Of a stretch of DNA of 64,000 bases, positions 1 through 64,000 are shown piece by piece. Where the stretch lies: positions 186,001 through 250,000 of the forward strand of contig NZ_CANNDQ010000001.1 in assembly GCF_947503375.1 (NCBI RefSeq), read 5' to 3'. The notes beneath the pieces are model-generated. The model made no database searches, was not told the DNA's origin, and saw nothing but the letters and a program-made list of their open reading frames with translations. The translations under genes and the position numbers were made by a program. Within the stretch, counting starts at the first letter, position 1, and every line of letters starts with the position of its first letter. Origin of the DNA: an uncultured Psychroserpens sp. Lineage in GTDB: Bacteria; Bacteroidota; Bacteroidia; Flavobacteriales; Flavobacteriaceae.

Positions 1-1
1 A

Positions 2-964
2 AGTTGGGCAACAGCTATTGTTAAAATGTTATGCGAAAATCTAGATGAAGTTGGTTGGTACATGCGTAGCGTATATACCAAAGAACATCTATTAAAAGAA
101 CAGCATAATCCTAGTTATTTAAGTTCGGTTGAATTTAAACCCGAACAGCTTAAGCTTAGTAATGATATCAATGAAGTTGCTGAATGGGCAGACATATTGA
201 TCTTTGTCATTCCGTCTGCGTTTATCCATTCTGAATTAGAGAAGCTATCCATCTCAATTACAAATAAAACAGTGGTCTCAGCTGTTAAAGGTATCATCCC
301 TGAAACGGGATTGTTAGTAGGCGAGCATTTTCACGATATCTATCACATTCCGTTTGAAAACATTGCTGTTATTGCTGGTCCTTGCCATGCCGAAGAAGTT
401 GCGCTTGAGCGTTTGTCATACTTGACTATTTCTTGTGCAGATCCAGAAAAGGCGCAGACTATAGCAGACGCACTGTCTAGTAATTATATTAAAACCAAAA
501 TAAGTGATGATATTATTGGTACAGAATACGCCGTAATGCTGAAGAACATCTATGCTATTGCTGCTGGTATTGCTCATGGTTTAGGCTATGGCGACAATTT
601 TCAAAGTGTACTTATGAGTAATGCTATTCGTGAAATGAAACGTTTTATCAAGAAAATGCACAAGATGAAACGTAATATTAACAACTCTGCTTATTTAGGC
701 GATTTGTTAGTAACTGGATACTCTGTCTTTTCAAGAAACCGAATGTTTGGCAATATGATTGGTAAAGGCTATACCGTAAAATCTGCTCAAATGGAGATGA
801 ATATGGTTGCTGAAGGCTATTATGCTACAAAAAGTGCGCATGAACTCAATATTAAAAACAAAAAGAAAACACGACTGCCAATTATCAATGCGGTCTATGA
901 TATTCTGTATGAGAATAAAAACCCAAAAAAAGTTTTTAAGAAGCTTACAGAGAAGTTAGATTGA
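2..964 (+). CDS. gpsA: NAD(P)H-dependent glycerol-3-phosphate dehydrogenase, 5' truncated by window edge
   Basis: Frame stays open upstream of the listed ATG (SWATAIVKML...); motifs SAVKGIIPE, AGPCHAEEVA, EYAVMLKNIYAIAAGIAHGLGYGDN are GpsA signatures. Confidence 0.93.
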   Translation, partial: SWATAIVKMLCENLDEVGWYMRSVYTKEHLLKEQHNPSYLSSVEFKPEQLKLSNDINEVAEWADILIFVIPSAFIHSELEKLSISITNKTVVSAVKGIIPETGLLVGEHFHDIYHIPFENIAVIAGPCHAEEVALERLSYLTISCADPEKAQTIADALSSNYIKTKISDDIIGTEYAVMLKNIYAIAAGIAHGLGYGDNFQSVLMSNAIREMKRFIKKMHKMKRNINNSAYLGDLLVTGYSVFSRNRMFGNMIGKGYTVKSAQMEMNMVAEGYYATKSAHELNIKNKKKTRLPIINAVYDILYENKNPKKVFKKLTEKLD

Positions 965-1273
965 TTATTCTTCTTCCCAATCATCTTCCAACTGATCTAA
1001 TTCTTCAATTTTTTGTCTCGTACTATTGATTTTTTTATTGAGGAAGTAAGGCATACCAAAAATTGAAAATAACACAAATAAATTCAATGGAATATAAACG
1101 ATAAGAGCCCATTTTACCCATTTTTGTTCCCAAAATATATAAATTAAAACAACAGCAATCATTGTTCTTACTAGGTACATGATAAACTTTCTTCGTCTAT
1201 AATTGGCCGAAAGGACAGAACTTTGTTTAGCTTTTTCTAATTCGTCTTCAAATTGTTGCTTTAAATCTTCCAT
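965..1273 (-). CDS. small hypothetical membrane protein
   Basis: 102-aa ORF with a central hydrophobic segment, tightly packed between neighbours. Confidence 0.6.
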   Translation of the reverse strand: MEDLKQQFEDELEKAKQSSVLSANYRRRKFIMYLVRTMIAVVLIYIFWEQKWVKWALIVYIPLNLFVLFSIFGMPYFLNKKINSTRQKIEELDQLEDDWEEE

Positions 1274-1286
1274 ATTTAAATTTAGA

Positions 1287-1682
1287 TTACTTGACTAAAA
1301 CCCCTTTCAATTGCATCAAAGGAATGGGTTGCAATGCTTTTGTATTAATGGTATTTTTTCTAAACACATAGGTCTTATCAAGCATTTGATTCCCTTCAAA
1401 AAAAGTAACTTTAAACTCATTATTAAGTTCGAGCACATCATTTTGCATAAACTCAATCTTAGCGTAGCTTCTAGCTGGCAATAACTTGATTGTATGACGC
1501 ATCACTGGTGTGGTTTTAGTATCAGAATACCCCTTTGAAACAATTAAAACGGTATCTAAATCAATATCTTTATTATTAATAATATAAGCATTCCAATCGT
1601 CCGTTTTATATTCTGGGTGTTGTTCTCGTACCACAGCCACAAAAACGTCTTTAACCTGTGGAATTTGTATGTCTTTTTTCAT
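1287..1682 (-). CDS. hypothetical protein
   Basis: 131-aa ORF, compact spacing with 965..1273. Confidence 0.6.
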   Translation of the reverse strand: MKKDIQIPQVKDVFVAVVREQHPEYKTDDWNAYIINNKDIDLDTVLIVSKGYSDTKTTPVMRHTIKLLPARSYAKIEFMQNDVLELNNEFKVTFFEGNQMLDKTYVFRKNTINTKALQPIPLMQLKGVLVK

Positions 1683-1767
1683 GAGTGCAAAATTAAGGTA
1701 TAATATTAATGCTTTTGATAATCTCGTTAAAAAAGTCGAACTTAGAAACTTAAGTTAATCTCAGAAA

Positions 1768-2139
1768 ATGAAATCACTCGAAGCTTTTAAAGCTATTTTT
1801 GTCTCAGATTCTGAAGCACAAAAAATTGGACTTAAGCTAAGGGCAATTGTAGTTAACTGTTTTCCTGAAGCTGAAGAGGCTATCATAGGAGGTGCAAGAG
1901 TTAAACTGGCATTGTATAGCAGAAATGGAACTAACAATGTTTTATGCGGTATTCAACAAGCCATTAATGATACATGTATGCTCTATGTACATTATGTGGA
2001 CAACATCAACCATGAGCGACTCAAATTTAGCGGTAAAGGCAAATATGCCAAACGTATAAAATTTAAAAGTGTTAATGAAGTTATAGAAAATGATGTTAAA
2101 TCGTTATTACAGCGTGTAAATAAAAGTGCCCCGTTCTAA
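1768..2139 (+). CDS. DUF1801-like (YdhG-type) protein
   Basis: 123-aa ORF; FPEAEEAI...GI.....YVHYVD...L...GKGKYAKRIKFKS pattern resembles DUF1801 proteins. Confidence 0.6.
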   Translation: MKSLEAFKAIFVSDSEAQKIGLKLRAIVVNCFPEAEEAIIGGARVKLALYSRNGTNNVLCGIQQAINDTCMLYVHYVDNINHERLKFSGKGKYAKRIKFKSVNEVIENDVKSLLQRVNKSAPF

Positions 2140-3159
2140 TTATAGTGCACTTTTAAACTGCTCTAAGAAACGTACATCATTTTCACTTAATAAACGAATA
2201 TCACTAATTTGATGTAATAGTAAGGCGATACGATCAATACCCATCCCAAAAGCAAAGCCAGAATATTCTTTAGAATCTATACCACAATTCTCTAATACAT
2301 TAGGATCTACCATACCACAACCCATTATTTCTAACCATCCAGTTCCTTTGGTCATTTTATAATCAGTTTCTGTTTCTAATCCCCAATACACATCTACTTC
2401 AGCACTAGGCTCTGTGAATGGAAAGTATGATGGCCTCAATCTAATTTTAGATTTCCCAAACATTTCGGTTGTAAAGTATTGAAGTGTTTGTTTTAAATCG
2501 GCAAAACTCACATCTTTATCAATATACAAACCTTCAACCTGATGAAAAAAGCAGTGCGAACGTGCTGAAATAGCTTCGTTACGAAACACACGACCAGGAG
2601 AAATAGTACGAATTGGCGGTTTATTAGTCTCCATATAACGCACTTGTACAGAACTGGTATGTGTTCTTAATAAAATATCTGGATTAGTTTGGATAAAAAA
2701 TGTGTCTTGCATATCACGCGCAGGATGATATTCAGGTAAGTTCAAAGCAGTAAAGTTGTGCCAGTCGTCTTCAATTTCTGGGCCTTCGCTAACATTGAAA
2801 CCGATGCGCGAAAAAATATCGACAATCTGATTTTTCACTATAGAAATAGGATGGCGAGCACCAATTTCGATAGGCTCACCAGGACGTGATAAGTCGCCGT
2901 AAATTCCTTTGTTCTCCTCATTACTTTCAAGCTCTTGTTTTAATGTATTAACCTTTTCCTCAGCCGTTTTCTTTAATTGATTGATGGTTTGCCCAAATTC
3001 TTTTTTGTGCTCGTTAGCTACGTTTTTAAACTCTGCAAAGTAGTCGTTAAGTAATCCTTTTTTTCCTAAATACTTTATACGAAAAGCTTCAACCTCTTCT
3101 TTAGACTGTGCTTTAAATGCTTCTGCTTCAGCTATGAGTTCTTTTATCTTATCTATCAT
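2140..3159 (-). CDS. pheS: phenylalanine--tRNA ligase alpha subunit
   Basis: [77 protein letters not shown]. Confidence 0.97.
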
Positions 3160-3196
3160 GATATCAATTCAAAATGACTGCAAATTTAATAAAATC

Positions 3197-3553
3197 TTAA
3201 TCTATAAAGTCTGTTTCCAAAAAATAGTTGACGATTGCGTCTTTCATCAATACACTTTGCTCGCCTGCTTTCAATGGTGGCAATTGTTCTTTAATCGTAT
3301 AATGCGGCCAACCATCTTCATCAACAAAATCAAATTCATAATATCCATAAGGAGATAAAAGCTTACAAATTGCAATGTGCATCAAATCAATTTTATGATC
3401 TTTTTTGAATTTACGTCCTAGCTGTCCCAACTCTTGTACACCTATTAAATAAATAATAGCATCTAAATCTAAGGGGTCTCCATCTGCAAACTGTGCAGAA
3501 AGTTTTTGAACTATTATATCCCAACGCTCTTTAAGCTTCTGGTCTCTTGCCAT
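3197..3553 (-). CDS. conserved hypothetical protein
   Basis: 118-aa ORF upstream of pheS on the same strand. Confidence 0.65.
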   Translation of the reverse strand: MARDQKLKERWDIIVQKLSAQFADGDPLDLDAIIYLIGVQELGQLGRKFKKDHKIDLMHIAICKLLSPYGYYEFDFVDEDGWPHYTIKEQLPPLKAGEQSVLMKDAIVNYFLETDFID

Positions 3554-3678
3554 ATCTCTTTATTTTGATAAAGAAGTGTATATAATTATAATTTGCAAAG
3601 TTAGTAAACTATAAGGTCTTGATTAGCGTTATTATTTTAAAATGAGAAAAATTATGTACGTTTGCTAAAACTGAAACC

Positions 3679-4209
3679 ATGGCTGCAATTGATATTATTT
3701 TAGGAGCTTTATTACTTTTTGGACTCATACGAGGCTTCATGAAAGGTCTTTTTGTAGAAGTTGCTTCTCTTATTGCTTTGGTTGCTGGAGTATATGGCGC
3801 TATACATTTTAGTAATTTTGCTTCAGAATTTTTAGATAGTAAACTTGATTGGGATGAGAAATACATCAATATTGTTGCTTTTGCTATCACGTTTGTAATT
3901 ATTGTTATAGCTATTGCTTTAGCAGGTAAAGCATTGACCAAGTTGGCTAATTTTGCTGCACTTGGTGTTTTAAACAAATTACTTGGTGGTGTGTTTGGAG
4001 CCTTAAAAATAGGGTTGATCTTAAGTGTGTTGCTTATTGTTTTTGACACTATGAATAATACCATTCCTTTTGCAGGTGAGGAAGACCTTGAAACCTCAAT
4101 ACTTTATAAGCCCGTTAAAGGTCTGGCGCCAATACTATTCCCTAGTATCTTGAATAAAGGAAAAGATGATGTGACAGAGAGCCCTGAATCAAATTCAGAT
4201 GAGGCATAA
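3679..4209 (+). CDS. CvpA family membrane protein
   Basis: IDIILGALLLFGLIRGFMKGLFVEVASLIALVAGVYGA is the CvpA N-terminal pattern. Confidence 0.85.
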   Translation: MAAIDIILGALLLFGLIRGFMKGLFVEVASLIALVAGVYGAIHFSNFASEFLDSKLDWDEKYINIVAFAITFVIIVIAIALAGKALTKLANFAALGVLNKLLGGVFGALKIGLILSVLLIVFDTMNNTIPFAGEEDLETSILYKPVKGLAPILFPSILNKGKDDVTESPESNSDEA

Positions 4210-4256
4210 AAAACTGCCTATTGCTAGACAGTCTTGATCTCTTTTATTAGAAAGGG

Positions 4257-4907
4257 TTAGAGCATTTCTACTTTTCCGCTATGCAAACTATATACACCTC
4301 CTACAATTTTAATCTCTCCATTGTCTTCCATCTCAGAAAGAATCTTACTTCTTTCTCTAATGCGATCCATTGTTAATTGCACGTTATACGCAACTGTTTT
4401 AGCTACAAACTCCTTGTTTGCAGATGTTAGCTCTCCGTCGAATTCATCTGATGCCTTTTTAACGGCAGGCAATATGTTAGATAACATAGCTGTAATATTT
4501 CCTAACTCTACACCATCACAAGCAGCTTTTACAGCGCCACAACTCTCATGACCTAGAACAAGAATGAGTTTACTTCCTGCCACATTACATGAATATTCTA
4601 AACTTCCTAAAATATCTGTGTTTTCAAAATTACCGGCTACTCTAGCTACAAAAATATCACCAATGGCTTGATCTAAAACGGTTTCTACTGGAACACGAGA
4701 ATCTATACAAGATAACACTACTGCTTTTGGGTATTGACCTGTTGTTGTTTGATTTACTAATGCCTCATTATCTGTGGCTTGTGTATTTCCGCTTACAAAT
4801 CTATTATTCCCTTCTAGTAGATCTTCTAGAACGCTTTTAGGTGTTAATGCAAGTTGTACTTCTTTTGTTATTGCTGTGTTTTTCATCTTATTGTTTTTAA
4901 TTCTCAA
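4257..4907 (-). CDS. beta-class carbonic anhydrase
   Basis: CIDSRVPVE, VARVAGN, LGSLEYS, LVLGHESCGAVKAA zinc-site motifs. Internal ATG at 4886 is an alternative start. Confidence 0.93.
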   Translation of the reverse strand: MRIKNNKMKNTAITKEVQLALTPKSVLEDLLEGNNRFVSGNTQATDNEALVNQTTTGQYPKAVVLSCIDSRVPVETVLDQAIGDIFVARVAGNFENTDILGSLEYSCNVAGSKLILVLGHESCGAVKAACDGVELGNITAMLSNILPAVKKASDEFDGELTSANKEFVAKTVAYNVQLTMDRIRERSKILSEMEDNGEIKIVGGVYSLHSGKVEML

Positions 4908-4918
4908 AATGAGGGTTA

Positions 4919-6802
4919 TTAAACTTTATCTTTAACATTGAGTTTGATCCATTTCAAACAGGAATCAAAATCTTTGAATATGTGTTCTCTAGGAATCAAA
5001 TCTGGAATAATATCTATACGTTCCATCATATATTCTGGTTGCTTTAGCAAATTAACCATTAATACATTAATATTTTGCTTTCTTAAATCTACAAGTACAT
5101 CTTCCATAGCATACAATCCAGATTGGTCCATATATTGCATTCTTCCTAAACGAATAACTACTGTTTTAGCTGTTTTTGGTATTTGCTTAGCTAATTGTTG
5201 AAACTCAGATGTAGACCCAAAAAATAATGGTCCTTTTATATGCTTAATAAAGACTTCTTCTTTTAAGTTCACAGGAAAACCTGACTCATCAGCCCAAGCC
5301 TCTTCTTTTAAAGGCTTTACATCTGAACGTTTTGCTGTTAGGTCTCCTATTTTTTTCATGAATAATAGTGATGCTATCACTAAGCCTATACCTACTGCAT
5401 AAACGAGATCCCAAAATGTAGACAGAATTAGAACGACTAGCATTATGATTACTTCTGAACTCATTTTTAAAGGTCCAATCTTTAAATCTTTTGGTAATGC
5501 CGGAATGGCTTTAAGGCCTTTATAATCCATGACTCCTATACCTACAGTGATTAGTATACCTGCTAAAACAGCTGCAGGAATTTTAGATGCTACAGGTCCT
5601 AGACCGAGCATTATTACTAATAACATGATACCAGCTATCATACCAGATAATTTTGTTTTACCTCCAGCATTGATATTAACTACTGTTCTAATGGTGGCTC
5701 CTGCTCCAGGAATACCGCCAAAAATTGCAGCAATACTATTACCTATACCTTGCCCTACTAACTCTTTATTGGGCTGGTGCTTGGTTTTTGTCATGTTATC
5801 GGCTACAACACTTGTAAGCAAAGAATCTATTGCTCCTAGTAATGCTAAAGAAATAGCAGTAAAAATATATGGAGTAATTCTTGTGAATTTGAATTCGGTA
5901 AAAATTTCCATGACCGGAATTGGAAACCCAGTTGGTATTTCATCAATCGATTTATAATCTAATCCAAACCCATAAGCAATGCCAGAAACTACTACTAAGG
6001 CAACTAAAGCACTAGGAATTTTTGTGGTAATTCGTTTAAATCCATAAATAATGAATATAGTTATTAATGCCAAAATAAGTTCAAGAAATTTTATATTCTT
6101 AATGGCTCTTGGAAATACTTTTACTGCTCCAGTTACACCTGAAGCTTCCTTAGCTGCAAGTGTTTGAGATTCTTTTAAAATTTGATCTGAAGAAATGTCA
6201 TTGGCTCTCTTAACAGTTTCTTTGAAATCTTCTAATACTAAGATGCCTTCACCAGCTTCTTCTTTTAAGATATTTTCTAAAATTAACTCTTCTGCTTTAG
6301 GCTTGAATTGTTGTACAAATTCAACATCTTCTTTAGGGTAGTACCCAATTGAAGGTAAAACCTGAGTAATGATTATGATAACACCAATAGCGGTCATAAA
6401 CCCAGACACAACTGGATATGGAATATACTTTATATATTTTCCAAAACCGAGCACTCCTAATCCAATTTGTATCAGTCCAGCTAATAAAAATACGGTTAAA
6501 ATATAGGGCAATGCTTTTTCTACACTTCCATCATTAGCAGCTATGATTCCTGCTATAACTACCATACTTACGGCAGTCATTGGAGCTGTTGGACCTGATA
6601 TTTGAGTGTTAGTTCCACCAAAAAGTGCTGCAAAAAAGCTAATAAAAATTGCACCATACAATCCTGCACTTGGCCCAAGTCCAGAAGAAACACCAAATGC
6701 AAGTGCTAGTGGTAAGGCAACAATGCCTGCTGTAATACCACCAAAAGCATCACCTTTGATGTTAGAAAAAAAATTCTTCATATTTGAATCGTTAGGGTAC
6801 AC
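4919..6802 (-). CDS. SulP family inorganic anion (likely bicarbonate) transporter with STAS domain
   Basis: Multi-TM SulP core (GGITAGIVALPLALAFGVSSGLGPSAGLYGAI), GIPGAGATIRT, C-terminal STAS (MQYMDQSGLYAMEDVL). Start possibly at 6781. Confidence 0.92.
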   Translation of the reverse strand: MYPNDSNMKNFFSNIKGDAFGGITAGIVALPLALAFGVSSGLGPSAGLYGAIFISFFAALFGGTNTQISGPTAPMTAVSMVVIAGIIAANDGSVEKALPYILTVFLLAGLIQIGLGVLGFGKYIKYIPYPVVSGFMTAIGVIIIITQVLPSIGYYPKEDVEFVQQFKPKAEELILENILKEEAGEGILVLEDFKETVKRANDISSDQILKESQTLAAKEASGVTGAVKVFPRAIKNIKFLELILALITIFIIYGFKRITTKIPSALVALVVVSGIAYGFGLDYKSIDEIPTGFPIPVMEIFTEFKFTRITPYIFTAISLALLGAIDSLLTSVVADNMTKTKHQPNKELVGQGIGNSIAAIFGGIPGAGATIRTVVNINAGGKTKLSGMIAGIMLLVIMLGLGPVASKIPAAVLAGILITVGIGVMDYKGLKAIPALPKDLKIGPLKMSSEVIIMLVVLILSTFWDLVYAVGIGLVIASLLFMKKIGDLTAKRSDVKPLKEEAWADESGFPVNLKEEVFIKHIKGPLFFGSTSEFQQLAKQIPKTAKTVVIRLGRMQYMDQSGLYAMEDVLVDLRKQNINVLMVNLLKQPEYMMERIDIIPDLIPREHIFKDFDSCLKWIKLNVKDKV

Positions 6803-6921
6803 CTAAATTTAACAATTTTTATCTACATAAAAAGTCAAACTCAAGTAATCCCTTTTAATTAACAAGAAATTATGACTGACTTAAATTGAACTCAAATCAG
6901 TCGTAACTTTTGTTCTAATAA

Positions 6922-7713
6922 TTAAGCTGAAATAAGTAATGAAACATCAACTTTATTTATAAGTTCTTTAATGTTAGTATTTGATGAACCAACTTTATTA
7001 TATTTATTTACAAATAATAAGTTAACATCACTTTTTGCAACATAATTCGATAAGCTATTTGCCGTATTTGCACCATCTTCAAAAACATATTCAATAGTTC
7101 GCTTTGTTGTAGAGGCTTGTTCTTTGCTCGATTTTGATGACTTATTAGCAACTTTGAAAGATGTTAATGGCTTTTGACTATAATTTAATATGCTTTCTGT
7201 AAATGCGTAGTTAGATACGTCTTCAATATTATTTAAAAACCCTAAGGACAATTCTGAATTTGGTTCTAAGGTTTTATCCTCAGAAGCAATCATTATCAAA
7301 GCGTCGTGATTTTTAATCACATAATCTGTAATATTATCACCTACAAAACTAAACGTCTTTGTTTTTCTCTTCCCTAGTACAATAATGTCTGGTTTTGTTT
7401 GATCTACATAATCACTTATTTCATTTTTCACGTTACCAAAAGCGTGTTTACAACCAATACTTACATTGTATTCCTTTGAAATAGGTGCTATGATTTCTTG
7501 TATTTCTTTACTAGTAGCAGTATGTAATTCGTTAATTGTTCTTATGGCAGATAATTGACTTTCTTGTTCAACTATATCTGTTGGCTTTTTTACATGAAAA
7601 AAATCAATCTCTCCATCAATCATTTTAGCAAGACTAATGCTACTTTTTAATGTATTTACTGTTGCACTTTTTAAGTCTGAAAGCACTAATATTTTATATC
7701 TATTATTTTTCAT
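6922..7713 (-). CDS. universal stress protein family
   Basis: ILVLSDLKSATVNTLKSSISLAKMIDGEIDFFHV and DIIVLGKRKT... USP pattern. Confidence 0.75.
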   Translation of the reverse strand: MKNNRYKILVLSDLKSATVNTLKSSISLAKMIDGEIDFFHVKKPTDIVEQESQLSAIRTINELHTATSKEIQEIIAPISKEYNVSIGCKHAFGNVKNEISDYVDQTKPDIIVLGKRKTKTFSFVGDNITDYVIKNHDALIMIASEDKTLEPNSELSLGFLNNIEDVSNYAFTESILNYSQKPLTSFKVANKSSKSSKEQASTTKRTIEYVFEDGANTANSLSNYVAKSDVNLLFVNKYNKVGSSNTNIKELINKVDVSLLISA

Positions 7714-7725
7714 GATGTTTTAATT

Positions 7726-9330
7726 TTAAGCAGTTTTTGGTCTTAGTTTGAAAAATTCGATAAAACTATCTGGGTTTTCAACTACGCCTCGTTCAGAAAT
7801 TAATTGAATATCAATATGTCTTTCTTTAGCTTTAAATGCAAAATCATCAAGTATTTCAATAATATCATTATCTAAGTATCTTGTTTTTCTAACATCCAAT
7901 TCTAAATACGTATCTCTAGGCAAGCTATCTAATTCTTTTAGTATGGCGCCTTTGTTAAAAAACGTAACCTCTTCGGCTAATGTCATCTTTATTTTATGTT
8001 TCCCATTGCTTTTATCTTCGATATGCAAAAAGTGAGAATTTTGGTAACTCTTAATCAAGATAACTACAATTCCTACGGCTAATCCCATTCCTATTCCAAC
8101 TAACAAATCAGTAAATACAATACCAACTACAGTTACTGTAAATGGAACAAATTGTTTCCAACCTAAACCATACATCTTTTTAAATAGTGAAGGTTTAGCC
8201 AGTTTGTAACCAACAATAAATAAAACTGCAGCCAATACTGATAGCGGGATCATATTCAATAGCTTCGGAATTAAAACTACTGAAATCAATAAGAAAAATC
8301 CATGAATAATGGCTGAAGCTTTACTACGACCACCAGATTGAATATTTGCAGAACTTCTAACAATTACTTGAGTAATTGGTAAGCCTCCTATCATTCCTGA
8401 AATAACATTGCCAGTACCTTGAGCTAACAATTCTCTATTGGTTGGTGTTACATTTTTATTTGGATCTAATTTATCTGTAGCTTCAACACATAATAAGGTC
8501 TCTAAACTAGCTACTAGTGCAATTGTAAAAGCGACGATCCATACTTCTGGATTTGTAATTGCTGAAAAATTAGGGAAACTAAACTGTCCAATAAACGAAT
8601 CAATACTATCTGGCACTGGCACACTAACTAAATGTGTAGTTTCTAATGATAATGCGCTAGATTTTGTTAAAACATAAAATACTATACCAACAATTACAGC
8701 TACTAAAGGGCCTTGAACAATTTCAAAAAACTTACCCTTCTTACTCAGCACATTGCTCCATAGCAATAAGATTCCTAAAGCAATAAGTGCTATTAGTGTT
8801 GCTCCTTTATCAAAATTTCCGCTTAATAATGCGTTTATTGCTTTAAGCAATTCAGTAAAAGTATTTTCACCATCAACTTGTAAAAATGCAAAATCACCTT
8901 CAGGGTTTTTATCAAGTCCGAAAAAATAAGGTATTTGTTTTAAAATTATAATAATCCCTATTCCTGTTAACATTCCTTTAATTACTGAAGATGGAAAGTA
9001 GTATCCAATAATTCCAGCTTTAAGTAAACCAAAAATTAATTGTATAATGCCACCTAATACTACAGCAACTAAAAAGTTTTGGTAACCACCTAGTGTGGCT
9101 ATCGAGGTCAATACAATTGCTGCTAATCCAGCCGCAGGACCACTAACTCCAATTTTAGAGCCACTTAGTGAGCCTACAACAATACCGCCTATAATACCTG
9201 CAATCAGACCTGAGAACAGTGGCGCTCCACTAGCTAAAGCAATTCCTAAACACAATGGCAATGCAACAAAAAATACTACTATACTTGCGGGCAAGTCATT
9301 TTTGATAGTTTTAAACATAGATAAATTCAT
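7726..9330 (-). CDS. SulP family inorganic anion transporter
   Basis: DLPASIVVFFVALPLCLGIALASGAPLFSGLIAGIIGGIV; GLPITQVIVRSSANIQSG; C-terminal STAS-like tail. Confidence 0.92.
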   Translation of the reverse strand: MNLSMFKTIKNDLPASIVVFFVALPLCLGIALASGAPLFSGLIAGIIGGIVVGSLSGSKIGVSGPAAGLAAIVLTSIATLGGYQNFLVAVVLGGIIQLIFGLLKAGIIGYYFPSSVIKGMLTGIGIIIILKQIPYFFGLDKNPEGDFAFLQVDGENTFTELLKAINALLSGNFDKGATLIALIALGILLLWSNVLSKKGKFFEIVQGPLVAVIVGIVFYVLTKSSALSLETTHLVSVPVPDSIDSFIGQFSFPNFSAITNPEVWIVAFTIALVASLETLLCVEATDKLDPNKNVTPTNRELLAQGTGNVISGMIGGLPITQVIVRSSANIQSGGRSKASAIIHGFFLLISVVLIPKLLNMIPLSVLAAVLFIVGYKLAKPSLFKKMYGLGWKQFVPFTVTVVGIVFTDLLVGIGMGLAVGIVVILIKSYQNSHFLHIEDKSNGKHKIKMTLAEEVTFFNKGAILKELDSLPRDTYLELDVRKTRYLDNDIIEILDDFAFKAKERHIDIQLISERGVVENPDSFIEFFKLRPKTA

Positions 9331-9407
9331 TTACGCTAGAGAAATCGATCAATAGCTAGTTCTTATTAATTGTAATTATGGATAAAGATTATCCGTTTTC
9401 TAAAAAG

Positions 9408-9770
9408 TTATGAAATGAACTCTGGAGGAGGAGAAATTAAGTTCAAGTGAGGTTTCGGATAGTTCTTAAACCGATACGCCATGTGATTATCAGTATTTAA
9501 TATAAACCATGACTCTAAACCTGTATTACTTTCTGATAAGAGGACATCTATTTCTTTATTTTTTTCATCACTCTTATTCTCTTCTTCTTCTGTAGTAGAA
9601 TAGAAATAGGATACATCAGCAGTGTCATCAATAGCTATAATTATTGTTGGTGCAGCAATAAGCGACACAAACAAAATTGAAAAGAAAATAGCTATAATAG
9701 TTTTATTCATAAGAATTGGAATAAACTCAAATATAAGATTTGATTTTAAATATTTGGTAAAATATATCAA
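9408..9770 (-). CDS. hypothetical protein with N-terminal hydrophobic segment
   Basis: ORF; likely start at internal ATG 9710 (MNKTIIAIFFSILFVSLIAAPTIIIAI). Confidence 0.55.
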   Translation of the reverse strand: MIYFTKYLKSNLIFEFIPILMNKTIIAIFFSILFVSLIAAPTIIIAIDDTADVSYFYSTTEEEENKSDEKNKEIDVLLSESNTGLESWFILNTDNHMAYRFKNYPKPHLNLISPPPEFIS

Positions 9771-10525
9771 AAAGTCTTTAATATTCTAATATCATCATTC
9801 ATTACCCAACCTGTTTTACCATCTGATAGTTTGATTTTTTTCCAATTATCAACGGTATCTAACACCTGTACTTTAGTCCCTTCATGTAAAATAAAAGATT
9901 CTGTACTTCTCAAATTGGGTTCGCTTTTTATTTTAGCTTCTTGAGCAAATACAATAGCTGGCTGGTCTTTTTTTACCAGTTGGAATTTATGAAATGCAAA
10001 TGCCAAAGCAATTAGAGCTAGCATAAGACATGCCAAGCTTGATACAAATGCTATACGCTTTTTAGCAGTAGAATACGTAAAATAATAACTTATAAATAAT
10101 AACACAAAACAAATAACTAAAATAATAGCAGTTTTTCCCCAAGCATCGAAACCCATAAGATTGGTAACATTTTTTATAAGTTTCGTAAGGCCAACCTCTG
10201 GAACCGTATCTATAGCATCAACAGTCATATTTCTTGCAAAAGCAATATTGTTTTTGATGTCTTTGTCATTGGGTTTTAACAATAAAGCCTTTTCATAATA
10301 ATAAATGCTAGGCGCAATATGATTCAATTTATAATGAGCATTGGCTATATTATAATACAACTCTGCCGAATGTACTTCAGTTTCTAAAATTGTATTGTAT
10401 TTTTCTAGAGCTTCAGTATAATTAGCATTATTATACAATGCATTAGCCTCTTCAAAAACTTGACTGTTTTGAGCATAAAGCAATCCGCTTAATAAAAAAG
10501 CAACTATGTATATTAATTGTTTCAT
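9767..10525 (-). CDS. batE: BatE-like TPR + SH3 protein
   Basis: TPR motifs, TM segments and C-terminal SH3-like segment (EGTKVQVLDTVDNWKKIKLSDGKTGWV); end of the Bat operon. Confidence 0.82.
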   Translation of the reverse strand: MKQLIYIVAFLLSGLLYAQNSQVFEEANALYNNANYTEALEKYNTILETEVHSAELYYNIANAHYKLNHIAPSIYYYEKALLLKPNDKDIKNNIAFARNMTVDAIDTVPEVGLTKLIKNVTNLMGFDAWGKTAIILVICFVLLFISYYFTYSTAKKRIAFVSSLACLMLALIALAFAFHKFQLVKKDQPAIVFAQEAKIKSEPNLRSTESFILHEGTKVQVLDTVDNWKKIKLSDGKTGWVMNDDIRILKTF

Positions 10526-10537
10526 AAGTTCACTAAC

Positions 10538-12307
10538 TTATCTTAATTCTTTATCAATTATAGAAATTGTTTTAGCGGCCTTATCATAATCTTGCTGCAT
10601 TTCAACATTTGTAATTGGTGTATATCTTGCAAGTTCGCAGTGTTCTAAAATACTATTGAACTCCAAAATAGTGTTATTATTGACCTGACGAGTTATTAAT
10701 AGCTCGTTGATTTTTTCTTTGCTCAAATCACTAGTTTCAATAAGTAATTTTGCTTTTAAATAATTATGTAGTGCTCGTTCTAAAGCGATGTAAAAGGCTT
10801 CCTTTTTTCCTAACGATTTCTTTGCTTCACTCAAGTACCTTCTAGCTAATCTATCGGCTTTTCTAACTTTATTCCCTAGAACATCGGCACTTCTTTTTTC
10901 TTTTCTATTACGATATACTAATGCTAAAGGAATCGCTAATAGAGGCAGCAAAAGAGTAGACCAAAATGCCGTAGTTTTAAAAAAATATGAGAACTCAATA
11001 GGCTGGAGATTAGCTTCAGTTTTTACAAATGCAAATTGATCACTATTCATAACCACCTCTTGTTTACCTGTATTTGTCGAAGCTATATTATTATCTGAAT
11101 TTGCGGTATTAATTGGACCTTCAATAACATCGATAACTATTTCTCCTGAAGTTACTGTTTTGTACGATTCTGTTTCAAGATCAAAATAAGAAAACGAAAC
11201 GCTAGGTATTGGATATTTCCCTTTAAATTGAGGTACAATCGTATAATTATCTGAAATTACACCATTCATACCACCAAGATTAGTGGTTACCTTTTCGTTA
11301 TGTTCTGGTTCGTAAACTTCTAATGAATTTGGTAATTTGAGTTTTGGCAACTCAAAAAGTTTTAAGTTTCCTTTACCAGTAACCTCAACACGTGCTTGTA
11401 AAGACTCAGAAGCATTTAATTCAGACTTTGATGTGATGACATTGAATTTGAAATCACCAACAGCTCCTGTAAAGTTTTCTGGTTGTCCTTGTTCAGGCAA
11501 TGGTTTTACATTAATAGTTCTACTTCCTGCAGAGACACGTTTGTTTACTTGTGTCATTAACCGACCTCCAAAAAAATCTCTTCGTTTGGTCGGTACTTCA
11601 ACAGTCACATCTAAACTTAATGGCTCTATTTCAAGTTTTCCTGTTTTTTGAGGGTACAAAACTGTTTTACGCAATACAACATATCGATAATTATCGTCAC
11701 CATTGTAACTTCCGTTTTGAATTTTTAAGCCTTTAATACTGATGTTTTGGCTCCAAAAGTCATTATACCTTGGGTTATCAATCTCTCTCCAATTACTAAC
11801 GCCTGTATTTTGAGACACGTAAAGCTTATATACCACAGTAATTGCCTCATTTAAATAAGGGTTAGCTTTTGATACTTCAGCAACTAAATGAATATTATCT
11901 GAAGCTACCTGTTCGGCATTATCAGGATCGTTAGGTCGTTTTACAGCTGCTGTCACATTTACAGTAACTACTTGAGTTTTATAGACCACTCCTTCAATTT
12001 CTATGGTAGCTTGATTGATTTTTAATTGCCCTCTCTTCTTTGGCGCCAAGAAATAACTGTACGTTTTTTTATAAGAACGTTTTCCATTTAACCATGACTG
12101 ACTTACAGACGTATTTGGCCCTCCTACAACCGTAAAGTTTGCAAAATCTGGTGGATTAAAATTATCGCCATCCTTATTCATTTCAAAATCAATACGTAAA
12201 CGTTCGTTAATACCTAGTTTCGTTTTACTCACTTTAGCCTCAAATGTAATTTGTGCAGAAGTAATACTAGTTATAAGTACGAAAAATAAAATTGATACGT
12301 ATTTCAT
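10538..12307 (-). CDS. batD: BatD family protein
   Basis: ITFEAKVSKTKLGINERLRIDFEMN...NFTVVGGPNTS; operon position. Confidence 0.88.
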   Translation of the reverse strand: MKYVSILFFVLITSITSAQITFEAKVSKTKLGINERLRIDFEMNKDGDNFNPPDFANFTVVGGPNTSVSQSWLNGKRSYKKTYSYFLAPKKRGQLKINQATIEIEGVVYKTQVVTVNVTAAVKRPNDPDNAEQVASDNIHLVAEVSKANPYLNEAITVVYKLYVSQNTGVSNWREIDNPRYNDFWSQNISIKGLKIQNGSYNGDDNYRYVVLRKTVLYPQKTGKLEIEPLSLDVTVEVPTKRRDFFGGRLMTQVNKRVSAGSRTINVKPLPEQGQPENFTGAVGDFKFNVITSKSELNASESLQARVEVTGKGNLKLFELPKLKLPNSLEVYEPEHNEKVTTNLGGMNGVISDNYTIVPQFKGKYPIPSVSFSYFDLETESYKTVTSGEIVIDVIEGPINTANSDNNIASTNTGKQEVVMNSDQFAFVKTEANLQPIEFSYFFKTTAFWSTLLLPLLAIPLALVYRNRKEKRSADVLGNKVRKADRLARRYLSEAKKSLGKKEAFYIALERALHNYLKAKLLIETSDLSKEKINELLITRQVNNNTILEFNSILEHCELARYTPITNVEMQQDYDKAAKTISIIDKELR

Positions 12308-12328
12308 TTTATTAAGTTTGATAATAGT

Positions 12329-13159
12329 CTACCAGTCTTTTTCAGTTTTTACCTTAACGCCTTTTTGTTTTTCAGCATTAATTTTTTCTTGAACTTTTTG
12401 TTCTTGGTTGTTCATAGCCTCTAGTAGGCTTTTTATTTGTTGTGGTGAAAGCTGGCCTTGTTTAGGCTTTGGCTGCCCTTTGTTTTCTTTTTCTTTATCC
12501 CCTTTATTTTCTTTTTCCTCCTCATCTTTAGGCTTGCCTTCTTCATCTTTCTCATCTTCGCCTTCCTTTTTATCTTGATCGCCTTCGTCCTTTTTATCGT
12601 CTTCTTTCTTGTCTTGATCTTGATCTTGTTCCTGTTTATTTTCGTCTTCCTTCTCGTTCTCGTCTTCTTTTTCCTCGTCTTTATTTTGCTGTTGCTGTTG
12701 TTCAGCGCATTCTTTTGCTATTGCAAAATTATATCTTGTCTCATCATCTGAAGGATCATTACGCAATGCATTTTTGTAAGCTTCAACCGCTTCTTGGCAG
12801 AGTTCTCGTTGCATTAAAATATTTCCAATATTATGATATGCTTTATGCTTTTCTGTTTTAGAAATCGCATTTTTTGCTGCTTGAGTATGCCTAAACAAAG
12901 CTTCGTCATAATTCCCTTTTTCATAATATGAGTTTCCAAGGTTATATGTGCCCGAAACCGTAGTTGGTTGTTCAGAAATTGCTTTTCTATATTCCATCTC
13001 AGCAGAGATATAATCTTCAGCGTCTACCAACTCGTTAGCTTCATATACATAACTATTAGCTTTCTCAACAGCCATTTTCATCTGTTTTTCTTTATCTTTT
13101 TCTTGGGCGAAAGAAAAGGCAGAGATAAAAGCTAAGCAACTAATAATAAATTGTTTCAT
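12329..13159 (-). CDS. batC: BatC TPR protein with acidic/lysine-rich tail
   Basis: TPR repeats then KED low-complexity region; lies between BatB and BatD. Confidence 0.85.
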   Translation of the reverse strand: MKQFIISCLAFISAFSFAQEKDKEKQMKMAVEKANSYVYEANELVDAEDYISAEMEYRKAISEQPTTVSGTYNLGNSYYEKGNYDEALFRHTQAAKNAISKTEKHKAYHNIGNILMQRELCQEAVEAYKNALRNDPSDDETRYNFAIAKECAEQQQQQNKDEEKEDENEKEDENKQEQDQDQDKKEDDKKDEGDQDKKEGEDEKDEEGKPKDEEEKENKGDKEKENKGQPKPKQGQLSPQQIKSLLEAMNNQEQKVQEKINAEKQKGVKVKTEKDW

Positions 13160-13277
13160 GTGTGTTAGAATTTAACTTATTTTTTGTTCTATCCGTTTTT
13201 TTAACCTAATATGCAAATAGCAAGATAAAAAACACTTAGACTCTATATAGTTAAAGATTTTATAAATTATGTGAAGA

Positions 13278-14315
13278 TCAAAAATTCTCGTTGAAAAGAT
13301 TTAAACGTTTCAACCATTCGGTTTTTCGTTCTAAGAAAAATATATCAATAAATAGAAAGAAAATAGCAAACGCTATAAACCACTGAAATTGATCCTTAAA
13401 ATCAGCAAATTCTTTAGCTTCAAATTCTGTTTTATCCATTTTATTGAGAATATCTCTAATAGCTTCTACAACATCTCCAGTATTCTTGCCATTGATGTAG
13501 GCTCCATTAGCTTCAGAAGCTATCTCTTTGAGCGTGTCTTCATTTAGTTTAGTAATAACTGTTTCACCTTTGTTGTCTTTTTTATAATTAAGAACAACTC
13601 CATTTTTTTTGATAGGTATTGGCCCTCCTTTAACATCACCAACACCTATAGTGAATATTCTGATTCCTTCGTTACTTGCTTCTTCAGCTACGCTAGCTGC
13701 TACATCAGTATGATCTTCTCCATCTGATATAATAATAAGTACTCGATTGGTCTGTTCTTCATTATCAAAATATGTTTTTGCTAGCTCAATAGCTTCACTG
13801 ATTGCTGTTCCTTGTGAAGACAACATGTCTGTATTCATATTCTGTAAGAACATTTTTGCAGAGGCATAATCTGTTGTAATTGGTAATTGCGGAAACGCTT
13901 TTCCTGCATATGCAATAATACCAACACGATCACTGGCTAAATTATTAATAATTTGAGTAACCAATTGTTTCGATTTTTCTAATCGATTCGGAGCTATATC
14001 TTCGGCCAACATACTTTTAGAGACATCTACGGCAAAAACGATATCTACACCCTCTCGCTTAACTGTCTCTAATTTTGTTCCAATTTTTGGATTAACCAAA
14101 GCAATAGATAGACAAGCAAATGCTAAGCATAATAAGAAGACCTTTAATACAGATTTAAATATTGATTGATTAGGGCTTAAACGTTTGAGCAATGTTTTGT
14201 TGGCAAATCGCTTTTGAGTTCTATACTTCCAAAGTTGTAACACTAGAAATAACAGGATGATTACTGGTATAACCAATAACACCCAAAACCATATTTTCTC
14301 TTCTAATTGAAACAT
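13278..14315 (-). CDS. batB: BatB von Willebrand factor A domain membrane protein
   Basis: VWA MIDAS DIVFAVDVSKSMLAEDIAPNRLEKSK; flanking TM helices. Confidence 0.92.
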   Translation of the reverse strand: MFQLEEKIWFWVLLVIPVIILLFLVLQLWKYRTQKRFANKTLLKRLSPNQSIFKSVLKVFLLCLAFACLSIALVNPKIGTKLETVKREGVDIVFAVDVSKSMLAEDIAPNRLEKSKQLVTQIINNLASDRVGIIAYAGKAFPQLPITTDYASAKMFLQNMNTDMLSSQGTAISEAIELAKTYFDNEEQTNRVLIIISDGEDHTDVAASVAEEASNEGIRIFTIGVGDVKGGPIPIKKNGVVLNYKKDNKGETVITKLNEDTLKEIASEANGAYINGKNTGDVVEAIRDILNKMDKTEFEAKEFADFKDQFQWFIAFAIFFLFIDIFFLERKTEWLKRLNLFNENF

Positions 14316-14329
14316 CTTATCTTACTTTA

Positions 14330-15334
14330 TTATACAAAGCTCCTAAAAACAGTATAACGCAACAGTAATTCTAACAGTAGTAGTAAACTTGCCAAAATTA
14401 ATAATGGACGATACTTTTCTTCGTAATTATAGAATTTAAACTCTTCTATTTCTGTTTTTTCTAATTTGTTTATTTCACTGTATATCTCTCTAAGCTTTTT
14501 ATTGTTTGTTGCTCTAAAATATTTTCCTCCAGTTACATCTGCAATTTGCTGTAATAGTTCTTCATCGATTTCTACTTGAACTCTTCCGTATTGAAATGCC
14601 CCATTATTTTTCATAGCAACAGGAGACAATGCCATTCCGTTGGTTCCTAAGCCAATTGTATAGGTTTTAATTCCATATTCTACTGCAAGTTCACTTGCTA
14701 TTTTTGGATCTATAAACCCAGAATTATTAACACCATCTGTCAAGAGGATAATTACCTTACTTTTTGCCTTACTATCCTTTAATCTGTTTACTGCAGTTGC
14801 TAAACCCATTCCGATAGCTGTTCCACCTTCAATGATGGTATTGTATTTAATATCTCTTAGTGAACGCAGCACAATAGCTTTATCACTTGTAATTGGAGTT
14901 TTAGTATAGCTTTCTCCTGCGTACTCTACAAGTCCTATTCTATCGTTTGGCCGACCTTGTATAAATTGTGCGGCAACTTTTTTCAAGGCTTCTAATCGGT
15001 TAGGCGATAAATCTTTAGCTAGCATACTTGCAGACACATCTATTGCCATAACAATATCTATACCTCGAGTGGTTTTTGTTTTTGAAGATACATCAACAGT
15101 TCTTGGTCTTGCTAAAGCTGTTATTAATAGCGCTAGGGCTAGAAGTCTAAGAGCAAATAATAGTGGTCTCAATTTTACTAGCCAAGACCTTGTAACTTTA
15201 AACCCATTTAGGCTAGATATTTTAAGTTCAGCTGTTTGCCGCTTATGTTTAAATACATACCACAGTATAGCTAGAGGCAATAGTACCAATAACCAAAATA
15301 ATTCTTTATTTAAAAACTCAATTCCTTCAAACAT
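14330..15334 (-). CDS. batA: BatA von Willebrand factor A domain membrane protein
   Basis: DIVMAIDVSASMLAKDLSPNRLEALKK; flanking TM helices. Confidence 0.92.
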   Translation of the reverse strand: MFEGIEFLNKELFWLLVLLPLAILWYVFKHKRQTAELKISSLNGFKVTRSWLVKLRPLLFALRLLALALLITALARPRTVDVSSKTKTTRGIDIVMAIDVSASMLAKDLSPNRLEALKKVAAQFIQGRPNDRIGLVEYAGESYTKTPITSDKAIVLRSLRDIKYNTIIEGGTAIGMGLATAVNRLKDSKAKSKVIILLTDGVNNSGFIDPKIASELAVEYGIKTYTIGLGTNGMALSPVAMKNNGAFQYGRVQVEIDEELLQQIADVTGGKYFRATNNKKLREIYSEINKLEKTEIEEFKFYNYEEKYRPLLILASLLLLLELLLRYTVFRSFV

Positions 15335-17013
15335 TATTCTTTCTCCTCTTTTGTAAGTTCTACAGAATTCAAAATGCGTTCAATAATTTGATCTACATAG
15401 GTGTCATTTCCTTTCCATTGCAATAAGATTTGTTGTCTTACATTTTCAGACTTAAACAGTAAAATAGTATAATTTGACGACTCAGAATCACCATCAATTA
15501 TCAATTTCATCGAGCCATAGGTTTTAAGACCTTCAGCATTATTTGGTGTAACAAATTTGTCTCTTTTTACTGTTATATCTGATGCGCCTTCAGCTTCTAA
15601 TCGTCGTAAATATTGTTCTGAGGCTTTAAGTAACTCATTGGCTACTGCTTCGTCTGAAGCTGCTTGTTGTTTTTCCTCTTCAGAATAATTAAACATTGTA
15701 GTACTCACTTGAATATCAATACCTGAAGCAGCAGATAAGTATCTGAATGTCGTGTTTGATATTTTATCTTTCAATTCTTCTGGAAGTTCTACTGTTTCAC
15801 GTTTCAAAACTTTTGGTGTGGTTATGCTCACTGGTGGAAATCCGTAATCACTTTTTACCCAATTTCCTTCAAGCAATTCTTTACTCTCTTTTCCTGTAAT
15901 GGTATCTACCACATATTGAAATCCGTATTTGACTCCAAATCCTATAAATGTGGCGATCAATATCAATACACTTGCAACAATTGTAGTTATAATCTTTCTA
16001 CGTTTCTTTTTCTTTTCTTGTTGTTCTTTATATTGTTGATCGAGAAGTTTTTCTTCTTCAGTTGGTTCTGGCAGAGCTTCTTTAACATGATCTATCTCGA
16101 TATCTATCGTATTCCTATCTAATCTTGCCAGTTCTACATTAGGAGCAGATTTAGCAAACTTTACTAAATCGGCACGTTTTAAAATTGCTTCAAGATTTTT
16201 AATATCATCTTTGCCCAAGTCTATTTGATTGGCGTCGTCTAAAAGATGTAATCTGGATATTAGCTCATCTGTTGTACTTTCTAGTGCTTTTTCGTAGACT
16301 TTTTCATCTAAATATTTTCTAATAATAAATGTCAATTCTGAATAATAATCTTTTAATTCAGCATTTTGAAGATATGTACTTTCATCTAGTTTTTTTAGCG
16401 CTAATTTCGCTCTGTCATATGGTGGAAGTAATGCAATCTCTTCTTCTTCTGTAAGTGGTTTTTTTCGCCATATGAGCCAATATAAAACGAAAGCAACTAG
16501 ACCAATAGCGGCTAAGACGATTAAGATAATAAGCCATGTTTTGCTTTTCTTTTTTTCAACTTCTATAATTGGTTTTATATCATAAAGCCCTTGTTTGGTG
16601 GTGTCTACAGCAACATTAAACACTTGTACTTTTAAAGAATCTGTAAAAAAAGTTTTTGCTCCAATTACAACTTTTTGTCTCGGTATTGTGTACGACCCAG
16701 AATCAAACTTGGTTAATCCGTATTTTTTTATAAAAGAATACTTGGCATTTTTATTAGTTGTATCTATAGCATACGTTTCAATCACCTCTAAAGGTGAAAA
16801 TGTTTGCCCTTCTGGAAATACAACTAGGTCTGTAGTGTCTGCTTCAACTTTAATTTTATAGGTAATTTGTTCGCCAATTTTGATTTTGGTAGAATCTATT
16901 GACGATGTAACCTGGGCATTTAAACCAATAGAAAATAATACACAGAAAACAGTAAATAAGGTTACTTTTTTACTATTCATGTTATCTATATTATTTAATT
17001 TAAAATACTTCAC
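15334..17013 (-). CDS. Bat-operon exported/membrane protein (DUF4381/BatD-like)
   Basis: Signal peptide from ATG at 16980 (MNSKKVTLFTVFCVLFSIGLNAQ), central TM, operon position between DUF58 and batA. Confidence 0.8.
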   Translation of the reverse strand: MKYFKLNNIDNMNSKKVTLFTVFCVLFSIGLNAQVTSSIDSTKIKIGEQITYKIKVEADTTDLVVFPEGQTFSPLEVIETYAIDTTNKNAKYSFIKKYGLTKFDSGSYTIPRQKVVIGAKTFFTDSLKVQVFNVAVDTTKQGLYDIKPIIEVEKKKSKTWLIILIVLAAIGLVAFVLYWLIWRKKPLTEEEEIALLPPYDRAKLALKKLDESTYLQNAELKDYYSELTFIIRKYLDEKVYEKALESTTDELISRLHLLDDANQIDLGKDDIKNLEAILKRADLVKFAKSAPNVELARLDRNTIDIEIDHVKEALPEPTEEEKLLDQQYKEQQEKKKKRRKIITTIVASVLILIATFIGFGVKYGFQYVVDTITGKESKELLEGNWVKSDYGFPPVSITTPKVLKRETVELPEELKDKISNTTFRYLSAASGIDIQVSTTMFNYSEEEKQQAASDEAVANELLKASEQYLRRLEAEGASDITVKRDKFVTPNNAEGLKTYGSMKLIIDGDSESSNYTILLFKSENVRQQILLQWKGNDTYVDQIIERILNSVELTKEEKE

Positions 17014-17031
17014 TATTACTTTTATGGAGAT

Positions 17032-17898
17032 TTATCCTCTTTGTTTAAAATAACCTAATAATTTTTTCACGTAACTTTCATCTACGCGACAATCAATAGT
17101 TCCTGCACCAGATTTGGTAAATGCCTCTTTATAATAACTTACCTTTTCTTGATAGTATTTTTCATAATTGCGTCTAACACTTTTAGAACTAGTATTCACT
17201 AACATTAATTCTCCAGTTTCTTCATCTAGCATTTGCACCATTCCTAAATTTGGAATTTGCGCTTCATACCTATCATAAATTCTTATTCCAGTAATATCGT
17301 GCTTACCAGAAGCTATTTTAAGTGTTTGTTTATAATCGTCAGAAATGAAATCGCTGAGCACAAAAACGATAGCTTTCTTTTTCATCACATTAGATAAAAA
17401 TTTCAATGCTTCAGATATATCTGTTAATTTACTTTTTGGCTTAAACTCAATTAATTCACGAATAATTCTTAACACATGTGAACGTCCTTTCTTAGGTGGA
17501 ATATAGAGTTCGATCTCATCAGAAAATAAGATCAACCCAATTTTATCATTATTTTGTGTGGCAGAGAAAGCTAATGTAGCAGCAATTTCTGTTGCAATTT
17601 CATTCTTAAATTGTTCGTCTGTACCAAACAGTTTTGATCCAGATATATCAACCATAAGCATCATGGTTAATTCGCGTTCTTCTTCAAAAACTTTTACAAA
17701 GGGTTCGTTATAGCGCGCAGTTACGTTCCAATCAATATTTCTAACATCGTCACCAAATTGATACTGTCTAACTTCAGAAAAGGTCATCCCACGTCCTTTG
17801 AAAGTTGAATGATATTCACCTCCAAATATATGATCAGACAAACGTCTTGTCTTAATCTCTATTTTCCGTACTTTCTTTAGTAATTCCTTAGTATCCAT
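17032..17898 (-). CDS. DUF58 domain protein
   Basis: HSTFKGRGMTFSEVRQYQFGDDVRNIDWNVTARYNEPFVKVFEEERELT. Confidence 0.93.
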   Translation of the reverse strand: MDTKELLKKVRKIEIKTRRLSDHIFGGEYHSTFKGRGMTFSEVRQYQFGDDVRNIDWNVTARYNEPFVKVFEEERELTMMLMVDISGSKLFGTDEQFKNEIATEIAATLAFSATQNNDKIGLILFSDEIELYIPPKKGRSHVLRIIRELIEFKPKSKLTDISEALKFLSNVMKKKAIVFVLSDFISDDYKQTLKIASGKHDITGIRIYDRYEAQIPNLGMVQMLDEETGELMLVNTSSKSVRRNYEKYYQEKVSYYKEAFTKSGAGTIDCRVDESYVKKLLGYFKQRG

Positions 17899-17972
17899 TT
17901 CAGTTTGCGATTGCAGATTTCTGATTTACGATTAGATAAAAAATCGTTGTTCTCAATTCTAAAATCTAAATT

Positions 17973-18980
17973 CTATGGTACTTCGATTTCGTTTACGATC
18001 TTATTAATAATATCTTCTGAAGTTACGTTTTCTGCTTCAGCTTCATATGTAATCCCTATTCTATGTCGCAATACATCATGAACAACGGCTCTAACATCTT
18101 CAGGAATTACATAACCTCTGCGTTTTATAAATGCGTAGCATTTAGCTGCTGTAGCAAGGTTGATACTTCCTCGAGGAGAGGCTCCAAACGAAATAAGCGG
18201 TTTTAAATCGGCAAGCTTATATTTTTCAGGGTAACGTGTAGCGAATATAATATCGAGTATGTATTTCTCAATTTTTTCATCCATATAAACCTCTCGAACT
18301 ACTTTTTGAGCATTTAATATTTGACTAATCGATATTACAGGATTTACTTTGTCCCAGGCTCCTTTTAAATTAGCCCTCATGATTAGTTGCTCTTCATCTT
18401 GTTTAGGATAATCAATCACTGTTTTGAGCATGAAACGGTCAACCTGTGCTTCAGGTAATGGATAAGTTCCTTCTTGTTCAACAGGGTTTTGAGTTGCCAT
18501 AACCAAGAACGGCTTATCTAAAATAAAGGTTTCATCTCCAATAGTTACTTGCTTTTCCTGCATAGCCTCTAATAAGGCTGATTGTACTTTTGCTGGTGCT
18601 CTGTTAATTTCATCTGCTAAAACAAAATTTGCAAATATTGGACCTTTCTTTATTGAAAAGTCATTAAGCTTCATATTATAAATGAGTGTTCCTACAACAT
18701 CTGCAGGCAAAAGATCTGGTGTAAACTGAATTCTACTAAAACTGCCATCTACAGCTTGAGACAGCGTATTAATGGCTAATGTTTTTGCGAGGCCAGGAAC
18801 ACCTTCAAGTAAGATATGACCTTGACCTAATAATCCAATAAGTAAACGTTCAACCATGTGCCTCTGTCCTACGATAACTTTGTTCATTTCCATTATTAGC
18901 AAATCAACAAAGGCACTTTCTTTTTCAATTTTCTCATTAATCGACTTGATATCGATCGTACTTGTTTCTTCCATTATCAT
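17973..18980 (-). CDS. MoxR family AAA ATPase
   Basis: GQGHILLEGVPGLAKT, LADEINRAPAKVQSALLEAMQEKQVTI, MATQNPVEQEGTYPLPEAQVDRF. Confidence 0.95.
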   Translation of the reverse strand: MIMEETSTIDIKSINEKIEKESAFVDLLIMEMNKVIVGQRHMVERLLIGLLGQGHILLEGVPGLAKTLAINTLSQAVDGSFSRIQFTPDLLPADVVGTLIYNMKLNDFSIKKGPIFANFVLADEINRAPAKVQSALLEAMQEKQVTIGDETFILDKPFLVMATQNPVEQEGTYPLPEAQVDRFMLKTVIDYPKQDEEQLIMRANLKGAWDKVNPVISISQILNAQKVVREVYMDEKIEKYILDIIFATRYPEKYKLADLKPLISFGASPRGSINLATAAKCYAFIKRRGYVIPEDVRAVVHDVLRHRIGITYEAEAENVTSEDIINKIVNEIEVP

Positions 18981-19060
18981 CGTGTTTTAAACCTATAGAA
19001 TTTAGTAGACGCAATTTGTTAAAATTTTTATTGTATTGCTGTTAATAATTGGTTAAAACT

Positions 19061-19091
19061 TCAAGAGCAATGCGGTTTGCATTGCTCTTGA
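19061..19091 (-). terminator. hairpin, likely terminator of the 19116..19685 gene
   Basis: Perfect 13-bp stem tcaagagcaatgc-ggttt-gcattgctcttga just downstream of the minus-strand stop. Confidence 0.6.
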
Positions 19092-19115
19092 GAATTATAT
19101 GGTCTTGAAACTTTT

Positions 19116-19685
19116 CTAAAACAAATTGAAAAGCCTCATTAGTGTGTTCATTTTCGGTTGAAAATCTGCCTTAGTATCTGAAGAAAAAACGATAGATTCA
19201 TCTAGATCAACTTCAATTGTGAAATCATACAGTTTATTAGCAACCAATTGCTTTTCTACAATATTAACTGAAGCTCCTTCATATTCTGGAGCCATTATCA
19301 AGTCATATTCTATACCTGTTTTCACTACAGAATTATTGTCGCCTAAAACCAATTTGATACTATAGATAAATTCCGAAGGGACTTGCTCAAAATCTACCAA
19401 AGTCACAACTTGATCAGTAGTAAAATTAGTTAAATCGTGAACTCCAGTATTCATAGCATTTAAACTAACCCATGCGTTTGGGTCTGATTCGTCTTCCATA
19501 ATTCTAAACTGCACGTCAAGTATTTCAATATTAACTTTATTTAATGGTGTTTCAGTTCCAACAAGTTTAACACTGACTAAACTATTTTCAAATTGAGTAG
19601 TAGCTTCTTCTTTTGAGCAACTACTCAAAAAAAACAAGAACATTAAACTAAATAATACGGCTTTTGCAAATTGGAAATATTTCAT
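19116..19685 (-). CDS. DUF4382-like lipoprotein
   Basis: Lipobox LFFLSSCSKEE; ...KVNIEILDVQ....W..L......DLTNF...... pattern. Confidence 0.7.
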   Translation of the reverse strand: MKYFQFAKAVLFSLMFLFFLSSCSKEEATTQFENSLVSVKLVGTETPLNKVNIEILDVQFRIMEDESDPNAWVSLNAMNTGVHDLTNFTTDQVVTLVDFEQVPSEFIYSIKLVLGDNNSVVKTGIEYDLIMAPEYEGASVNIVEKQLVANKLYDFTIEVDLDESIVFSSDTKADFQPKMNTLMRLFNLF

Positions 19686-19790
19686 GATTTGGGAACATTT
19701 AATAAATACATAACAATGATACTTTATTATTCAAGATTTGACTATTTTTATACATGAATTGCAAAAAAACCCGTATAAACTGAAAAAAAA

Positions 19791-20654
19791 GTGACATATT
19801 CTCGATTAATTGCAGGCACCATGACTTGGGGAAGTTGGGGAAAGCAATACTCAAAAAAAGACATGATTGCATTAATGCATCACTGTTTAGATCATAACAT
19901 CACCGCTTTTGATCATGCCGATATTTATGGCGGATATACTACTGAAACAGATTTTGGTAATGCATTTGCAGAAAGTGGTATTGCTCGTGAAAAAATTCAA
20001 CTGATTACCAAATGTGGGATTCAATATATTAGTGACAACCGAAACAATACTATCAAGCATTATGATTATAGTAAAGATTACATTATATGGTCTGCTAAAA
20101 CCTCATTAAAGCATTTAAAAACGGATTATTTAGATTTATTCTTATTACACAGACCTAGCCCTTTGATGCATCCAAATGAAGTGGCTGAAGCCATTTCTGA
20201 ATTGATGCAAAGTGGCTTAATTAAAAGTTTTGGTGTCTCTAATTTTGCTCCTTCTCAAATTGAGCTCATTTCAAGTGCAGTTGATATCTCTGCAAATCAA
20301 ATTGAATTTTCATTAACGCAACACACTGCGATGCACAATGGCGCTTTAGATCAGATGCTATTAAAGAAAATCACACCAATGGCATGGTCGCCTCTCGGGT
20401 CTGTTTTCAGAGAAGATAATGAACAAACAAGAAGAATTCATAAACAACTAGGTGAATTAATAGATACGTATAATGCTACTGAAGATCAATTATTATTGGC
20501 TTGGATATTAAAACATCCAGCACAAATTCATCCTGTTATTGGAACCACGAACAAGAAGCGAATTGTTGATGCCGTTAAAGCAAGTGATATTGACCTTGAG
20601 CTTGAAGATTGGTTTAAGATTCTAGTGGCTTGTCAAGGACATAAAGTTCCGTAA
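19791..20654 (+). CDS. aldo/keto reductase (GTG start)
   Basis: GTMTWGSWG, FDHADIYGGYTTE, DLFLLHRPSPLM, FGVSNFAPSQI. Confidence 0.92.
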   Translation: MTYSRLIAGTMTWGSWGKQYSKKDMIALMHHCLDHNITAFDHADIYGGYTTETDFGNAFAESGIAREKIQLITKCGIQYISDNRNNTIKHYDYSKDYIIWSAKTSLKHLKTDYLDLFLLHRPSPLMHPNEVAEAISELMQSGLIKSFGVSNFAPSQIELISSAVDISANQIEFSLTQHTAMHNGALDQMLLKKITPMAWSPLGSVFREDNEQTRRIHKQLGELIDTYNATEDQLLLAWILKHPAQIHPVIGTTNKKRIVDAVKASDIDLELEDWFKILVACQGHKVP

Positions 20655-20671
20655 ATGTAAGACAAATAAAC

Positions 20672-21433
20672 ATGAAGAAAATAGCACTTATTACTGGAGC
20701 CACAAGTGGAATTGGTAGGGCAACTGCTCATGAATTTGCAAAACATGGAATCCATTTAATTTTATGTGGTAGGCGACAAGAACGCTTAGACACTATAAAA
20801 AATGCATTACATAAAGAAACGCGAGTACATACTTTAAATTTTGACGTTCGTGATAAGGATTCTGTTGCAGAAGCCATTGCATCTCTTCCGAAAAGCTTTA
20901 AATCTATTGACATCTTAATTAACAATGCTGGGAATGCTCATGGTCTTGACCCAATACAGAAGGGCAGTATAGAGGATTGGGATGCTATGATGGATATTAA
21001 TGTAAAAGGCTTACTATATGTTAGTAAAGCCGTGATTCCTCAAATGACAGAACGCAAATCTGGTCATATCATTAACATAGGCTCTTCAGCTGGAAAGGAG
21101 GTTTATCCTAAAGGAAATGTGTATTGTGCAAGTAAACATGCGGTTTTAGCAATTACTGAAGGTATGCGAATTGATCTAAACCCTTTCGGAATAAAAGTTT
21201 CTGCTATAAACCCAGGTTTGGTCGAAACTGAATTTTCAAAAGTACGGTTTAAAGGTGATGCTCTAGCTGATAATGTATACAAAGGCTATGAAGCCTTACA
21301 AGCTCAAGATGTAGCAGAGGTGATCTACTTTGCCATATCTAGACCAGCTCATGTAAATATTGCCGATGTGTTAATGTTTTGCACAGCTCAAGCTAGTTCT
21401 ACTATCGTTAAAAAAGAAATTAGCCAATTGTAA
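20672..21433 (+). CDS. SDR family NAD(P)-dependent oxidoreductase
   Basis: ALITGATSGIGRATA, NNAGNAHG, SSAGKEVYPKGNVYCASKHAV. Confidence 0.94.
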   Translation: MKKIALITGATSGIGRATAHEFAKHGIHLILCGRRQERLDTIKNALHKETRVHTLNFDVRDKDSVAEAIASLPKSFKSIDILINNAGNAHGLDPIQKGSIEDWDAMMDINVKGLLYVSKAVIPQMTERKSGHIINIGSSAGKEVYPKGNVYCASKHAVLAITEGMRIDLNPFGIKVSAINPGLVETEFSKVRFKGDALADNVYKGYEALQAQDVAEVIYFAISRPAHVNIADVLMFCTAQASSTIVKKEISQL

Positions 21434-21434
21434 A

Positions 21435-22175
21435 ATGAAATTACAGCTAAAACCTCTCTTTTATATTATATTGATTCATGTTTGCTTTTTAACATCGTGC
21501 CTGTCATCTGCACAACATCAAGAGGATGAAAGACTTGTGAGTTATGAGATAGATTTAACAACTCAAACCCTAAAATTCTATTCAAAGGATAGTAATAATT
21601 CCAACTATGGTAGTATTGAAAACTTAAAAACTCATTTAAAATATAACAACCAAAAGCTCATTTTTGCAATGAATGGAGGCATGTATTTGAAAAATGGTTC
21701 ACCTCAAGGTTTGTATATAGAAGATGGTGTTCAAAAAACTCCAATAGATACTTTAAAAAAAACCTCTGGAAATTTTTATTTACAACCTAATGGCATTTTT
21801 TATATCACAAAAAATAATAACGGATTTGTATGTGAATCTTCAAACTTTCCCTCTAATGCAGAAGTAACCTATGCTACACAGTCTGGACCAATGTTGGTGA
21901 TAGACCATAAAATCCATTCAAAATTCACAAGAGGCTCAAAAAATTTACACATTAGAAATGGTGTTGGTATCTTACCCAATGGAAATCTATTATTCGCTAT
22001 GTCTAAGGATAGAATCAATTTTTTTGATTTTGCTGAATTTTTTAAATCTAATGGATGTAAAAATGCACTGTATCTTGACGGGTTCGTTTCGCGCACATAC
22101 CTTCCGAAGAAAAAATGGGAGCAGTTAGATGGTGATTTTGGAGTTATTATTGCAGAAACTGAAGCCATGAATTAA
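21435..22175 (+). CDS. phosphodiester glycosidase (NAGPA-like) family protein
   Basis: FAMNGGMYLKNGSPQGLYIEDG, ATQSGPMLV, RNGVGILPNGNLLFAMS, CKNALYLDGFVSR. Confidence 0.8.
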   Translation: MKLQLKPLFYIILIHVCFLTSCLSSAQHQEDERLVSYEIDLTTQTLKFYSKDSNNSNYGSIENLKTHLKYNNQKLIFAMNGGMYLKNGSPQGLYIEDGVQKTPIDTLKKTSGNFYLQPNGIFYITKNNNGFVCESSNFPSNAEVTYATQSGPMLVIDHKIHSKFTRGSKNLHIRNGVGILPNGNLLFAMSKDRINFFDFAEFFKSNGCKNALYLDGFVSRTYLPKKKWEQLDGDFGVIIAETEAMN

Positions 22176-22181
22176 AGCAAT

Positions 22182-23315
22182 ATGATTAATAAACGTCTTT
22201 TAATTAAAAACCTACTCGCTCACAATGATGAGAATAGTTTTTATGATAAAAAACGAAAGATTGATATTAGTCAAAAAGAAGGAAAAGCAAAATTCTTAAA
22301 ACATATTTGCGCGCTCTCTAATAGTAACCCAAAAAACAATTCCTATATTGTAATTGGTGTTGAGGATGAAGACAATAAAATTATTGGTGTCACTTTTTTT
22401 GATGATAGTAAAATTCAAAACCTTATAAATGCCTACCTCACCAACCCTCCAATAGTTCAATACGAGAATATTCCATTTCCACATTTACCAGACAACAAAG
22501 TTGTTGGTTTGGTGACCATCAGGGCTATGGAAAAAATAACATCACTTCGAAAAAACATATGGAAGTATTACGGTGGCTCAGTATTTTTTAGAGATGGAAG
22601 CATGAGTATGCCTAAAGTGTTTGATATAGAAATAAAAGATGTCAATTCAAAACTAGTTACTGCAATAGAAGCACATGCGCAAAACAATATTCAATATACA
22701 CTTGATGGCGTTTTTGACTTTATGAATAAACGCGAAGATTTTAATCCACAATATAAAGTCTTTAAAGAATATTTTGTGTTGTGTTGGTCTGGATTAAAAA
22801 AGATGGTCAAGAATGATATTTATTTTTCTAGAGTAGATATTGAGCTTGTTAATGAACAAGTACGATTATTCTTTTCAACTTTAGACGAAGTAAGTATTAC
22901 CTATGACGAAAGTTCTTTTAAGATTGTAGAATATGTTAGTCTCGGCCTCCAAAATGCATTTAAGTATTATGAATTAGAAGAAACCATAATTTATTTTGAA
23001 GAAAATGCTAATTATAATATAGAAACACGGTTATTGTTTCAGCCACCACAATTTGACAAAAAAGTTTTACATCATATTTACAATTCTAATAACGCTTTGT
23101 TAGAAAAATTAAAGAAGGCGCGCTCATTAACTAAAAATGAGCTTCAAGATCTAAGGAATCTTCCTGCCACTTATCTTATTTGTTACTTAAATTCGTTTCA
23201 TGAAGCTATTGATAAACTCAATGAATCAAAGCCTTATTTAAAAAATCACAGTCGTGAAGTTTATGAATTTTATCAAGAAGCGGTAAGAATTTTGAGAAAA
23301 GTTAAATACAGTTAA
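22182..23315 (+). CDS. ATP-binding protein with N-terminal AlbA_2 (Schlafen-like) domain
   Basis: KEGKAKFLKHICALSNSNPKNNSYIVIGVEDEDNKIIGV matches the AlbA_2 pattern; C-terminal ~230 aa not recognised. Confidence 0.7.
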   Translation: MINKRLLIKNLLAHNDENSFYDKKRKIDISQKEGKAKFLKHICALSNSNPKNNSYIVIGVEDEDNKIIGVTFFDDSKIQNLINAYLTNPPIVQYENIPFPHLPDNKVVGLVTIRAMEKITSLRKNIWKYYGGSVFFRDGSMSMPKVFDIEIKDVNSKLVTAIEAHAQNNIQYTLDGVFDFMNKREDFNPQYKVFKEYFVLCWSGLKKMVKNDIYFSRVDIELVNEQVRLFFSTLDEVSITYDESSFKIVEYVSLGLQNAFKYYELEETIIYFEENANYNIETRLLFQPPQFDKKVLHHIYNSNNALLEKLKKARSLTKNELQDLRNLPATYLICYLNSFHEAIDKLNESKPYLKNHSREVYEFYQEAVRILRKVKYS

Positions 23316-23316
23316 A

Positions 23317-23347
23317 AAAATAGCCTGAAAAAATTTCAGGCTATTTT
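23317..23347. terminator. intrinsic terminator
   Basis: aaaatagcctgaaa-aaa-tttcaggctatttt, perfect stem with A/T tracts, between convergent genes. Confidence 0.85.
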
Positions 23348-23368
23348 TATTTGAATATGTGTGAGTTA

Positions 23369-24265
23369 TTAATCTATACAAGAGGTTACATTAAATGTTG
23401 CGCCATCTAAATCTATAGAAGCACAAATAGTACCTGGATGAGATTCAATATAGCCTAATACAATTTTAACCCTTGTTACTCCGTATTGAATATAAGTGAT
23501 GTATTTACTTCCTGTTCTATAAACGAACCCATGTATTGAATATGTTCCTGGCTCTGTAACAGAAAAATCAGGAGTTGCATTCATGTCTAATACTATTCCA
23601 GTAGATACATCAACTAATCCATAGATTAAGGAATACCCGTCTGGAACTATAGTGTTTCCATCAGATGTAGCTGAAATTTCTCCCAAACCACCTTCAATAC
23701 ATGGATTTGCATCATCGGCTGTTAATGTACCCGCAAAAGCACCACAAGGTTGAGCGCAATCAACAACTATAGTTTGAGCACCAACTGGATCAAAAGACGT
23801 ACAAAAAGCTACTGCATTAAAAAAGGCTTCTACATCGCTAACTGTCGTTGTTCCTAATACAACTATACTTAAGCTAAAATCACTTGGATTATATACTAAA
23901 GAATGAATGGCATATGAGCCAGATTCATCAACAACAAAGTCTGGTGAATCGTTGAACTGATCAATAACTAGATCTGAACCTTCAACTCGTGTAAGCCCAT
24001 AAACTATTTCAAATCCGCCAGGTACGTTTTCATCTCCATTTGATGAAGCTGAAAGTATCAACCCATCATCGAGGCATGTCAATGATGTATCTGCAGTTAA
24101 TGTTCCTGCTACAGCATCACATGTTGAAGCCCCTCTTCGTTCACTAACTACACTTTCTTGTGTGTCTTTAATGCTTTTTTCTTCTTCTACTGTAATTTCA
24201 TCTTTTTGGCACGATGAAAAAGAAATAATTACAGATAACATAAATAATCTTAAGACCGTTTTCAT
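23369..24265 (-). CDS. lipoprotein with two copies of an AGTLTAD...GL...S..G...VP.G...IYGL module
   Basis: Lipobox ISFSSCQK; clear internal duplication in the translation. Confidence 0.7.
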   Translation of the reverse strand: MKTVLRLFMLSVIISFSSCQKDEITVEEEKSIKDTQESVVSERRGASTCDAVAGTLTADTSLTCLDDGLILSASSNGDENVPGGFEIVYGLTRVEGSDLVIDQFNDSPDFVVDESGSYAIHSLVYNPSDFSLSIVVLGTTTVSDVEAFFNAVAFCTSFDPVGAQTIVVDCAQPCGAFAGTLTADDANPCIEGGLGEISATSDGNTIVPDGYSLIYGLVDVSTGIVLDMNATPDFSVTEPGTYSIHGFVYRTGSKYITYIQYGVTRVKIVLGYIESHPGTICASIDLDGATFNVTSCID

Positions 24266-24687
24266 AATTTTTAATTTGTTCTAAGTTTGGTTCTTTAATA
24301 AATGTAAAGATATAAAAATTAACAATAGCTTATATTATGAAATGTTTTTAATAAAACAACTGCTTTATATTTAAGCGATTGTAAATGAAACTGTTATTAA
24401 GACATTTAAATGCTTGACATAAAGTATCCTTAAAACCTATTTCTATTCTTAAGTTATTGGGTCTATAAAAGGTTTTTAACTATATCCTGTCGTTATTAAC
24501 AAAGCCGTATATAAAATACTGAAAATCAAAATTTTAAATAGAATCCTCCTTGTAATAATAAAACAAGTTAAAAACTTGACTTTTTAAAAAATTACCATTC
24601 ATACAGTTTTTTTGACCACTCATAGTTTTTTTTAAAATGAAAGTTCTTTTTTTACGATTTTTGAAGTGCTATTAATCAATTACAAAC

Positions 24688-24736
24688 AACCTTGTTTTCA
24701 AATCGGATAACCGAAATACGAAACAAGGTTTTTGTT
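24688..24736. terminator. two-tier hairpin followed by a T-rich tract on + strand
   Basis: AACCTTGTTT...TCGG-ATAA-CCGA...AAACAAGGTT then TTTGTTTTT; lies just downstream of the minus-strand DUF1501 stop. Confidence 0.6.
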
Positions 24737-24745
24737 TTTAACAAA

Positions 24746-25945
24746 TTAAATAAAGTTTAGTTTATCAAATGATTTATTTAGTATAGACTTATCTTCTACC
24801 TCTAACCATCTAGATAAAACAGTAGCATAAATAGATCTAAAATCTATCTCATACTTAAGATCACCAATGTCATCTATATCATTTAAACTAGAAAGGCTAT
24901 TATATATCCCTTGATGTTTCAGTTGGTTTCCAATAATAAACACATTGTTAGAGGTGCCATGGTCTGTACCATTTGCCGCATTTTGCTTTACGCGTCTTCC
25001 AAACTCTGAAAACGTTAGAATTAAAGTGTCGTCAAACCTATCATAATGCTTTAGCTCTTTGACAAAAGCATAAACACTTTCAGAATAAAATCTTAACAGT
25101 CGACTGTGTTGATTTGGTTGGTTGGCATGCGTATCAAATCCTCCTAAGGAACTGTAAAATACTTTGGTATCAATACCAGAATTAATCAATCTTGACATAG
25201 TTTTCAATTGATTGGCAAATTCATTATTGGGATATTCACCAACAGTTTTTGTTGTATTATGCTTCTCAAATATATACTTAGCAGATGACTTTGCATCTAT
25301 CATTGTTTTATATAAGTAACCTAAATTATGTTCGCTTAAATGTTCATCGTGATAGTAATTTAATACATTTTTAAAGTATGGGTCTTGGGAGGTGTTAAAT
25401 AGAACTTTTGGGTTTTGTGTAGCAATTCCATTGATTCTATTTCCTTTTAATGCTAAAGATAAGCTATCATCAATTTCAATAGCATTATAAGGCTTACTAC
25501 CATATCTGTCTAAATATCTACCAATCCAACCACTAGGTAAATAGGTATTGTGATCACTAGCTGTTTGCCATATATCTGTAGCTCTAAAATGAGACCGACT
25601 AGGATTAGGATACCCAACATTATTTATAATGGTCAATTGACCATCATCATATAAGCGTTTTAATGGTAAAAGACTTGAATGAAATCCTAACTCATCGGTT
25701 GCTTTCAAAATTTTATTTTTTTGAATAGCAATCTTCGGACGGTTCTTAAAATAAATATCATTGTGGTAAGGTATAATTGTATTCAATCCATCATTACCTC
25801 CAGATAACTGAATAATTACCAATCGTTTACATCCTAAACTAGCTTCAGAAACAGTTTCTAAAGCTTTGATAAAACTCGGAACAAAGAATAAGCTACTTGC
25901 TAATGTAGATTGTTTTAAAAAATGTCTTCTATCCATAATTAACAC
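24746..25945 (-). CDS. DUF1501 domain protein (Tat-like signal)
   Basis: DRRHFLKQSTLASSLFFVPSF; IQLSGGNDGLNTIIPY; FSEFGRRVKQNAANGTDHGTSNNVFI. Likely start at 25936. Confidence 0.88.
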   Translation of the reverse strand: MLIMDRRHFLKQSTLASSLFFVPSFIKALETVSEASLGCKRLVIIQLSGGNDGLNTIIPYHNDIYFKNRPKIAIQKNKILKATDELGFHSSLLPLKRLYDDGQLTIINNVGYPNPSRSHFRATDIWQTASDHNTYLPSGWIGRYLDRYGSKPYNAIEIDDSLSLALKGNRINGIATQNPKVLFNTSQDPYFKNVLNYYHDEHLSEHNLGYLYKTMIDAKSSAKYIFEKHNTTKTVGEYPNNEFANQLKTMSRLINSGIDTKVFYSSLGGFDTHANQPNQHSRLLRFYSESVYAFVKELKHYDRFDDTLILTFSEFGRRVKQNAANGTDHGTSNNVFIIGNQLKHQGIYNSLSSLNDIDDIGDLKYEIDFRSIYATVLSRWLEVEDKSILNKSFDKLNFI

Positions 25946-27312
25946 ATTTGATATTCAGGCAAGGACATTAACTGCAAACAAAAATCTCGTTTAGAAGATT
26001 TACTTAGTGTTTTCAAATACTTTTCTGTTCCTGGGTTTAGGTTTGGTATGATGATATAATCCTTTAAGTGAGGTGTCAAAATATCTTGATAATTCTTTTC
26101 AAACGTTTTCCAATCTATTTGAACACTTACAAACTTATTTTTTCGATGTTTAGAATGAAAGGTTTTAAAACGATCTTCAAAATCACCCTTTTCTTTTATT
26201 GCTATTCTGGCATTTGTTAGTAGAATTGATGGTAATTTTAATCGTAACATAATGGTATTAGCATCAATCCAATTTTTCCCACCATCCCATCCTGCTACAT
26301 TAGGAGGGTTTAATAGTATCTGACCAAGTAATTTTTGAATTTTAAATAGGTCTTTTTCATTTTCAAATGTTATTGGAACAATTTGAGTTATCCCAACTAA
26401 AAGCTCAATAGGCGACTTTATTTTTGTGCCAATATTTGTGTTTTCATAAAACCAATCTGACATAAAAACTTGTCGCATCAATTGTTCAATATCGTAATCG
26501 TGAAAAAAGCTTTCAGTTAATTCTTCAACTCTATCTTCGTTAATAGTATCATTTACGAAGTACTTGTATATTTTTCGACAAATAAATCGTGCACATTGTT
26601 TTTGTTTTAATATGATGTCTATAATATCATCTCCATCATATCGGCCTCTATGCCTAAAAACCGTCTTAAATCCGTAGTCATGTTGTAGCTTCCTTAGTTT
26701 GAAGTCGCCCTCAAAATTATTATTATACCCTGTAAATGCTCTTGCACTTTCTTTGATGTCATTTTCTGTATATTGACCTTCGCCTAACATAAACAACTCC
26801 ATAAGCTCTCTTGCAAAATTTTCATTGGGTTTTTGTTTCCGATTCTGTTTATTATTTAAATACTTAAGCATCGCTGGCTCTTTAGAAATTGCCTTTACAA
26901 AATCTCCAAAATTTCCTAAAGCATAACTTCTTAATGTGTTGTTATACTGTTGTACATGAAAAATATTAGTATCACGACACACAAAATGGTTAGCCCAAAA
27001 CAAAGTCATTTTTTCTCTAAGAATTTCATTTGAATCTATTAAGCGTTCAATCCAAAGCTTATTATAACCTTTGAGCTTTTCTTTGCTCAAATCGATAAAC
27101 TCTCTTCGCTTGCTTTTATTTTCTAATAGTACTGCTGCTGTAAAATGATCTAACTCAGAAGTATTAATTTCTAATTTATTGATCTTTGAAGACTTTTGAA
27201 ACAACATCTCTACAACATCAGCTCTATTTTTTTTAGACCACGCTTTGAGCTGATCTGGATTAATTCCAAAACCTGCTCTACAATATAAGTGCTGTATATC
27301 TATCTGTTTCAT
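25939..27312 (-). CDS. DUF1800 domain protein
   Basis: LYCRAGFGINPDQL, KMTLFWANHFV, NENFARELMELFMLGEGQYTE, PPNVAGWDGGKNWI. Confidence 0.9.
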   Translation of the reverse strand: MKQIDIQHLYCRAGFGINPDQLKAWSKKNRADVVEMLFQKSSKINKLEINTSELDHFTAAVLLENKSKRREFIDLSKEKLKGYNKLWIERLIDSNEILREKMTLFWANHFVCRDTNIFHVQQYNNTLRSYALGNFGDFVKAISKEPAMLKYLNNKQNRKQKPNENFARELMELFMLGEGQYTENDIKESARAFTGYNNNFEGDFKLRKLQHDYGFKTVFRHRGRYDGDDIIDIILKQKQCARFICRKIYKYFVNDTINEDRVEELTESFFHDYDIEQLMRQVFMSDWFYENTNIGTKIKSPIELLVGITQIVPITFENEKDLFKIQKLLGQILLNPPNVAGWDGGKNWIDANTIMLRLKLPSILLTNARIAIKEKGDFEDRFKTFHSKHRKNKFVSVQIDWKTFEKNYQDILTPHLKDYIIIPNLNPGTEKYLKTLSKSSKRDFCLQLMSLPEYQMC

Positions 27313-27388
27313 AAGTTTAAGACCAAAAAACTTTTATGAAGTTTAATTATATACGTTCAAAAATGATTCCAAAGATGAATTCATAAAA

Positions 27389-27416
27389 AAACCGTTTCAT
27401 AAATATGAAACGGTTT
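27389..27416 (-). terminator. intrinsic terminator of the ALDH gene
   Basis: aaaccgtttcat-aaat-atgaaacggttt with T-run on the minus strand. Confidence 0.8.
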
Positions 27417-27440
27417 ATCAAAATTTTTATTTGCTATACG

Positions 27441-28994
27441 TTATAGATCAAACTTAATGCCTTGGGCTAAAGGTAATTCTGTCGTATAATTAATCGTATT
27501 TGTTTGACGTCTCATATAAATTTTCCAAGCGTCAGATCCCGATTCACGTCCTCCTCCAGTTTCTTTTTCACCACCAAAAGCACCACCAATTTCAGCGCCA
27601 GAAGTTCCAATATTCACGTTAGCAATACCACAATCAGAACCTTGAACAGATAAGAAGCGTTCTGCTTCACGTAAGTTATTGGTCATAATTGCAGAGGATA
27701 ATCCTTGTGCTACTTCATTTTGTATATCTATGGCATTTTCAACGTCGCCTGAGTATTTCAATAAATAAAGTACTGGTGCAAATGTTTCGTGTTGAACAAT
27801 CTCATAATGCGGTTGAGCTTCTGCAATTGCAGGTTTCACATAGCAACCGCTTTCATAACCTTCTCCTTCTAGGACACCTCCTTCAACAATAATGGTTCCG
27901 CCTTCTTCAACTACTTTTTCTAAAGCGTGTTGATACATTTTAACTGCATCTTTATCAATTAATGGCCCTACATGATTATTTTCATCTAAAGGATTACCAA
28001 TTCGTAATTGTTTATATGCATCAACTACTGCACTCTTAACTTTATCGTAAATACTTTCATGTATAATTAAACGACGTGTTGATGTACAACGTTGCCCACA
28101 AGTACCAACGGCTCCAAATACAGCACCAATAACAGTCATTTTCACATCTGCATCAGGAGTTACAATAATTGCGTTGTTTCCGCCAAGTTCCAATAATGAC
28201 TTTCCTAAACGAGCCGCAACTTCTTGAGCAACGATTTTACCCATTCTCGTAGATCCAGTTGCAGATACTAATGGAATACGTTTGTCTTTTGTCATAAACT
28301 CTCCAACTCTGTAATCGCCATTAATTAAACAAGAGATTCCTTCAGGAAGATTGTTTTCAGCAAATACTTCGGCAGCAATATTCTGACAAGCCACACCACA
28401 AACTGGTGCTTTTTCAGATGGTTTCCATATACAAGTATCACCACAAATCCACGCTAGGGCAGTGTTCCATGACCAAACAGCAACAGGAAAATTAAACGCA
28501 GAAATAATTCCAACCACGCCTAAGGGATGGTATTGTTCATACATTCTATGACCAGGACGCTCAGAATGCATCGTTAAACCATGAAGCTGTCTTGATAATC
28601 CAACAGCAAAATCACAGATGTCAATCATTTCTTGAACCTCTCCAAGACCTTCTTGATAAGATTTGCCCATTTCATAAGACACCAATTTACCAAGCGCTTC
28701 TTTCTTTTCTCTTAATTTTTCACCAAACTGACGTACTATTTCTCCACGTTGAGGCGCAGGCATTGTTCGCCAAGTCTTAAAAGCTGAAGTTGCAGCAGAC
28801 ATCGCTTTTTCGTAATCGTCTTTAGTAGACGATTTTACTTTTGCAATTAATTTTCCATCAACAGGTGAATACGATTCAATGATTTCTCCATTAGAAAAAT
28901 TATTTGATCCAGTAGATGTTCCTTCATTAACATCGTGAACACCTAATTCTTTCAAAGCTTCTTTTATTCCGAAATCGGTAGCAATTGCTTCCAT
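27441..28994 (-). CDS. aldehyde dehydrogenase family 7 (L-aminoadipate-semialdehyde dehydrogenase-like)
   Basis: SPVDGKLIAKV, GIISAFNFPVAVWSWNTALAWICGD, LELGGNNAIIVTPDAD, GTCGQRCTSTRRL, GAFGGEKETGGGRESGSDAWK. Confidence 0.93.
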   Translation of the reverse strand: MEAIATDFGIKEALKELGVHDVNEGTSTGSNNFSNGEIIESYSPVDGKLIAKVKSSTKDDYEKAMSAATSAFKTWRTMPAPQRGEIVRQFGEKLREKKEALGKLVSYEMGKSYQEGLGEVQEMIDICDFAVGLSRQLHGLTMHSERPGHRMYEQYHPLGVVGIISAFNFPVAVWSWNTALAWICGDTCIWKPSEKAPVCGVACQNIAAEVFAENNLPEGISCLINGDYRVGEFMTKDKRIPLVSATGSTRMGKIVAQEVAARLGKSLLELGGNNAIIVTPDADVKMTVIGAVFGAVGTCGQRCTSTRRLIIHESIYDKVKSAVVDAYKQLRIGNPLDENNHVGPLIDKDAVKMYQHALEKVVEEGGTIIVEGGVLEGEGYESGCYVKPAIAEAQPHYEIVQHETFAPVLYLLKYSGDVENAIDIQNEVAQGLSSAIMTNNLREAERFLSVQGSDCGIANVNIGTSGAEIGGAFGGEKETGGGRESGSDAWKIYMRRQTNTINYTTELPLAQGIKFDL

Positions 28995-29116
28995 ATATGT
29001 CTATTTTTTATGAATTATTAAATTTTGACGCGAAGTTACTAATAAAAAGTCATTTTTCTCTTGAACCGACTTACTTAATAATGTAACTTTAAAGCTCTTA
29101 TCATTTACATTGAATT

Positions 29117-30211
29117 ATGAGATATTATATCCTGTTTATTTTTCTTTTTTATACTTGCTTTAGTTGTAGCGAATTGGTTTCAAACCCAGACAATACCATT
29201 GAAAATAATAAAGTAGAGAATTCAAATTCTACGGAAATTACAAAAGCTGAATTTGCAATAATCATTCACGGAGGTGCAGGCACGATTCTCAAAGAGAATA
29301 TGACACCAGAACTTGAAGCTGCTTATAAAATAAAGTTAGAAGAAGCCATTAGAGTGGGTCATACAATACTTAAAAATGGAGGTTCAAGTATTGATGCTGT
29401 TCAAAAAACCATAAATGTAATGGAAGATTCTCCTCTTTTTAATGCTGGAAAAGGCGCCGTTTTCACTAACGCAGAAACCAATGAACTCGATGCTTCTATA
29501 ATGGATGGTAGTACATTAAATTCTGGAGCATCAGCAGGAACAACCACAGTTAAAAATCCAATAAATTTAGCTCGAGTAATTATGGAGAATTCACCTCATG
29601 TAATGATGGCTGGTGTTGGAGCAGAAAGGTATGCCGAAGAACAAGGCTTAGCAATTGTAACAACCGATTATTTCTTTACTGAAAGGCGACTTAATTCATT
29701 ACATCGTGTTAAAGAAAAAGAAGCCAATAAAGAGAAGACTATTGACACAGAATCTGCTTATTTAGACTTCTATGATACAGATATTAAAAACTATAAATTT
29801 GGTACTGTGGGATGTGCGGCACTAGATAAAAGTGGAAATCTTGCTGCTGGCACTTCAACAGGAGGCATGACCAATAAACGTTATGGTCGTATTGGCGACT
29901 CTCCAATTATTGGAGCAGGCACTTACGCAAATAATAACTCTTGTGCAGTATCAAGTACTGGTTGGGGCGAGTATTTTATTCGTGCTATGGTTGCTCATGA
30001 TATTTCTGCCTTAATGCAATACAAAGGTTTATCTTTAAAAGAAGCTGCAAAAGAAGTGATACAAGATAAAGTACCTCATTTAGGTGGTGATGGAGGTGTG
30101 ATTGCTGTTGATAAAAACGGCATCATGGTTGCAGAGTTTAACACAACAGGCATGTATAGAGCAACAATGAATGATAAAGATGAATTGAATATTTCAATTT
30201 ATAAGGATTAA
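29117..30211 (+). CDS. isoaspartyl peptidase/L-asparaginase (Ntn hydrolase), lipoprotein
   Basis: IIHGGAGTI, FNAGKGAVFTNAETNELDASIMDG, catalytic GTVGCAALDKSGNLAAGTSTGGMTNKRYGRIGDSPIIGAGTYA. Confidence 0.94.
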   Translation: MRYYILFIFLFYTCFSCSELVSNPDNTIENNKVENSNSTEITKAEFAIIIHGGAGTILKENMTPELEAAYKIKLEEAIRVGHTILKNGGSSIDAVQKTINVMEDSPLFNAGKGAVFTNAETNELDASIMDGSTLNSGASAGTTTVKNPINLARVIMENSPHVMMAGVGAERYAEEQGLAIVTTDYFFTERRLNSLHRVKEKEANKEKTIDTESAYLDFYDTDIKNYKFGTVGCAALDKSGNLAAGTSTGGMTNKRYGRIGDSPIIGAGTYANNNSCAVSSTGWGEYFIRAMVAHDISALMQYKGLSLKEAAKEVIQDKVPHLGGDGGVIAVDKNGIMVAEFNTTGMYRATMNDKDELNISIYKD

Positions 30212-30355
30212 TTATTTCAATAAAACACGAATTCTATTTTATTGATAACAGATACTACTTTAAGCCTAACGAATCGTATTAACTACAAAATTTATATAAC
30301 TATAAGTTCTAATTTTAAAGTTATAAGACCATTGATCACTTAAATTATTTATGTC

Positions 30356-33300
30356 ATGAAACTAAAACATCTTTCACTATTCATAATAGGATTCATCCTT
30401 ACGTTTTCCTGCAAAAAAAAAGATCTTATTTCAAAGGAAACAGATAATCTATTTAAGTTTAGAAACTACATAAGTTATACCACTTCTGGGCTACAATCGG
30501 TCACTAACACTATCACTATTAATTTATCTAATGAAGTTGCTGGCTGGGAAACAGACAAAGAAATTTCTGAAGAGATCATTCGTGTGTCACCTCATGTAGA
30601 AGGCTCTTTAAAAGCGACAAATAAGCATACTTTGGTTTTTACCCCAGATGAATATCTTGAACCTTCGACAGAATATACCGTTACTGTAAAATTAAGTAAA
30701 ATTTATAGTGATATACCTAAAGAATACGACGATTACACCTTTCAGTTTAAGACGATAACTCCAAACTTCAACATCAATACTAATGTCTTACAATCATATA
30801 GCAAGAAATGGCAATATTTAGAAGCTGTAATCAAATCTGCAGATATAATTTCAGTAGAAGATGCAAAAAAATTAGTTGAAGCTTCACAAAATGGAAACCC
30901 ATTAAAGTTACAGTTCAACGAATTGAATACGCACTCAAAATATTTTGAGTTTAGAATAGACAGTATTAACCGCTTAGTAGAAGATTCAGAAATTTTAGTT
31001 AAATGGAATGGCAAACCCATCAAATCAGATAATAAAGGAGCAAATACAATTTCAATTCCTGGTATAAATAATTTTTCAATTGTAACTATTGAAGCCATAA
31101 AAACTCCTGAACAATATTTATCGATCAACTTTTCTGACCCACTTAAAAAACAACAAAATTTTGATGGGTTGGTCACTATTCAAAATGTAAATAACCCAAA
31201 ATTTAGTGTTGATGGTAATGTGCTTAAAGTATATCCTGAAGGAAAACTAGTTGGAGACATTCTGGTTGACATCTTTCAAGGTATTACTAATACAGAAGGA
31301 TATAAACTTAAAAACACCTTTTCTGAAACAATCTCTTTTGAAGAATTAAAACCTAGAGTTCGATTAATTAGTAATGGAACTATCTTACCAAATTCTAACA
31401 ATCTCAAATTCAATTTTGAAGCTGTGAACCTAAGCGCTGTTGATGTGAGGATTATTAAGATTTTTGAAGACAATGTGCTGCAATTCCTTCAGGATAATCC
31501 TATGAATAGTGACAACCAAAACGAAATCAAACGTGTAGGTCGCCGAATTGCCAAACAAACCATCCAACTACAGACAGCAGCTGAGAATTCTGGAAAATGG
31601 AAAGCCTACAGTTTAGATCTATCAAAATTCTTCAAGGCTGACGCTGGCGCTATTTATCGTGTAGAATTGAGCTATAATAGAGCATATTCATTATACGATT
31701 GTGAAGCAAATCCTAATAGTGCTTTGAATGAAGATGATGAATACGATGATTATTACTACGAAGAAGATTATTACTATGAGGGTGACTATTCAGAAACCAA
31801 TACAGAAGATGACGATTTAAAAGAAGAAGAATATTGGGACAATCGTGCTTATAGGTATAGAAATTATACTTATAACTGGAGGCAGCGAGAAAACCCTTGC
31901 CATGATGCCTATTACGACGCAAATAAAATCGTATCTCAAAATTTAATAGCATCCAATTTAGGAGTCATCGCTAAACAAGGAGCGGGAAACAAATATTATT
32001 TTGCTGTTACAAATATTTTAAACACAAACCCTGAAATCAATGCTTCTATTAAACTCTACAATTTTCAACAGCAACAACTTGCATCAATTTCAACTAATAG
32101 TGAAGGTTTAGCAGTTATTGAAACAAACAAATATGTAAGCTTTGCTATTGTGAGCAAAGGTGATGATAAAAGCTATTTAAGACTTTCAGATGGCAACTCT
32201 TTATCGTTAAGTAAATTTGATGTATCAGGAAATCGTTTAGAGAGAGGGCTTAAAGGTTATATTTATGGTGAACGAGGGGTTTGGCGGCCAGGAGATTCTC
32301 TATTCTTGACATTTATGCTCAATGATAAAGCAAATAAACTACCTGAAGGTCACCCTGTAAAATTAGAAGTGACAGATCCAAATGGTAAGTTGATCTATAA
32401 AAATGTAACCTCAGATAATGTTAATAATTTTTATAAATTCATCGTTCCAACGAGTACAGAGGGAAAAACAGGAAATTATAATGCTAAAGTATCTGTTGGA
32501 GGTGCACTATTTTATAAATCTTTAAAAATTGAAACTGTAAAACCTAATCGTCTAAAGATTAAAGTTGATTTTGAACAAGAGATTTTATCAAACACAGCTC
32601 CTATTAACGGAACACTTGATGTAAAGTGGTTGCATGGCGCACCAGCCAAATCTATAAAGGCTGAGGTTAAAGCAAAATTTAGCACTTCTTATTCTAATTT
32701 TAAAGATTATAAAGGCTATATGTTTAAAGATCCAACACGTGAGTTTAATACTGAAGAGCTCAACATATTTGAAGGCAATCTTGATGCAAATGGCAAGGCC
32801 GTTATCAATACCAAACTAGATATAGGCAAAAATGCGCCAGGCATGCTCAATGCTCAATTTTTAGTACGCGCTTTTGAAAATGGAGGCGATTTCTCATTAG
32901 ATGCCTTTACTAAAACGTATTCACCATACGAGTCTTATGTTGGATTACACTCTCCAAAAGGCAATTACTATGGATCCTATTTTACAGATACAGATCAAAC
33001 TTTTGATCTCGCCGTAGTAGATAAAGACGGAAAGCCTGTAAAGCGAGACGGCCTCGAAATTAAGGTTTATAGAATTGAATGGCGTTGGTGGTGGAACTCC
33101 TCATACGATAACCTTTCTAGCTATATTTCTAGTAGTTACCACAGACCTATTCTAAGTCAAAAAGTGAATACAGGTACTAATGGAAAAACCTCATTCACTA
33201 TAAAAATTCCTGAAAACGAAAGAGGTCGCTACCTAATTAGAATCTATGATCCTATAAGTGGTCATGCTACAGGACGAACAGCTTATTTTTATAAAAATTG

Positions 33301-35941
33301 GTCTGGCATGTCAACAGGAAATGACAAAGAAGCTGCTAAAATGTTAGTATTTGCTTCAGATAAGGATAAATATAACGTAGGTGAAACTGCAACAATCAAG
33401 TTTCCTTCTGGAACCGAAGGCAGAGCTTTAATAAGTATTGAAAACGGTTCTGAGGTCATCGAACATAAATGGGTAAAAACCATAAAAGGAGAAACAAGTG
33501 TAAGCATTCCAATCACATCAGAAATGGCTCCAAATGTGTTTGTAAACATTTCCTTATTGCAACCACATGCAATTACCAGTAATGATTTACCAATTCGACT
33601 GTATGGAATAATTCCTTTGGTTGTGGAAGATCCTAAAACTATTCTAGAACCAGAACTTCGAATGGCTAGTGTACTAAAACCAGAACAAGAATTTGAAGTG
33701 TTTATTTCAGAAAAGAACAATAAGCCAATGACCTATACCATTGCTATGGTAGAAGAAGGTCTATTAGATCTAACTCGATTTAAGACACCAAATGCATGGA
33801 ACGAATTCTATGCTAGAGAAGCGCTAGGTGTAAAAACTTGGGATGTTTTTGATGATGTGATTGGTGCTTATTCTGGAAGTGTTGATCAAGTATTTGCTAT
33901 TGGAGGTGATGGTAGTGCAGCTAAAGGGAAAAACAAAAAAGCTAATCGCTTTAAGCCTGTGGTAACCTATCTAGGTCCTTTTGAATTAGAGGCTGGAGGA
34001 AGAAAATCACATAAAATACAAATGCCAAACTACGTTGGAGCAGTTAGAACTATGGTTATTGCAGGAAATAACCAAACTGAGGCTTACGGCAGTACAGATA
34101 AATCGGTTGAAGTCAAAAAACCTTTAATGGTCTTAGCAACTTTACCAAGAAAGTTAAGTCCTGGTGAAAAAGTGACGCTTCCAGTGACTGTTTTTGCAAT
34201 GGAATCTAATGTAAAAAATGTGAGTTTAAGTTTAAAGCTAAGTGATGGGATTACTGTTGTTGGGAATAGCACTAAAAAACTTAGCTTCTCGAAGCCAGAT
34301 GAGCAGATGGCATATTTTGAACTAGACGTAAGTAAAGCGAAAGGTATCAACACCATTGAAGTGATTGCTACTGGTAATGGCGAAAAGGCCACCTACAAAG
34401 TAGAGTTAGATGTGGTTAACCCTAACCCAATAACCTCAACTTTTGAAAATGCTAAACTTGGAGCAAATGCATCTCAAAATCTAACGTTTTCTACATTTGG
34501 AGTAGCAGGAACAAATACAGCTTCTGTAGAGTTTTCTACGCTTCCACCAATGGATTTCACGAAACGCCTGCAATACTTAATTCAGTATCCACATGGTTGC
34601 GTTGAGCAAACCACATCAAGCGTGTTTCCACAGTTATACTTGAGTGATATTTTTGATTTAAAGTATGAGAAAAAACAACAAATACAATCCAATATAGAAA
34701 ATGGAATTAAGCGATTGGGTAATTTCCAAAGACCAAATGGTGGTATGAGTTATTGGATTGGTGAACATACTGCTAATGATTGGGGAACGAGTTATGCAGG
34801 ACATTTCATGATTGAAGCAGAAAAGAAAGGGTTTGTATTACCATTGTCTTTTAAAAGTAATTGGTTGCGCTACCAAAAACAAGCTGCAAGAGATTGGAGG
34901 CCAAGCTACAGGAGCAGTAATTCTGATCTAGCTCAAGCTTACAGACTCTACACCTTAGCCTTAGCAGGAAGTCCAGATCTAGCATCTATGAATCGATTAA
35001 GAGAGTTTAGCGAAATCTCTAATGAAGCTAAATGGCGATTGGCAGCTTCTTATGCTTTAGCTGGACAAAAGGAAGCTAGTGAACAATTATCAAAAACTGC
35101 AAATATTAGCTTTCAACCGTACAACGCTAGCTATTATACATATGGTTCTGTAGACAGAAATAGAGCTATGGCTTTAGAAACTATGATTATAACTAAAAAA
35201 CCTATGGCAAGAGACATAGCCGAAGCAATTGCTAAAGACTTGTCAAGTAATCAATGGATGAGCACCCAAACCACTGCATATAGCTTATTGGCTATGGCAA
35301 AGATGGTTGAAGCTAATGGTGGCAAAAGCATGAAATTCAATTATACGTTTAATGGTAAAACAGAAACTATAAATACCAGACGTACAATAGCACAACGAAC
35401 ATTGCCTGTAAATGATGGTTCTAATACGCTCAAATTAAGTAATGAGCTTAATAACCTTGTTTATGTGAGAGTTTTAAATTCTGGGAAATTACCTCTTGGG
35501 AAAGAGTTAGCTGAACAACGTGGGCTAAGCGTGTCTGTAATTTACCAAGATTTAAAAGGTAACCGAATAGATATCTCAAAACTACAGCAAGGGCAAGATA
35601 TTGTAGCTAGAATTAGTGTAAGTAACTTAAAAAGTCAATACTTACATGACGTGGCTCTAACACAAATTTTTCCTTCAGGTTGGGAAATAGTTAACACTCG
35701 CTTTACCAATTTTGGCGACACAGCTACAGGTACAGTGAGGTATACTGATATAAGAGATGATCGTGTCAATTTTTATTTTGATCTTCCAAGAAAAGGAAAG
35801 CACGGTACAAAGGTATTTACAGTTATGCTTAATGCAGCTTACTTAGGACAATATTATTTACCAGGTACTCAAGTAGAAGCCATGTACGACAATGACTTTT
35901 TTGTGAGAACTAAAGGACGCTGGATTAAAGTAGAAAAATAA
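30356..35941 (+). CDS. alpha-2-macroglobulin family protein with thioester motif
   Basis: 1861 aa, lipobox TFSCKKK, MG2-like GERGVWRPGDSLFLTFMLND, thioester YPHGCVEQT. Confidence 0.93.
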   Translation: MKLKHLSLFIIGFILTFSCKKKDLISKETDNLFKFRNYISYTTSGLQSVTNTITINLSNEVAGWETDKEISEEIIRVSPHVEGSLKATNKHTLVFTPDEYLEPSTEYTVTVKLSKIYSDIPKEYDDYTFQFKTITPNFNINTNVLQSYSKKWQYLEAVIKSADIISVEDAKKLVEASQNGNPLKLQFNELNTHSKYFEFRIDSINRLVEDSEILVKWNGKPIKSDNKGANTISIPGINNFSIVTIEAIKTPEQYLSINFSDPLKKQQNFDGLVTIQNVNNPKFSVDGNVLKVYPEGKLVGDILVDIFQGITNTEGYKLKNTFSETISFEELKPRVRLISNGTILPNSNNLKFNFEAVNLSAVDVRIIKIFEDNVLQFLQDNPMNSDNQNEIKRVGRRIAKQTIQLQTAAENSGKWKAYSLDLSKFFKADAGAIYRVELSYNRAYSLYDCEANPNSALNEDDEYDDYYYEEDYYYEGDYSETNTEDDDLKEEEYWDNRAYRYRNYTYNWRQRENPCHDAYYDANKIVSQNLIASNLGVIAKQGAGNKYYFAVTNILNTNPEINASIKLYNFQQQQLASISTNSEGLAVIETNKYVSFAIVSKGDDKSYLRLSDGNSLSLSKFDVSGNRLERGLKGYIYGERGVWRPGDSLFLTFMLNDKANKLPEGHPVKLEVTDPNGKLIYKNVTSDNVNNFYKFIVPTSTEGKTGNYNAKVSVGGALFYKSLKIETVKPNRLKIKVDFEQEILSNTAPINGTLDVKWLHGAPAKSIKAEVKAKFSTSYSNFKDYKGYMFKDPTREFNTEELNIFEGNLDANGKAVINTKLDIGKNAPGMLNAQFLVRAFENGGDFSLDAFTKTYSPYESYVGLHSPKGNYYGSYFTDTDQTFDLAVVDKDGKPVKRDGLEIKVYRIEWRWWWNSSYDNLSSYISSSYHRPILSQKVNTGTNGKTSFTIKIPENERGRYLIRIYDPISGHATGRTAYFYKNWSGMSTGNDKEAAKMLVFASDKDKYNVGETATIKFPSGTEGRALISIENGSEVIEHKWVKTIKGETSVSIPITSEMAPNVFVNISLLQPHAITSNDLPIRLYGIIPLVVEDPKTILEPELRMASVLKPEQEFEVFISEKNNKPMTYTIAMVEEGLLDLTRFKTPNAWNEFYAREALGVKTWDVFDDVIGAYSGSVDQVFAIGGDGSAAKGKNKKANRFKPVVTYLGPFELEAGGRKSHKIQMPNYVGAVRTMVIAGNNQTEAYGSTDKSVEVKKPLMVLATLPRKLSPGEKVTLPVTVFAMESNVKNVSLSLKLSDGITVVGNSTKKLSFSKPDEQMAYFELDVSKAKGINTIEVIATGNGEKATYKVELDVVNPNPITSTFENAKLGANASQNLTFSTFGVAGTNTASVEFSTLPPMDFTKRLQYLIQYPHGCVEQTTSSVFPQLYLSDIFDLKYEKKQQIQSNIENGIKRLGNFQRPNGGMSYWIGEHTANDWGTSYAGHFMIEAEKKGFVLPLSFKSNWLRYQKQAARDWRPSYRSSNSDLAQAYRLYTLALAGSPDLASMNRLREFSEISNEAKWRLAASYALAGQKEASEQLSKTANISFQPYNASYYTYGSVDRNRAMALETMIITKKPMARDIAEAIAKDLSSNQWMSTQTTAYSLLAMAKMVEANGGKSMKFNYTFNGKTETINTRRTIAQRTLPVNDGSNTLKLSNELNNLVYVRVLNSGKLPLGKELAEQRGLSVSVIYQDLKGNRIDISKLQQGQDIVARISVSNLKSQYLHDVALTQIFPSGWEIVNTRFTNFGDTATGTVRYTDIRDDRVNFYFDLPRKGKHGTKVFTVMLNAAYLGQYYLPGTQVEAMYDNDFFVRTKGRWIKVEK

Positions 35942-35945
35942 AAAC

Positions 35946-38402
35946 TCAACGCTTCAACGTAAAATGCCCAGTAAATTCTTGCCCTTCAATGTTAATTAAA
36001 TACCAATAATCTGATGTAGGCAAAGGTTTGTTATTAAAGGTGCCATCCCAAGCTATAGGTCTGTTTTTTGCGGTATAAAGCAGCTTCCCATATCGGTTAA
36101 AGATATGCACTTCCCACGAAGCAAAACATTCTATTCCACTTAGATTAAATGTGTTATTAAAGCGATCATTATTTGGTGTAAAGAACTTTGGTATATAAAA
36201 ATGTAGATGTTCAAAAGTAATGACTTCATCACAATCGATTGCTTTCACATAAATGGTATACTTTCCGCCTTCAACGTCAAAAAAGATAGTACTACTCTGA
36301 TAGTCAATTCCATTTAATGAATAGATAAAATTTCCTGGATTAGATATGATAACTATAATATCATTCCCATCAGATTGCACACTGCTAATTATTGGTGTAT
36401 TAATTTGCTGAACGACAATTGTCTTTTCTATACTGGAACACCCATCAGTACTTATCACTATATATGTTCCTGCGGTATCGACATTCAAAAATGCTGTAGT
36501 CTCTCCTGAATCCCATTGAAAAGTTGCGTTAGGTATCTCTGTATTTGCTTGTAAGGTAATTGATTCGCCTTCACATAAACTTAAAAATTCGTCTTCAAAT
36601 ACTACAGGTTGCGTGCCTGTGATCTCCCAGACACAAGTATCATTATTAAAACTTGCGGTTTCCCAACACTCTAAATCTGTAGGTTCAATTGGTTGTGTGC
36701 CTGTGATTTCCCAAACACATGTGTCATTATTGAAACTTGTGGTTTCCCAACACTCTAATACAGGTTGCGAAGGCTGTATTCCTGTAATTTCCCAAACACA
36801 AGTAACGCTATTAAAGCTTGAAGACTCCCAACATTCTAGAAGAGGAGGCTCTGGTTGTGTGCCTGTAACTTCCCAGGCGCACAAAGTGTCATTGAACGTA
36901 GCAACTTCCCAGCATGCTAAACCTGTAGGTTGAGCAGGTTGTATTCCTGTAACTTCCCATACACAATCTGTGCTATTAAAGCTTGCAGTTTCATAACAAG
37001 CTAAGTTTGGTTGTGTAGGCTGTGTTCCTGTAATTTCCCAACTACATGATAGTGTATTAAATGTTGTAATTTCCCAACATTCTAAACCTGTAGGCTCAGT
37101 AGGTTGCGTTCCTGTAACTTCCCAACTACATGATGCATTATTAAATGTTGCCGTTTCCCAGCATTCTATAACAGGCTCAGCTGGTTGTATTCCTGTAACC
37201 TCCCAAGCACACGTTGACGTATCAAAAGTTGCAGTCTCCCAACACTCTAATGTAGGTTGCGTAGGCTGTGTTCCAGACACCTGCCAATTACAAGAGTTAT
37301 TATCAAAAATTGCAGCCTCCCAACATTCTAAGCCTGTAGGCGGATCGGGTTGTGTTCCTGAGACTTCCCAACTGCAAGAGTCGTCGTCAAAAATTGCAGT
37401 TTCCCAGCACTCGGTTGCTGGTGGATCTGGAGCCTGATTAATTGACACTATAAAGGTTGTAGAAAATGTGATACAATCGTTATTATTTAAATTTGTAGCA
37501 AACTCAGCCACTTTAGCTCTATAATAGGTAGTTGTAGTAGCAGAAATTGTGAGTGTTTGATTAGTTTCGCCAGCAATATCTGTCCAAGTATTTTGATCTG
37601 GACTTTCTTGCCACTGATAAAAATGATTACTAAAAACTGCGTTGTCTGGAGTAGCTGTTAGCGTTGTTGCATAAGGTATTTGAGTACTGCAAAGAGATGC
37701 AAACGTGTTATTGTCAGAACTTGTAACTAAAATGAAATCACCACAACTTTTAAATTCAATATCATCTATAGCTAAATCATTACCACAACCTCCATCACCA
37801 TTATTGATCATCTTTAAAATAATAGATGTTTGCCCAGGAATGGTCTGAAATACTAATGCATATTGTTGCCAATTTGGAGTGTTACTACTACCAATATCTC
37901 CTGTACTGCCAGAAGCTAAAAGATTGGTATCGGTATTATCCCAAATCTCAAATCTCACATTTATGGGGATGGCACCGCTTCCACAAAAACCTCCAGCTGG
38001 AGATAAGTTTATCAACCACGATGAAAATTCATAAGATGTATTTTCACACAACCCACTAATATTTGTTCTGTAAAATTCACCAGCAGTAAAATCAGAATTG
38101 ACTACGAGCATTCTTCCATTAATATCATTTGGTGTATGGTCTTCAATACTAAACCAATCAAAGTAATTGGTATTGCTAGAAACTGTATACAATCCATCAT
38201 CAGGTTCGGCTCCATTAGCATAAGTGTAAGATGTTGTTCCAGCAGGTAAAGAAGTGTCAATTAATCCAGTTCCAAAGTTTTCAATAAAAATAGAATCGCC
38301 TGAATTTCCTTGACAAAACCCTAATTGAGCAAATGCATATTGAGAAGACAAAAAAATCCAAAAAATTATGATTATATTAAGAGATATAACATTCTTTTTC
38401 AC
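35946..38402 (-). CDS. secreted T9SS type B sorting (gliding-associated C-terminal) domain protein
   Basis: Signal peptide; C-terminus FFTPNNDRFNNTFNLSGIECF...VHIFNRYGKLLYTA....WDGTFNNKPLPTSDYWY; ten Cys-pair repeats. Confidence 0.88.
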   Translation of the reverse strand: MKKNVISLNIIIIFWIFLSSQYAFAQLGFCQGNSGDSIFIENFGTGLIDTSLPAGTTSYTYANGAEPDDGLYTVSSNTNYFDWFSIEDHTPNDINGRMLVVNSDFTAGEFYRTNISGLCENTSYEFSSWLINLSPAGGFCGSGAIPINVRFEIWDNTDTNLLASGSTGDIGSSNTPNWQQYALVFQTIPGQTSIILKMINNGDGGCGNDLAIDDIEFKSCGDFILVTSSDNNTFASLCSTQIPYATTLTATPDNAVFSNHFYQWQESPDQNTWTDIAGETNQTLTISATTTTYYRAKVAEFATNLNNNDCITFSTTFIVSINQAPDPPATECWETAIFDDDSCSWEVSGTQPDPPTGLECWEAAIFDNNSCNWQVSGTQPTQPTLECWETATFDTSTCAWEVTGIQPAEPVIECWETATFNNASCSWEVTGTQPTEPTGLECWEITTFNTLSCSWEITGTQPTQPNLACYETASFNSTDCVWEVTGIQPAQPTGLACWEVATFNDTLCAWEVTGTQPEPPLLECWESSSFNSVTCVWEITGIQPSQPVLECWETTSFNNDTCVWEITGTQPIEPTDLECWETASFNNDTCVWEITGTQPVVFEDEFLSLCEGESITLQANTEIPNATFQWDSGETTAFLNVDTAGTYIVISTDGCSSIEKTIVVQQINTPIISSVQSDGNDIIVIISNPGNFIYSLNGIDYQSSTIFFDVEGGKYTIYVKAIDCDEVITFEHLHFYIPKFFTPNNDRFNNTFNLSGIECFASWEVHIFNRYGKLLYTAKNRPIAWDGTFNNKPLPTSDYWYLINIEGQEFTGHFTLKR
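36600..37420 (-). repeat. ten tandem ~27-28-aa repeats, consensus ECWETATFNN(D/A)(S/T)C.WE(V/I)TGTQP..P.(G)L
   Basis: Counted directly in the translation of 35946..38402. Confidence 0.9.
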
Positions 38403-38483
38403 GTTTAAATATAAAGATAAATTAATCCAGTATTATTGTATTGATTTTAATTTAACATCTACTAAATCAACTACAACGTTATA

Positions 38484-40844
38484 GTGAAGTCAATGTATAG
38501 GTTAATCAACTTAGTGAAGCGTCATAAAAGGACGTTTATTTTTATAGCAATTCTTACTATAGCTTATTTGTGTTGTTTACCTAAAGATCTATTTAAAGAT
38601 CCAACAGCAACCGTAATTACTAGTAAAAATAATACGTTATTAGGCGCACAAATTGCTTCAGATGGTCAATGGCGATTTCCGCATAACGATAGTGTACCAG
38701 AAAAATTTAAAATCTGTATCATCCAGTTTGAAGACGAATACTTTTACAAGCATCCAGGCTTTAACCCTATTTCAATTTTAAAGGCACTTAAGGAGAATGT
38801 GAGTTCTGGTAAAGTTAAACGAGGTGGTAGTACTTTAACACAACAAGTTATTCGGTTATCTAGAAAAGGGCAATCACGTACTTATCTAGAAAAAATTAAA
38901 GAAATTATTTTGGCCACGCGTTTAGAAGTAAGAGATTCTAAAGAAAATATTCTAGCTTATTACAGTAACAATGCACCTTTTGGCGGTAATGTTGTTGGTC
39001 TTGACGCAGCAGCATGGCGTTATTTTAATAGAGATGCTCAGCAATTATCTTGGGCTGAAAGCGCTACTCTAGCCGTTCTACCTAATGCCCCAAGTTTAAT
39101 TTATCCAGGGAAAAATCAAGAACGTTTACTGGAAAAACGCAATAGGTTATTAAAAAAACTATTTAATAACGATATTATAGACGAATTGACCTATCAACTA
39201 TCTATTGCAGAATCTTTACCTCAAAAACCTTATGCCTTACCACAAATTGCACCACATTTATTACAGAAAATAGCTAAATCCAATCGTGGAAAACACATAC
39301 AAACAACTATTGATGTTAAACTTCAAAAGCAGGTTAACCATATCGTTGAAAATCAATACAACATCTTAAAACAAAACGAAATATACAATGCTTCAGTTTT
39401 AGTCATAGATGTGCATTCAAGAGAAGTATTAGCATATGTAGGTAATACACCTACAGATAGAGCACATCAAAAAGATGTAGATATTATAGATAAACCTAGA
39501 AGTACTGGAAGCATTTTAAAGCCTTTTCTATATGCAGCTATGTTAGATTCTGGAGACATGCTTCCTAATACACTTGTTACAGATGTTCCATCACAATTTG
39601 GAAGTTATAATCCTGAAAACTTTAACAAAGAATATGATGGTGTTGTGCCAGCTAGCCGAGCCCTATCTCGCTCTTTAAATGTACCAGCAGTGCGAATGCT
39701 TCAAGATTTTGGCTTGGATCGGTTTCATGAATATTTAAAACAATTAGAGCTCAAAGATTTAAAGTACAATGCTAAACATTACGGTTTATCACTAATTCTT
39801 GGAGGAGCAGAAAGTAATCTTTGGGATTTGTGTAAAAGCTATGCTGCTTTATCTTCTACCTTGAATCATTTCTCTGAAAGCTCAAGTGAATACTATACTA
39901 ACGAATTTATTGAGCCTAAATTTATAGCTTCTGAAACAATTAATTTTGGGAAAAAATCTACGACTAAAACCCTATTTGATGCGGCATCAATATATCTAAC
40001 TTATGAAAGTTTAAAAAAAGTAAATAGACCAGAAGGAGATGAAAGTTGGGAATTTTTTGACGACTCAAAGGAAATTGCATGGAAAACTGGAACAAGTTTT
40101 GGTTTTCGTGATGCTTGGGCCATAGGAACCACTAAAGATTATGTAGTTGGAGTTTGGGTTGGCAATGCAGATGGTGAAGGAAGACCTGGCTTAATAGGCG
40201 TACAAACTGCAGCTCCAATTCTTTTTGATATTTTTGATGTTTTACCAAATAGCGACTGGTTTGCTATTCCTTATGACGAAATGAAAGAAGTCTCGATTTG
40301 TTTAAAAAGTGGGCATCGCGCTAGTGCTATTTGTGATGAAACCAGAGCCTCTTATATACAAAATAGCGGATTGAAAACTGACCCTTGCCCATATCATATT
40401 CTAGCTCATGTTGATTCTTCTGAAACCTATCAAGTGAATTCATCCTGTGAGAATTTAGCATCTATTAAGCATCAACCGTGGTTTGTGCTATCGCCTTTGA
40501 AGGCTTATTATTACAAGCAGAAAAATCCTTCATATAAACCACTTCCAAAATTAAGATCAGATTGTGTAGGAGACAATCAAATTACCATGGCATTTATTTA
40601 TCCTAAGGAAAATAATTCTGTTTTCCTTCCAAAAGATTTTGATGGCACAACCAACGAATTGGTTTTAAAAATAGCCCATTCTAAGCCAGAAAATACTGTG
40701 TTTTGGTATTTAGATGAAACTTATGTTGGAAAAACTAAAGATATTCACGAATTAGCAATACTACCAAAAGTAGGTAAACATCTTATTACCATAGTTGACG
40801 AATATGGTAATGAGGTTAAACGTTTCATAACCATAAGTGAATAA
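38484..40844 (+). CDS. pbpC: penicillin-binding protein 1C
   Basis: Transglycosylase RGGSTLTQQVIRLSRK, ALLILGGAESNLWDLCKSYA, PRSTGSILKPFLYA, KTGTSFGFRDAWAIG, C-terminal BiPBP-like tail. Confidence 0.95.
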   Translation: MKSMYRLINLVKRHKRTFIFIAILTIAYLCCLPKDLFKDPTATVITSKNNTLLGAQIASDGQWRFPHNDSVPEKFKICIIQFEDEYFYKHPGFNPISILKALKENVSSGKVKRGGSTLTQQVIRLSRKGQSRTYLEKIKEIILATRLEVRDSKENILAYYSNNAPFGGNVVGLDAAAWRYFNRDAQQLSWAESATLAVLPNAPSLIYPGKNQERLLEKRNRLLKKLFNNDIIDELTYQLSIAESLPQKPYALPQIAPHLLQKIAKSNRGKHIQTTIDVKLQKQVNHIVENQYNILKQNEIYNASVLVIDVHSREVLAYVGNTPTDRAHQKDVDIIDKPRSTGSILKPFLYAAMLDSGDMLPNTLVTDVPSQFGSYNPENFNKEYDGVVPASRALSRSLNVPAVRMLQDFGLDRFHEYLKQLELKDLKYNAKHYGLSLILGGAESNLWDLCKSYAALSSTLNHFSESSSEYYTNEFIEPKFIASETINFGKKSTTKTLFDAASIYLTYESLKKVNRPEGDESWEFFDDSKEIAWKTGTSFGFRDAWAIGTTKDYVVGVWVGNADGEGRPGLIGVQTAAPILFDIFDVLPNSDWFAIPYDEMKEVSICLKSGHRASAICDETRASYIQNSGLKTDPCPYHILAHVDSSETYQVNSSCENLASIKHQPWFVLSPLKAYYYKQKNPSYKPLPKLRSDCVGDNQITMAFIYPKENNSVFLPKDFDGTTNELVLKIAHSKPENTVFWYLDETYVGKTKDIHELAILPKVGKHLITIVDEYGNEVKRFITISE

Positions 40845-40847
40845 AAA

Positions 40848-40867
40848 GGGAGCTTAAATAAGCTCCC
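40848..40867 (-). terminator. intrinsic terminator (of ssb remnant)
   Basis: gggagctt-aaat-aagctccc followed by T-run on minus strand. Confidence 0.7.
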
Positions 40868-40890
40868 TCTATTGTGGCTAACTTTTGATT

Positions 40891-41067
40891 TTACTTCCCA
40901 AACATTAACAACTCGTTACAAACCACCTCAGTAGTATAACGCTTATTTCCATCTTTATCATCATAACTTCTAGAAGCCAATTTACCTTCTATCATAATCT
41001 CTTTTCCTTTGGTAACATATTTCTCTACAATTTCTGCAGTTTTTCCCCATGCAACAATATTGTGCCA
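40891..41067 (-). pseudogene. ssb: 3' fragment of single-stranded DNA-binding protein gene
   Basis: Minus-strand translation WHNIVAWGKTAEIVEKYVTKGKEIMIEGKLASRSYDDKDGNKRYTTEVVCNELLMFGK* is the C-terminal half of an SSB OB-fold; no in-frame start, and upstream similarity stops abruptly. Confidence 0.88.
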
Positions 41068-42536
41068 TAGTGTTGACCATTTTTGCCTAATTCTAAAGAA
41101 GATAGCGGTGCTATCTTCTTCATTTTAAACTTGATTGTCTTGTTGTTAAATATTATTTCAGTAGTAATAGATTCGATAATTGAACGCTTCTCTGCTCTGT
41201 CTAAATCCTCCCAGTTATTATAAAATTCTAATGATTTTGTAGCTATTTCATTAAAGGAACTCTTGGCATTCTGTAATGCTTCTAATTCTAATCGTAAATC
41301 TTTTACATTCAGACGTAACTGCTCTGTTTTTAAAAAAATAGGTTCGTAATGTTTCTTAAATCCGATTGTTGGTATTTCTCCGCTTAGATTAAGCTCTACT
41401 AGTTTATCAAGTCTCATTTGAGCTTTGTTAAGTTTACTCTCTGCAAATTCAATTTCACCCTCTTTAATCTGAATTTCAATAGCATTAGATTTATTATATT
41501 CGTTTAATTCATCATTAGATTTTAAAAATTGCTTTAGTCTGGTTAAGAAAATATCTTCAAGGTCATCTTTTCCTATCCCATACTTACATTCTTTACACGT
41601 ATATCTTTCACTTTTAGACTGAATAGACATTTTATGTCCTCTTTGACATTTGATAATATTAGTAAACAAGTGAATTCTCTTATTAAGTGGTTGTTTGTTA
41701 ATACTTCCCTTTTCTTGTTCTCTGATAACAACATTTACTGATTCCCATTTTTTTTCACCGATTATTTTTGGGCATTTTAGGTATTCCCATTCTGACTGGG
41801 GTTTTAGCCCTAAAGGATTATCTTTAGTCACAGGTGCTTTATAATTAAATCGTCTTATTCCTTTAGCGTCTGTATTTTTCAGAAGACGTCTAACCGTAGT
41901 ATCAGACCAAGGTTTATTTTTTCGTGTTCGATATCCTTTCTCGTTGAGTTTTCTAGCAACTGTTGACATCCGTTGATGTTCCAAAAATAAATCAAACATT
42001 AATCGTCTCACAGGTGCTTCATCTTCATTAATTACAACCTTAGCGTCAACGATTTTAAACCCATAACTAACCGTGCCTCCAGTAAACTTACCTAAACTTC
42101 TTCGAGTCTCAATTGAAGCTAACATACGTTCTAAGTTGTTTTCACGTTCCCATTGCCCCATTGCAGAGATCATTGTGTAGAAAAGACGTCCACTTGAAGT
42201 AGATGTATCAATAGACTCGCTAAGAGAAATTAAACTTGCGTTATGCTCTTGAAAATACTTAGAATAGAATAACAATTCTTCAGTATTACGTGCCAATCGA
42301 GCGAGCTTACTGAAAATAATCCCTTCGATAATTCCAGCTTTAATATCTCTGAGCATTTTTTGAGTTTCAAGCTGATTGAGAGTTGTTTTTCCTGATACAC
42401 CTGGAAGCACATATACTCGACTTACGTTCCATCCTTTTGAAGAAGCAAACATTCTAGCTCGAGCTTCGTGTATTTCAGGGCTCTCTTTATTTTTTTTGTC
42501 AATGACGCTTACACGAACAAATATTCCAACATTCAT
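41025..42536 (-). CDS. large serine recombinase (resolvase + Recombinase + zinc ribbon + coiled coil)
   Basis: MNVGIFVRVSVIDKK, IFSKLARLARNTEELLFYSKYF, SGRLFYTMISAMGQWERE, YGFKI, C..GH...C..C zinc ribbon, long coiled coil. Confidence 0.93.
   Translation of the reverse strand: MNVGIFVRVSVIDKKNKESPEIHEARARMFASSKGWNVSRVYVLPGVSGKTTLNQLETQKMLRDIKAGIIEGIIFSKLARLARNTEELLFYSKYFQEHNASLISLSESIDTSTSSGRLFYTMISAMGQWERENNLERMLASIETRRSLGKFTGGTVSYGFKIVDAKVVINEDEAPVRRLMFDLFLEHQRMSTVARKLNEKGYRTRKNKPWSDTTVRRLLKNTDAKGIRRFNYKAPVTKDNPLGLKPQSEWEYLKCPKIIGEKKWESVNVVIREQEKGSINKQPLNKRIHLFTNIIKCQRGHKMSIQSKSERYTCKECKYGIGKDDLEDIFLTRLKQFLKSNDELNEYNKSNAIEIQIKEGEIEFAESKLNKAQMRLDKLVELNLSGEIPTIGFKKHYEPIFLKTEQLRLNVKDLRLELEALQNAKSSFNEIATKSLEFYNNWEDLDRAEKRSIIESITTEIIFNNKTIKFKMKKIAPLSSLELGKNGQHYGTILLHGEKLQKL
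41096..41120. repeat. perfect 11-bp inverted repeat with 3-nt spacer near the ssb junction
   Basis: aagaagatagc-ggt-gctatcttctt. Confidence 0.9.
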
Positions 42537-42554
42537 ATTATCAGTGTTTTAACT

Positions 42555-42585
42555 CTAAAATAAGACATGTTTTGACCAAATCAAA
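42555..42585 (-). promoter_or_regulatory. candidate Bacteroidota promoter of the recombinase gene
   Basis: Minus strand TTTG-N19-TATTTTAG (consensus TTTG-N19-21-TAnnTTTG, one mismatch), 18 nt before the start codon. Confidence 0.45.
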
Positions 42586-42599
42586 GCATACTTTTGTAA

Positions 42600-45590
42600 T
42601 TATTTCTTCTTTCTAAAAAGCTTGGAAATATGTGTTTTTATTGAATGAGGACTAATTAATTCATCACTATTATATTCAGTAACTACTCTAATTCCTTTAA
42701 TCATTTCTTCTCTGGGCTTTTGAGGTTTTATATAGTCATCTAAAAGTTCCGCAAGCTGCTCTGGTAGAATGAAACGAATACATGATAGTTGTGCTTTGTT
42801 TATCCTCTGAGATGCCAGTTTTTCAATATCATCTAAATGATTTTTACGCTTTGAAACCACAACTACAAGATTGTATTTTTCTTTAAGGCACTTTTTGATG
42901 TTTTGAATTTCATAAGATGGACTGTTGGTTTCTGAAACCTCAAAAGCAATTTTTATGTCATCATTACTTAAGACAACGTCTATTCTTCCTCCATCGGATG
43001 TTGGATGTTCAATGACACCTATATAATTCCGATCTTGACCCATCTTTATAATAAGGTTCTGAAGGTAACGATGTGCTTTTAATTCTAATGATATTAGTTC
43101 ACTTTCCTTAATCTGTTTTTTCGCCTCTTCGGTTATGACTTTTGAAGTGATTTCTTTAACGTCACTGCTTTGAGTTCTTGGTCTTACTTTTTTGGGGTTT
43201 TGTTTTGTTTCTTTATTGCTAAATAATCTAAAACGTTCACGTATGATTTCTTCTACTTCTCCCTTAGCTTTGGCAAATTGATCTCTAGAATTTTTTATAA
43301 TTTCTTTTTTTACTACTTCTGCTCTCTTCTGATCATATTCGGGCAGCTTCATTGTCTTTATATTAAAATCATTATCACTACCACCTAGCTTCACAATAGC
43401 TTGACCAATACTCAAAGTTGTCAAGTCTGAAGCATCGAAATATGAAAAACCAGACTCTAACCTCTTAGCATCATTATCTCCTAATCGGAAACAAATTCTA
43501 ATATATGGATTAGCTATGACTGAATTGAGAATTTGAGGGTCAGAGATCTGACTAAGTTCTTGGTGTACCAAAACAAGTCCAAGACCATATTTTCTAGCGC
43601 CACTTAGAATAGACAAAATGCTTGGTGTAATCATGTTTTGAAATTCATCTAAATATATATAATAAGGATCTCGTTCTGACTTTGGTATAGATTGTCTACC
43701 TTGGATGACTTGATTGAACTTAGAAAGAAAAATGGACCCTAATAAAAAGCAGTTCTGCTCACCTATCAATCCTTGAGATAGCTTAATCAAGACAATCTTC
43801 TTTGAGTTCACACAATCGTTAAAATCTATACCTTCATTTTGACAAAACATATTTCTAATAATACGTGGTCTTAAAAATGTATCTATCCTTGTTAGTAATG
43901 GTGCGATTCCCTTTCTCACCATTTGATACTCATGCTCCCAATAATACAATATTGAAGGTTCATCGATGTCTTTTAGATATTCATTTCGAAAACCATCTTC
44001 AATCAAAAATCGTTTTAAATCTAACAATGTCCCTTTTCTATTACCTTCAAGAAATACTGCAATAGCTTGACTAAACACTGCGTTAATGTTATCTCCCCAT
44101 GTAGTTGAGAACTTTTTAAATGATGATACTAAATCAGAACTTAATACGATTTTTTCAATCTCTGATGAAGCACTAAGAATATTGAATCCAATTGGATAAT
44201 CAATATCTGAAGGATCAATGACAATAACATCATGTTTTCTTTTCTCAGGAATGCGTAATAAAATATCTTCAACAACATCTCCATGAGGATCAAAAATTGC
44301 ACAGCCGTTACCAAAAGCTATGTCCTCTAAAACCAAATTGACTAACAATGTGGATTTCCCAACTCCCGTTGAACCTATAATATGAGTATGACTCAAACGA
44401 GAAATGTCACTTAAGCTTACTTCGTGCTTTTCGTTATTGTGAGTATTTAGTCCAATGCTATACTTCTGTTGTTTTGCCTCACATGGTAATAGCTTGGACT
44501 TTCCATGGTTGATTCTCAACTTATGAGAAACAATTGTCTTATTTGGATAATGGACAAAAGTCGATAATTCTTTACTGTTTAATACAAAGCCTAACCGATT
44601 GCTCTGTCTGTGAAGAAGATTATATAGATGAAAATCGTAATCGTATCCTTTATTTGACAATGGAATGAGTTTATTAAACTCTGAAGCTGAGATGCTAGTT
44701 ATACTTTTAATAAAATCTCTAGCGAGGTCTGAACTTCTACTATTACTCTCTCCTTGTGTAGCAACTCTCAATACAACACTAAATAAAGGCGTAGATGTTT
44801 TTTCTTTTGCACAAAACGTCATTTCTGGAGCATCAGCAAAAAAAGAGCCTCCTTTTCCATCGCTAACTGCTATGGGAATATCTTTGGCTAGTGGAGATGA
44901 TATTCCTTTAAATATGATTTGAAATATTGCTACTTCGTCTCCTTTCAATATATCAAAAACTGCAAGTATTGAGGTTAGCGAGTCCAGTTCATATGAACTG
45001 GATGTATTAAGGGGTCTGACAAACTCTTCACTCAAACCAAAATCAGCAATTGCAATGTCTTTACCAAAATCAAATTTAAATTCTTTTGGTTTAAACCTTT
45101 TGAGTATTACATCTGGGAAATATGCGATTAATTGGGATCGAACCCTATCACAATCTGTGTAGTCGCAAACTATTTGAATATCTATTGAATCACTATTCCC
45201 TACTATTTCAAATGAAATTGAATGCTCGGTGAAGGTGAGCATATTCAAAAACTCAATATTTCGTAATTGATTTATCTCTTGATTTCTTTCAAAAAACAAT
45301 CTGAATCCAACAAGAGAAGAAGGTTCAGAAATATAATGTGGTTTGATCGCTTTAAATGAAACTGGCTCTGGTTCCTCTGGTTTTTTTGGTACTACAAAAA
45401 GCTGCAATGCTTGAGATAATAAAGAAGGTGCTTTCCCATCATCGACTATATTATTTTTTGGAGAAACAAATGAGTTGATAGATCGATATGGGACTTCAAT
45501 ATCTACAGGCTCATCAAAAAGGTAATATCCACGGTATAGGTATTCCCATTGATAAAATTGAATAGTGGCTAGTTCACTTGGAGAATACAT
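42600..45590 (-). CDS. VirD4/HerA-like (DUF87/TraM-recognition type) ATPase with C-terminal PD-(D/E)XK-like domain
   Basis: Walker A GSTGVGKSTLL, AIFDPHGDVVEDIL, Walker B YYIYLDEFQNM, GLGLVLVHQELSQI; C-terminal GGRIDVVLSNDDIKIAFEVS...EIQNIKKCLKEKYNLVVVV. Confidence 0.85.
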   Translation of the reverse strand: MYSPSELATIQFYQWEYLYRGYYLFDEPVDIEVPYRSINSFVSPKNNIVDDGKAPSLLSQALQLFVVPKKPEEPEPVSFKAIKPHYISEPSSLVGFRLFFERNQEINQLRNIEFLNMLTFTEHSISFEIVGNSDSIDIQIVCDYTDCDRVRSQLIAYFPDVILKRFKPKEFKFDFGKDIAIADFGLSEEFVRPLNTSSSYELDSLTSILAVFDILKGDEVAIFQIIFKGISSPLAKDIPIAVSDGKGGSFFADAPEMTFCAKEKTSTPLFSVVLRVATQGESNSRSSDLARDFIKSITSISASEFNKLIPLSNKGYDYDFHLYNLLHRQSNRLGFVLNSKELSTFVHYPNKTIVSHKLRINHGKSKLLPCEAKQQKYSIGLNTHNNEKHEVSLSDISRLSHTHIIGSTGVGKSTLLVNLVLEDIAFGNGCAIFDPHGDVVEDILLRIPEKRKHDVIVIDPSDIDYPIGFNILSASSEIEKIVLSSDLVSSFKKFSTTWGDNINAVFSQAIAVFLEGNRKGTLLDLKRFLIEDGFRNEYLKDIDEPSILYYWEHEYQMVRKGIAPLLTRIDTFLRPRIIRNMFCQNEGIDFNDCVNSKKIVLIKLSQGLIGEQNCFLLGSIFLSKFNQVIQGRQSIPKSERDPYYIYLDEFQNMITPSILSILSGARKYGLGLVLVHQELSQISDPQILNSVIANPYIRICFRLGDNDAKRLESGFSYFDASDLTTLSIGQAIVKLGGSDNDFNIKTMKLPEYDQKRAEVVKKEIIKNSRDQFAKAKGEVEEIIRERFRLFSNKETKQNPKKVRPRTQSSDVKEITSKVITEEAKKQIKESELISLELKAHRYLQNLIIKMGQDRNYIGVIEHPTSDGGRIDVVLSNDDIKIAFEVSETNSPSYEIQNIKKCLKEKYNLVVVVSKRKNHLDDIEKLASQRINKAQLSCIRFILPEQLAELLDDYIKPQKPREEMIKGIRVVTEYNSDELISPHSIKTHISKLFRKKK

Positions 45591-45594
45591 ACTC

Positions 45595-46182
45595 CTAACG
45601 TGTGAAAATATCGTTTAGAATTGGCTTGCGATCATTTTCTGATATTGCACGTATTCCTTTATCCTTAGTGATTTCATCAATAACCTTCAAAACTGATGAT
45701 TGTGCATAGGTCATAAACATACTAGCCGTATCTATTTTGTAATACGTCACAGGAAACAATTTTCTCGTTAACCAACCTCCAATAAATGGGATTTTTGAAA
45801 TAATAATTTGCAAAACAGAATTCTTATAGAGTAACCACCATGAAACAAAAAACCCTTTCCCAAAAGGTGCTGCACAAATATCATATTGATACTCTTTCCA
45901 TTTTACGCGTATATATCTTCTTCTTTGTGAAAACATACTCCCTTCATAAAGTGAAACATCATTAGCGTTGATGCCACTTACGCCTTGACTCAGCAATTCT
46001 TTTTTGAATAACTGGTAAAAATCCTCTGTGGAATAATTAAAATCCTCAATCAAAGTATTCCAATTAGAATGATAATACTTTAATGTTTTTGTGAAAATGA
46101 ATTTTAGGATAACAAAACTGATTAATCCATATAAAATGTAGATTAGGTATTGTGTAAAATAAAAGAAAAACTCATTCATCAT
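45595..46182 (-). CDS. hypothetical membrane-anchored protein co-encoded with the ATPase
   Basis: 195 aa, N-terminal TM; 4-nt gap to the ATPase start. Confidence 0.7.
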   Translation of the reverse strand: MMNEFFFYFTQYLIYILYGLISFVILKFIFTKTLKYYHSNWNTLIEDFNYSTEDFYQLFKKELLSQGVSGINANDVSLYEGSMFSQRRRYIRVKWKEYQYDICAAPFGKGFFVSWWLLYKNSVLQIIISKIPFIGGWLTRKLFPVTYYKIDTASMFMTYAQSSVLKVIDEITKDKGIRAISENDRKPILNDIFTR

Positions 46183-46184
46183 AT

Positions 46185-46646
46185 TTACTTTTTAATGAAT
46201 AATTTTGACCATTGTTTATTATCACTTTTTATATGTATCAAGTAAATTCCACTTAAAAACCTACTAACATCAATAGATATTGAGTTTTCAACAATTTGGG
46301 CATTATGATCTAAGATCATTTTCCCATCAACGTCAAACAATTGAATCTCTAATTGATTAGACACTAGTTCAGTAGGCATTTGAATATTCAAAATTTTATT
46401 AGTTGGATTTGGATATACGATTATTCGGTTTTTTAGTACCTCTTCATCTAAACTTAAGGTTTCAATATTCAGTTGTGTTCGATTCCCTAAATTATCGTAG
46501 ACATAATCATGTGTTGAGCCATCATTAAAAACAACCTGAACCAAACGGTTCAAGTTGTCATAACTGTAAGTTGTTGTTTCTTGTTGTAATTGAGCATTAG
46601 CTGAAATGCCAAATAGTATTAATAAGTATTTAATTTTTGTTTTCAT
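46185..46646 (-). CDS. mini YD-repeat protein with signal peptide and T9SS type A sorting domain
   Basis: TTYSYDNLNRLVQVVFNDGSTHDYVYDNLGNRT then VYPNPTNKILNIQ...GIYLIHIKSDNKQWSKLFIKK. Confidence 0.82.
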   Translation of the reverse strand: MKTKIKYLLILFGISANAQLQQETTTYSYDNLNRLVQVVFNDGSTHDYVYDNLGNRTQLNIETLSLDEEVLKNRIIVYPNPTNKILNIQMPTELVSNQLEIQLFDVDGKMILDHNAQIVENSISIDVSRFLSGIYLIHIKSDNKQWSKLFIKK

Positions 46647-47055
46647 AAGTACGAAATTTTAAACGTATTGGGAGTCTATATAAAGTAATTAGAAATATTG
46701 ATATGATGGTAAATGATTTAAGAAATACAAGAATAACGGGCAACTCAAAATATTTGGGCATCAAACCTAAACTATACTGTATAAGATTTAAACTTTCATA
46801 AGTTATATATAAACTGATCAAATTTTTAATAAAACCTAAACGATAATTCTTAAATTTGCTTTTGAACATGAGAATAATTTTAATCAATAACAAAAGAATC
46901 ACAATTTGTAAAAAATATCTTAAGAATAGATCATTTTTAAATTCAATTCTCACCATCATTTCTGCACTCAATATTATCAATTGAAAAAATAATAATCGTA
47001 AAAAATTAATATCTAACTTCAAGTTGCGTAACATCTTGTTCTTTAATAAAATCAT
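46630..47055 (-). CDS. multi-pass membrane protein, candidate immunity protein for the upstream RHS toxin
   Basis: About 4 predicted TM segments by eye; overlaps the 3' end of the RHS gene and the next gene. Confidence 0.6.
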   Translation of the reverse strand: MILLKNKMLRNLKLDINFLRLLFFQLIILSAEMMVRIEFKNDLFLRYFLQIVILLLLIKIILMFKSKFKNYRLGFIKNLISLYITYESLNLIQYSLGLMPKYFELPVILVFLKSFTIISIFLITLYRLPIRLKFRTYENKN

Positions 47056-50000
47056 ATATAATTCCTATGTTTTGACCCGTATCAATACAGCCTGCTGAAC
47101 CATTAATTAAACCACCATGTAGATAAAAATTATTTCTTCCCCAATTATTATTCCCATCGATTGGTTTAAGCGATATGTTGTAATCTCCCCAGTCCCCGTT
47201 GCGCGGATTAACAATATTTATTAGTTGTCTCCATTTTGGTATGTAATCCCAGTCATTTCCTAAACTGTAAGTTCCTTCTGGAATAGGTCCTAAATTTTTC
47301 AGGCTTTGATACTGAGATTGATTTATATATTTTCCTCTACCTGAGGTTGCAAAAGTTGAATAAATTGTATTCCCTTCTGAATTTAAAACTGATAAGTAGT
47401 TACCATCGTAATATAAACTCTTTACTTCAGAACTACTAGAGGAACAAATATCATATCCCACATAAGCCTTACCACTCGGATCAACACTACTAATCGGATT
47501 ATTATCAGCATAAGGATATAAATTAATATGCCAAATAGGGTCTTCGGATAAGAACCTACCAATTGATGGCTCGTAGTATCGTGCTCGCATATAGTATAAA
47601 TCATTTGTTTCATACTCTACACCATAGATGCCTACATATCTAAATTGGTTAGTATCATTTTCAGGCTCAAAGGTTCTAGTTACTCTTCCAAAATCATCAT
47701 AACGATACTGATGTGTGATGTTACCTAACTCATCTGTCATCATTACCGTACTCCCTCTTATATCACCATGATAGTAGTGTAAATCTCCATTGGGTTGCAT
47801 TCTCGTAAGAAGCATTCCGCTTGGACTATAGACATAATATTGTATAGGGTTGCTGTCCTCATCTAATTCAACGAGTATATTATCTAACCTAACATCTCTA
47901 ATATACTTTGTAGTTTCTCCGTTTCTCACTGCTTCTACACGTTGATTGTAAGCATTATAATCAAAACTAAATGTATTGTCAACATCTGAATAACTTGTTA
48001 ATCGATCATCAATATCAAAGGTATAAGATATGTCTGCTCCTTCGTTTATTGTATTCCCATCGTCATCTAAGTTATAGCTTACTCCACCAGCTGATGTAAT
48101 TTGATTGTTTTCATCGTAACTATAAGAGAAATTAATGGAATTACTGGAATCTCCTGGATTAAAGCCTGGAGGAATTGGAGTGAAGTAGTCATTACTAACG
48201 GTAATATTTCCTCTACTATCTAAAAGGTGAGCACCTGTATACATGACAGAATTTGTATCTAAATTTTCATGTTGAATAAATCTCAATCTACCTGCCTCAT
48301 CATAGTCGTAATTTATTCTAATATTGTTTCCAAGATCAATCCACTTAATTCTATCATCATCGTAATATTCATATTCTGCAATAATATCATTACCACTACC
48401 AACATTTCTATTTAGGGAAACAATCCATATTCTATTTTTGTTGTCATATTGATAATCTACCTCGACATCAATTCCATTAATACTTGGATATAATAAATCT
48501 TCAACTTGATTAGTATCTGTGTAATCATACTCCACATCAAAGCCATGAACTGTAGTTACTTTTTCTAGTAGGTTTAGATTATCATAATCAAACTCCATTG
48601 TTCCATACGCATTGGTAATATCATCAACGAGGTTTCTATTATTATAATCGATGTCTGTAATGGTAGCTGTTTCTTGTAATCGACCATCATTGTCATAGTC
48701 ATAATCAATATCAATGCCTGAAGGTTTGGTGATTTCTTCTAAATACCCTTCATCACCATAATCAAATTGAGTTACTAGATTTCCAAATTGTTCTTCAATC
48801 ACTCGGTCTTCATCGTCATAAGTAAATGATGTCGCAACATTATTGGCATTCATTATTTGTATTAAATTATCATTCTCATCATAATCGTAAGCAGTCACAA
48901 AACCACCCGAGTTAATCATTTGAGTAATATTATCATTATCATCATACTCATATGAAGAAATGAGACCATTATCATCTCTTTCCAAAAGTCGATTTATTCC
49001 ATCGTAAGTAAATGCACTACTGATGTTTTCAGGTGCATTCATTGTTGATACAGCACCATCATTTTCATACGTATAATTTACTGTAATTCCTTCTTGGTTT
49101 GTTTGTGATAATAATTGTCCGTGAGAATCATAAGTGAAAAAAATTGAGTTATTATAAGCGTCTATAATTTCAATGAGGTTCTCATCATTATCGTAAACAA
49201 ATTCTGTGATATTACCTTCTGGATCTGTATATTCTACAAGATTATTATTGTTATCATAATCAAACTCTTGCACAACATCACCATTCTCTTTATCAATTCG
49301 AGTTATGTTTCCATTATTATCGTAATCATATTCAATATCTACTCCATTTAAATTTGTGTCTGTTGGACGTAATACATTAATCCCAGAAGATGGGTAATTG
49401 ATTGTAATTTCATCTGTATCACTTGAATAATCTGTAACTAAACCATTTTCGTTAAATGCATAATCTTCAGTAAACATTCCTCCACTAGGCAATGGTGTTT
49501 GTACTTCAGAAGTCAAGGTATTACTTTCAAAATCAAACTCTATATTAACTTCAATTGGGTCATCATCATTCATTTGATACTGACTCAGTTTTCCATTGAT
49601 ATCGTACTCAGCTTCAATTTGATTTCCTCTTGGTAAATCAATTCTGAACATTAAATATTGTTCATACTCATTATCTTGATAATACTGATAAGTAGTATTG
49701 TTGTTTTTTGCATCCTCAAATGCTACTAAAACTGGATACTGAAAAGCAAAATTTGAATTCACTCCTGAATATTCAAAATGAATATCTCTATTGATTGGAT
49801 CTTCAATTTTTTCAATGAGGTCAGTATCATCCAAATACTCAAATTCTAAACGCTTACCAGATGGAGCAATAACTTCTTCAATACGTCTAGTATCTTCCTC
49901 TTCTGCATTTTCGTATTCTATATTAATTTCATTTCCGTTAGGGTCTTCAATTTCAATGAGATAATAAATATTCCTATCATTGTCTAGCTTTTCAAATCGA

Positions 50001-51037
50001 TAACGAACCTGATTCTTTTTAGTAATATCAATACGATCATTATCCGAATCATCAAACTCATCATAAACACCAAGAGTTACATATTCATTTTCATCTTCAT
50101 TGTATATGTCAATTGTTCCGTCTGGCCAGATAATGTAATAGTAGTCTATTGAGTCTTCACCTACATTGTTTTCTCTTACGATGTAAGCATTATAAGTATG
50201 TGACCATCCTCTTCCAAGTGGTTGAATAGGATAAAAAGATTGAGGCATTTCTACCATTTGAGTACTGTAGAAATGAGAAAAATTTAGATTCATTTTTCTA
50301 TCAGGTATTATGAAACTATTTTTGGCATAGTGATTAAATACACCTTGCTCTATTCCTCTAGAAAACCCTAATGTTGATGAATTGTATATACCAGTTGTAA
50401 AGTAATTATCAATATCTAATAATTCACTCTGAGTAGGGGTCGAAACATTAGCTTCAAGAAATTCAATATAGTCTAATGTATCGCTGAATGGGAGTCCCAA
50501 TTCTGGTTGTAATTGAGACGTATTAGGAAGCATGCCTAATACATAGGCTGTTACAATATGGTCATAATAAATTGTATTCTGGTTGACATCACTGTAAGGT
50601 TCAGAGCCATTTGTAATTAAAGGTACATTAAATGCCTCAATGAGAGCTTTAATAATGCTAGCATGAAATGGTATTTGACCAACATTAAAGTTTTGATCTT
50701 CACGTCTCAAGACTGAAATACCATCTTGAAACTCTAAATAACTTAGCAATCTTGCTTTTTTGCTAAACCCAGAATTTTCGCTAAGATCAACAAAAATATT
50801 TGGAAATGATGCTGCTGGGTAATCATCAGGGTCAGCATTGCTTCCGTATATAGAACTATAAATTGCATTTGTTAATCCTAATTTACTTGTTTGAGCATTA
50901 ATATCAAGTAAAAACAAGATGATAATTAGACTAGTAAAGTAAAATCTCATGGGTAATAATTTTGAATTACATTTATCAAAACTATGTGTAAAATGAGTCA
51001 AAAACCAAGTTAAATATTCTAATGATTTTGATTTCAC
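47006..51037 (-). CDS. RHS/YD-repeat polymorphic toxin with Tlde1 (DUF2778)/L,D-transpeptidase-like C-terminus
   Basis: Signal peptide from ATG at 50950 (MRFYFTSLIIILFLLDINAQ); many YD repeats; RHS core YYMRARYYEPSIGRFLSEDPI...NNPISSVDPSG; C-terminus FYLHGGLINGSAGCIDTG. Confidence 0.88.
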   Translation of the reverse strand: MKSKSLEYLTWFLTHFTHSFDKCNSKLLPMRFYFTSLIIILFLLDINAQTSKLGLTNAIYSSIYGSNADPDDYPAASFPNIFVDLSENSGFSKKARLLSYLEFQDGISVLRREDQNFNVGQIPFHASIIKALIEAFNVPLITNGSEPYSDVNQNTIYYDHIVTAYVLGMLPNTSQLQPELGLPFSDTLDYIEFLEANVSTPTQSELLDIDNYFTTGIYNSSTLGFSRGIEQGVFNHYAKNSFIIPDRKMNLNFSHFYSTQMVEMPQSFYPIQPLGRGWSHTYNAYIVRENNVGEDSIDYYYIIWPDGTIDIYNEDENEYVTLGVYDEFDDSDNDRIDITKKNQVRYRFEKLDNDRNIYYLIEIEDPNGNEINIEYENAEEEDTRRIEEVIAPSGKRLEFEYLDDTDLIEKIEDPINRDIHFEYSGVNSNFAFQYPVLVAFEDAKNNNTTYQYYQDNEYEQYLMFRIDLPRGNQIEAEYDINGKLSQYQMNDDDPIEVNIEFDFESNTLTSEVQTPLPSGGMFTEDYAFNENGLVTDYSSDTDEITINYPSSGINVLRPTDTNLNGVDIEYDYDNNGNITRIDKENGDVVQEFDYDNNNNLVEYTDPEGNITEFVYDNDENLIEIIDAYNNSIFFTYDSHGQLLSQTNQEGITVNYTYENDGAVSTMNAPENISSAFTYDGINRLLERDDNGLISSYEYDDNDNITQMINSGGFVTAYDYDENDNLIQIMNANNVATSFTYDDEDRVIEEQFGNLVTQFDYGDEGYLEEITKPSGIDIDYDYDNDGRLQETATITDIDYNNRNLVDDITNAYGTMEFDYDNLNLLEKVTTVHGFDVEYDYTDTNQVEDLLYPSINGIDVEVDYQYDNKNRIWIVSLNRNVGSGNDIIAEYEYYDDDRIKWIDLGNNIRINYDYDEAGRLRFIQHENLDTNSVMYTGAHLLDSRGNITVSNDYFTPIPPGFNPGDSSNSINFSYSYDENNQITSAGGVSYNLDDDGNTINEGADISYTFDIDDRLTSYSDVDNTFSFDYNAYNQRVEAVRNGETTKYIRDVRLDNILVELDEDSNPIQYYVYSPSGMLLTRMQPNGDLHYYHGDIRGSTVMMTDELGNITHQYRYDDFGRVTRTFEPENDTNQFRYVGIYGVEYETNDLYYMRARYYEPSIGRFLSEDPIWHINLYPYADNNPISSVDPSGKAYVGYDICSSSSSEVKSLYYDGNYLSVLNSEGNTIYSTFATSGRGKYINQSQYQSLKNLGPIPEGTYSLGNDWDYIPKWRQLINIVNPRNGDWGDYNISLKPIDGNNNWGRNNFYLHGGLINGSAGCIDTGQNIGIIYDFIKEQDVTQLEVRY

Positions 51038-51048
51038 CCCTCAGGGTG
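51031..51048 (-). promoter_or_regulatory. candidate dyad operator upstream of the RHS gene
   Basis: Minus strand CACCCTGAGGGGTGAAAT; shares 16/18 positions with 53092..53109. Confidence 0.5.
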
Positions 51049-51081
51049 ATTATTAAGGAGTATTTTTCACTATTATAAATT

Positions 51082-52626
51082 TTAAGAGACTTCTTTGAAG
51101 GATTCTTTTTCTTTATTGTAGATATAAATAGCCTTGGCTTGCGTAAAATTGCCATCAATTTTTTTAACTCTGTCTATCTTTTCTCTAAGTGATTTTCTTC
51201 TTGATTTTACAGCATCCACAGAAATAAATAATTTCTCAGACATTTTTTGTTGATCAAAACCTTGAATCCATAGCTCCCAAAATTCAATATTTTGAAGCGT
51301 TAACTCATATTTATTAATAAGATATTTTTTAAGTCCGTTTGCAAAATCTCTCTTTAGTTTATCTCTCTGAATCTTTTTGTAGAACAAAAAACCAATAGTT
51401 GAAGCAATTATTAATGTAAATCCTAGAATTATTTTGTTTCTTAATTTTAAATTATACTTTGCTTTAGCTAGTGTTTTTTCTTTTCTATCCAAATCAAAAC
51501 GAATACGAGCAAATTGATCTCTGTTATTTCTATCTACTATATCTAAACTGTCGCTGATCGATTTATACTTCGCAAAATATGCTTTGGATTTATCTCCATT
51601 ATATAGATTACCAAGAAAATTGAGAGAAACAAGATAATCTCTGTAGTTTTTTATTCTTCTTGAGAGCCTCTCTGCACGAAGTAAGTAATCAATTGCTTTG
51701 GACGTATCTGATTGAGAAACATAATATTCAGCCAAATGAATGCTATTGATTACAATACCATCCTCATCACTTTTTTCTTCTCTAATCTTTAATGCTTGCT
51801 TCATAAAATCTAGCCCTAGAGCTACGTCTCCTATCTTAAAAAGATTATGCCCATGATTGTCCATTACTGTAGCTTTAAATTTCGGAGATTTCGATAACAA
51901 GCTATCTTCATTTAAAATTCTAATAAAATATTCCGAAGCGTCTTGATATTGCGCATAATCCTTATATACTTTTCCAATATTATTTAAGGATTGTAAATAA
52001 AGAAATGGTTTCTTGGTAATACTCTTTCTCATTAATAATGCATCTTTATGATATCTAAGAGCATTATCTTTATCTTTTAGATTATTATATACAATCCCTA
52101 AGTTATTATATATTGATGATATAACTTTTTTATTTTCATAATTAGTTAAATATGTTAGGGCTCTAAATGAGGTAGACTCACTCCCAACATAATCGCGAAT
52201 ATTCTTTTGTAAAATAGCTGTATTAACAAGGACTCTCCCTAAACTAATAGAATCTTTTAAAGCATCATAAAGGAATGAGCTTTTAGTATAATAATAGTAA
52301 GCACTATCCATCTCTAATTGTTTTTGAAAATAAGCACCACTATATTCTAGAGTTTTAGCTTGTGCTAAAGTATCACCTAATCTTTCGCATAAAGTCATAT
52401 GATCAAATCGACACTTGTGAAACAATGACCATTCCTCATTAATATATGCTTGTCTTAAGCACTCTTTTAAAAGTTGATTTTTTATTGAATCATTAGCTAG
52501 TTCAAAAGTTTGATGATAGTTTTTGATTGAAAATTTGTCATTATTTTGCGCACATAATGACACATTTACAATGGCAAATAACAATATGAAGTACTTTAAA
52601 AAATTGTTTGAGTTAAGATAGGTCAT
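51082..52626 (-). CDS. membrane TPR protein with C-terminal LuxR/GerE-like HTH
   Basis: Signal peptide, TPRs, single TM (IILGFTLIIASTIGFLFY), C-terminal QGFDQQKMSEKLFISVDAVKSRRKSLREKI. Confidence 0.82.
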   Translation of the reverse strand: MTYLNSNNFLKYFILLFAIVNVSLCAQNNDKFSIKNYHQTFELANDSIKNQLLKECLRQAYINEEWSLFHKCRFDHMTLCERLGDTLAQAKTLEYSGAYFQKQLEMDSAYYYYTKSSFLYDALKDSISLGRVLVNTAILQKNIRDYVGSESTSFRALTYLTNYENKKVISSIYNNLGIVYNNLKDKDNALRYHKDALLMRKSITKKPFLYLQSLNNIGKVYKDYAQYQDASEYFIRILNEDSLLSKSPKFKATVMDNHGHNLFKIGDVALGLDFMKQALKIREEKSDEDGIVINSIHLAEYYVSQSDTSKAIDYLLRAERLSRRIKNYRDYLVSLNFLGNLYNGDKSKAYFAKYKSISDSLDIVDRNNRDQFARIRFDLDRKEKTLAKAKYNLKLRNKIILGFTLIIASTIGFLFYKKIQRDKLKRDFANGLKKYLINKYELTLQNIEFWELWIQGFDQQKMSEKLFISVDAVKSRRKSLREKIDRVKKIDGNFTQAKAIYIYNKEKESFKEVS

Positions 52627-52674
52627 TATAACAGTTGATAGATCTCAAAGATATGGAATAGAATCTCTTAAAAT

Positions 52675-52705
52675 AAAACCTCTTTGAAAATTTCAAAGAG
52701 GTTTA
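52675..52705 (-). terminator. intrinsic terminator after the small lipoprotein gene
   Basis: aaacctctttgaaa-a-tttcaaagaggttt. Confidence 0.75.
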
Positions 52706-52713
52706 TCTTTAAG

Positions 52714-52863
52714 CTAGTCACCTTCAAAAGGCTCTATGGTGTCATCAACTTCATCCCCAGTGCTGTATGCTGGAATTAAATCTTCATTATCTACAGAACA
52801 AGAGGTTAAAGCTACTCCCATGACTAGCAATGCAAATAAAAGACTTAGAGTGTGTGTTCTCAT
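52714..52863 (-). CDS. very small lipoprotein (49 aa)
   Basis: Internal ATG start gives MRTHTLSLLFALLVMGVALTSCSVDNEDLIPAYSTGDEVDDTIEPFEGD, a clean lipoprotein signal; followed by its own terminator. Confidence 0.65.
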   Translation of the reverse strand: MRTHTLSLLFALLVMGVALTSCSVDNEDLIPAYSTGDEVDDTIEPFEGD

Positions 52864-53091
52864 AGTAGTACTTTTACTTCCTAATTCAGTGCCTAGGATT
52901 CTGGCTATTAGGAATTGCACAATATGTCTTGCAAGACGCTCATTCAGAAAACCGTTCTTTTCAGTGGTTATTCTTCCACCAATTTATAATGCTCTTTCCT
53001 TAGGACAGTACCCAATATGAAAATGGTTCATTTTTACATGTTAACTATATGAATTTACATGAGAATATATTTCTCAGTCTACAAATCAAAA

Positions 53092-53109
53092 CACCCCAAG
53101 GGGTGAAAT
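53092..53109 (+). promoter_or_regulatory. candidate dyad operator upstream of the histidine kinase gene
   Basis: CACCCCAAGGGGTGAAAT, perfect CACCCC-AA-GGGGTG palindrome plus GAAAT extension. Confidence 0.5.
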
Positions 53110-53178
53110 TGTATTCTATTTATTAATCAAATAGTTTGTTTGACTGACATTAAATATCTTATAAGAAATTTATCCAAG

Positions 53179-55083
53179 ATGTTTAAAATCTACGTTTTAA
53201 TAATTTTACTTACTTCATTCAGTATACTGGCACAATCGACACAACACGATAGTATTATAGCCTTTAACCAAGCAAAACAAGAAGGTGTTAACTTAATTAA
53301 TAAGGGGAAATATTTTAGTGCTATAAATAACCTTCAAAGAGCATTAAAAATAATTCCACATGAACATTTAGACAGAAAAATTGAAGTGACATATTTGATT
53401 GGCAATGCTTATCAAAATGCTAGAGTTTTGGATTCTGCAAATCACTACTATCAAAAAGCAGATAAACTTTGTATTAACTCAAGCTCTAGTTTATCTAAGT
53501 CTTTAAAATATCATAATAAAGCATCTCTATATTTCACAAATTCAAAAATTGATAGTGCGATGGTAAATGCAATTAAATCTCTAGACTATGCTCTATTATC
53601 AAAAAACACAAAGCAAATCGTCTTAACGAAGAGTGATATAGGTTTGATTTTTTTATCACAAAAAGATTACAAAAATGCACATAATTATTTTATTGAATCA
53701 TTGGAGCTTGCCGAACAAAAAGGTGATACCCTCCAAGCAGCATTTATTACAACCTATCTAGGGCAATTAAACATAGAAAAAGGTAATCATGAAAAAGCTG
53801 AAGATATACTCAAAAGAGCAATTTTGGTTTTTGAAAAAAAGTCTAATAATAAAGGAATAATTATGGCAAAAGGTCATTTATCGAAAGCTTATTTTTTTCT
53901 GGGAAAAACTGAGGAAGCCATTAAAATAGGATATGAGTTAATTCCTATAATGAATCAATTAGAGATCAATAATGATTTAAAGAAACTAATATCAAATACT
54001 AACGCTATTACGGAAGTAGAAAAGAATCAAACTTTATCAGATTCAATAAAGATTGAAACTGCTTCAAAACTAGTGAAAGAAAACTTTGATGTAATTAAAA
54101 ACCCAATAATTAATGTTACCCAAAACAAAGCTCTAGCTAAATATACCGAGGAGCATAAAAATGCCATAGATGTCAAAAATGCAAGTCAACTTAGCAATGA
54201 GAATCTTAAAAGTCGATTTCAGAAAACTTTATTACAACAAGACAGTATCTATCAAGCCTCTTTAAATAGTAAATATCTCGAAATTGAAACTAAATTCAAA
54301 ACAGAAAAAAAAGAAAAAGAGAACCTCTTATTAAAGCAGTTAAATACTGAACAGGAATTGACTTTAGTAAAAGAAAGTAAACGAAGATGGCTTCTAATTA
54401 TAGGTCTCATATCATCTCTTCTAACATTATTTATTTTCTGGCTTTTTTATAGAAAAAATACAAGGCAGCGGATTATCATCGAGAATCTTCAAAAAGAGAT
54501 GCATCATAGAGTTAAGAATAATCTTGCAATTATAAATTCTTTTATTGACGTTACGAAAGGACAGGAAATAGATATAAATACTCAAAGAAAATTAGATGAA
54601 CTACAGAATAGAATAGATAGTATTAATCAGGTTCATAGTCAACTGCATGTTGGCAATGATGTCAGTAAACTAAATTTGAAAAAATACACTCGAAATTTAG
54701 CTAAAAACATAACAGCCACATTTGATAAAAAAACAATAGATATAATTATAAATATTGATGAAACTATATTTATTCATCCCGATAAATCATTTCCTTTAGG
54801 GTTGATCATAAATGAATTTTTAACAAACTCTTTCAAACATGCTTTTAATGACAATAGACCTGAAAAGTTAAGCATAATAGAGGTTACTTTTATCTGTCAA
54901 AAAGACTTTTATTGTTTAAAATTATCTGATAATGGATGTGGTTTGCCTTTAGATTTCAAAATCTCTACCTCAGAATCATTTGGAATTGAGGTAATGGAGC
55001 TTCTATCTCGACAACTTAAAGGAACATTTTCACTTAATGGAAACGATGGAGTAACCATAAATATTAAATTTCCAAAAAGCTAA
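53179..55083 (+). CDS. TPR sensor histidine kinase, HisKA_2 type
   Basis: Signal peptide from ATG at 53179, TPRs, TM, EMHHRVKNNLAIINSFIDV, N-box IINEFLTNSFKHAF, SDNGCGLP. Confidence 0.9.
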   Translation: MFKIYVLIILLTSFSILAQSTQHDSIIAFNQAKQEGVNLINKGKYFSAINNLQRALKIIPHEHLDRKIEVTYLIGNAYQNARVLDSANHYYQKADKLCINSSSSLSKSLKYHNKASLYFTNSKIDSAMVNAIKSLDYALLSKNTKQIVLTKSDIGLIFLSQKDYKNAHNYFIESLELAEQKGDTLQAAFITTYLGQLNIEKGNHEKAEDILKRAILVFEKKSNNKGIIMAKGHLSKAYFFLGKTEEAIKIGYELIPIMNQLEINNDLKKLISNTNAITEVEKNQTLSDSIKIETASKLVKENFDVIKNPIINVTQNKALAKYTEEHKNAIDVKNASQLSNENLKSRFQKTLLQQDSIYQASLNSKYLEIETKFKTEKKEKENLLLKQLNTEQELTLVKESKRRWLLIIGLISSLLTLFIFWLFYRKNTRQRIIIENLQKEMHHRVKNNLAIINSFIDVTKGQEIDINTQRKLDELQNRIDSINQVHSQLHVGNDVSKLNLKKYTRNLAKNITATFDKKTIDIIINIDETIFIHPDKSFPLGLIINEFLTNSFKHAFNDNRPEKLSIIEVTFICQKDFYCLKLSDNGCGLPLDFKISTSESFGIEVMELLSRQLKGTFSLNGNDGVTINIKFPKS

Positions 55084-55087
55084 TTAC

Positions 55088-55885
55088 ATGAAAGCACACA
55101 TTCTAATAGTTGAAGATGAAGCCTTACTTTATAAGAACCTTTGTAATGTATTGGAAAAAGAAAATTATTCAGTTGACAAATTTACACCAAGTGTAGAAGA
55201 AGCATTATCAAGAATTAATATGAAACGTCCTGACTTAATACTCTTAGATATTCAGCTTGAAGGTCAATTATCAGGTTTAGATTTGGGGGAGATTTTGAAC
55301 ACAAATTATCACATCCCTTTTATATACATTACAGGGCTGGATGATGATCAAACATTTTATGAAGGTCTTAATACAGAACATGAACTTTTTATAGTTAAAA
55401 CAAAACCAAGACTTAACCCAAAAGATATCATAAGAGCTGTTCAAACTATATTGAAGAAAAAAGAAACGAAAATAGCACAATTGAAAAATGGAGTCATGGG
55501 TCTTGTAATGTATCTTGATGAAATGAAAGAAACTGGAAGTGAAAAAATAACTAAAGTTCCTATTAAATTTTCTGATATAGGATACTTTACTGTTAAGCCT
55601 TTTATTAATGATAATGGTGAAGTAGAGGAGTTAAAATCCAATTACGTATGGTTTTTAACACAAAAAAAAGAACACTTTTTTATACGCTCTTCGTTATCAG
55701 AAATTTTATCTGTAGTGCCACATTATTTTGTCCGTATTAATGAAAGTTACATTGTAAATATCACCCCTAATATTTTGACTGGAAATATAAATAACTCGCG
55801 AATATCTATATTAAACCAAACTCTTACTATAAGTAATCGATACAAAAAAGAAGTTAAGCGTCGTTTTGAAGCTTTCTATAAATAA
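55088..55885 (+). CDS. LytTR-type response regulator
   Basis: Receiver ILIVEDEALLYKNL...DLILLDIQLEGQLSGLDLG...PFIYITG; LytTR RSSLSEILSVVPHYFVRINESYIVNI. Confidence 0.9.
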   Translation: MKAHILIVEDEALLYKNLCNVLEKENYSVDKFTPSVEEALSRINMKRPDLILLDIQLEGQLSGLDLGEILNTNYHIPFIYITGLDDDQTFYEGLNTEHELFIVKTKPRLNPKDIIRAVQTILKKKETKIAQLKNGVMGLVMYLDEMKETGSEKITKVPIKFSDIGYFTVKPFINDNGEVEELKSNYVWFLTQKKEHFFIRSSLSEILSVVPHYFVRINESYIVNITPNILTGNINNSRISILNQTLTISNRYKKEVKRRFEAFYK

Positions 55886-56126
55886 CTTTAATCCTTATAG
55901 AGAATCAATATTGGATAACATATCTTTAGAATAGCTAAGCTTCCTAAAAAACAATAAGAAAGCATTAACCTTACCATTAATAAGGTTCATACTTCATTAT
56001 TTAAAGGGTCAAACTCAATTATGGTAAGGCAAAAATTGATAGATTTCGAATTCAAAATCATAAGTTGTCTCAGTACATTTTTGTGCAATCGAACTTATAT
56101 CAAAACTCTAATTTAAACTCTATCCC

Positions 56127-59100
56127 ATGGCTAGATTCCTATATTCGCTCGTTATCCTTATTCTATTATTTTTAAGTTTTAATCTATCAAATGCTCAAGC
56201 TGAACTTCCAGATGTAAGCACCTTAGTAAGTGTTCCAAATTCACCAGAAGCAGAAGCTTTTGTTTCTTATGGAAACACCCCTATATCATATTATGTAGGA
56301 AGACCTAATATTTCTATCCCTATTCATAGTATTGAGGGTAGAGAAATGTCTGTTCCTGTATCATTGACTTATGATGCATCTGGAATTAAGGTACAAAGCA
56401 TCTCAACAAATGTAGGAGCTGGATGGAACTTGAATGCTGGAGGCATGGTTGTAAGACGTGTAAATGGATTTCCTGATGATATTGTATCTGGTGATGCTTT
56501 TTTCAAAATTAATAGCTCTAGCGTGTTAAACTTCAATTCTTATTTGAACTCTTTAAGACATCCTGTTCACAACTATACATTAAGTTTTGAAACCTTTGAA
56601 CATACATTGGCCAAAATACAAAACTTCAGAGCCATTAAAATGGACCACGAACTAGGCGAAGTAGATTTATTGCCTGACACCTTTGATTTTAATGCACCAG
56701 GACTTACAGGTTCTGTTATGATAGATCCAGCGACGGGAATTGCTATAAGTATAGATGATCCTGATCTAAAAATCACATACACTGCTGCTTCTAATGGTAG
56801 TATCAATTCTTGGAATATAACGAGTGGTAACGGTACAATATATTACTTTAATAAATCCGAAATTACTTTTACATCTCACACGGGTGGAAGCGGAGAAGAA
56901 GGCACGAGAGAATATAACTCAGCATGGTATTTGACCAAAATAGAGTCCCCTACAAAGAATGATGTTTTTGATTTTACTTATTCATCTGGTATGTTTTGGA
57001 ATCAAGATCAATTGCATTACAATCGTCAGGTTGGACAAATTAGATTAACTGCATGTTTTGAAACTGGATATGATCCAACAAATCCAAATTGGATGTATAC
57101 CACTACTAGTAACTTAACTGACTTTAAAATAAAACAATCTGAACTATTGAATATTAGACTTAATGGAAGAGAAATTATAAAGTTTCACCATTTAACTAAT
57201 CGCTTAGATTTATCTGGCCGCAAAGAATTAGATAAAATAGATATTAAAGAAGGTGTGAAAATTTTAAAAACATTTACGCTTAACCAATCTTATTTTACAG
57301 CCAATAGTACGCCTACAGATGAAAAAGATTATCGATTAAAATTAGATGGTATTACAATACATGGTTACGATACTCAAGGTAATGCTGTGTTAACGCCAGC
57401 TGAGCAAGTACTGGATTATACATTCAATTATATTGGAGATAATACATTCCCTAGTCGTAATTCATTAGGGATTGATTATTTAGGCTATTATAATGGTGTA
57501 ACGAATAATACGTCACTTATACCAAAATACACTAATCAGTATGGTCAAATCTTCTTTGGAGCAAATCGTGAACCTAACTTCAATTTTACAACTAGAGGTA
57601 TGTTAGAAGAAATCTTCTATCCTACGGGAGGTTCGACAAAATTTACTTTTGACTATTTAGAAAATATAACTACAACACTCGTACCACAAGAATTAGCAGA
57701 ACACCTGGTAACAATCGATGGAGGAGTTGACACGTCTGCTGATGAATCAGATTTTTCTTGTGATGACACGGGGCTTATACCAAATACTTTAACACAAGCA
57801 TTTACCGTAGGCTCTGGAGAAGTTTTTGGAAATGAAAATGAGTATTATTTCGACGTTACCACTCAAGGTAATAATTCACAAAATGGACGTATGTTTTTTA
57901 TAGCTATCTATAAAGACACTGGTGTTTCAAATACAGTACCTCCAAATGTGACTATGTTACAAAATGGTGACATACAAATCATTAAACATGGTATTACAGT
58001 GGTAGTTGGACCAAATGAGTGCCAAGAGGTAATTTACAATAGTGGAAATTCTACAACAACTGTTTGTTATGATCATTATAGTAATTACTTTACTCCAACT
58101 AACAAAGACAAATCATATTGTGAGATATTAACAATGATAGAAAATAATAGTCCTGATTTGGTCTATAGCTCTTATTCCACTCCCAATGATGGTGATATTA
58201 TTACTACTGAAGGTGGCTTGAATTATTTTTTTCCAGGAGACTATAAGGTCTTTATCGCTAATAGTTTAATAGGTAAAAGTATTAAGTTAACCAGACGATA
58301 TGTTACGAATTCATTAGAGAGTAGTTATACAACCATTCCACTAATCTCAAAGATATCAGATAAAACCAATCAAGGCGAAACCTATATCAAAACATTGGAA
58401 TATTTAGATTATACTGTTCAACAAAAAGTTCAATTTGAAACCATTAAGGAAGTAGAGGATAATCTGGGACTTGTTTCTAATGGTGGTCAGTCTTGCCCCG
58501 AATATAAAGTACTAGAAAGGTACTCAACCAATCTCTACAGTCAAACACCTTATGAAATTACCTATCCAAAAGTAAAAGAAACCATCGAAGATGATCTGGG
58601 AAATAAATTAGGATCTACAGTTTACGAATATTATAACCAAAATTTTTATACGGTTAATCAGGTAAGTCCATACCCTATTGCTGGGGTTTATGTGCCAAAA
58701 ATCAACGAGCCATATGTAAAAACAAATCCTTTAAATGGTCAACTGAAACAAGTTTCACATTATAACAAATCTGGTCAAATCGTAAGAAAAGAGCTTTCCA
58801 ATTATGAATTTGAAGCATCACTAGTGACCACAGGAACTAATTTTTTTAGTAATAAAATACTTTATGATTATTGTCCAGTAGCGGTTGATGGGGAAATAGA
58901 TCCTAACTTAAAAAAACTTTTATACTTATATACCACAGACTTAGATATACCCGCATATAAACAATGTTTAAATGAAAATGGGTTTAATCCCATCAATGGA
59001 TTTATAACGACAGACCCATATTCAGATACAAATATTCAATTCCACTCCTTTAGAACTAGGTTAATAGAAAATATTTCTAAGGACTATGTTTATGATAGTA

Positions 59101-62100
59101 CTAACGCCATAGATTCTTTAACTCAAAAAGCAGAATACGCTTATGGATTAAATCATAACATGCCTACACAAGTTAAAAACACACTTAGTAACGGAAATAC
59201 CGTTTTCACAAACACAAAATATCCTGAAGATTTTGCTTCAGTAACTCCTGCAGAGCAGAAACTTATTGATCAACATCGCATTGCAACACCTATTAATACA
59301 GAAATACTGGTTAAAGATAGTAATGATCTACTTTTGGCTAAAACAACTCAGCGCAACGTATATAATGATTGGGGGAATGATTATGTGGCATCACAAGACA
59401 TACAAACAGCTAAAGGAAATGATACTTTAGAAGATCGTGTTACCATTCATAGTTATGACATCTATGGCAATCCACTTGAAGTCAGCAAAGCAGACGGCAC
59501 ACACATCATCTATGTTTGGGGTTATAGTAAAGTACTACCGATTGCAAAGATTGAAAATGCAACATACGTCGGCTTGGCTTCAAACATCCAAACCGATATT
59601 GATGCAGCAAAAACGGCTTCTAATTTAGATACTGATGCTGCTTCTGAAAACACGTTACGTACTGCTTTAAATACCTTAAGAGGTCATTTTCCAGATGCTA
59701 TGGTAAGCACTTATACCTATGATCCGTTAGTTGGTGTGACCAGTATGACCGATCCTAGAGGTTATACCATGTTTTATGAGTACGATCACTTAAATCGATT
59801 AAAACAAGTAAAAGACGATCAGGGTTATCTGTTAAGCACAAACGCTTATGTATATGGTAGTTTAAACTATGTTGACGCTACTGCATTTCAAGTGAAAACC
59901 ACCGATGGTCTAACCAATGCCAGCACTCAAGCTAATCTTACAGATGATGAAAAAATAGAAAGTAGAACTTATTATGATGGTCTTGGCAGACCAATGCAAA
60001 GTATTGCCAAACAGGCTGGAGGTAATAAGCAAGATATTATTACACCAATCGTGTATGATGCTTTTGCAAGACAAACAAAGGAGTATTTACCATTTGCAAG
60101 AAGTACATCTTCTCTCACTTACGAATCGCCTAGTACTTTAATGCCAGCCATTGATAGTTATTATGCAACAAGATACCCAGATGATATTGATGGTGCATCT
60201 CCAAACCCGTTTAGTGAAACCCGTATCGAAGATTCCCCTCTTAATCGAATACTAGAACAAGGTGCTCCTGGTGAAGATTGGGCTGTTGATGCAGCAAGTG
60301 ATTTGGATCACACCATAAAATTTGAATACCATACTAATAGTTCTTCTGAAGTTGAGCATTACAGTGTCTTTTTTCCAACACTAGATACTGAAGCGCCTCA
60401 ATTATTTTACAATGGCCATTATGCTGCTAATGAGCTTTTTAAAACCATTACTAAGGATGAAAACTGGCAACCAGGACAAACTCAAGCCAAAGCACATACG
60501 GTTGAGGAGTTTAAAAACAAACAGGGTCAAGTGGTATTAAAACGCACCTATGGCTCCAAAGGAAATAAACATGACACCAATTATGTGTATGACGATTATG
60601 GGAATCTGTCTTATGTGCTCTCTCCAAAAGGCAGTGATAATATATTAGCAAGTGTGAGTTATACTTCTGCAACCTACAACCCTAAGCCTTCAGATCTTAT
60701 TCCTTTGGATAAATTGGGTGTTCCTGTCACTACTGGCACAGGCGCCATTGATATTATTATTAATGCACCTGAAAATACCATTACGGTTGATTTTGATGTG
60801 ACTTTTAACGCAAGTACTTTTTTAAATAATGGAGCGGTGTTTCTTATAGATACTGGGATTCCAAATATGTTTATTGGAACCATTACTGCAAATGGAAGTA
60901 ATTATGCTGTTTCAGTACAAGATGGCTACTTATTTATAATGGGAACTGGTATGGTTTCTTCAATAGATCAAACCTTAGTAACTAGCTTACCAAATCATTT
61001 TATAAAATCAAACGTTGTAAATGATTTGTGCTATCAATACCATTACGATAATCGTAATCGTCTTATTGAAAAGAAAATCCCACAAAAAGGATGGGAATAT
61101 ATTGTATATGACAAGCTAGATCGACCTGTATTAACCCAAGATGCTAACCTTAAACAAAACGATGATTGGTTATTTACAAAATATGATGCAGTAAATAGAC
61201 CAGTATATATGGGAATACATCATAAAGTTCCTTCTGGAACTTCTGGAGCTCCAGACAATGATGAAAGAAAGCAATTACAGTATACTTTAAATACTGCAAC
61301 AGTTTTAAATGAGTCATCCAGTTCATCATATACCGTTATTGATGATTCTCCTGTGTATTATACCAACAGTGCATTTCCAAATACTGATATTACCGAATTG
61401 CATACGATCAATTATTATGATGATTATAATTCAGATCTTACTTCGGCATTTGCTGACCCAAATACCGTTTTTGGAGTCAGCACTACAAGTGATACTAGGT
61501 CTTTACCTACTGGTAGTAAGGTGAAAGTCTTAGACACCTCAGATTGGATTACTACAGTGACCTATTACGATGAAAAAGGCCAGTCTATATTTATTGGTAG
61601 TGAAAATGAGTATTTAGACACTACAGATCAAATGAAAAATGAACTGGACTTTACAGGTAAAGTGCTTAAAACCGAAAGTACGCATACCAAAGGCACTAAT
61701 GCCGATATTGTAGTAACAGACCGTTTTACCTATGATCATGCAAGTCGACTTAAAACCCAAAAACAACAAATTGGGTCTCAGGCTGAAGAACTGATTTCAA
61801 ATCATTTATATGATGATTTTGGACAGTTAGTTATTAAAAGTGTTGGAAATACTGAGACTTCGCCACTACAAAGTGTAGATTACAATTATAACATTAGAGG
61901 TTGGCTTAAAGACATCAATGATATTAATAACATTGGTAACGACCTATTTACCTTTAAAATCAATTATAACGATACCGATTTAGGACAAACGAACGACAAA
62001 CTCTACAACGGGAATATTAGTGAGACCATCTGGAAAACAGCTAATGACATCTCTAATACAACCACTAGAGGCTATGCCTATCAATACGATGCACTTAATA

Positions 62101-64000
62101 GGCTCAAAGTCGCTAACATGTCTATTAATACAGGTACTGGATTTACTGTGGCTAATGGCTATCATTCTAATGGCATTGTGTATGATAAAAACGGTAACAT
62201 TATGAGGTTGCAGCGAACAGGGACTTTTAATGTAGTGGATGATCTTACGTATACCTATGATGGTAATCAACTGCTTCGTGTTAGTGATAACGCTTTTGCG
62301 CATCTAGATGGCTTTAAAGATGGTAATACTGTTGGTGATGATTATAGCTACGACGACAATGGCAATATGATAGAAGACAAAAACAAAAACATCTCTACCA
62401 TAGCGTATAACCACCTTAACTTACCAACCACAGTAACCGTTGGTGGCACTAATAATGGCAGCATTACCTATGTATATGATGCTACAGGTGTTAAACTTAC
62501 CAAAGCCGTTATAGAAGCTGGTAGTACTACAACCACTAAATATGCTGGTAATTATATTTATGAGCAAACAGGTACTAGTGAGACATTACAATTCTTTTCA
62601 CATCCAGAAGGCTATGTTGAACCTGACGGTTCTGGAAATTATGATTATATTTACCAATACAAAGACCATTTAGGAAACGTTAGGCTTAGTTATAGCGATA
62701 CCAATGACAATTACATTTCATTTGTAGACAATGCTTTTTATCAAGAGTATGAAGGTTGGTCTCCCGTTGCAAGTTCTGCTAATGGTAGTATAGAATTAGA
62801 AAACAACCGTTTAAAGGTAAATGTTATTGATCAATGGAATGGTGCCTTTATTGTTATAGGTGATAACTTTGGTTCAGGTGAACAAATAGATATACATTTA
62901 GATGTGGATAAAGGTGATACTAATGTGGTACGAGTATATTTAGTAGAATCTGAGCAAAACTATGCTAATCCGTCATATTATATGCTTAATAATAATACAC
63001 AAACAGGAAGTTATACGTATACTCATACAACGATGGGGAAACCTAAGTTACGTTTAGTAATAGATAAATCTAACACCAACCTTAGCGAGTTAACTCATTT
63101 TTATATAGATAATGTATACGTATCTTCTGGTGATCTAGAAATTATTGAAGAAAATAACTATTACCCATTTGGCTTGAAACATAAAGGGTATAATAATGTA
63201 ATAAATGGTACAGACCACCGTTATGGTTTTGGAGGTAAAGAAGAACAAGATGAATTAGGTCTTGAGTGGATGGATTTTCACGCTAGAAATTATGATGCTG
63301 CTTTAGGTAGGTGGATGAATCTTGACCCATTAGCTGAACAATATTTCAATACATCACCTTATAGTTTTGCTTTAAATAATCCGATATTTTTTACTGACCC
63401 TAGTGGTGAAGAAGTTGATATATCTGCTTTATTGAGTACAACAATTGGAGAGGGAGATAAAAAACGGGATAAAACTGAGGATGAACTTAATAGAGATAAA
63501 TGGTTAGCAGCTCAGTTGGTTATTAGTCTTAGTGATATTTCAGGACAGGAAATTACTATTAAAACGGATAAGAACGGTAAATCTATCTTAGTAGGAGATG
63601 AAAATCCATGTGAAACAGATTGTAATGAAGCTAGTGCTTACATATCACATTTATTGAGTTCTGATACAGATACTATAAAAGTTAGTGGTACTGATTTTGG
63701 TTCTGATAGTAGTCAAGATGGTAGTGCAGCTCTATTAGATGGGGCTCAAATAAATGGGATGCAAGAAGCATTAAAAGAAAATGGATTTGATGAAAGAATG
63801 ATGAGTGTTGGAATGGCATTTTTACATGAAAGTTTACATCTTAATGCTGGTGCTGACTTTTTTAGTAGTGAAGAAGATGAAGCAAATAAAATAGATGGTA
63901 TCTTTAAAGACAATGTTTCAAGTAAATCGCCAGCTGGTCCAACTACGGACATAGTTAATAGATTTAGAGAAGGTATGCGTTTACCTATTAGGTCTGCAAG
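56127..64000 (+). CDS. giant RHS/YD-repeat protein (>=2624 aa, runs off window) with candidate HExxH metallopeptidase C-terminus
   Basis: Signal peptide MARFLYSLVILILLFLSFNLSNAQA, open frame to the edge (not in ORF track because no stop); ESRTYYDGLGRPMQSIAKQAGGNKQDI; RHS core DFHARNYDAALGRWMNLDPLAEQYFNTSPYSFALNNPIFFTDPSGEE; then MAFLHESLHLNAGADF. Confidence 0.9.
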   Translation, partial: MARFLYSLVILILLFLSFNLSNAQAELPDVSTLVSVPNSPEAEAFVSYGNTPISYYVGRPNISIPIHSIEGREMSVPVSLTYDASGIKVQSISTNVGAGWNLNAGGMVVRRVNGFPDDIVSGDAFFKINSSSVLNFNSYLNSLRHPVHNYTLSFETFEHTLAKIQNFRAIKMDHELGEVDLLPDTFDFNAPGLTGSVMIDPATGIAISIDDPDLKITYTAASNGSINSWNITSGNGTIYYFNKSEITFTSHTGGSGEEGTREYNSAWYLTKIESPTKNDVFDFTYSSGMFWNQDQLHYNRQVGQIRLTACFETGYDPTNPNWMYTTTSNLTDFKIKQSELLNIRLNGREIIKFHHLTNRLDLSGRKELDKIDIKEGVKILKTFTLNQSYFTANSTPTDEKDYRLKLDGITIHGYDTQGNAVLTPAEQVLDYTFNYIGDNTFPSRNSLGIDYLGYYNGVTNNTSLIPKYTNQYGQIFFGANREPNFNFTTRGMLEEIFYPTGGSTKFTFDYLENITTTLVPQELAEHLVTIDGGVDTSADESDFSCDDTGLIPNTLTQAFTVGSGEVFGNENEYYFDVTTQGNNSQNGRMFFIAIYKDTGVSNTVPPNVTMLQNGDIQIIKHGITVVVGPNECQEVIYNSGNSTTTVCYDHYSNYFTPTNKDKSYCEILTMIENNSPDLVYSSYSTPNDGDIITTEGGLNYFFPGDYKVFIANSLIGKSIKLTRRYVTNSLESSYTTIPLISKISDKTNQGETYIKTLEYLDYTVQQKVQFETIKEVEDNLGLVSNGGQSCPEYKVLERYSTNLYSQTPYEITYPKVKETIEDDLGNKLGSTVYEYYNQNFYTVNQVSPYPIAGVYVPKINEPYVKTNPLNGQLKQVSHYNKSGQIVRKELSNYEFEASLVTTGTNFFSNKILYDYCPVAVDGEIDPNLKKLLYLYTTDLDIPAYKQCLNENGFNPINGFITTDPYSDTNIQFHSFRTRLIENISKDYVYDSTNAIDSLTQKAEYAYGLNHNMPTQVKNTLSNGNTVFTNTKYPEDFASVTPAEQKLIDQHRIATPINTEILVKDSNDLLLAKTTQRNVYNDWGNDYVASQDIQTAKGNDTLEDRVTIHSYDIYGNPLEVSKADGTHIIYVWGYSKVLPIAKIENATYVGLASNIQTDIDAAKTASNLDTDAASENTLRTALNTLRGHFPDAMVSTYTYDPLVGVTSMTDPRGYTMFYEYDHLNRLKQVKDDQGYLLSTNAYVYGSLNYVDATAFQVKTTDGLTNASTQANLTDDEKIESRTYYDGLGRPMQSIAKQAGGNKQDIITPIVYDAFARQTKEYLPFARSTSSLTYESPSTLMPAIDSYYATRYPDDIDGASPNPFSETRIEDSPLNRILEQGAPGEDWAVDAASDLDHTIKFEYHTNSSSEVEHYSVFFPTLDTEAPQLFYNGHYAANELFKTITKDENWQPGQTQAKAHTVEEFKNKQGQVVLKRTYGSKGNKHDTNYVYDDYGNLSYVLSPKGSDNILASVSYTSATYNPKPSDLIPLDKLGVPVTTGTGAIDIIINAPENTITVDFDVTFNASTFLNNGAVFLIDTGIPNMFIGTITANGSNYAVSVQDGYLFIMGTGMVSSIDQTLVTSLPNHFIKSNVVNDLCYQYHYDNRNRLIEKKIPQKGWEYIVYDKLDRPVLTQDANLKQNDDWLFTKYDAVNRPVYMGIHHKVPSGTSGAPDNDERKQLQYTLNTATVLNESSSSSYTVIDDSPVYYTNSAFPNTDITELHTINYYDDYNSDLTSAFADPNTVFGVSTTSDTRSLPTGSKVKVLDTSDWITTVTYYDEKGQSIFIGSENEYLDTTDQMKNELDFTGKVLKTESTHTKGTNADIVVTDRFTYDHASRLKTQKQQIGSQAEELISNHLYDDFGQLVIKSVGNTETSPLQSVDYNYNIRGWLKDINDINNIGNDLFTFKINYNDTDLGQTNDKLYNGNISETIWKTANDISNTTTRGYAYQYDALNRLKVANMSINTGTGFTVANGYHSNGIVYDKNGNIMRLQRTGTFNVVDDLTYTYDGNQLLRVSDNAFAHLDGFKDGNTVGDDYSYDDNGNMIEDKNKNISTIAYNHLNLPTTVTVGGTNNGSITYVYDATGVKLTKAVIEAGSTTTTKYAGNYIYEQTGTSETLQFFSHPEGYVEPDGSGNYDYIYQYKDHLGNVRLSYSDTNDNYISFVDNAFYQEYEGWSPVASSANGSIELENNRLKVNVIDQWNGAFIVIGDNFGSGEQIDIHLDVDKGDTNVVRVYLVESEQNYANPSYYMLNNNTQTGSYTYTHTTMGKPKLRLVIDKSNTNLSELTHFYIDNVYVSSGDLEIIEENNYYPFGLKHKGYNNVINGTDHRYGFGGKEEQDELGLEWMDFHARNYDAALGRWMNLDPLAEQYFNTSPYSFALNNPIFFTDPSGEEVDISALLSTTIGEGDKKRDKTEDELNRDKWLAAQLVISLSDISGQEITIKTDKNGKSILVGDENPCETDCNEASAYISHLLSSDTDTIKVSGTDFGSDSSQDGSAALLDGAQINGMQEALKENGFDERMMSVGMAFLHESLHLNAGADFFSSEEDEANKIDGIFKDNVSSKSPAGPTTDIVNRFREGMRLPIRSA

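What the first reader, a model, noticed from the sequence alone, without database searches (positions are those of the whole stretch)
51031..53109. Shared dyad motif upstream of the RHS operon and the histidine kinase
CACCCTGAGGGGTGAAAT (minus strand, upstream of RHS start 50950) and CACCCCAAGGGGTGAAAT (plus strand, upstream of HK start 53179) match at 16/18 positions, in the same orientation relative to their genes. These are GC-rich islands in very AT-rich intergenic DNA. They suggest one regulator, perhaps the dyad-binding LuxR-type TPR protein encoded between them or the LytTR regulator, controlling both toxin operon and signalling genes.
Basis: partly seen in the sequence, partly recalled or inferred. 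Interest (0 to 1): 0.65.

Follow-up and report, generated by a model that had tools for sequence, protein, structure and literature searches.

The report
Paired switch sites flank toxin regulator
Two matching DNA sites, found nowhere else in this flavobacterium's genome, sit in front of a toxin operon and a sensor-kinase operon, on either side of genes for a membrane sensor-regulator and a small lipoprotein, so they probably let that one local regulator control both neighbours.

Summary
CACCCTGAGGGGTGAAAT (51031-51048, -) and CACCCCAAGGGGTGAAAT (53092-53109, +) are the only sites within one mismatch of CACCCNNNGGGGTGAAAT in the 3.38-Mb genome. In 2000 shuffles of the two upstream regions none gave an equally G+C-rich 16/18 match.

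The LytTR regulator is an unlikely binder. It appears to have its own operator, three direct repeats of RTGAAAAT type at 21-bp period (53017/53038/53059), the standard LytTR architecture. I found such arrays upstream of 14 related HK-LytTR loci; the window copy is its genome's best match. RHS1 lacks one.

The protein between the dyads is a membrane TPR sensor. Its closest TPR relatives are histidine kinases, but here the kinase is replaced by a sub-threshold GerE/LuxR-like HTH. A 49-aa acidic lipoprotein gene precedes it, a pairing seen at 12/29 related TPR-sensor loci (0/58 controls). The dyads flank this gene pair and lie upstream of both neighbouring operons. Best reading: operators of this local one-component regulator (about 0.5). 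Binding is not shown, the dyad is not conserved elsewhere, and the HTH call is weak.

The parts
51031..51048 (-). Dyad A, CACCCTGAGGGGTGAAAT, upstream of RHS1
   Evidence: one of two sites genome-wide
53092..53109 (+). Dyad B, CACCCCAAGGGGTGAAAT, upstream of the HK-LytTR operon and between it and the divergent lipoprotein/LuxR-like genes
53017..53066 (+). Predicted LytTR operator: direct repeats ATGAAAAT / ATGTTAAC / ATGAGAAT at 53017, 53038, 53059 (21-bp period)
   Evidence: best hit in the whole genome to the triplet pattern; only intergenic hit >=13 in the window with a PWM built from other species
51082..52626 (-). TPR sensor with one TM segment and a GerE/LuxR-like C-terminal HTH (514 aa): proposed dyad-binding one-component regulator
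   Evidence: TPR Pfam hits; GerE sub-threshold E=0.0019; TPR part 37% identical to a LytTR-paired histidine kinase in L090
52715..52863 (-). Small acidic lipoprotein (49 aa), proposed partner of the TPR sensor
   Evidence: translation; similar ORFs upstream of related TPR sensors
53179..55083 (+). TPR histidine kinase (HisKA_2/HATPase)
   Evidence: Pfam; homologues next to LytTR in relatives
55088..55885 (+). Receiver-LytTR response regulator
   Evidence: Pfam; 42-61% identical relatives
56127..63998 (+). RHS2: giant RHS/YD protein, frame open to the window end region; downstream of HK-LytTR
   Evidence: NCBIfam Rhs_assc_core; sequence
47006..50950 (-). RHS1 with RHS repeats and a Tlde1-like C-terminal tip; gene behind dyad A
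   Evidence: Pfam RHS_repeat, Tlde1_dom E=4.8e-9
50977..51008 (-). Candidate RHS1 promoter: TTG at 51008, TAGTTTTG (TAnnTTTG) at 50984-50977
   Evidence: sequence; Bacteroidota -33/-7 consensus from general knowledge; not tested
53109..53138 (+). Candidate HK promoter: TTG at 53109, TAGTTTG at 53132 (one base short of TAnnTTTG)
   Evidence: sequence; weak, inferred

Best explanation
The two dyads are operators of one dedicated local regulator: the membrane-anchored TPR protein encoded between them, a one-component sensor in which the histidine-kinase output of its nearest TPR relatives is replaced by a LuxR/GerE-like HTH. It would receive a periplasmic signal through its TPR domain, perhaps from the small lipoprotein encoded just upstream. 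It would then bind dyad A to control the RHS1 toxin operon and dyad B to control the HK-LytTR-RHS2 genes, and possibly its own divergent operon. The dyads lie about 70 bp (RHS1) and 45 bp (HK) upstream of predicted start points, which suggests activation rather than blocking. The LytTR regulator would act separately through the triplet direct repeats upstream of its own operon. Shown: the sites, their uniqueness, the gene layout, the LytTR-type array and its conservation, and the lipoprotein-TPR pairing. Inferred: who binds, the direction of the effect, and the signal.
For: Only two sites genome-wide, placed on either side of the same gene pair, each in the same orientation to the gene behind it. 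The G+C-rich match was not reached in 2000 shuffles. The HTH region has no relative at E<=1e-6 in 399 other family genomes, and a six-peptide scan of 84,980 genomes (close relatives only) found none, so regulator and sites share the same narrow distribution. The protein has TPRs and a GerE-like C-terminus that aligns over the HTH core with LuxR-type response regulators such as 4wt0. A LytTR-type array lies upstream of HK and none at RHS1, leaving the TPR-HTH protein as the best candidate among the adjacent genes. HK-LytTR pairs recur next to RHS or T9SS-tailed proteins in some relatives, which fits toxin control.
Against: No binding data. The GerE match is below Pfam's cut-off and both models are poor. 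The dyad is not found upstream of HK homologues in 18 relatives, so there is no footprinting support. The dyads differ at the centre and lie at different distances from the predicted promoters. An unlinked regulator is not excluded.
Confidence: 0.5

Rival explanations
1. The dyads bind another transcription factor encoded elsewhere on the chromosome that has only these two close targets.
For: Dyads are good transcription-factor sites and no binder is proven.
Against: Only two sites in 3.38 Mb favours a local regulator; a widely held factor would be expected to leave sites in relatives, and 399 family genomes gave one coding hit.
Confidence: 0.15
2. The dyads are LytTR binding sites.
For: The tail GTGAAAT of dyad B resembles the repeat RTGAAAAT and lies 44 bp (2 x 22) after the third array repeat; LytTR is in the operon behind dyad B.
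Against: LytTR domains bind direct repeats about two helical turns apart (PMC11347149), not G+C-rich dyads. That architecture is present separately at 53017-53066 and in relatives. RHS1 upstream has no such array.
Confidence: 0.07
3. The dyads act as RNA hairpins (attenuator, terminator or mRNA-stability element).
For: Dyad A folds to -9 kcal/mol on the RHS1-sense strand and dyad B to -10 on the HK-sense strand; dyad A follows the LuxR-like gene's stop by 34 bp and could affect read-through into RHS1.
Against: No T-run in the sense direction at either site; folding z-scores only -1.1 to -1.6; the shared AAAT tail is not explained.
Confidence: 0.1
4. The dyads are inverted recombination sites that flip the lipoprotein/LuxR-like segment, perhaps through the nearby serine recombinase.
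For: The copies are in inverted orientation about 2.06 kb apart; a large serine recombinase lies at 41025-42536.
Against: The central two bases differ (GA against AA), the flanks share nothing beyond the motif, and each candidate promoter lies outside the segment. The recombinase resembles CcrB/XisF types and sits with a HerA-like gene as a module also in Zhouia, where no such dyad was found.
Confidence: 0.05
5. Chance similarity without shared function.
For: A 16/18 match between two such regions is seen in 13/2000 shuffles, and the finding was picked after the fact.
Against: 0/2000 with the observed G+C content, both palindromic, only intergenic G+C-rich 6+6 dyads in 64 kb, unique genome-wide.
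Confidence: 0.13

Closest known systems
LuxR/NarL-FixJ (GerE) HTH regulators and their dyad operators
   Same: C-terminal HTH weakly matching GerE; candidate operators are G+C-rich dyads with a two-base centre upstream of promoters
   Different: Sub-threshold match; fused to a membrane TPR sensor, not a receiver domain; binding not shown
TPR histidine kinases of Bacteroidota (FimS-like)
   Same: TPR region matches NCBIfam FimS weakly (E=8.9e-17, far below the equivalog cut-off) and is 37% identical to the TPR part of the L090 kinase
   Different: Kinase replaced by an HTH
LytTR triplet operators (RcoM1, CoxC; PMC11347149)
   Same: Three 8-bp direct repeats, about 13-bp spacers, two-turn period, upstream of the target operon
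   Different: Consensus RTGAAAAT is different; found here for HK-LytTR pairs in Flavobacteriaceae, autoregulatory position; binding not shown
RHS/YD proteins of Bacteroidota
   Same: RHS repeats, associated core, toxin-like tip, T9SS sorting tail on the orphan tail gene
   Different: Here under two different local cis-elements, by inference

Membership tests
LytTR operator (array 53017-53066) | Short direct repeats about two helical turns apart (pair or triplet) | tested here: met
   In relatives 19 repeat pairs at spacing 21 and 9 at 42, at most 3 at any other spacing; window array three repeats at 21 bp, the middle one degenerate
LytTR operator (array 53017-53066) | Upstream of a LytTR operon and not general in the genome | tested here: met
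   Best genome-wide hit lies upstream of the HK-LytTR operon; relatives likewise
LytTR operator (array 53017-53066) | Bound by the LytTR domain | not testable with these tools
   EMSA needed
LytTR operator (the CACCC dyads) | Direct-repeat architecture | tested here: not met
   Dyads are inverted repeats; no 21-bp repeat array at RHS1
LuxR/GerE regulator (51082-52626) | GerE HTH domain above family cut-off | tested here: inconclusive
   E=0.0019, 18.2 bits against 23.5; AlphaFold models pLDDT about 70, fold search uninformative
LuxR/GerE regulator (51082-52626) | Binds a dyad operator | not testable with these tools
   No binding data
Serine-recombinase inversion sites | Identical crossover core in the two sites | tested here: not met
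   Central GA against AA
Intrinsic terminator | G+C-rich hairpin followed by a T-run in the sense direction | tested here: not met
   only the antisense strand of dyad B has a T-rich tail

The most novel reading that the evidence does not exclude
The locus is a lipoprotein-signalled toxin switch: an unnamed family of about 50-aa acidic lipoproteins acts as ligand for TPR sensors in Flavobacteriaceae, and here the sensor's kinase has been swapped for an HTH so the same kind of signal drives two flanking operons directly through the paired dyads, in parallel with a LytTR two-component system on one of them.
Probability: 0.2. Interest if true: 0.7.

Novelty: new variant of a known kind. Interest (0 to 1): 0.42.

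Why it matters
It gives a testable wiring diagram for an RHS toxin locus in Flavobacteriaceae: two distinct cis-elements (a local dyad and a conserved LytTR-type triplet) and two sensors. The array offers a predicted operator for HK-LytTR pairs at 14 related loci, and the lipoprotein-TPR pairing suggests what such sensors may detect.

Tried and rejected
The family-wide motif search gave only a coding chance hit. Searches for the HTH and the full protein in other genomes found no close relative. Dyad footprinting upstream of HK in 18 relatives failed. A shared TTTGACT word after both dyads was not significant (407/5000 shuffles). The two-repeat LytTR pattern is too common in this AT-rich genome (387 hits, control 264), so the triplet was used. 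Structure prediction and fold search of the HTH were uninformative. Rfam and tRNA scans of the window were empty. Literature searches on TPR sensors with small lipoproteins and on LytTR in Bacteroidetes found nothing direct. Considered and rejected: inversion sites, terminators, LytTR sites (see rivals).

Full report
Observation. The two 18-mers are present as described. In the whole genome no other site lies within one mismatch of CACCCNNNGGGGTGAAAT. Two weaker hits that I examined lie in one coding frame, and the single exact hit in 399 other family members is inside a coding frame.

Layout. On the minus strand run the small lipoprotein gene (52863-52715), the TPR-HTH gene (52626-51082), dyad A and the RHS1 gene (50950-47006), followed by a small gene, an orphan RHS tail with a T9SS sorting domain and other genes. 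On the plus strand dyad B precedes the TPR histidine kinase (53179-55083), a receiver-LytTR regulator (55088-55885) and a very long RHS protein (from 56127). The dyads therefore flank the lipoprotein/TPR-HTH pair and lie upstream of both neighbouring RHS-bearing gene sets.

LytTR. Upstream regions of related HK-LytTR operons show direct repeats RTGAAAAT at a 21-bp period: 19 pairs at spacing 21 and 9 at 42, at most 3 at any other spacing. A consensus-free lag test over 22 regions also peaks at 21 (z 4.2). I first saw the consensus by eye; the lag test does not depend on it. This is the known LytTR site architecture: pairs of 9-bp repeats spaced 10-13 bp, or triplets of 8-bp repeats with 12-13 bp spacers for RcoM1 (PMC11347149). 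Fourteen related loci carry it, four of them (L077, L078, L083, L088) with two clear repeats and a weak third. A PWM built only from other species finds the window's best plus-strand triplet at 53017-53066, the only intergenic hit above the threshold. The triplet pattern has its single best genome-wide match there (2 mismatches; 17 hits within 3 mismatches against 5 for the control). The window's middle repeat is degenerate and its score (13) is lower than those of relatives (15-29). The Zhouia locus L089, not used in training, has a perfect triplet. In some relatives a reverse-strand array lies between the regulator gene and the next gene. RHS1 and RHS2 upstream regions in the window have none. 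So the LytTR regulator probably has its own site, and I consider it an unlikely binder of the dyads.

The protein between the dyads. Its TPR region matches TPR sensor kinases and is 37% identical over 460 residues to a LytTR-paired kinase in L090, up to the start of the kinase region. The C-terminus matches GerE below the cut-off and aligns with LuxR-type response regulator domains in the PDB at E 0.27-0.7, among other weak hits. Two single-sequence structure models were of low confidence and uninformative. I therefore treat 'LuxR-type' as probable, not shown.

The lipoprotein. The 49-aa ORF 52715-52863 has a lipobox and acidic tail. Similar ORFs (for example MKILKLLLAFFILSTITTSCTPQALDDNQIINPQATGSEDNTVDDGSKD) lie within 450 bp upstream of 12 of 29 TPR-sensor loci, including all eight closest, against 0 of 58 control stretches. 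The sampled members match no Pfam or NCBIfam family above its cut-off. The pairing supports reading lipoprotein plus TPR sensor as one unit, with the output domain exchanged in this locus. That the lipoprotein is the ligand is a guess.

Mechanism. Most likely the TPR-HTH protein is a dedicated one-component regulator binding both dyads. Candidate promoters by the Bacteroidota -33/-7 consensus (general knowledge) put dyad centres about 70 bp (RHS1: TTG 51008, TAGTTTTG 50984-50977) and 45 bp (HK: TTG 53109, TAGTTTG 53132) upstream of the start points, as for activators. This placement is inferred; the HK -7 box is imperfect.

Verdict. A real, locus-unique pair of sites with a plausible local regulator, not yet a demonstrated one. 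The more general by-products are the LytTR-type triplet upstream of related HK-LytTR operons and the unnamed lipoproteins upstream of TPR sensors.

Noticed in passing
window 53017-53066; L065, L073, L076-L081, L083-L085, L087-L089 upstream of HK: Predicted LytTR triplet operator, RTGAAAAT x3 at 21-bp period, conserved upstream of HK-LytTR operons; in several loci (L076, L077, L080, L081) a reverse-strand copy precedes the gene after the regulator.
   Followed up: yes
L076:7882, L079:7890, L080:7950, L083:2481, L084:7878, L089:7781 (+): Near-identical palindromic element TTGAATGTTAAAATTTTAACATTTATATT, apparently the HK promoter with a palindromic spacer, absent from the window.
   Followed up: partly
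window 52715-52863(-); L005-L012, L014, L016, L023, L024, L069, L074, L090: Unnamed family of about 50-aa acidic lipoproteins encoded just upstream of TPR sensors (often with a QATGG or STGD motif before the acidic tail).
   Followed up: partly
window 41025-46182(-); L089:2395-7631(-): Large serine recombinase (CcrB/XisF-like), HerA/TraD-like ATPase and a 195-aa protein form a module that is also next to HK-LytTR in Zhouia (62/56/64% identity).
   Followed up: partly
window 47006-50950(-) and 46630-47055(-): RHS1 has a Tlde1-like C-terminal tip; the following 141-aa hydrophobic ORF may be its immunity protein.
   Followed up: no
L084:10872-14981 (Xanthomarina): RHS1 homologue (42% over 1238 aa) lies directly after HK and LytTR, unlike the split arrangement in the window.
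   Followed up: partly
L089:7781-8374 (Zhouia): A lipoprotein-like gene lies between the conserved array plus promoter and the HK start, as if inserted.
   Followed up: no
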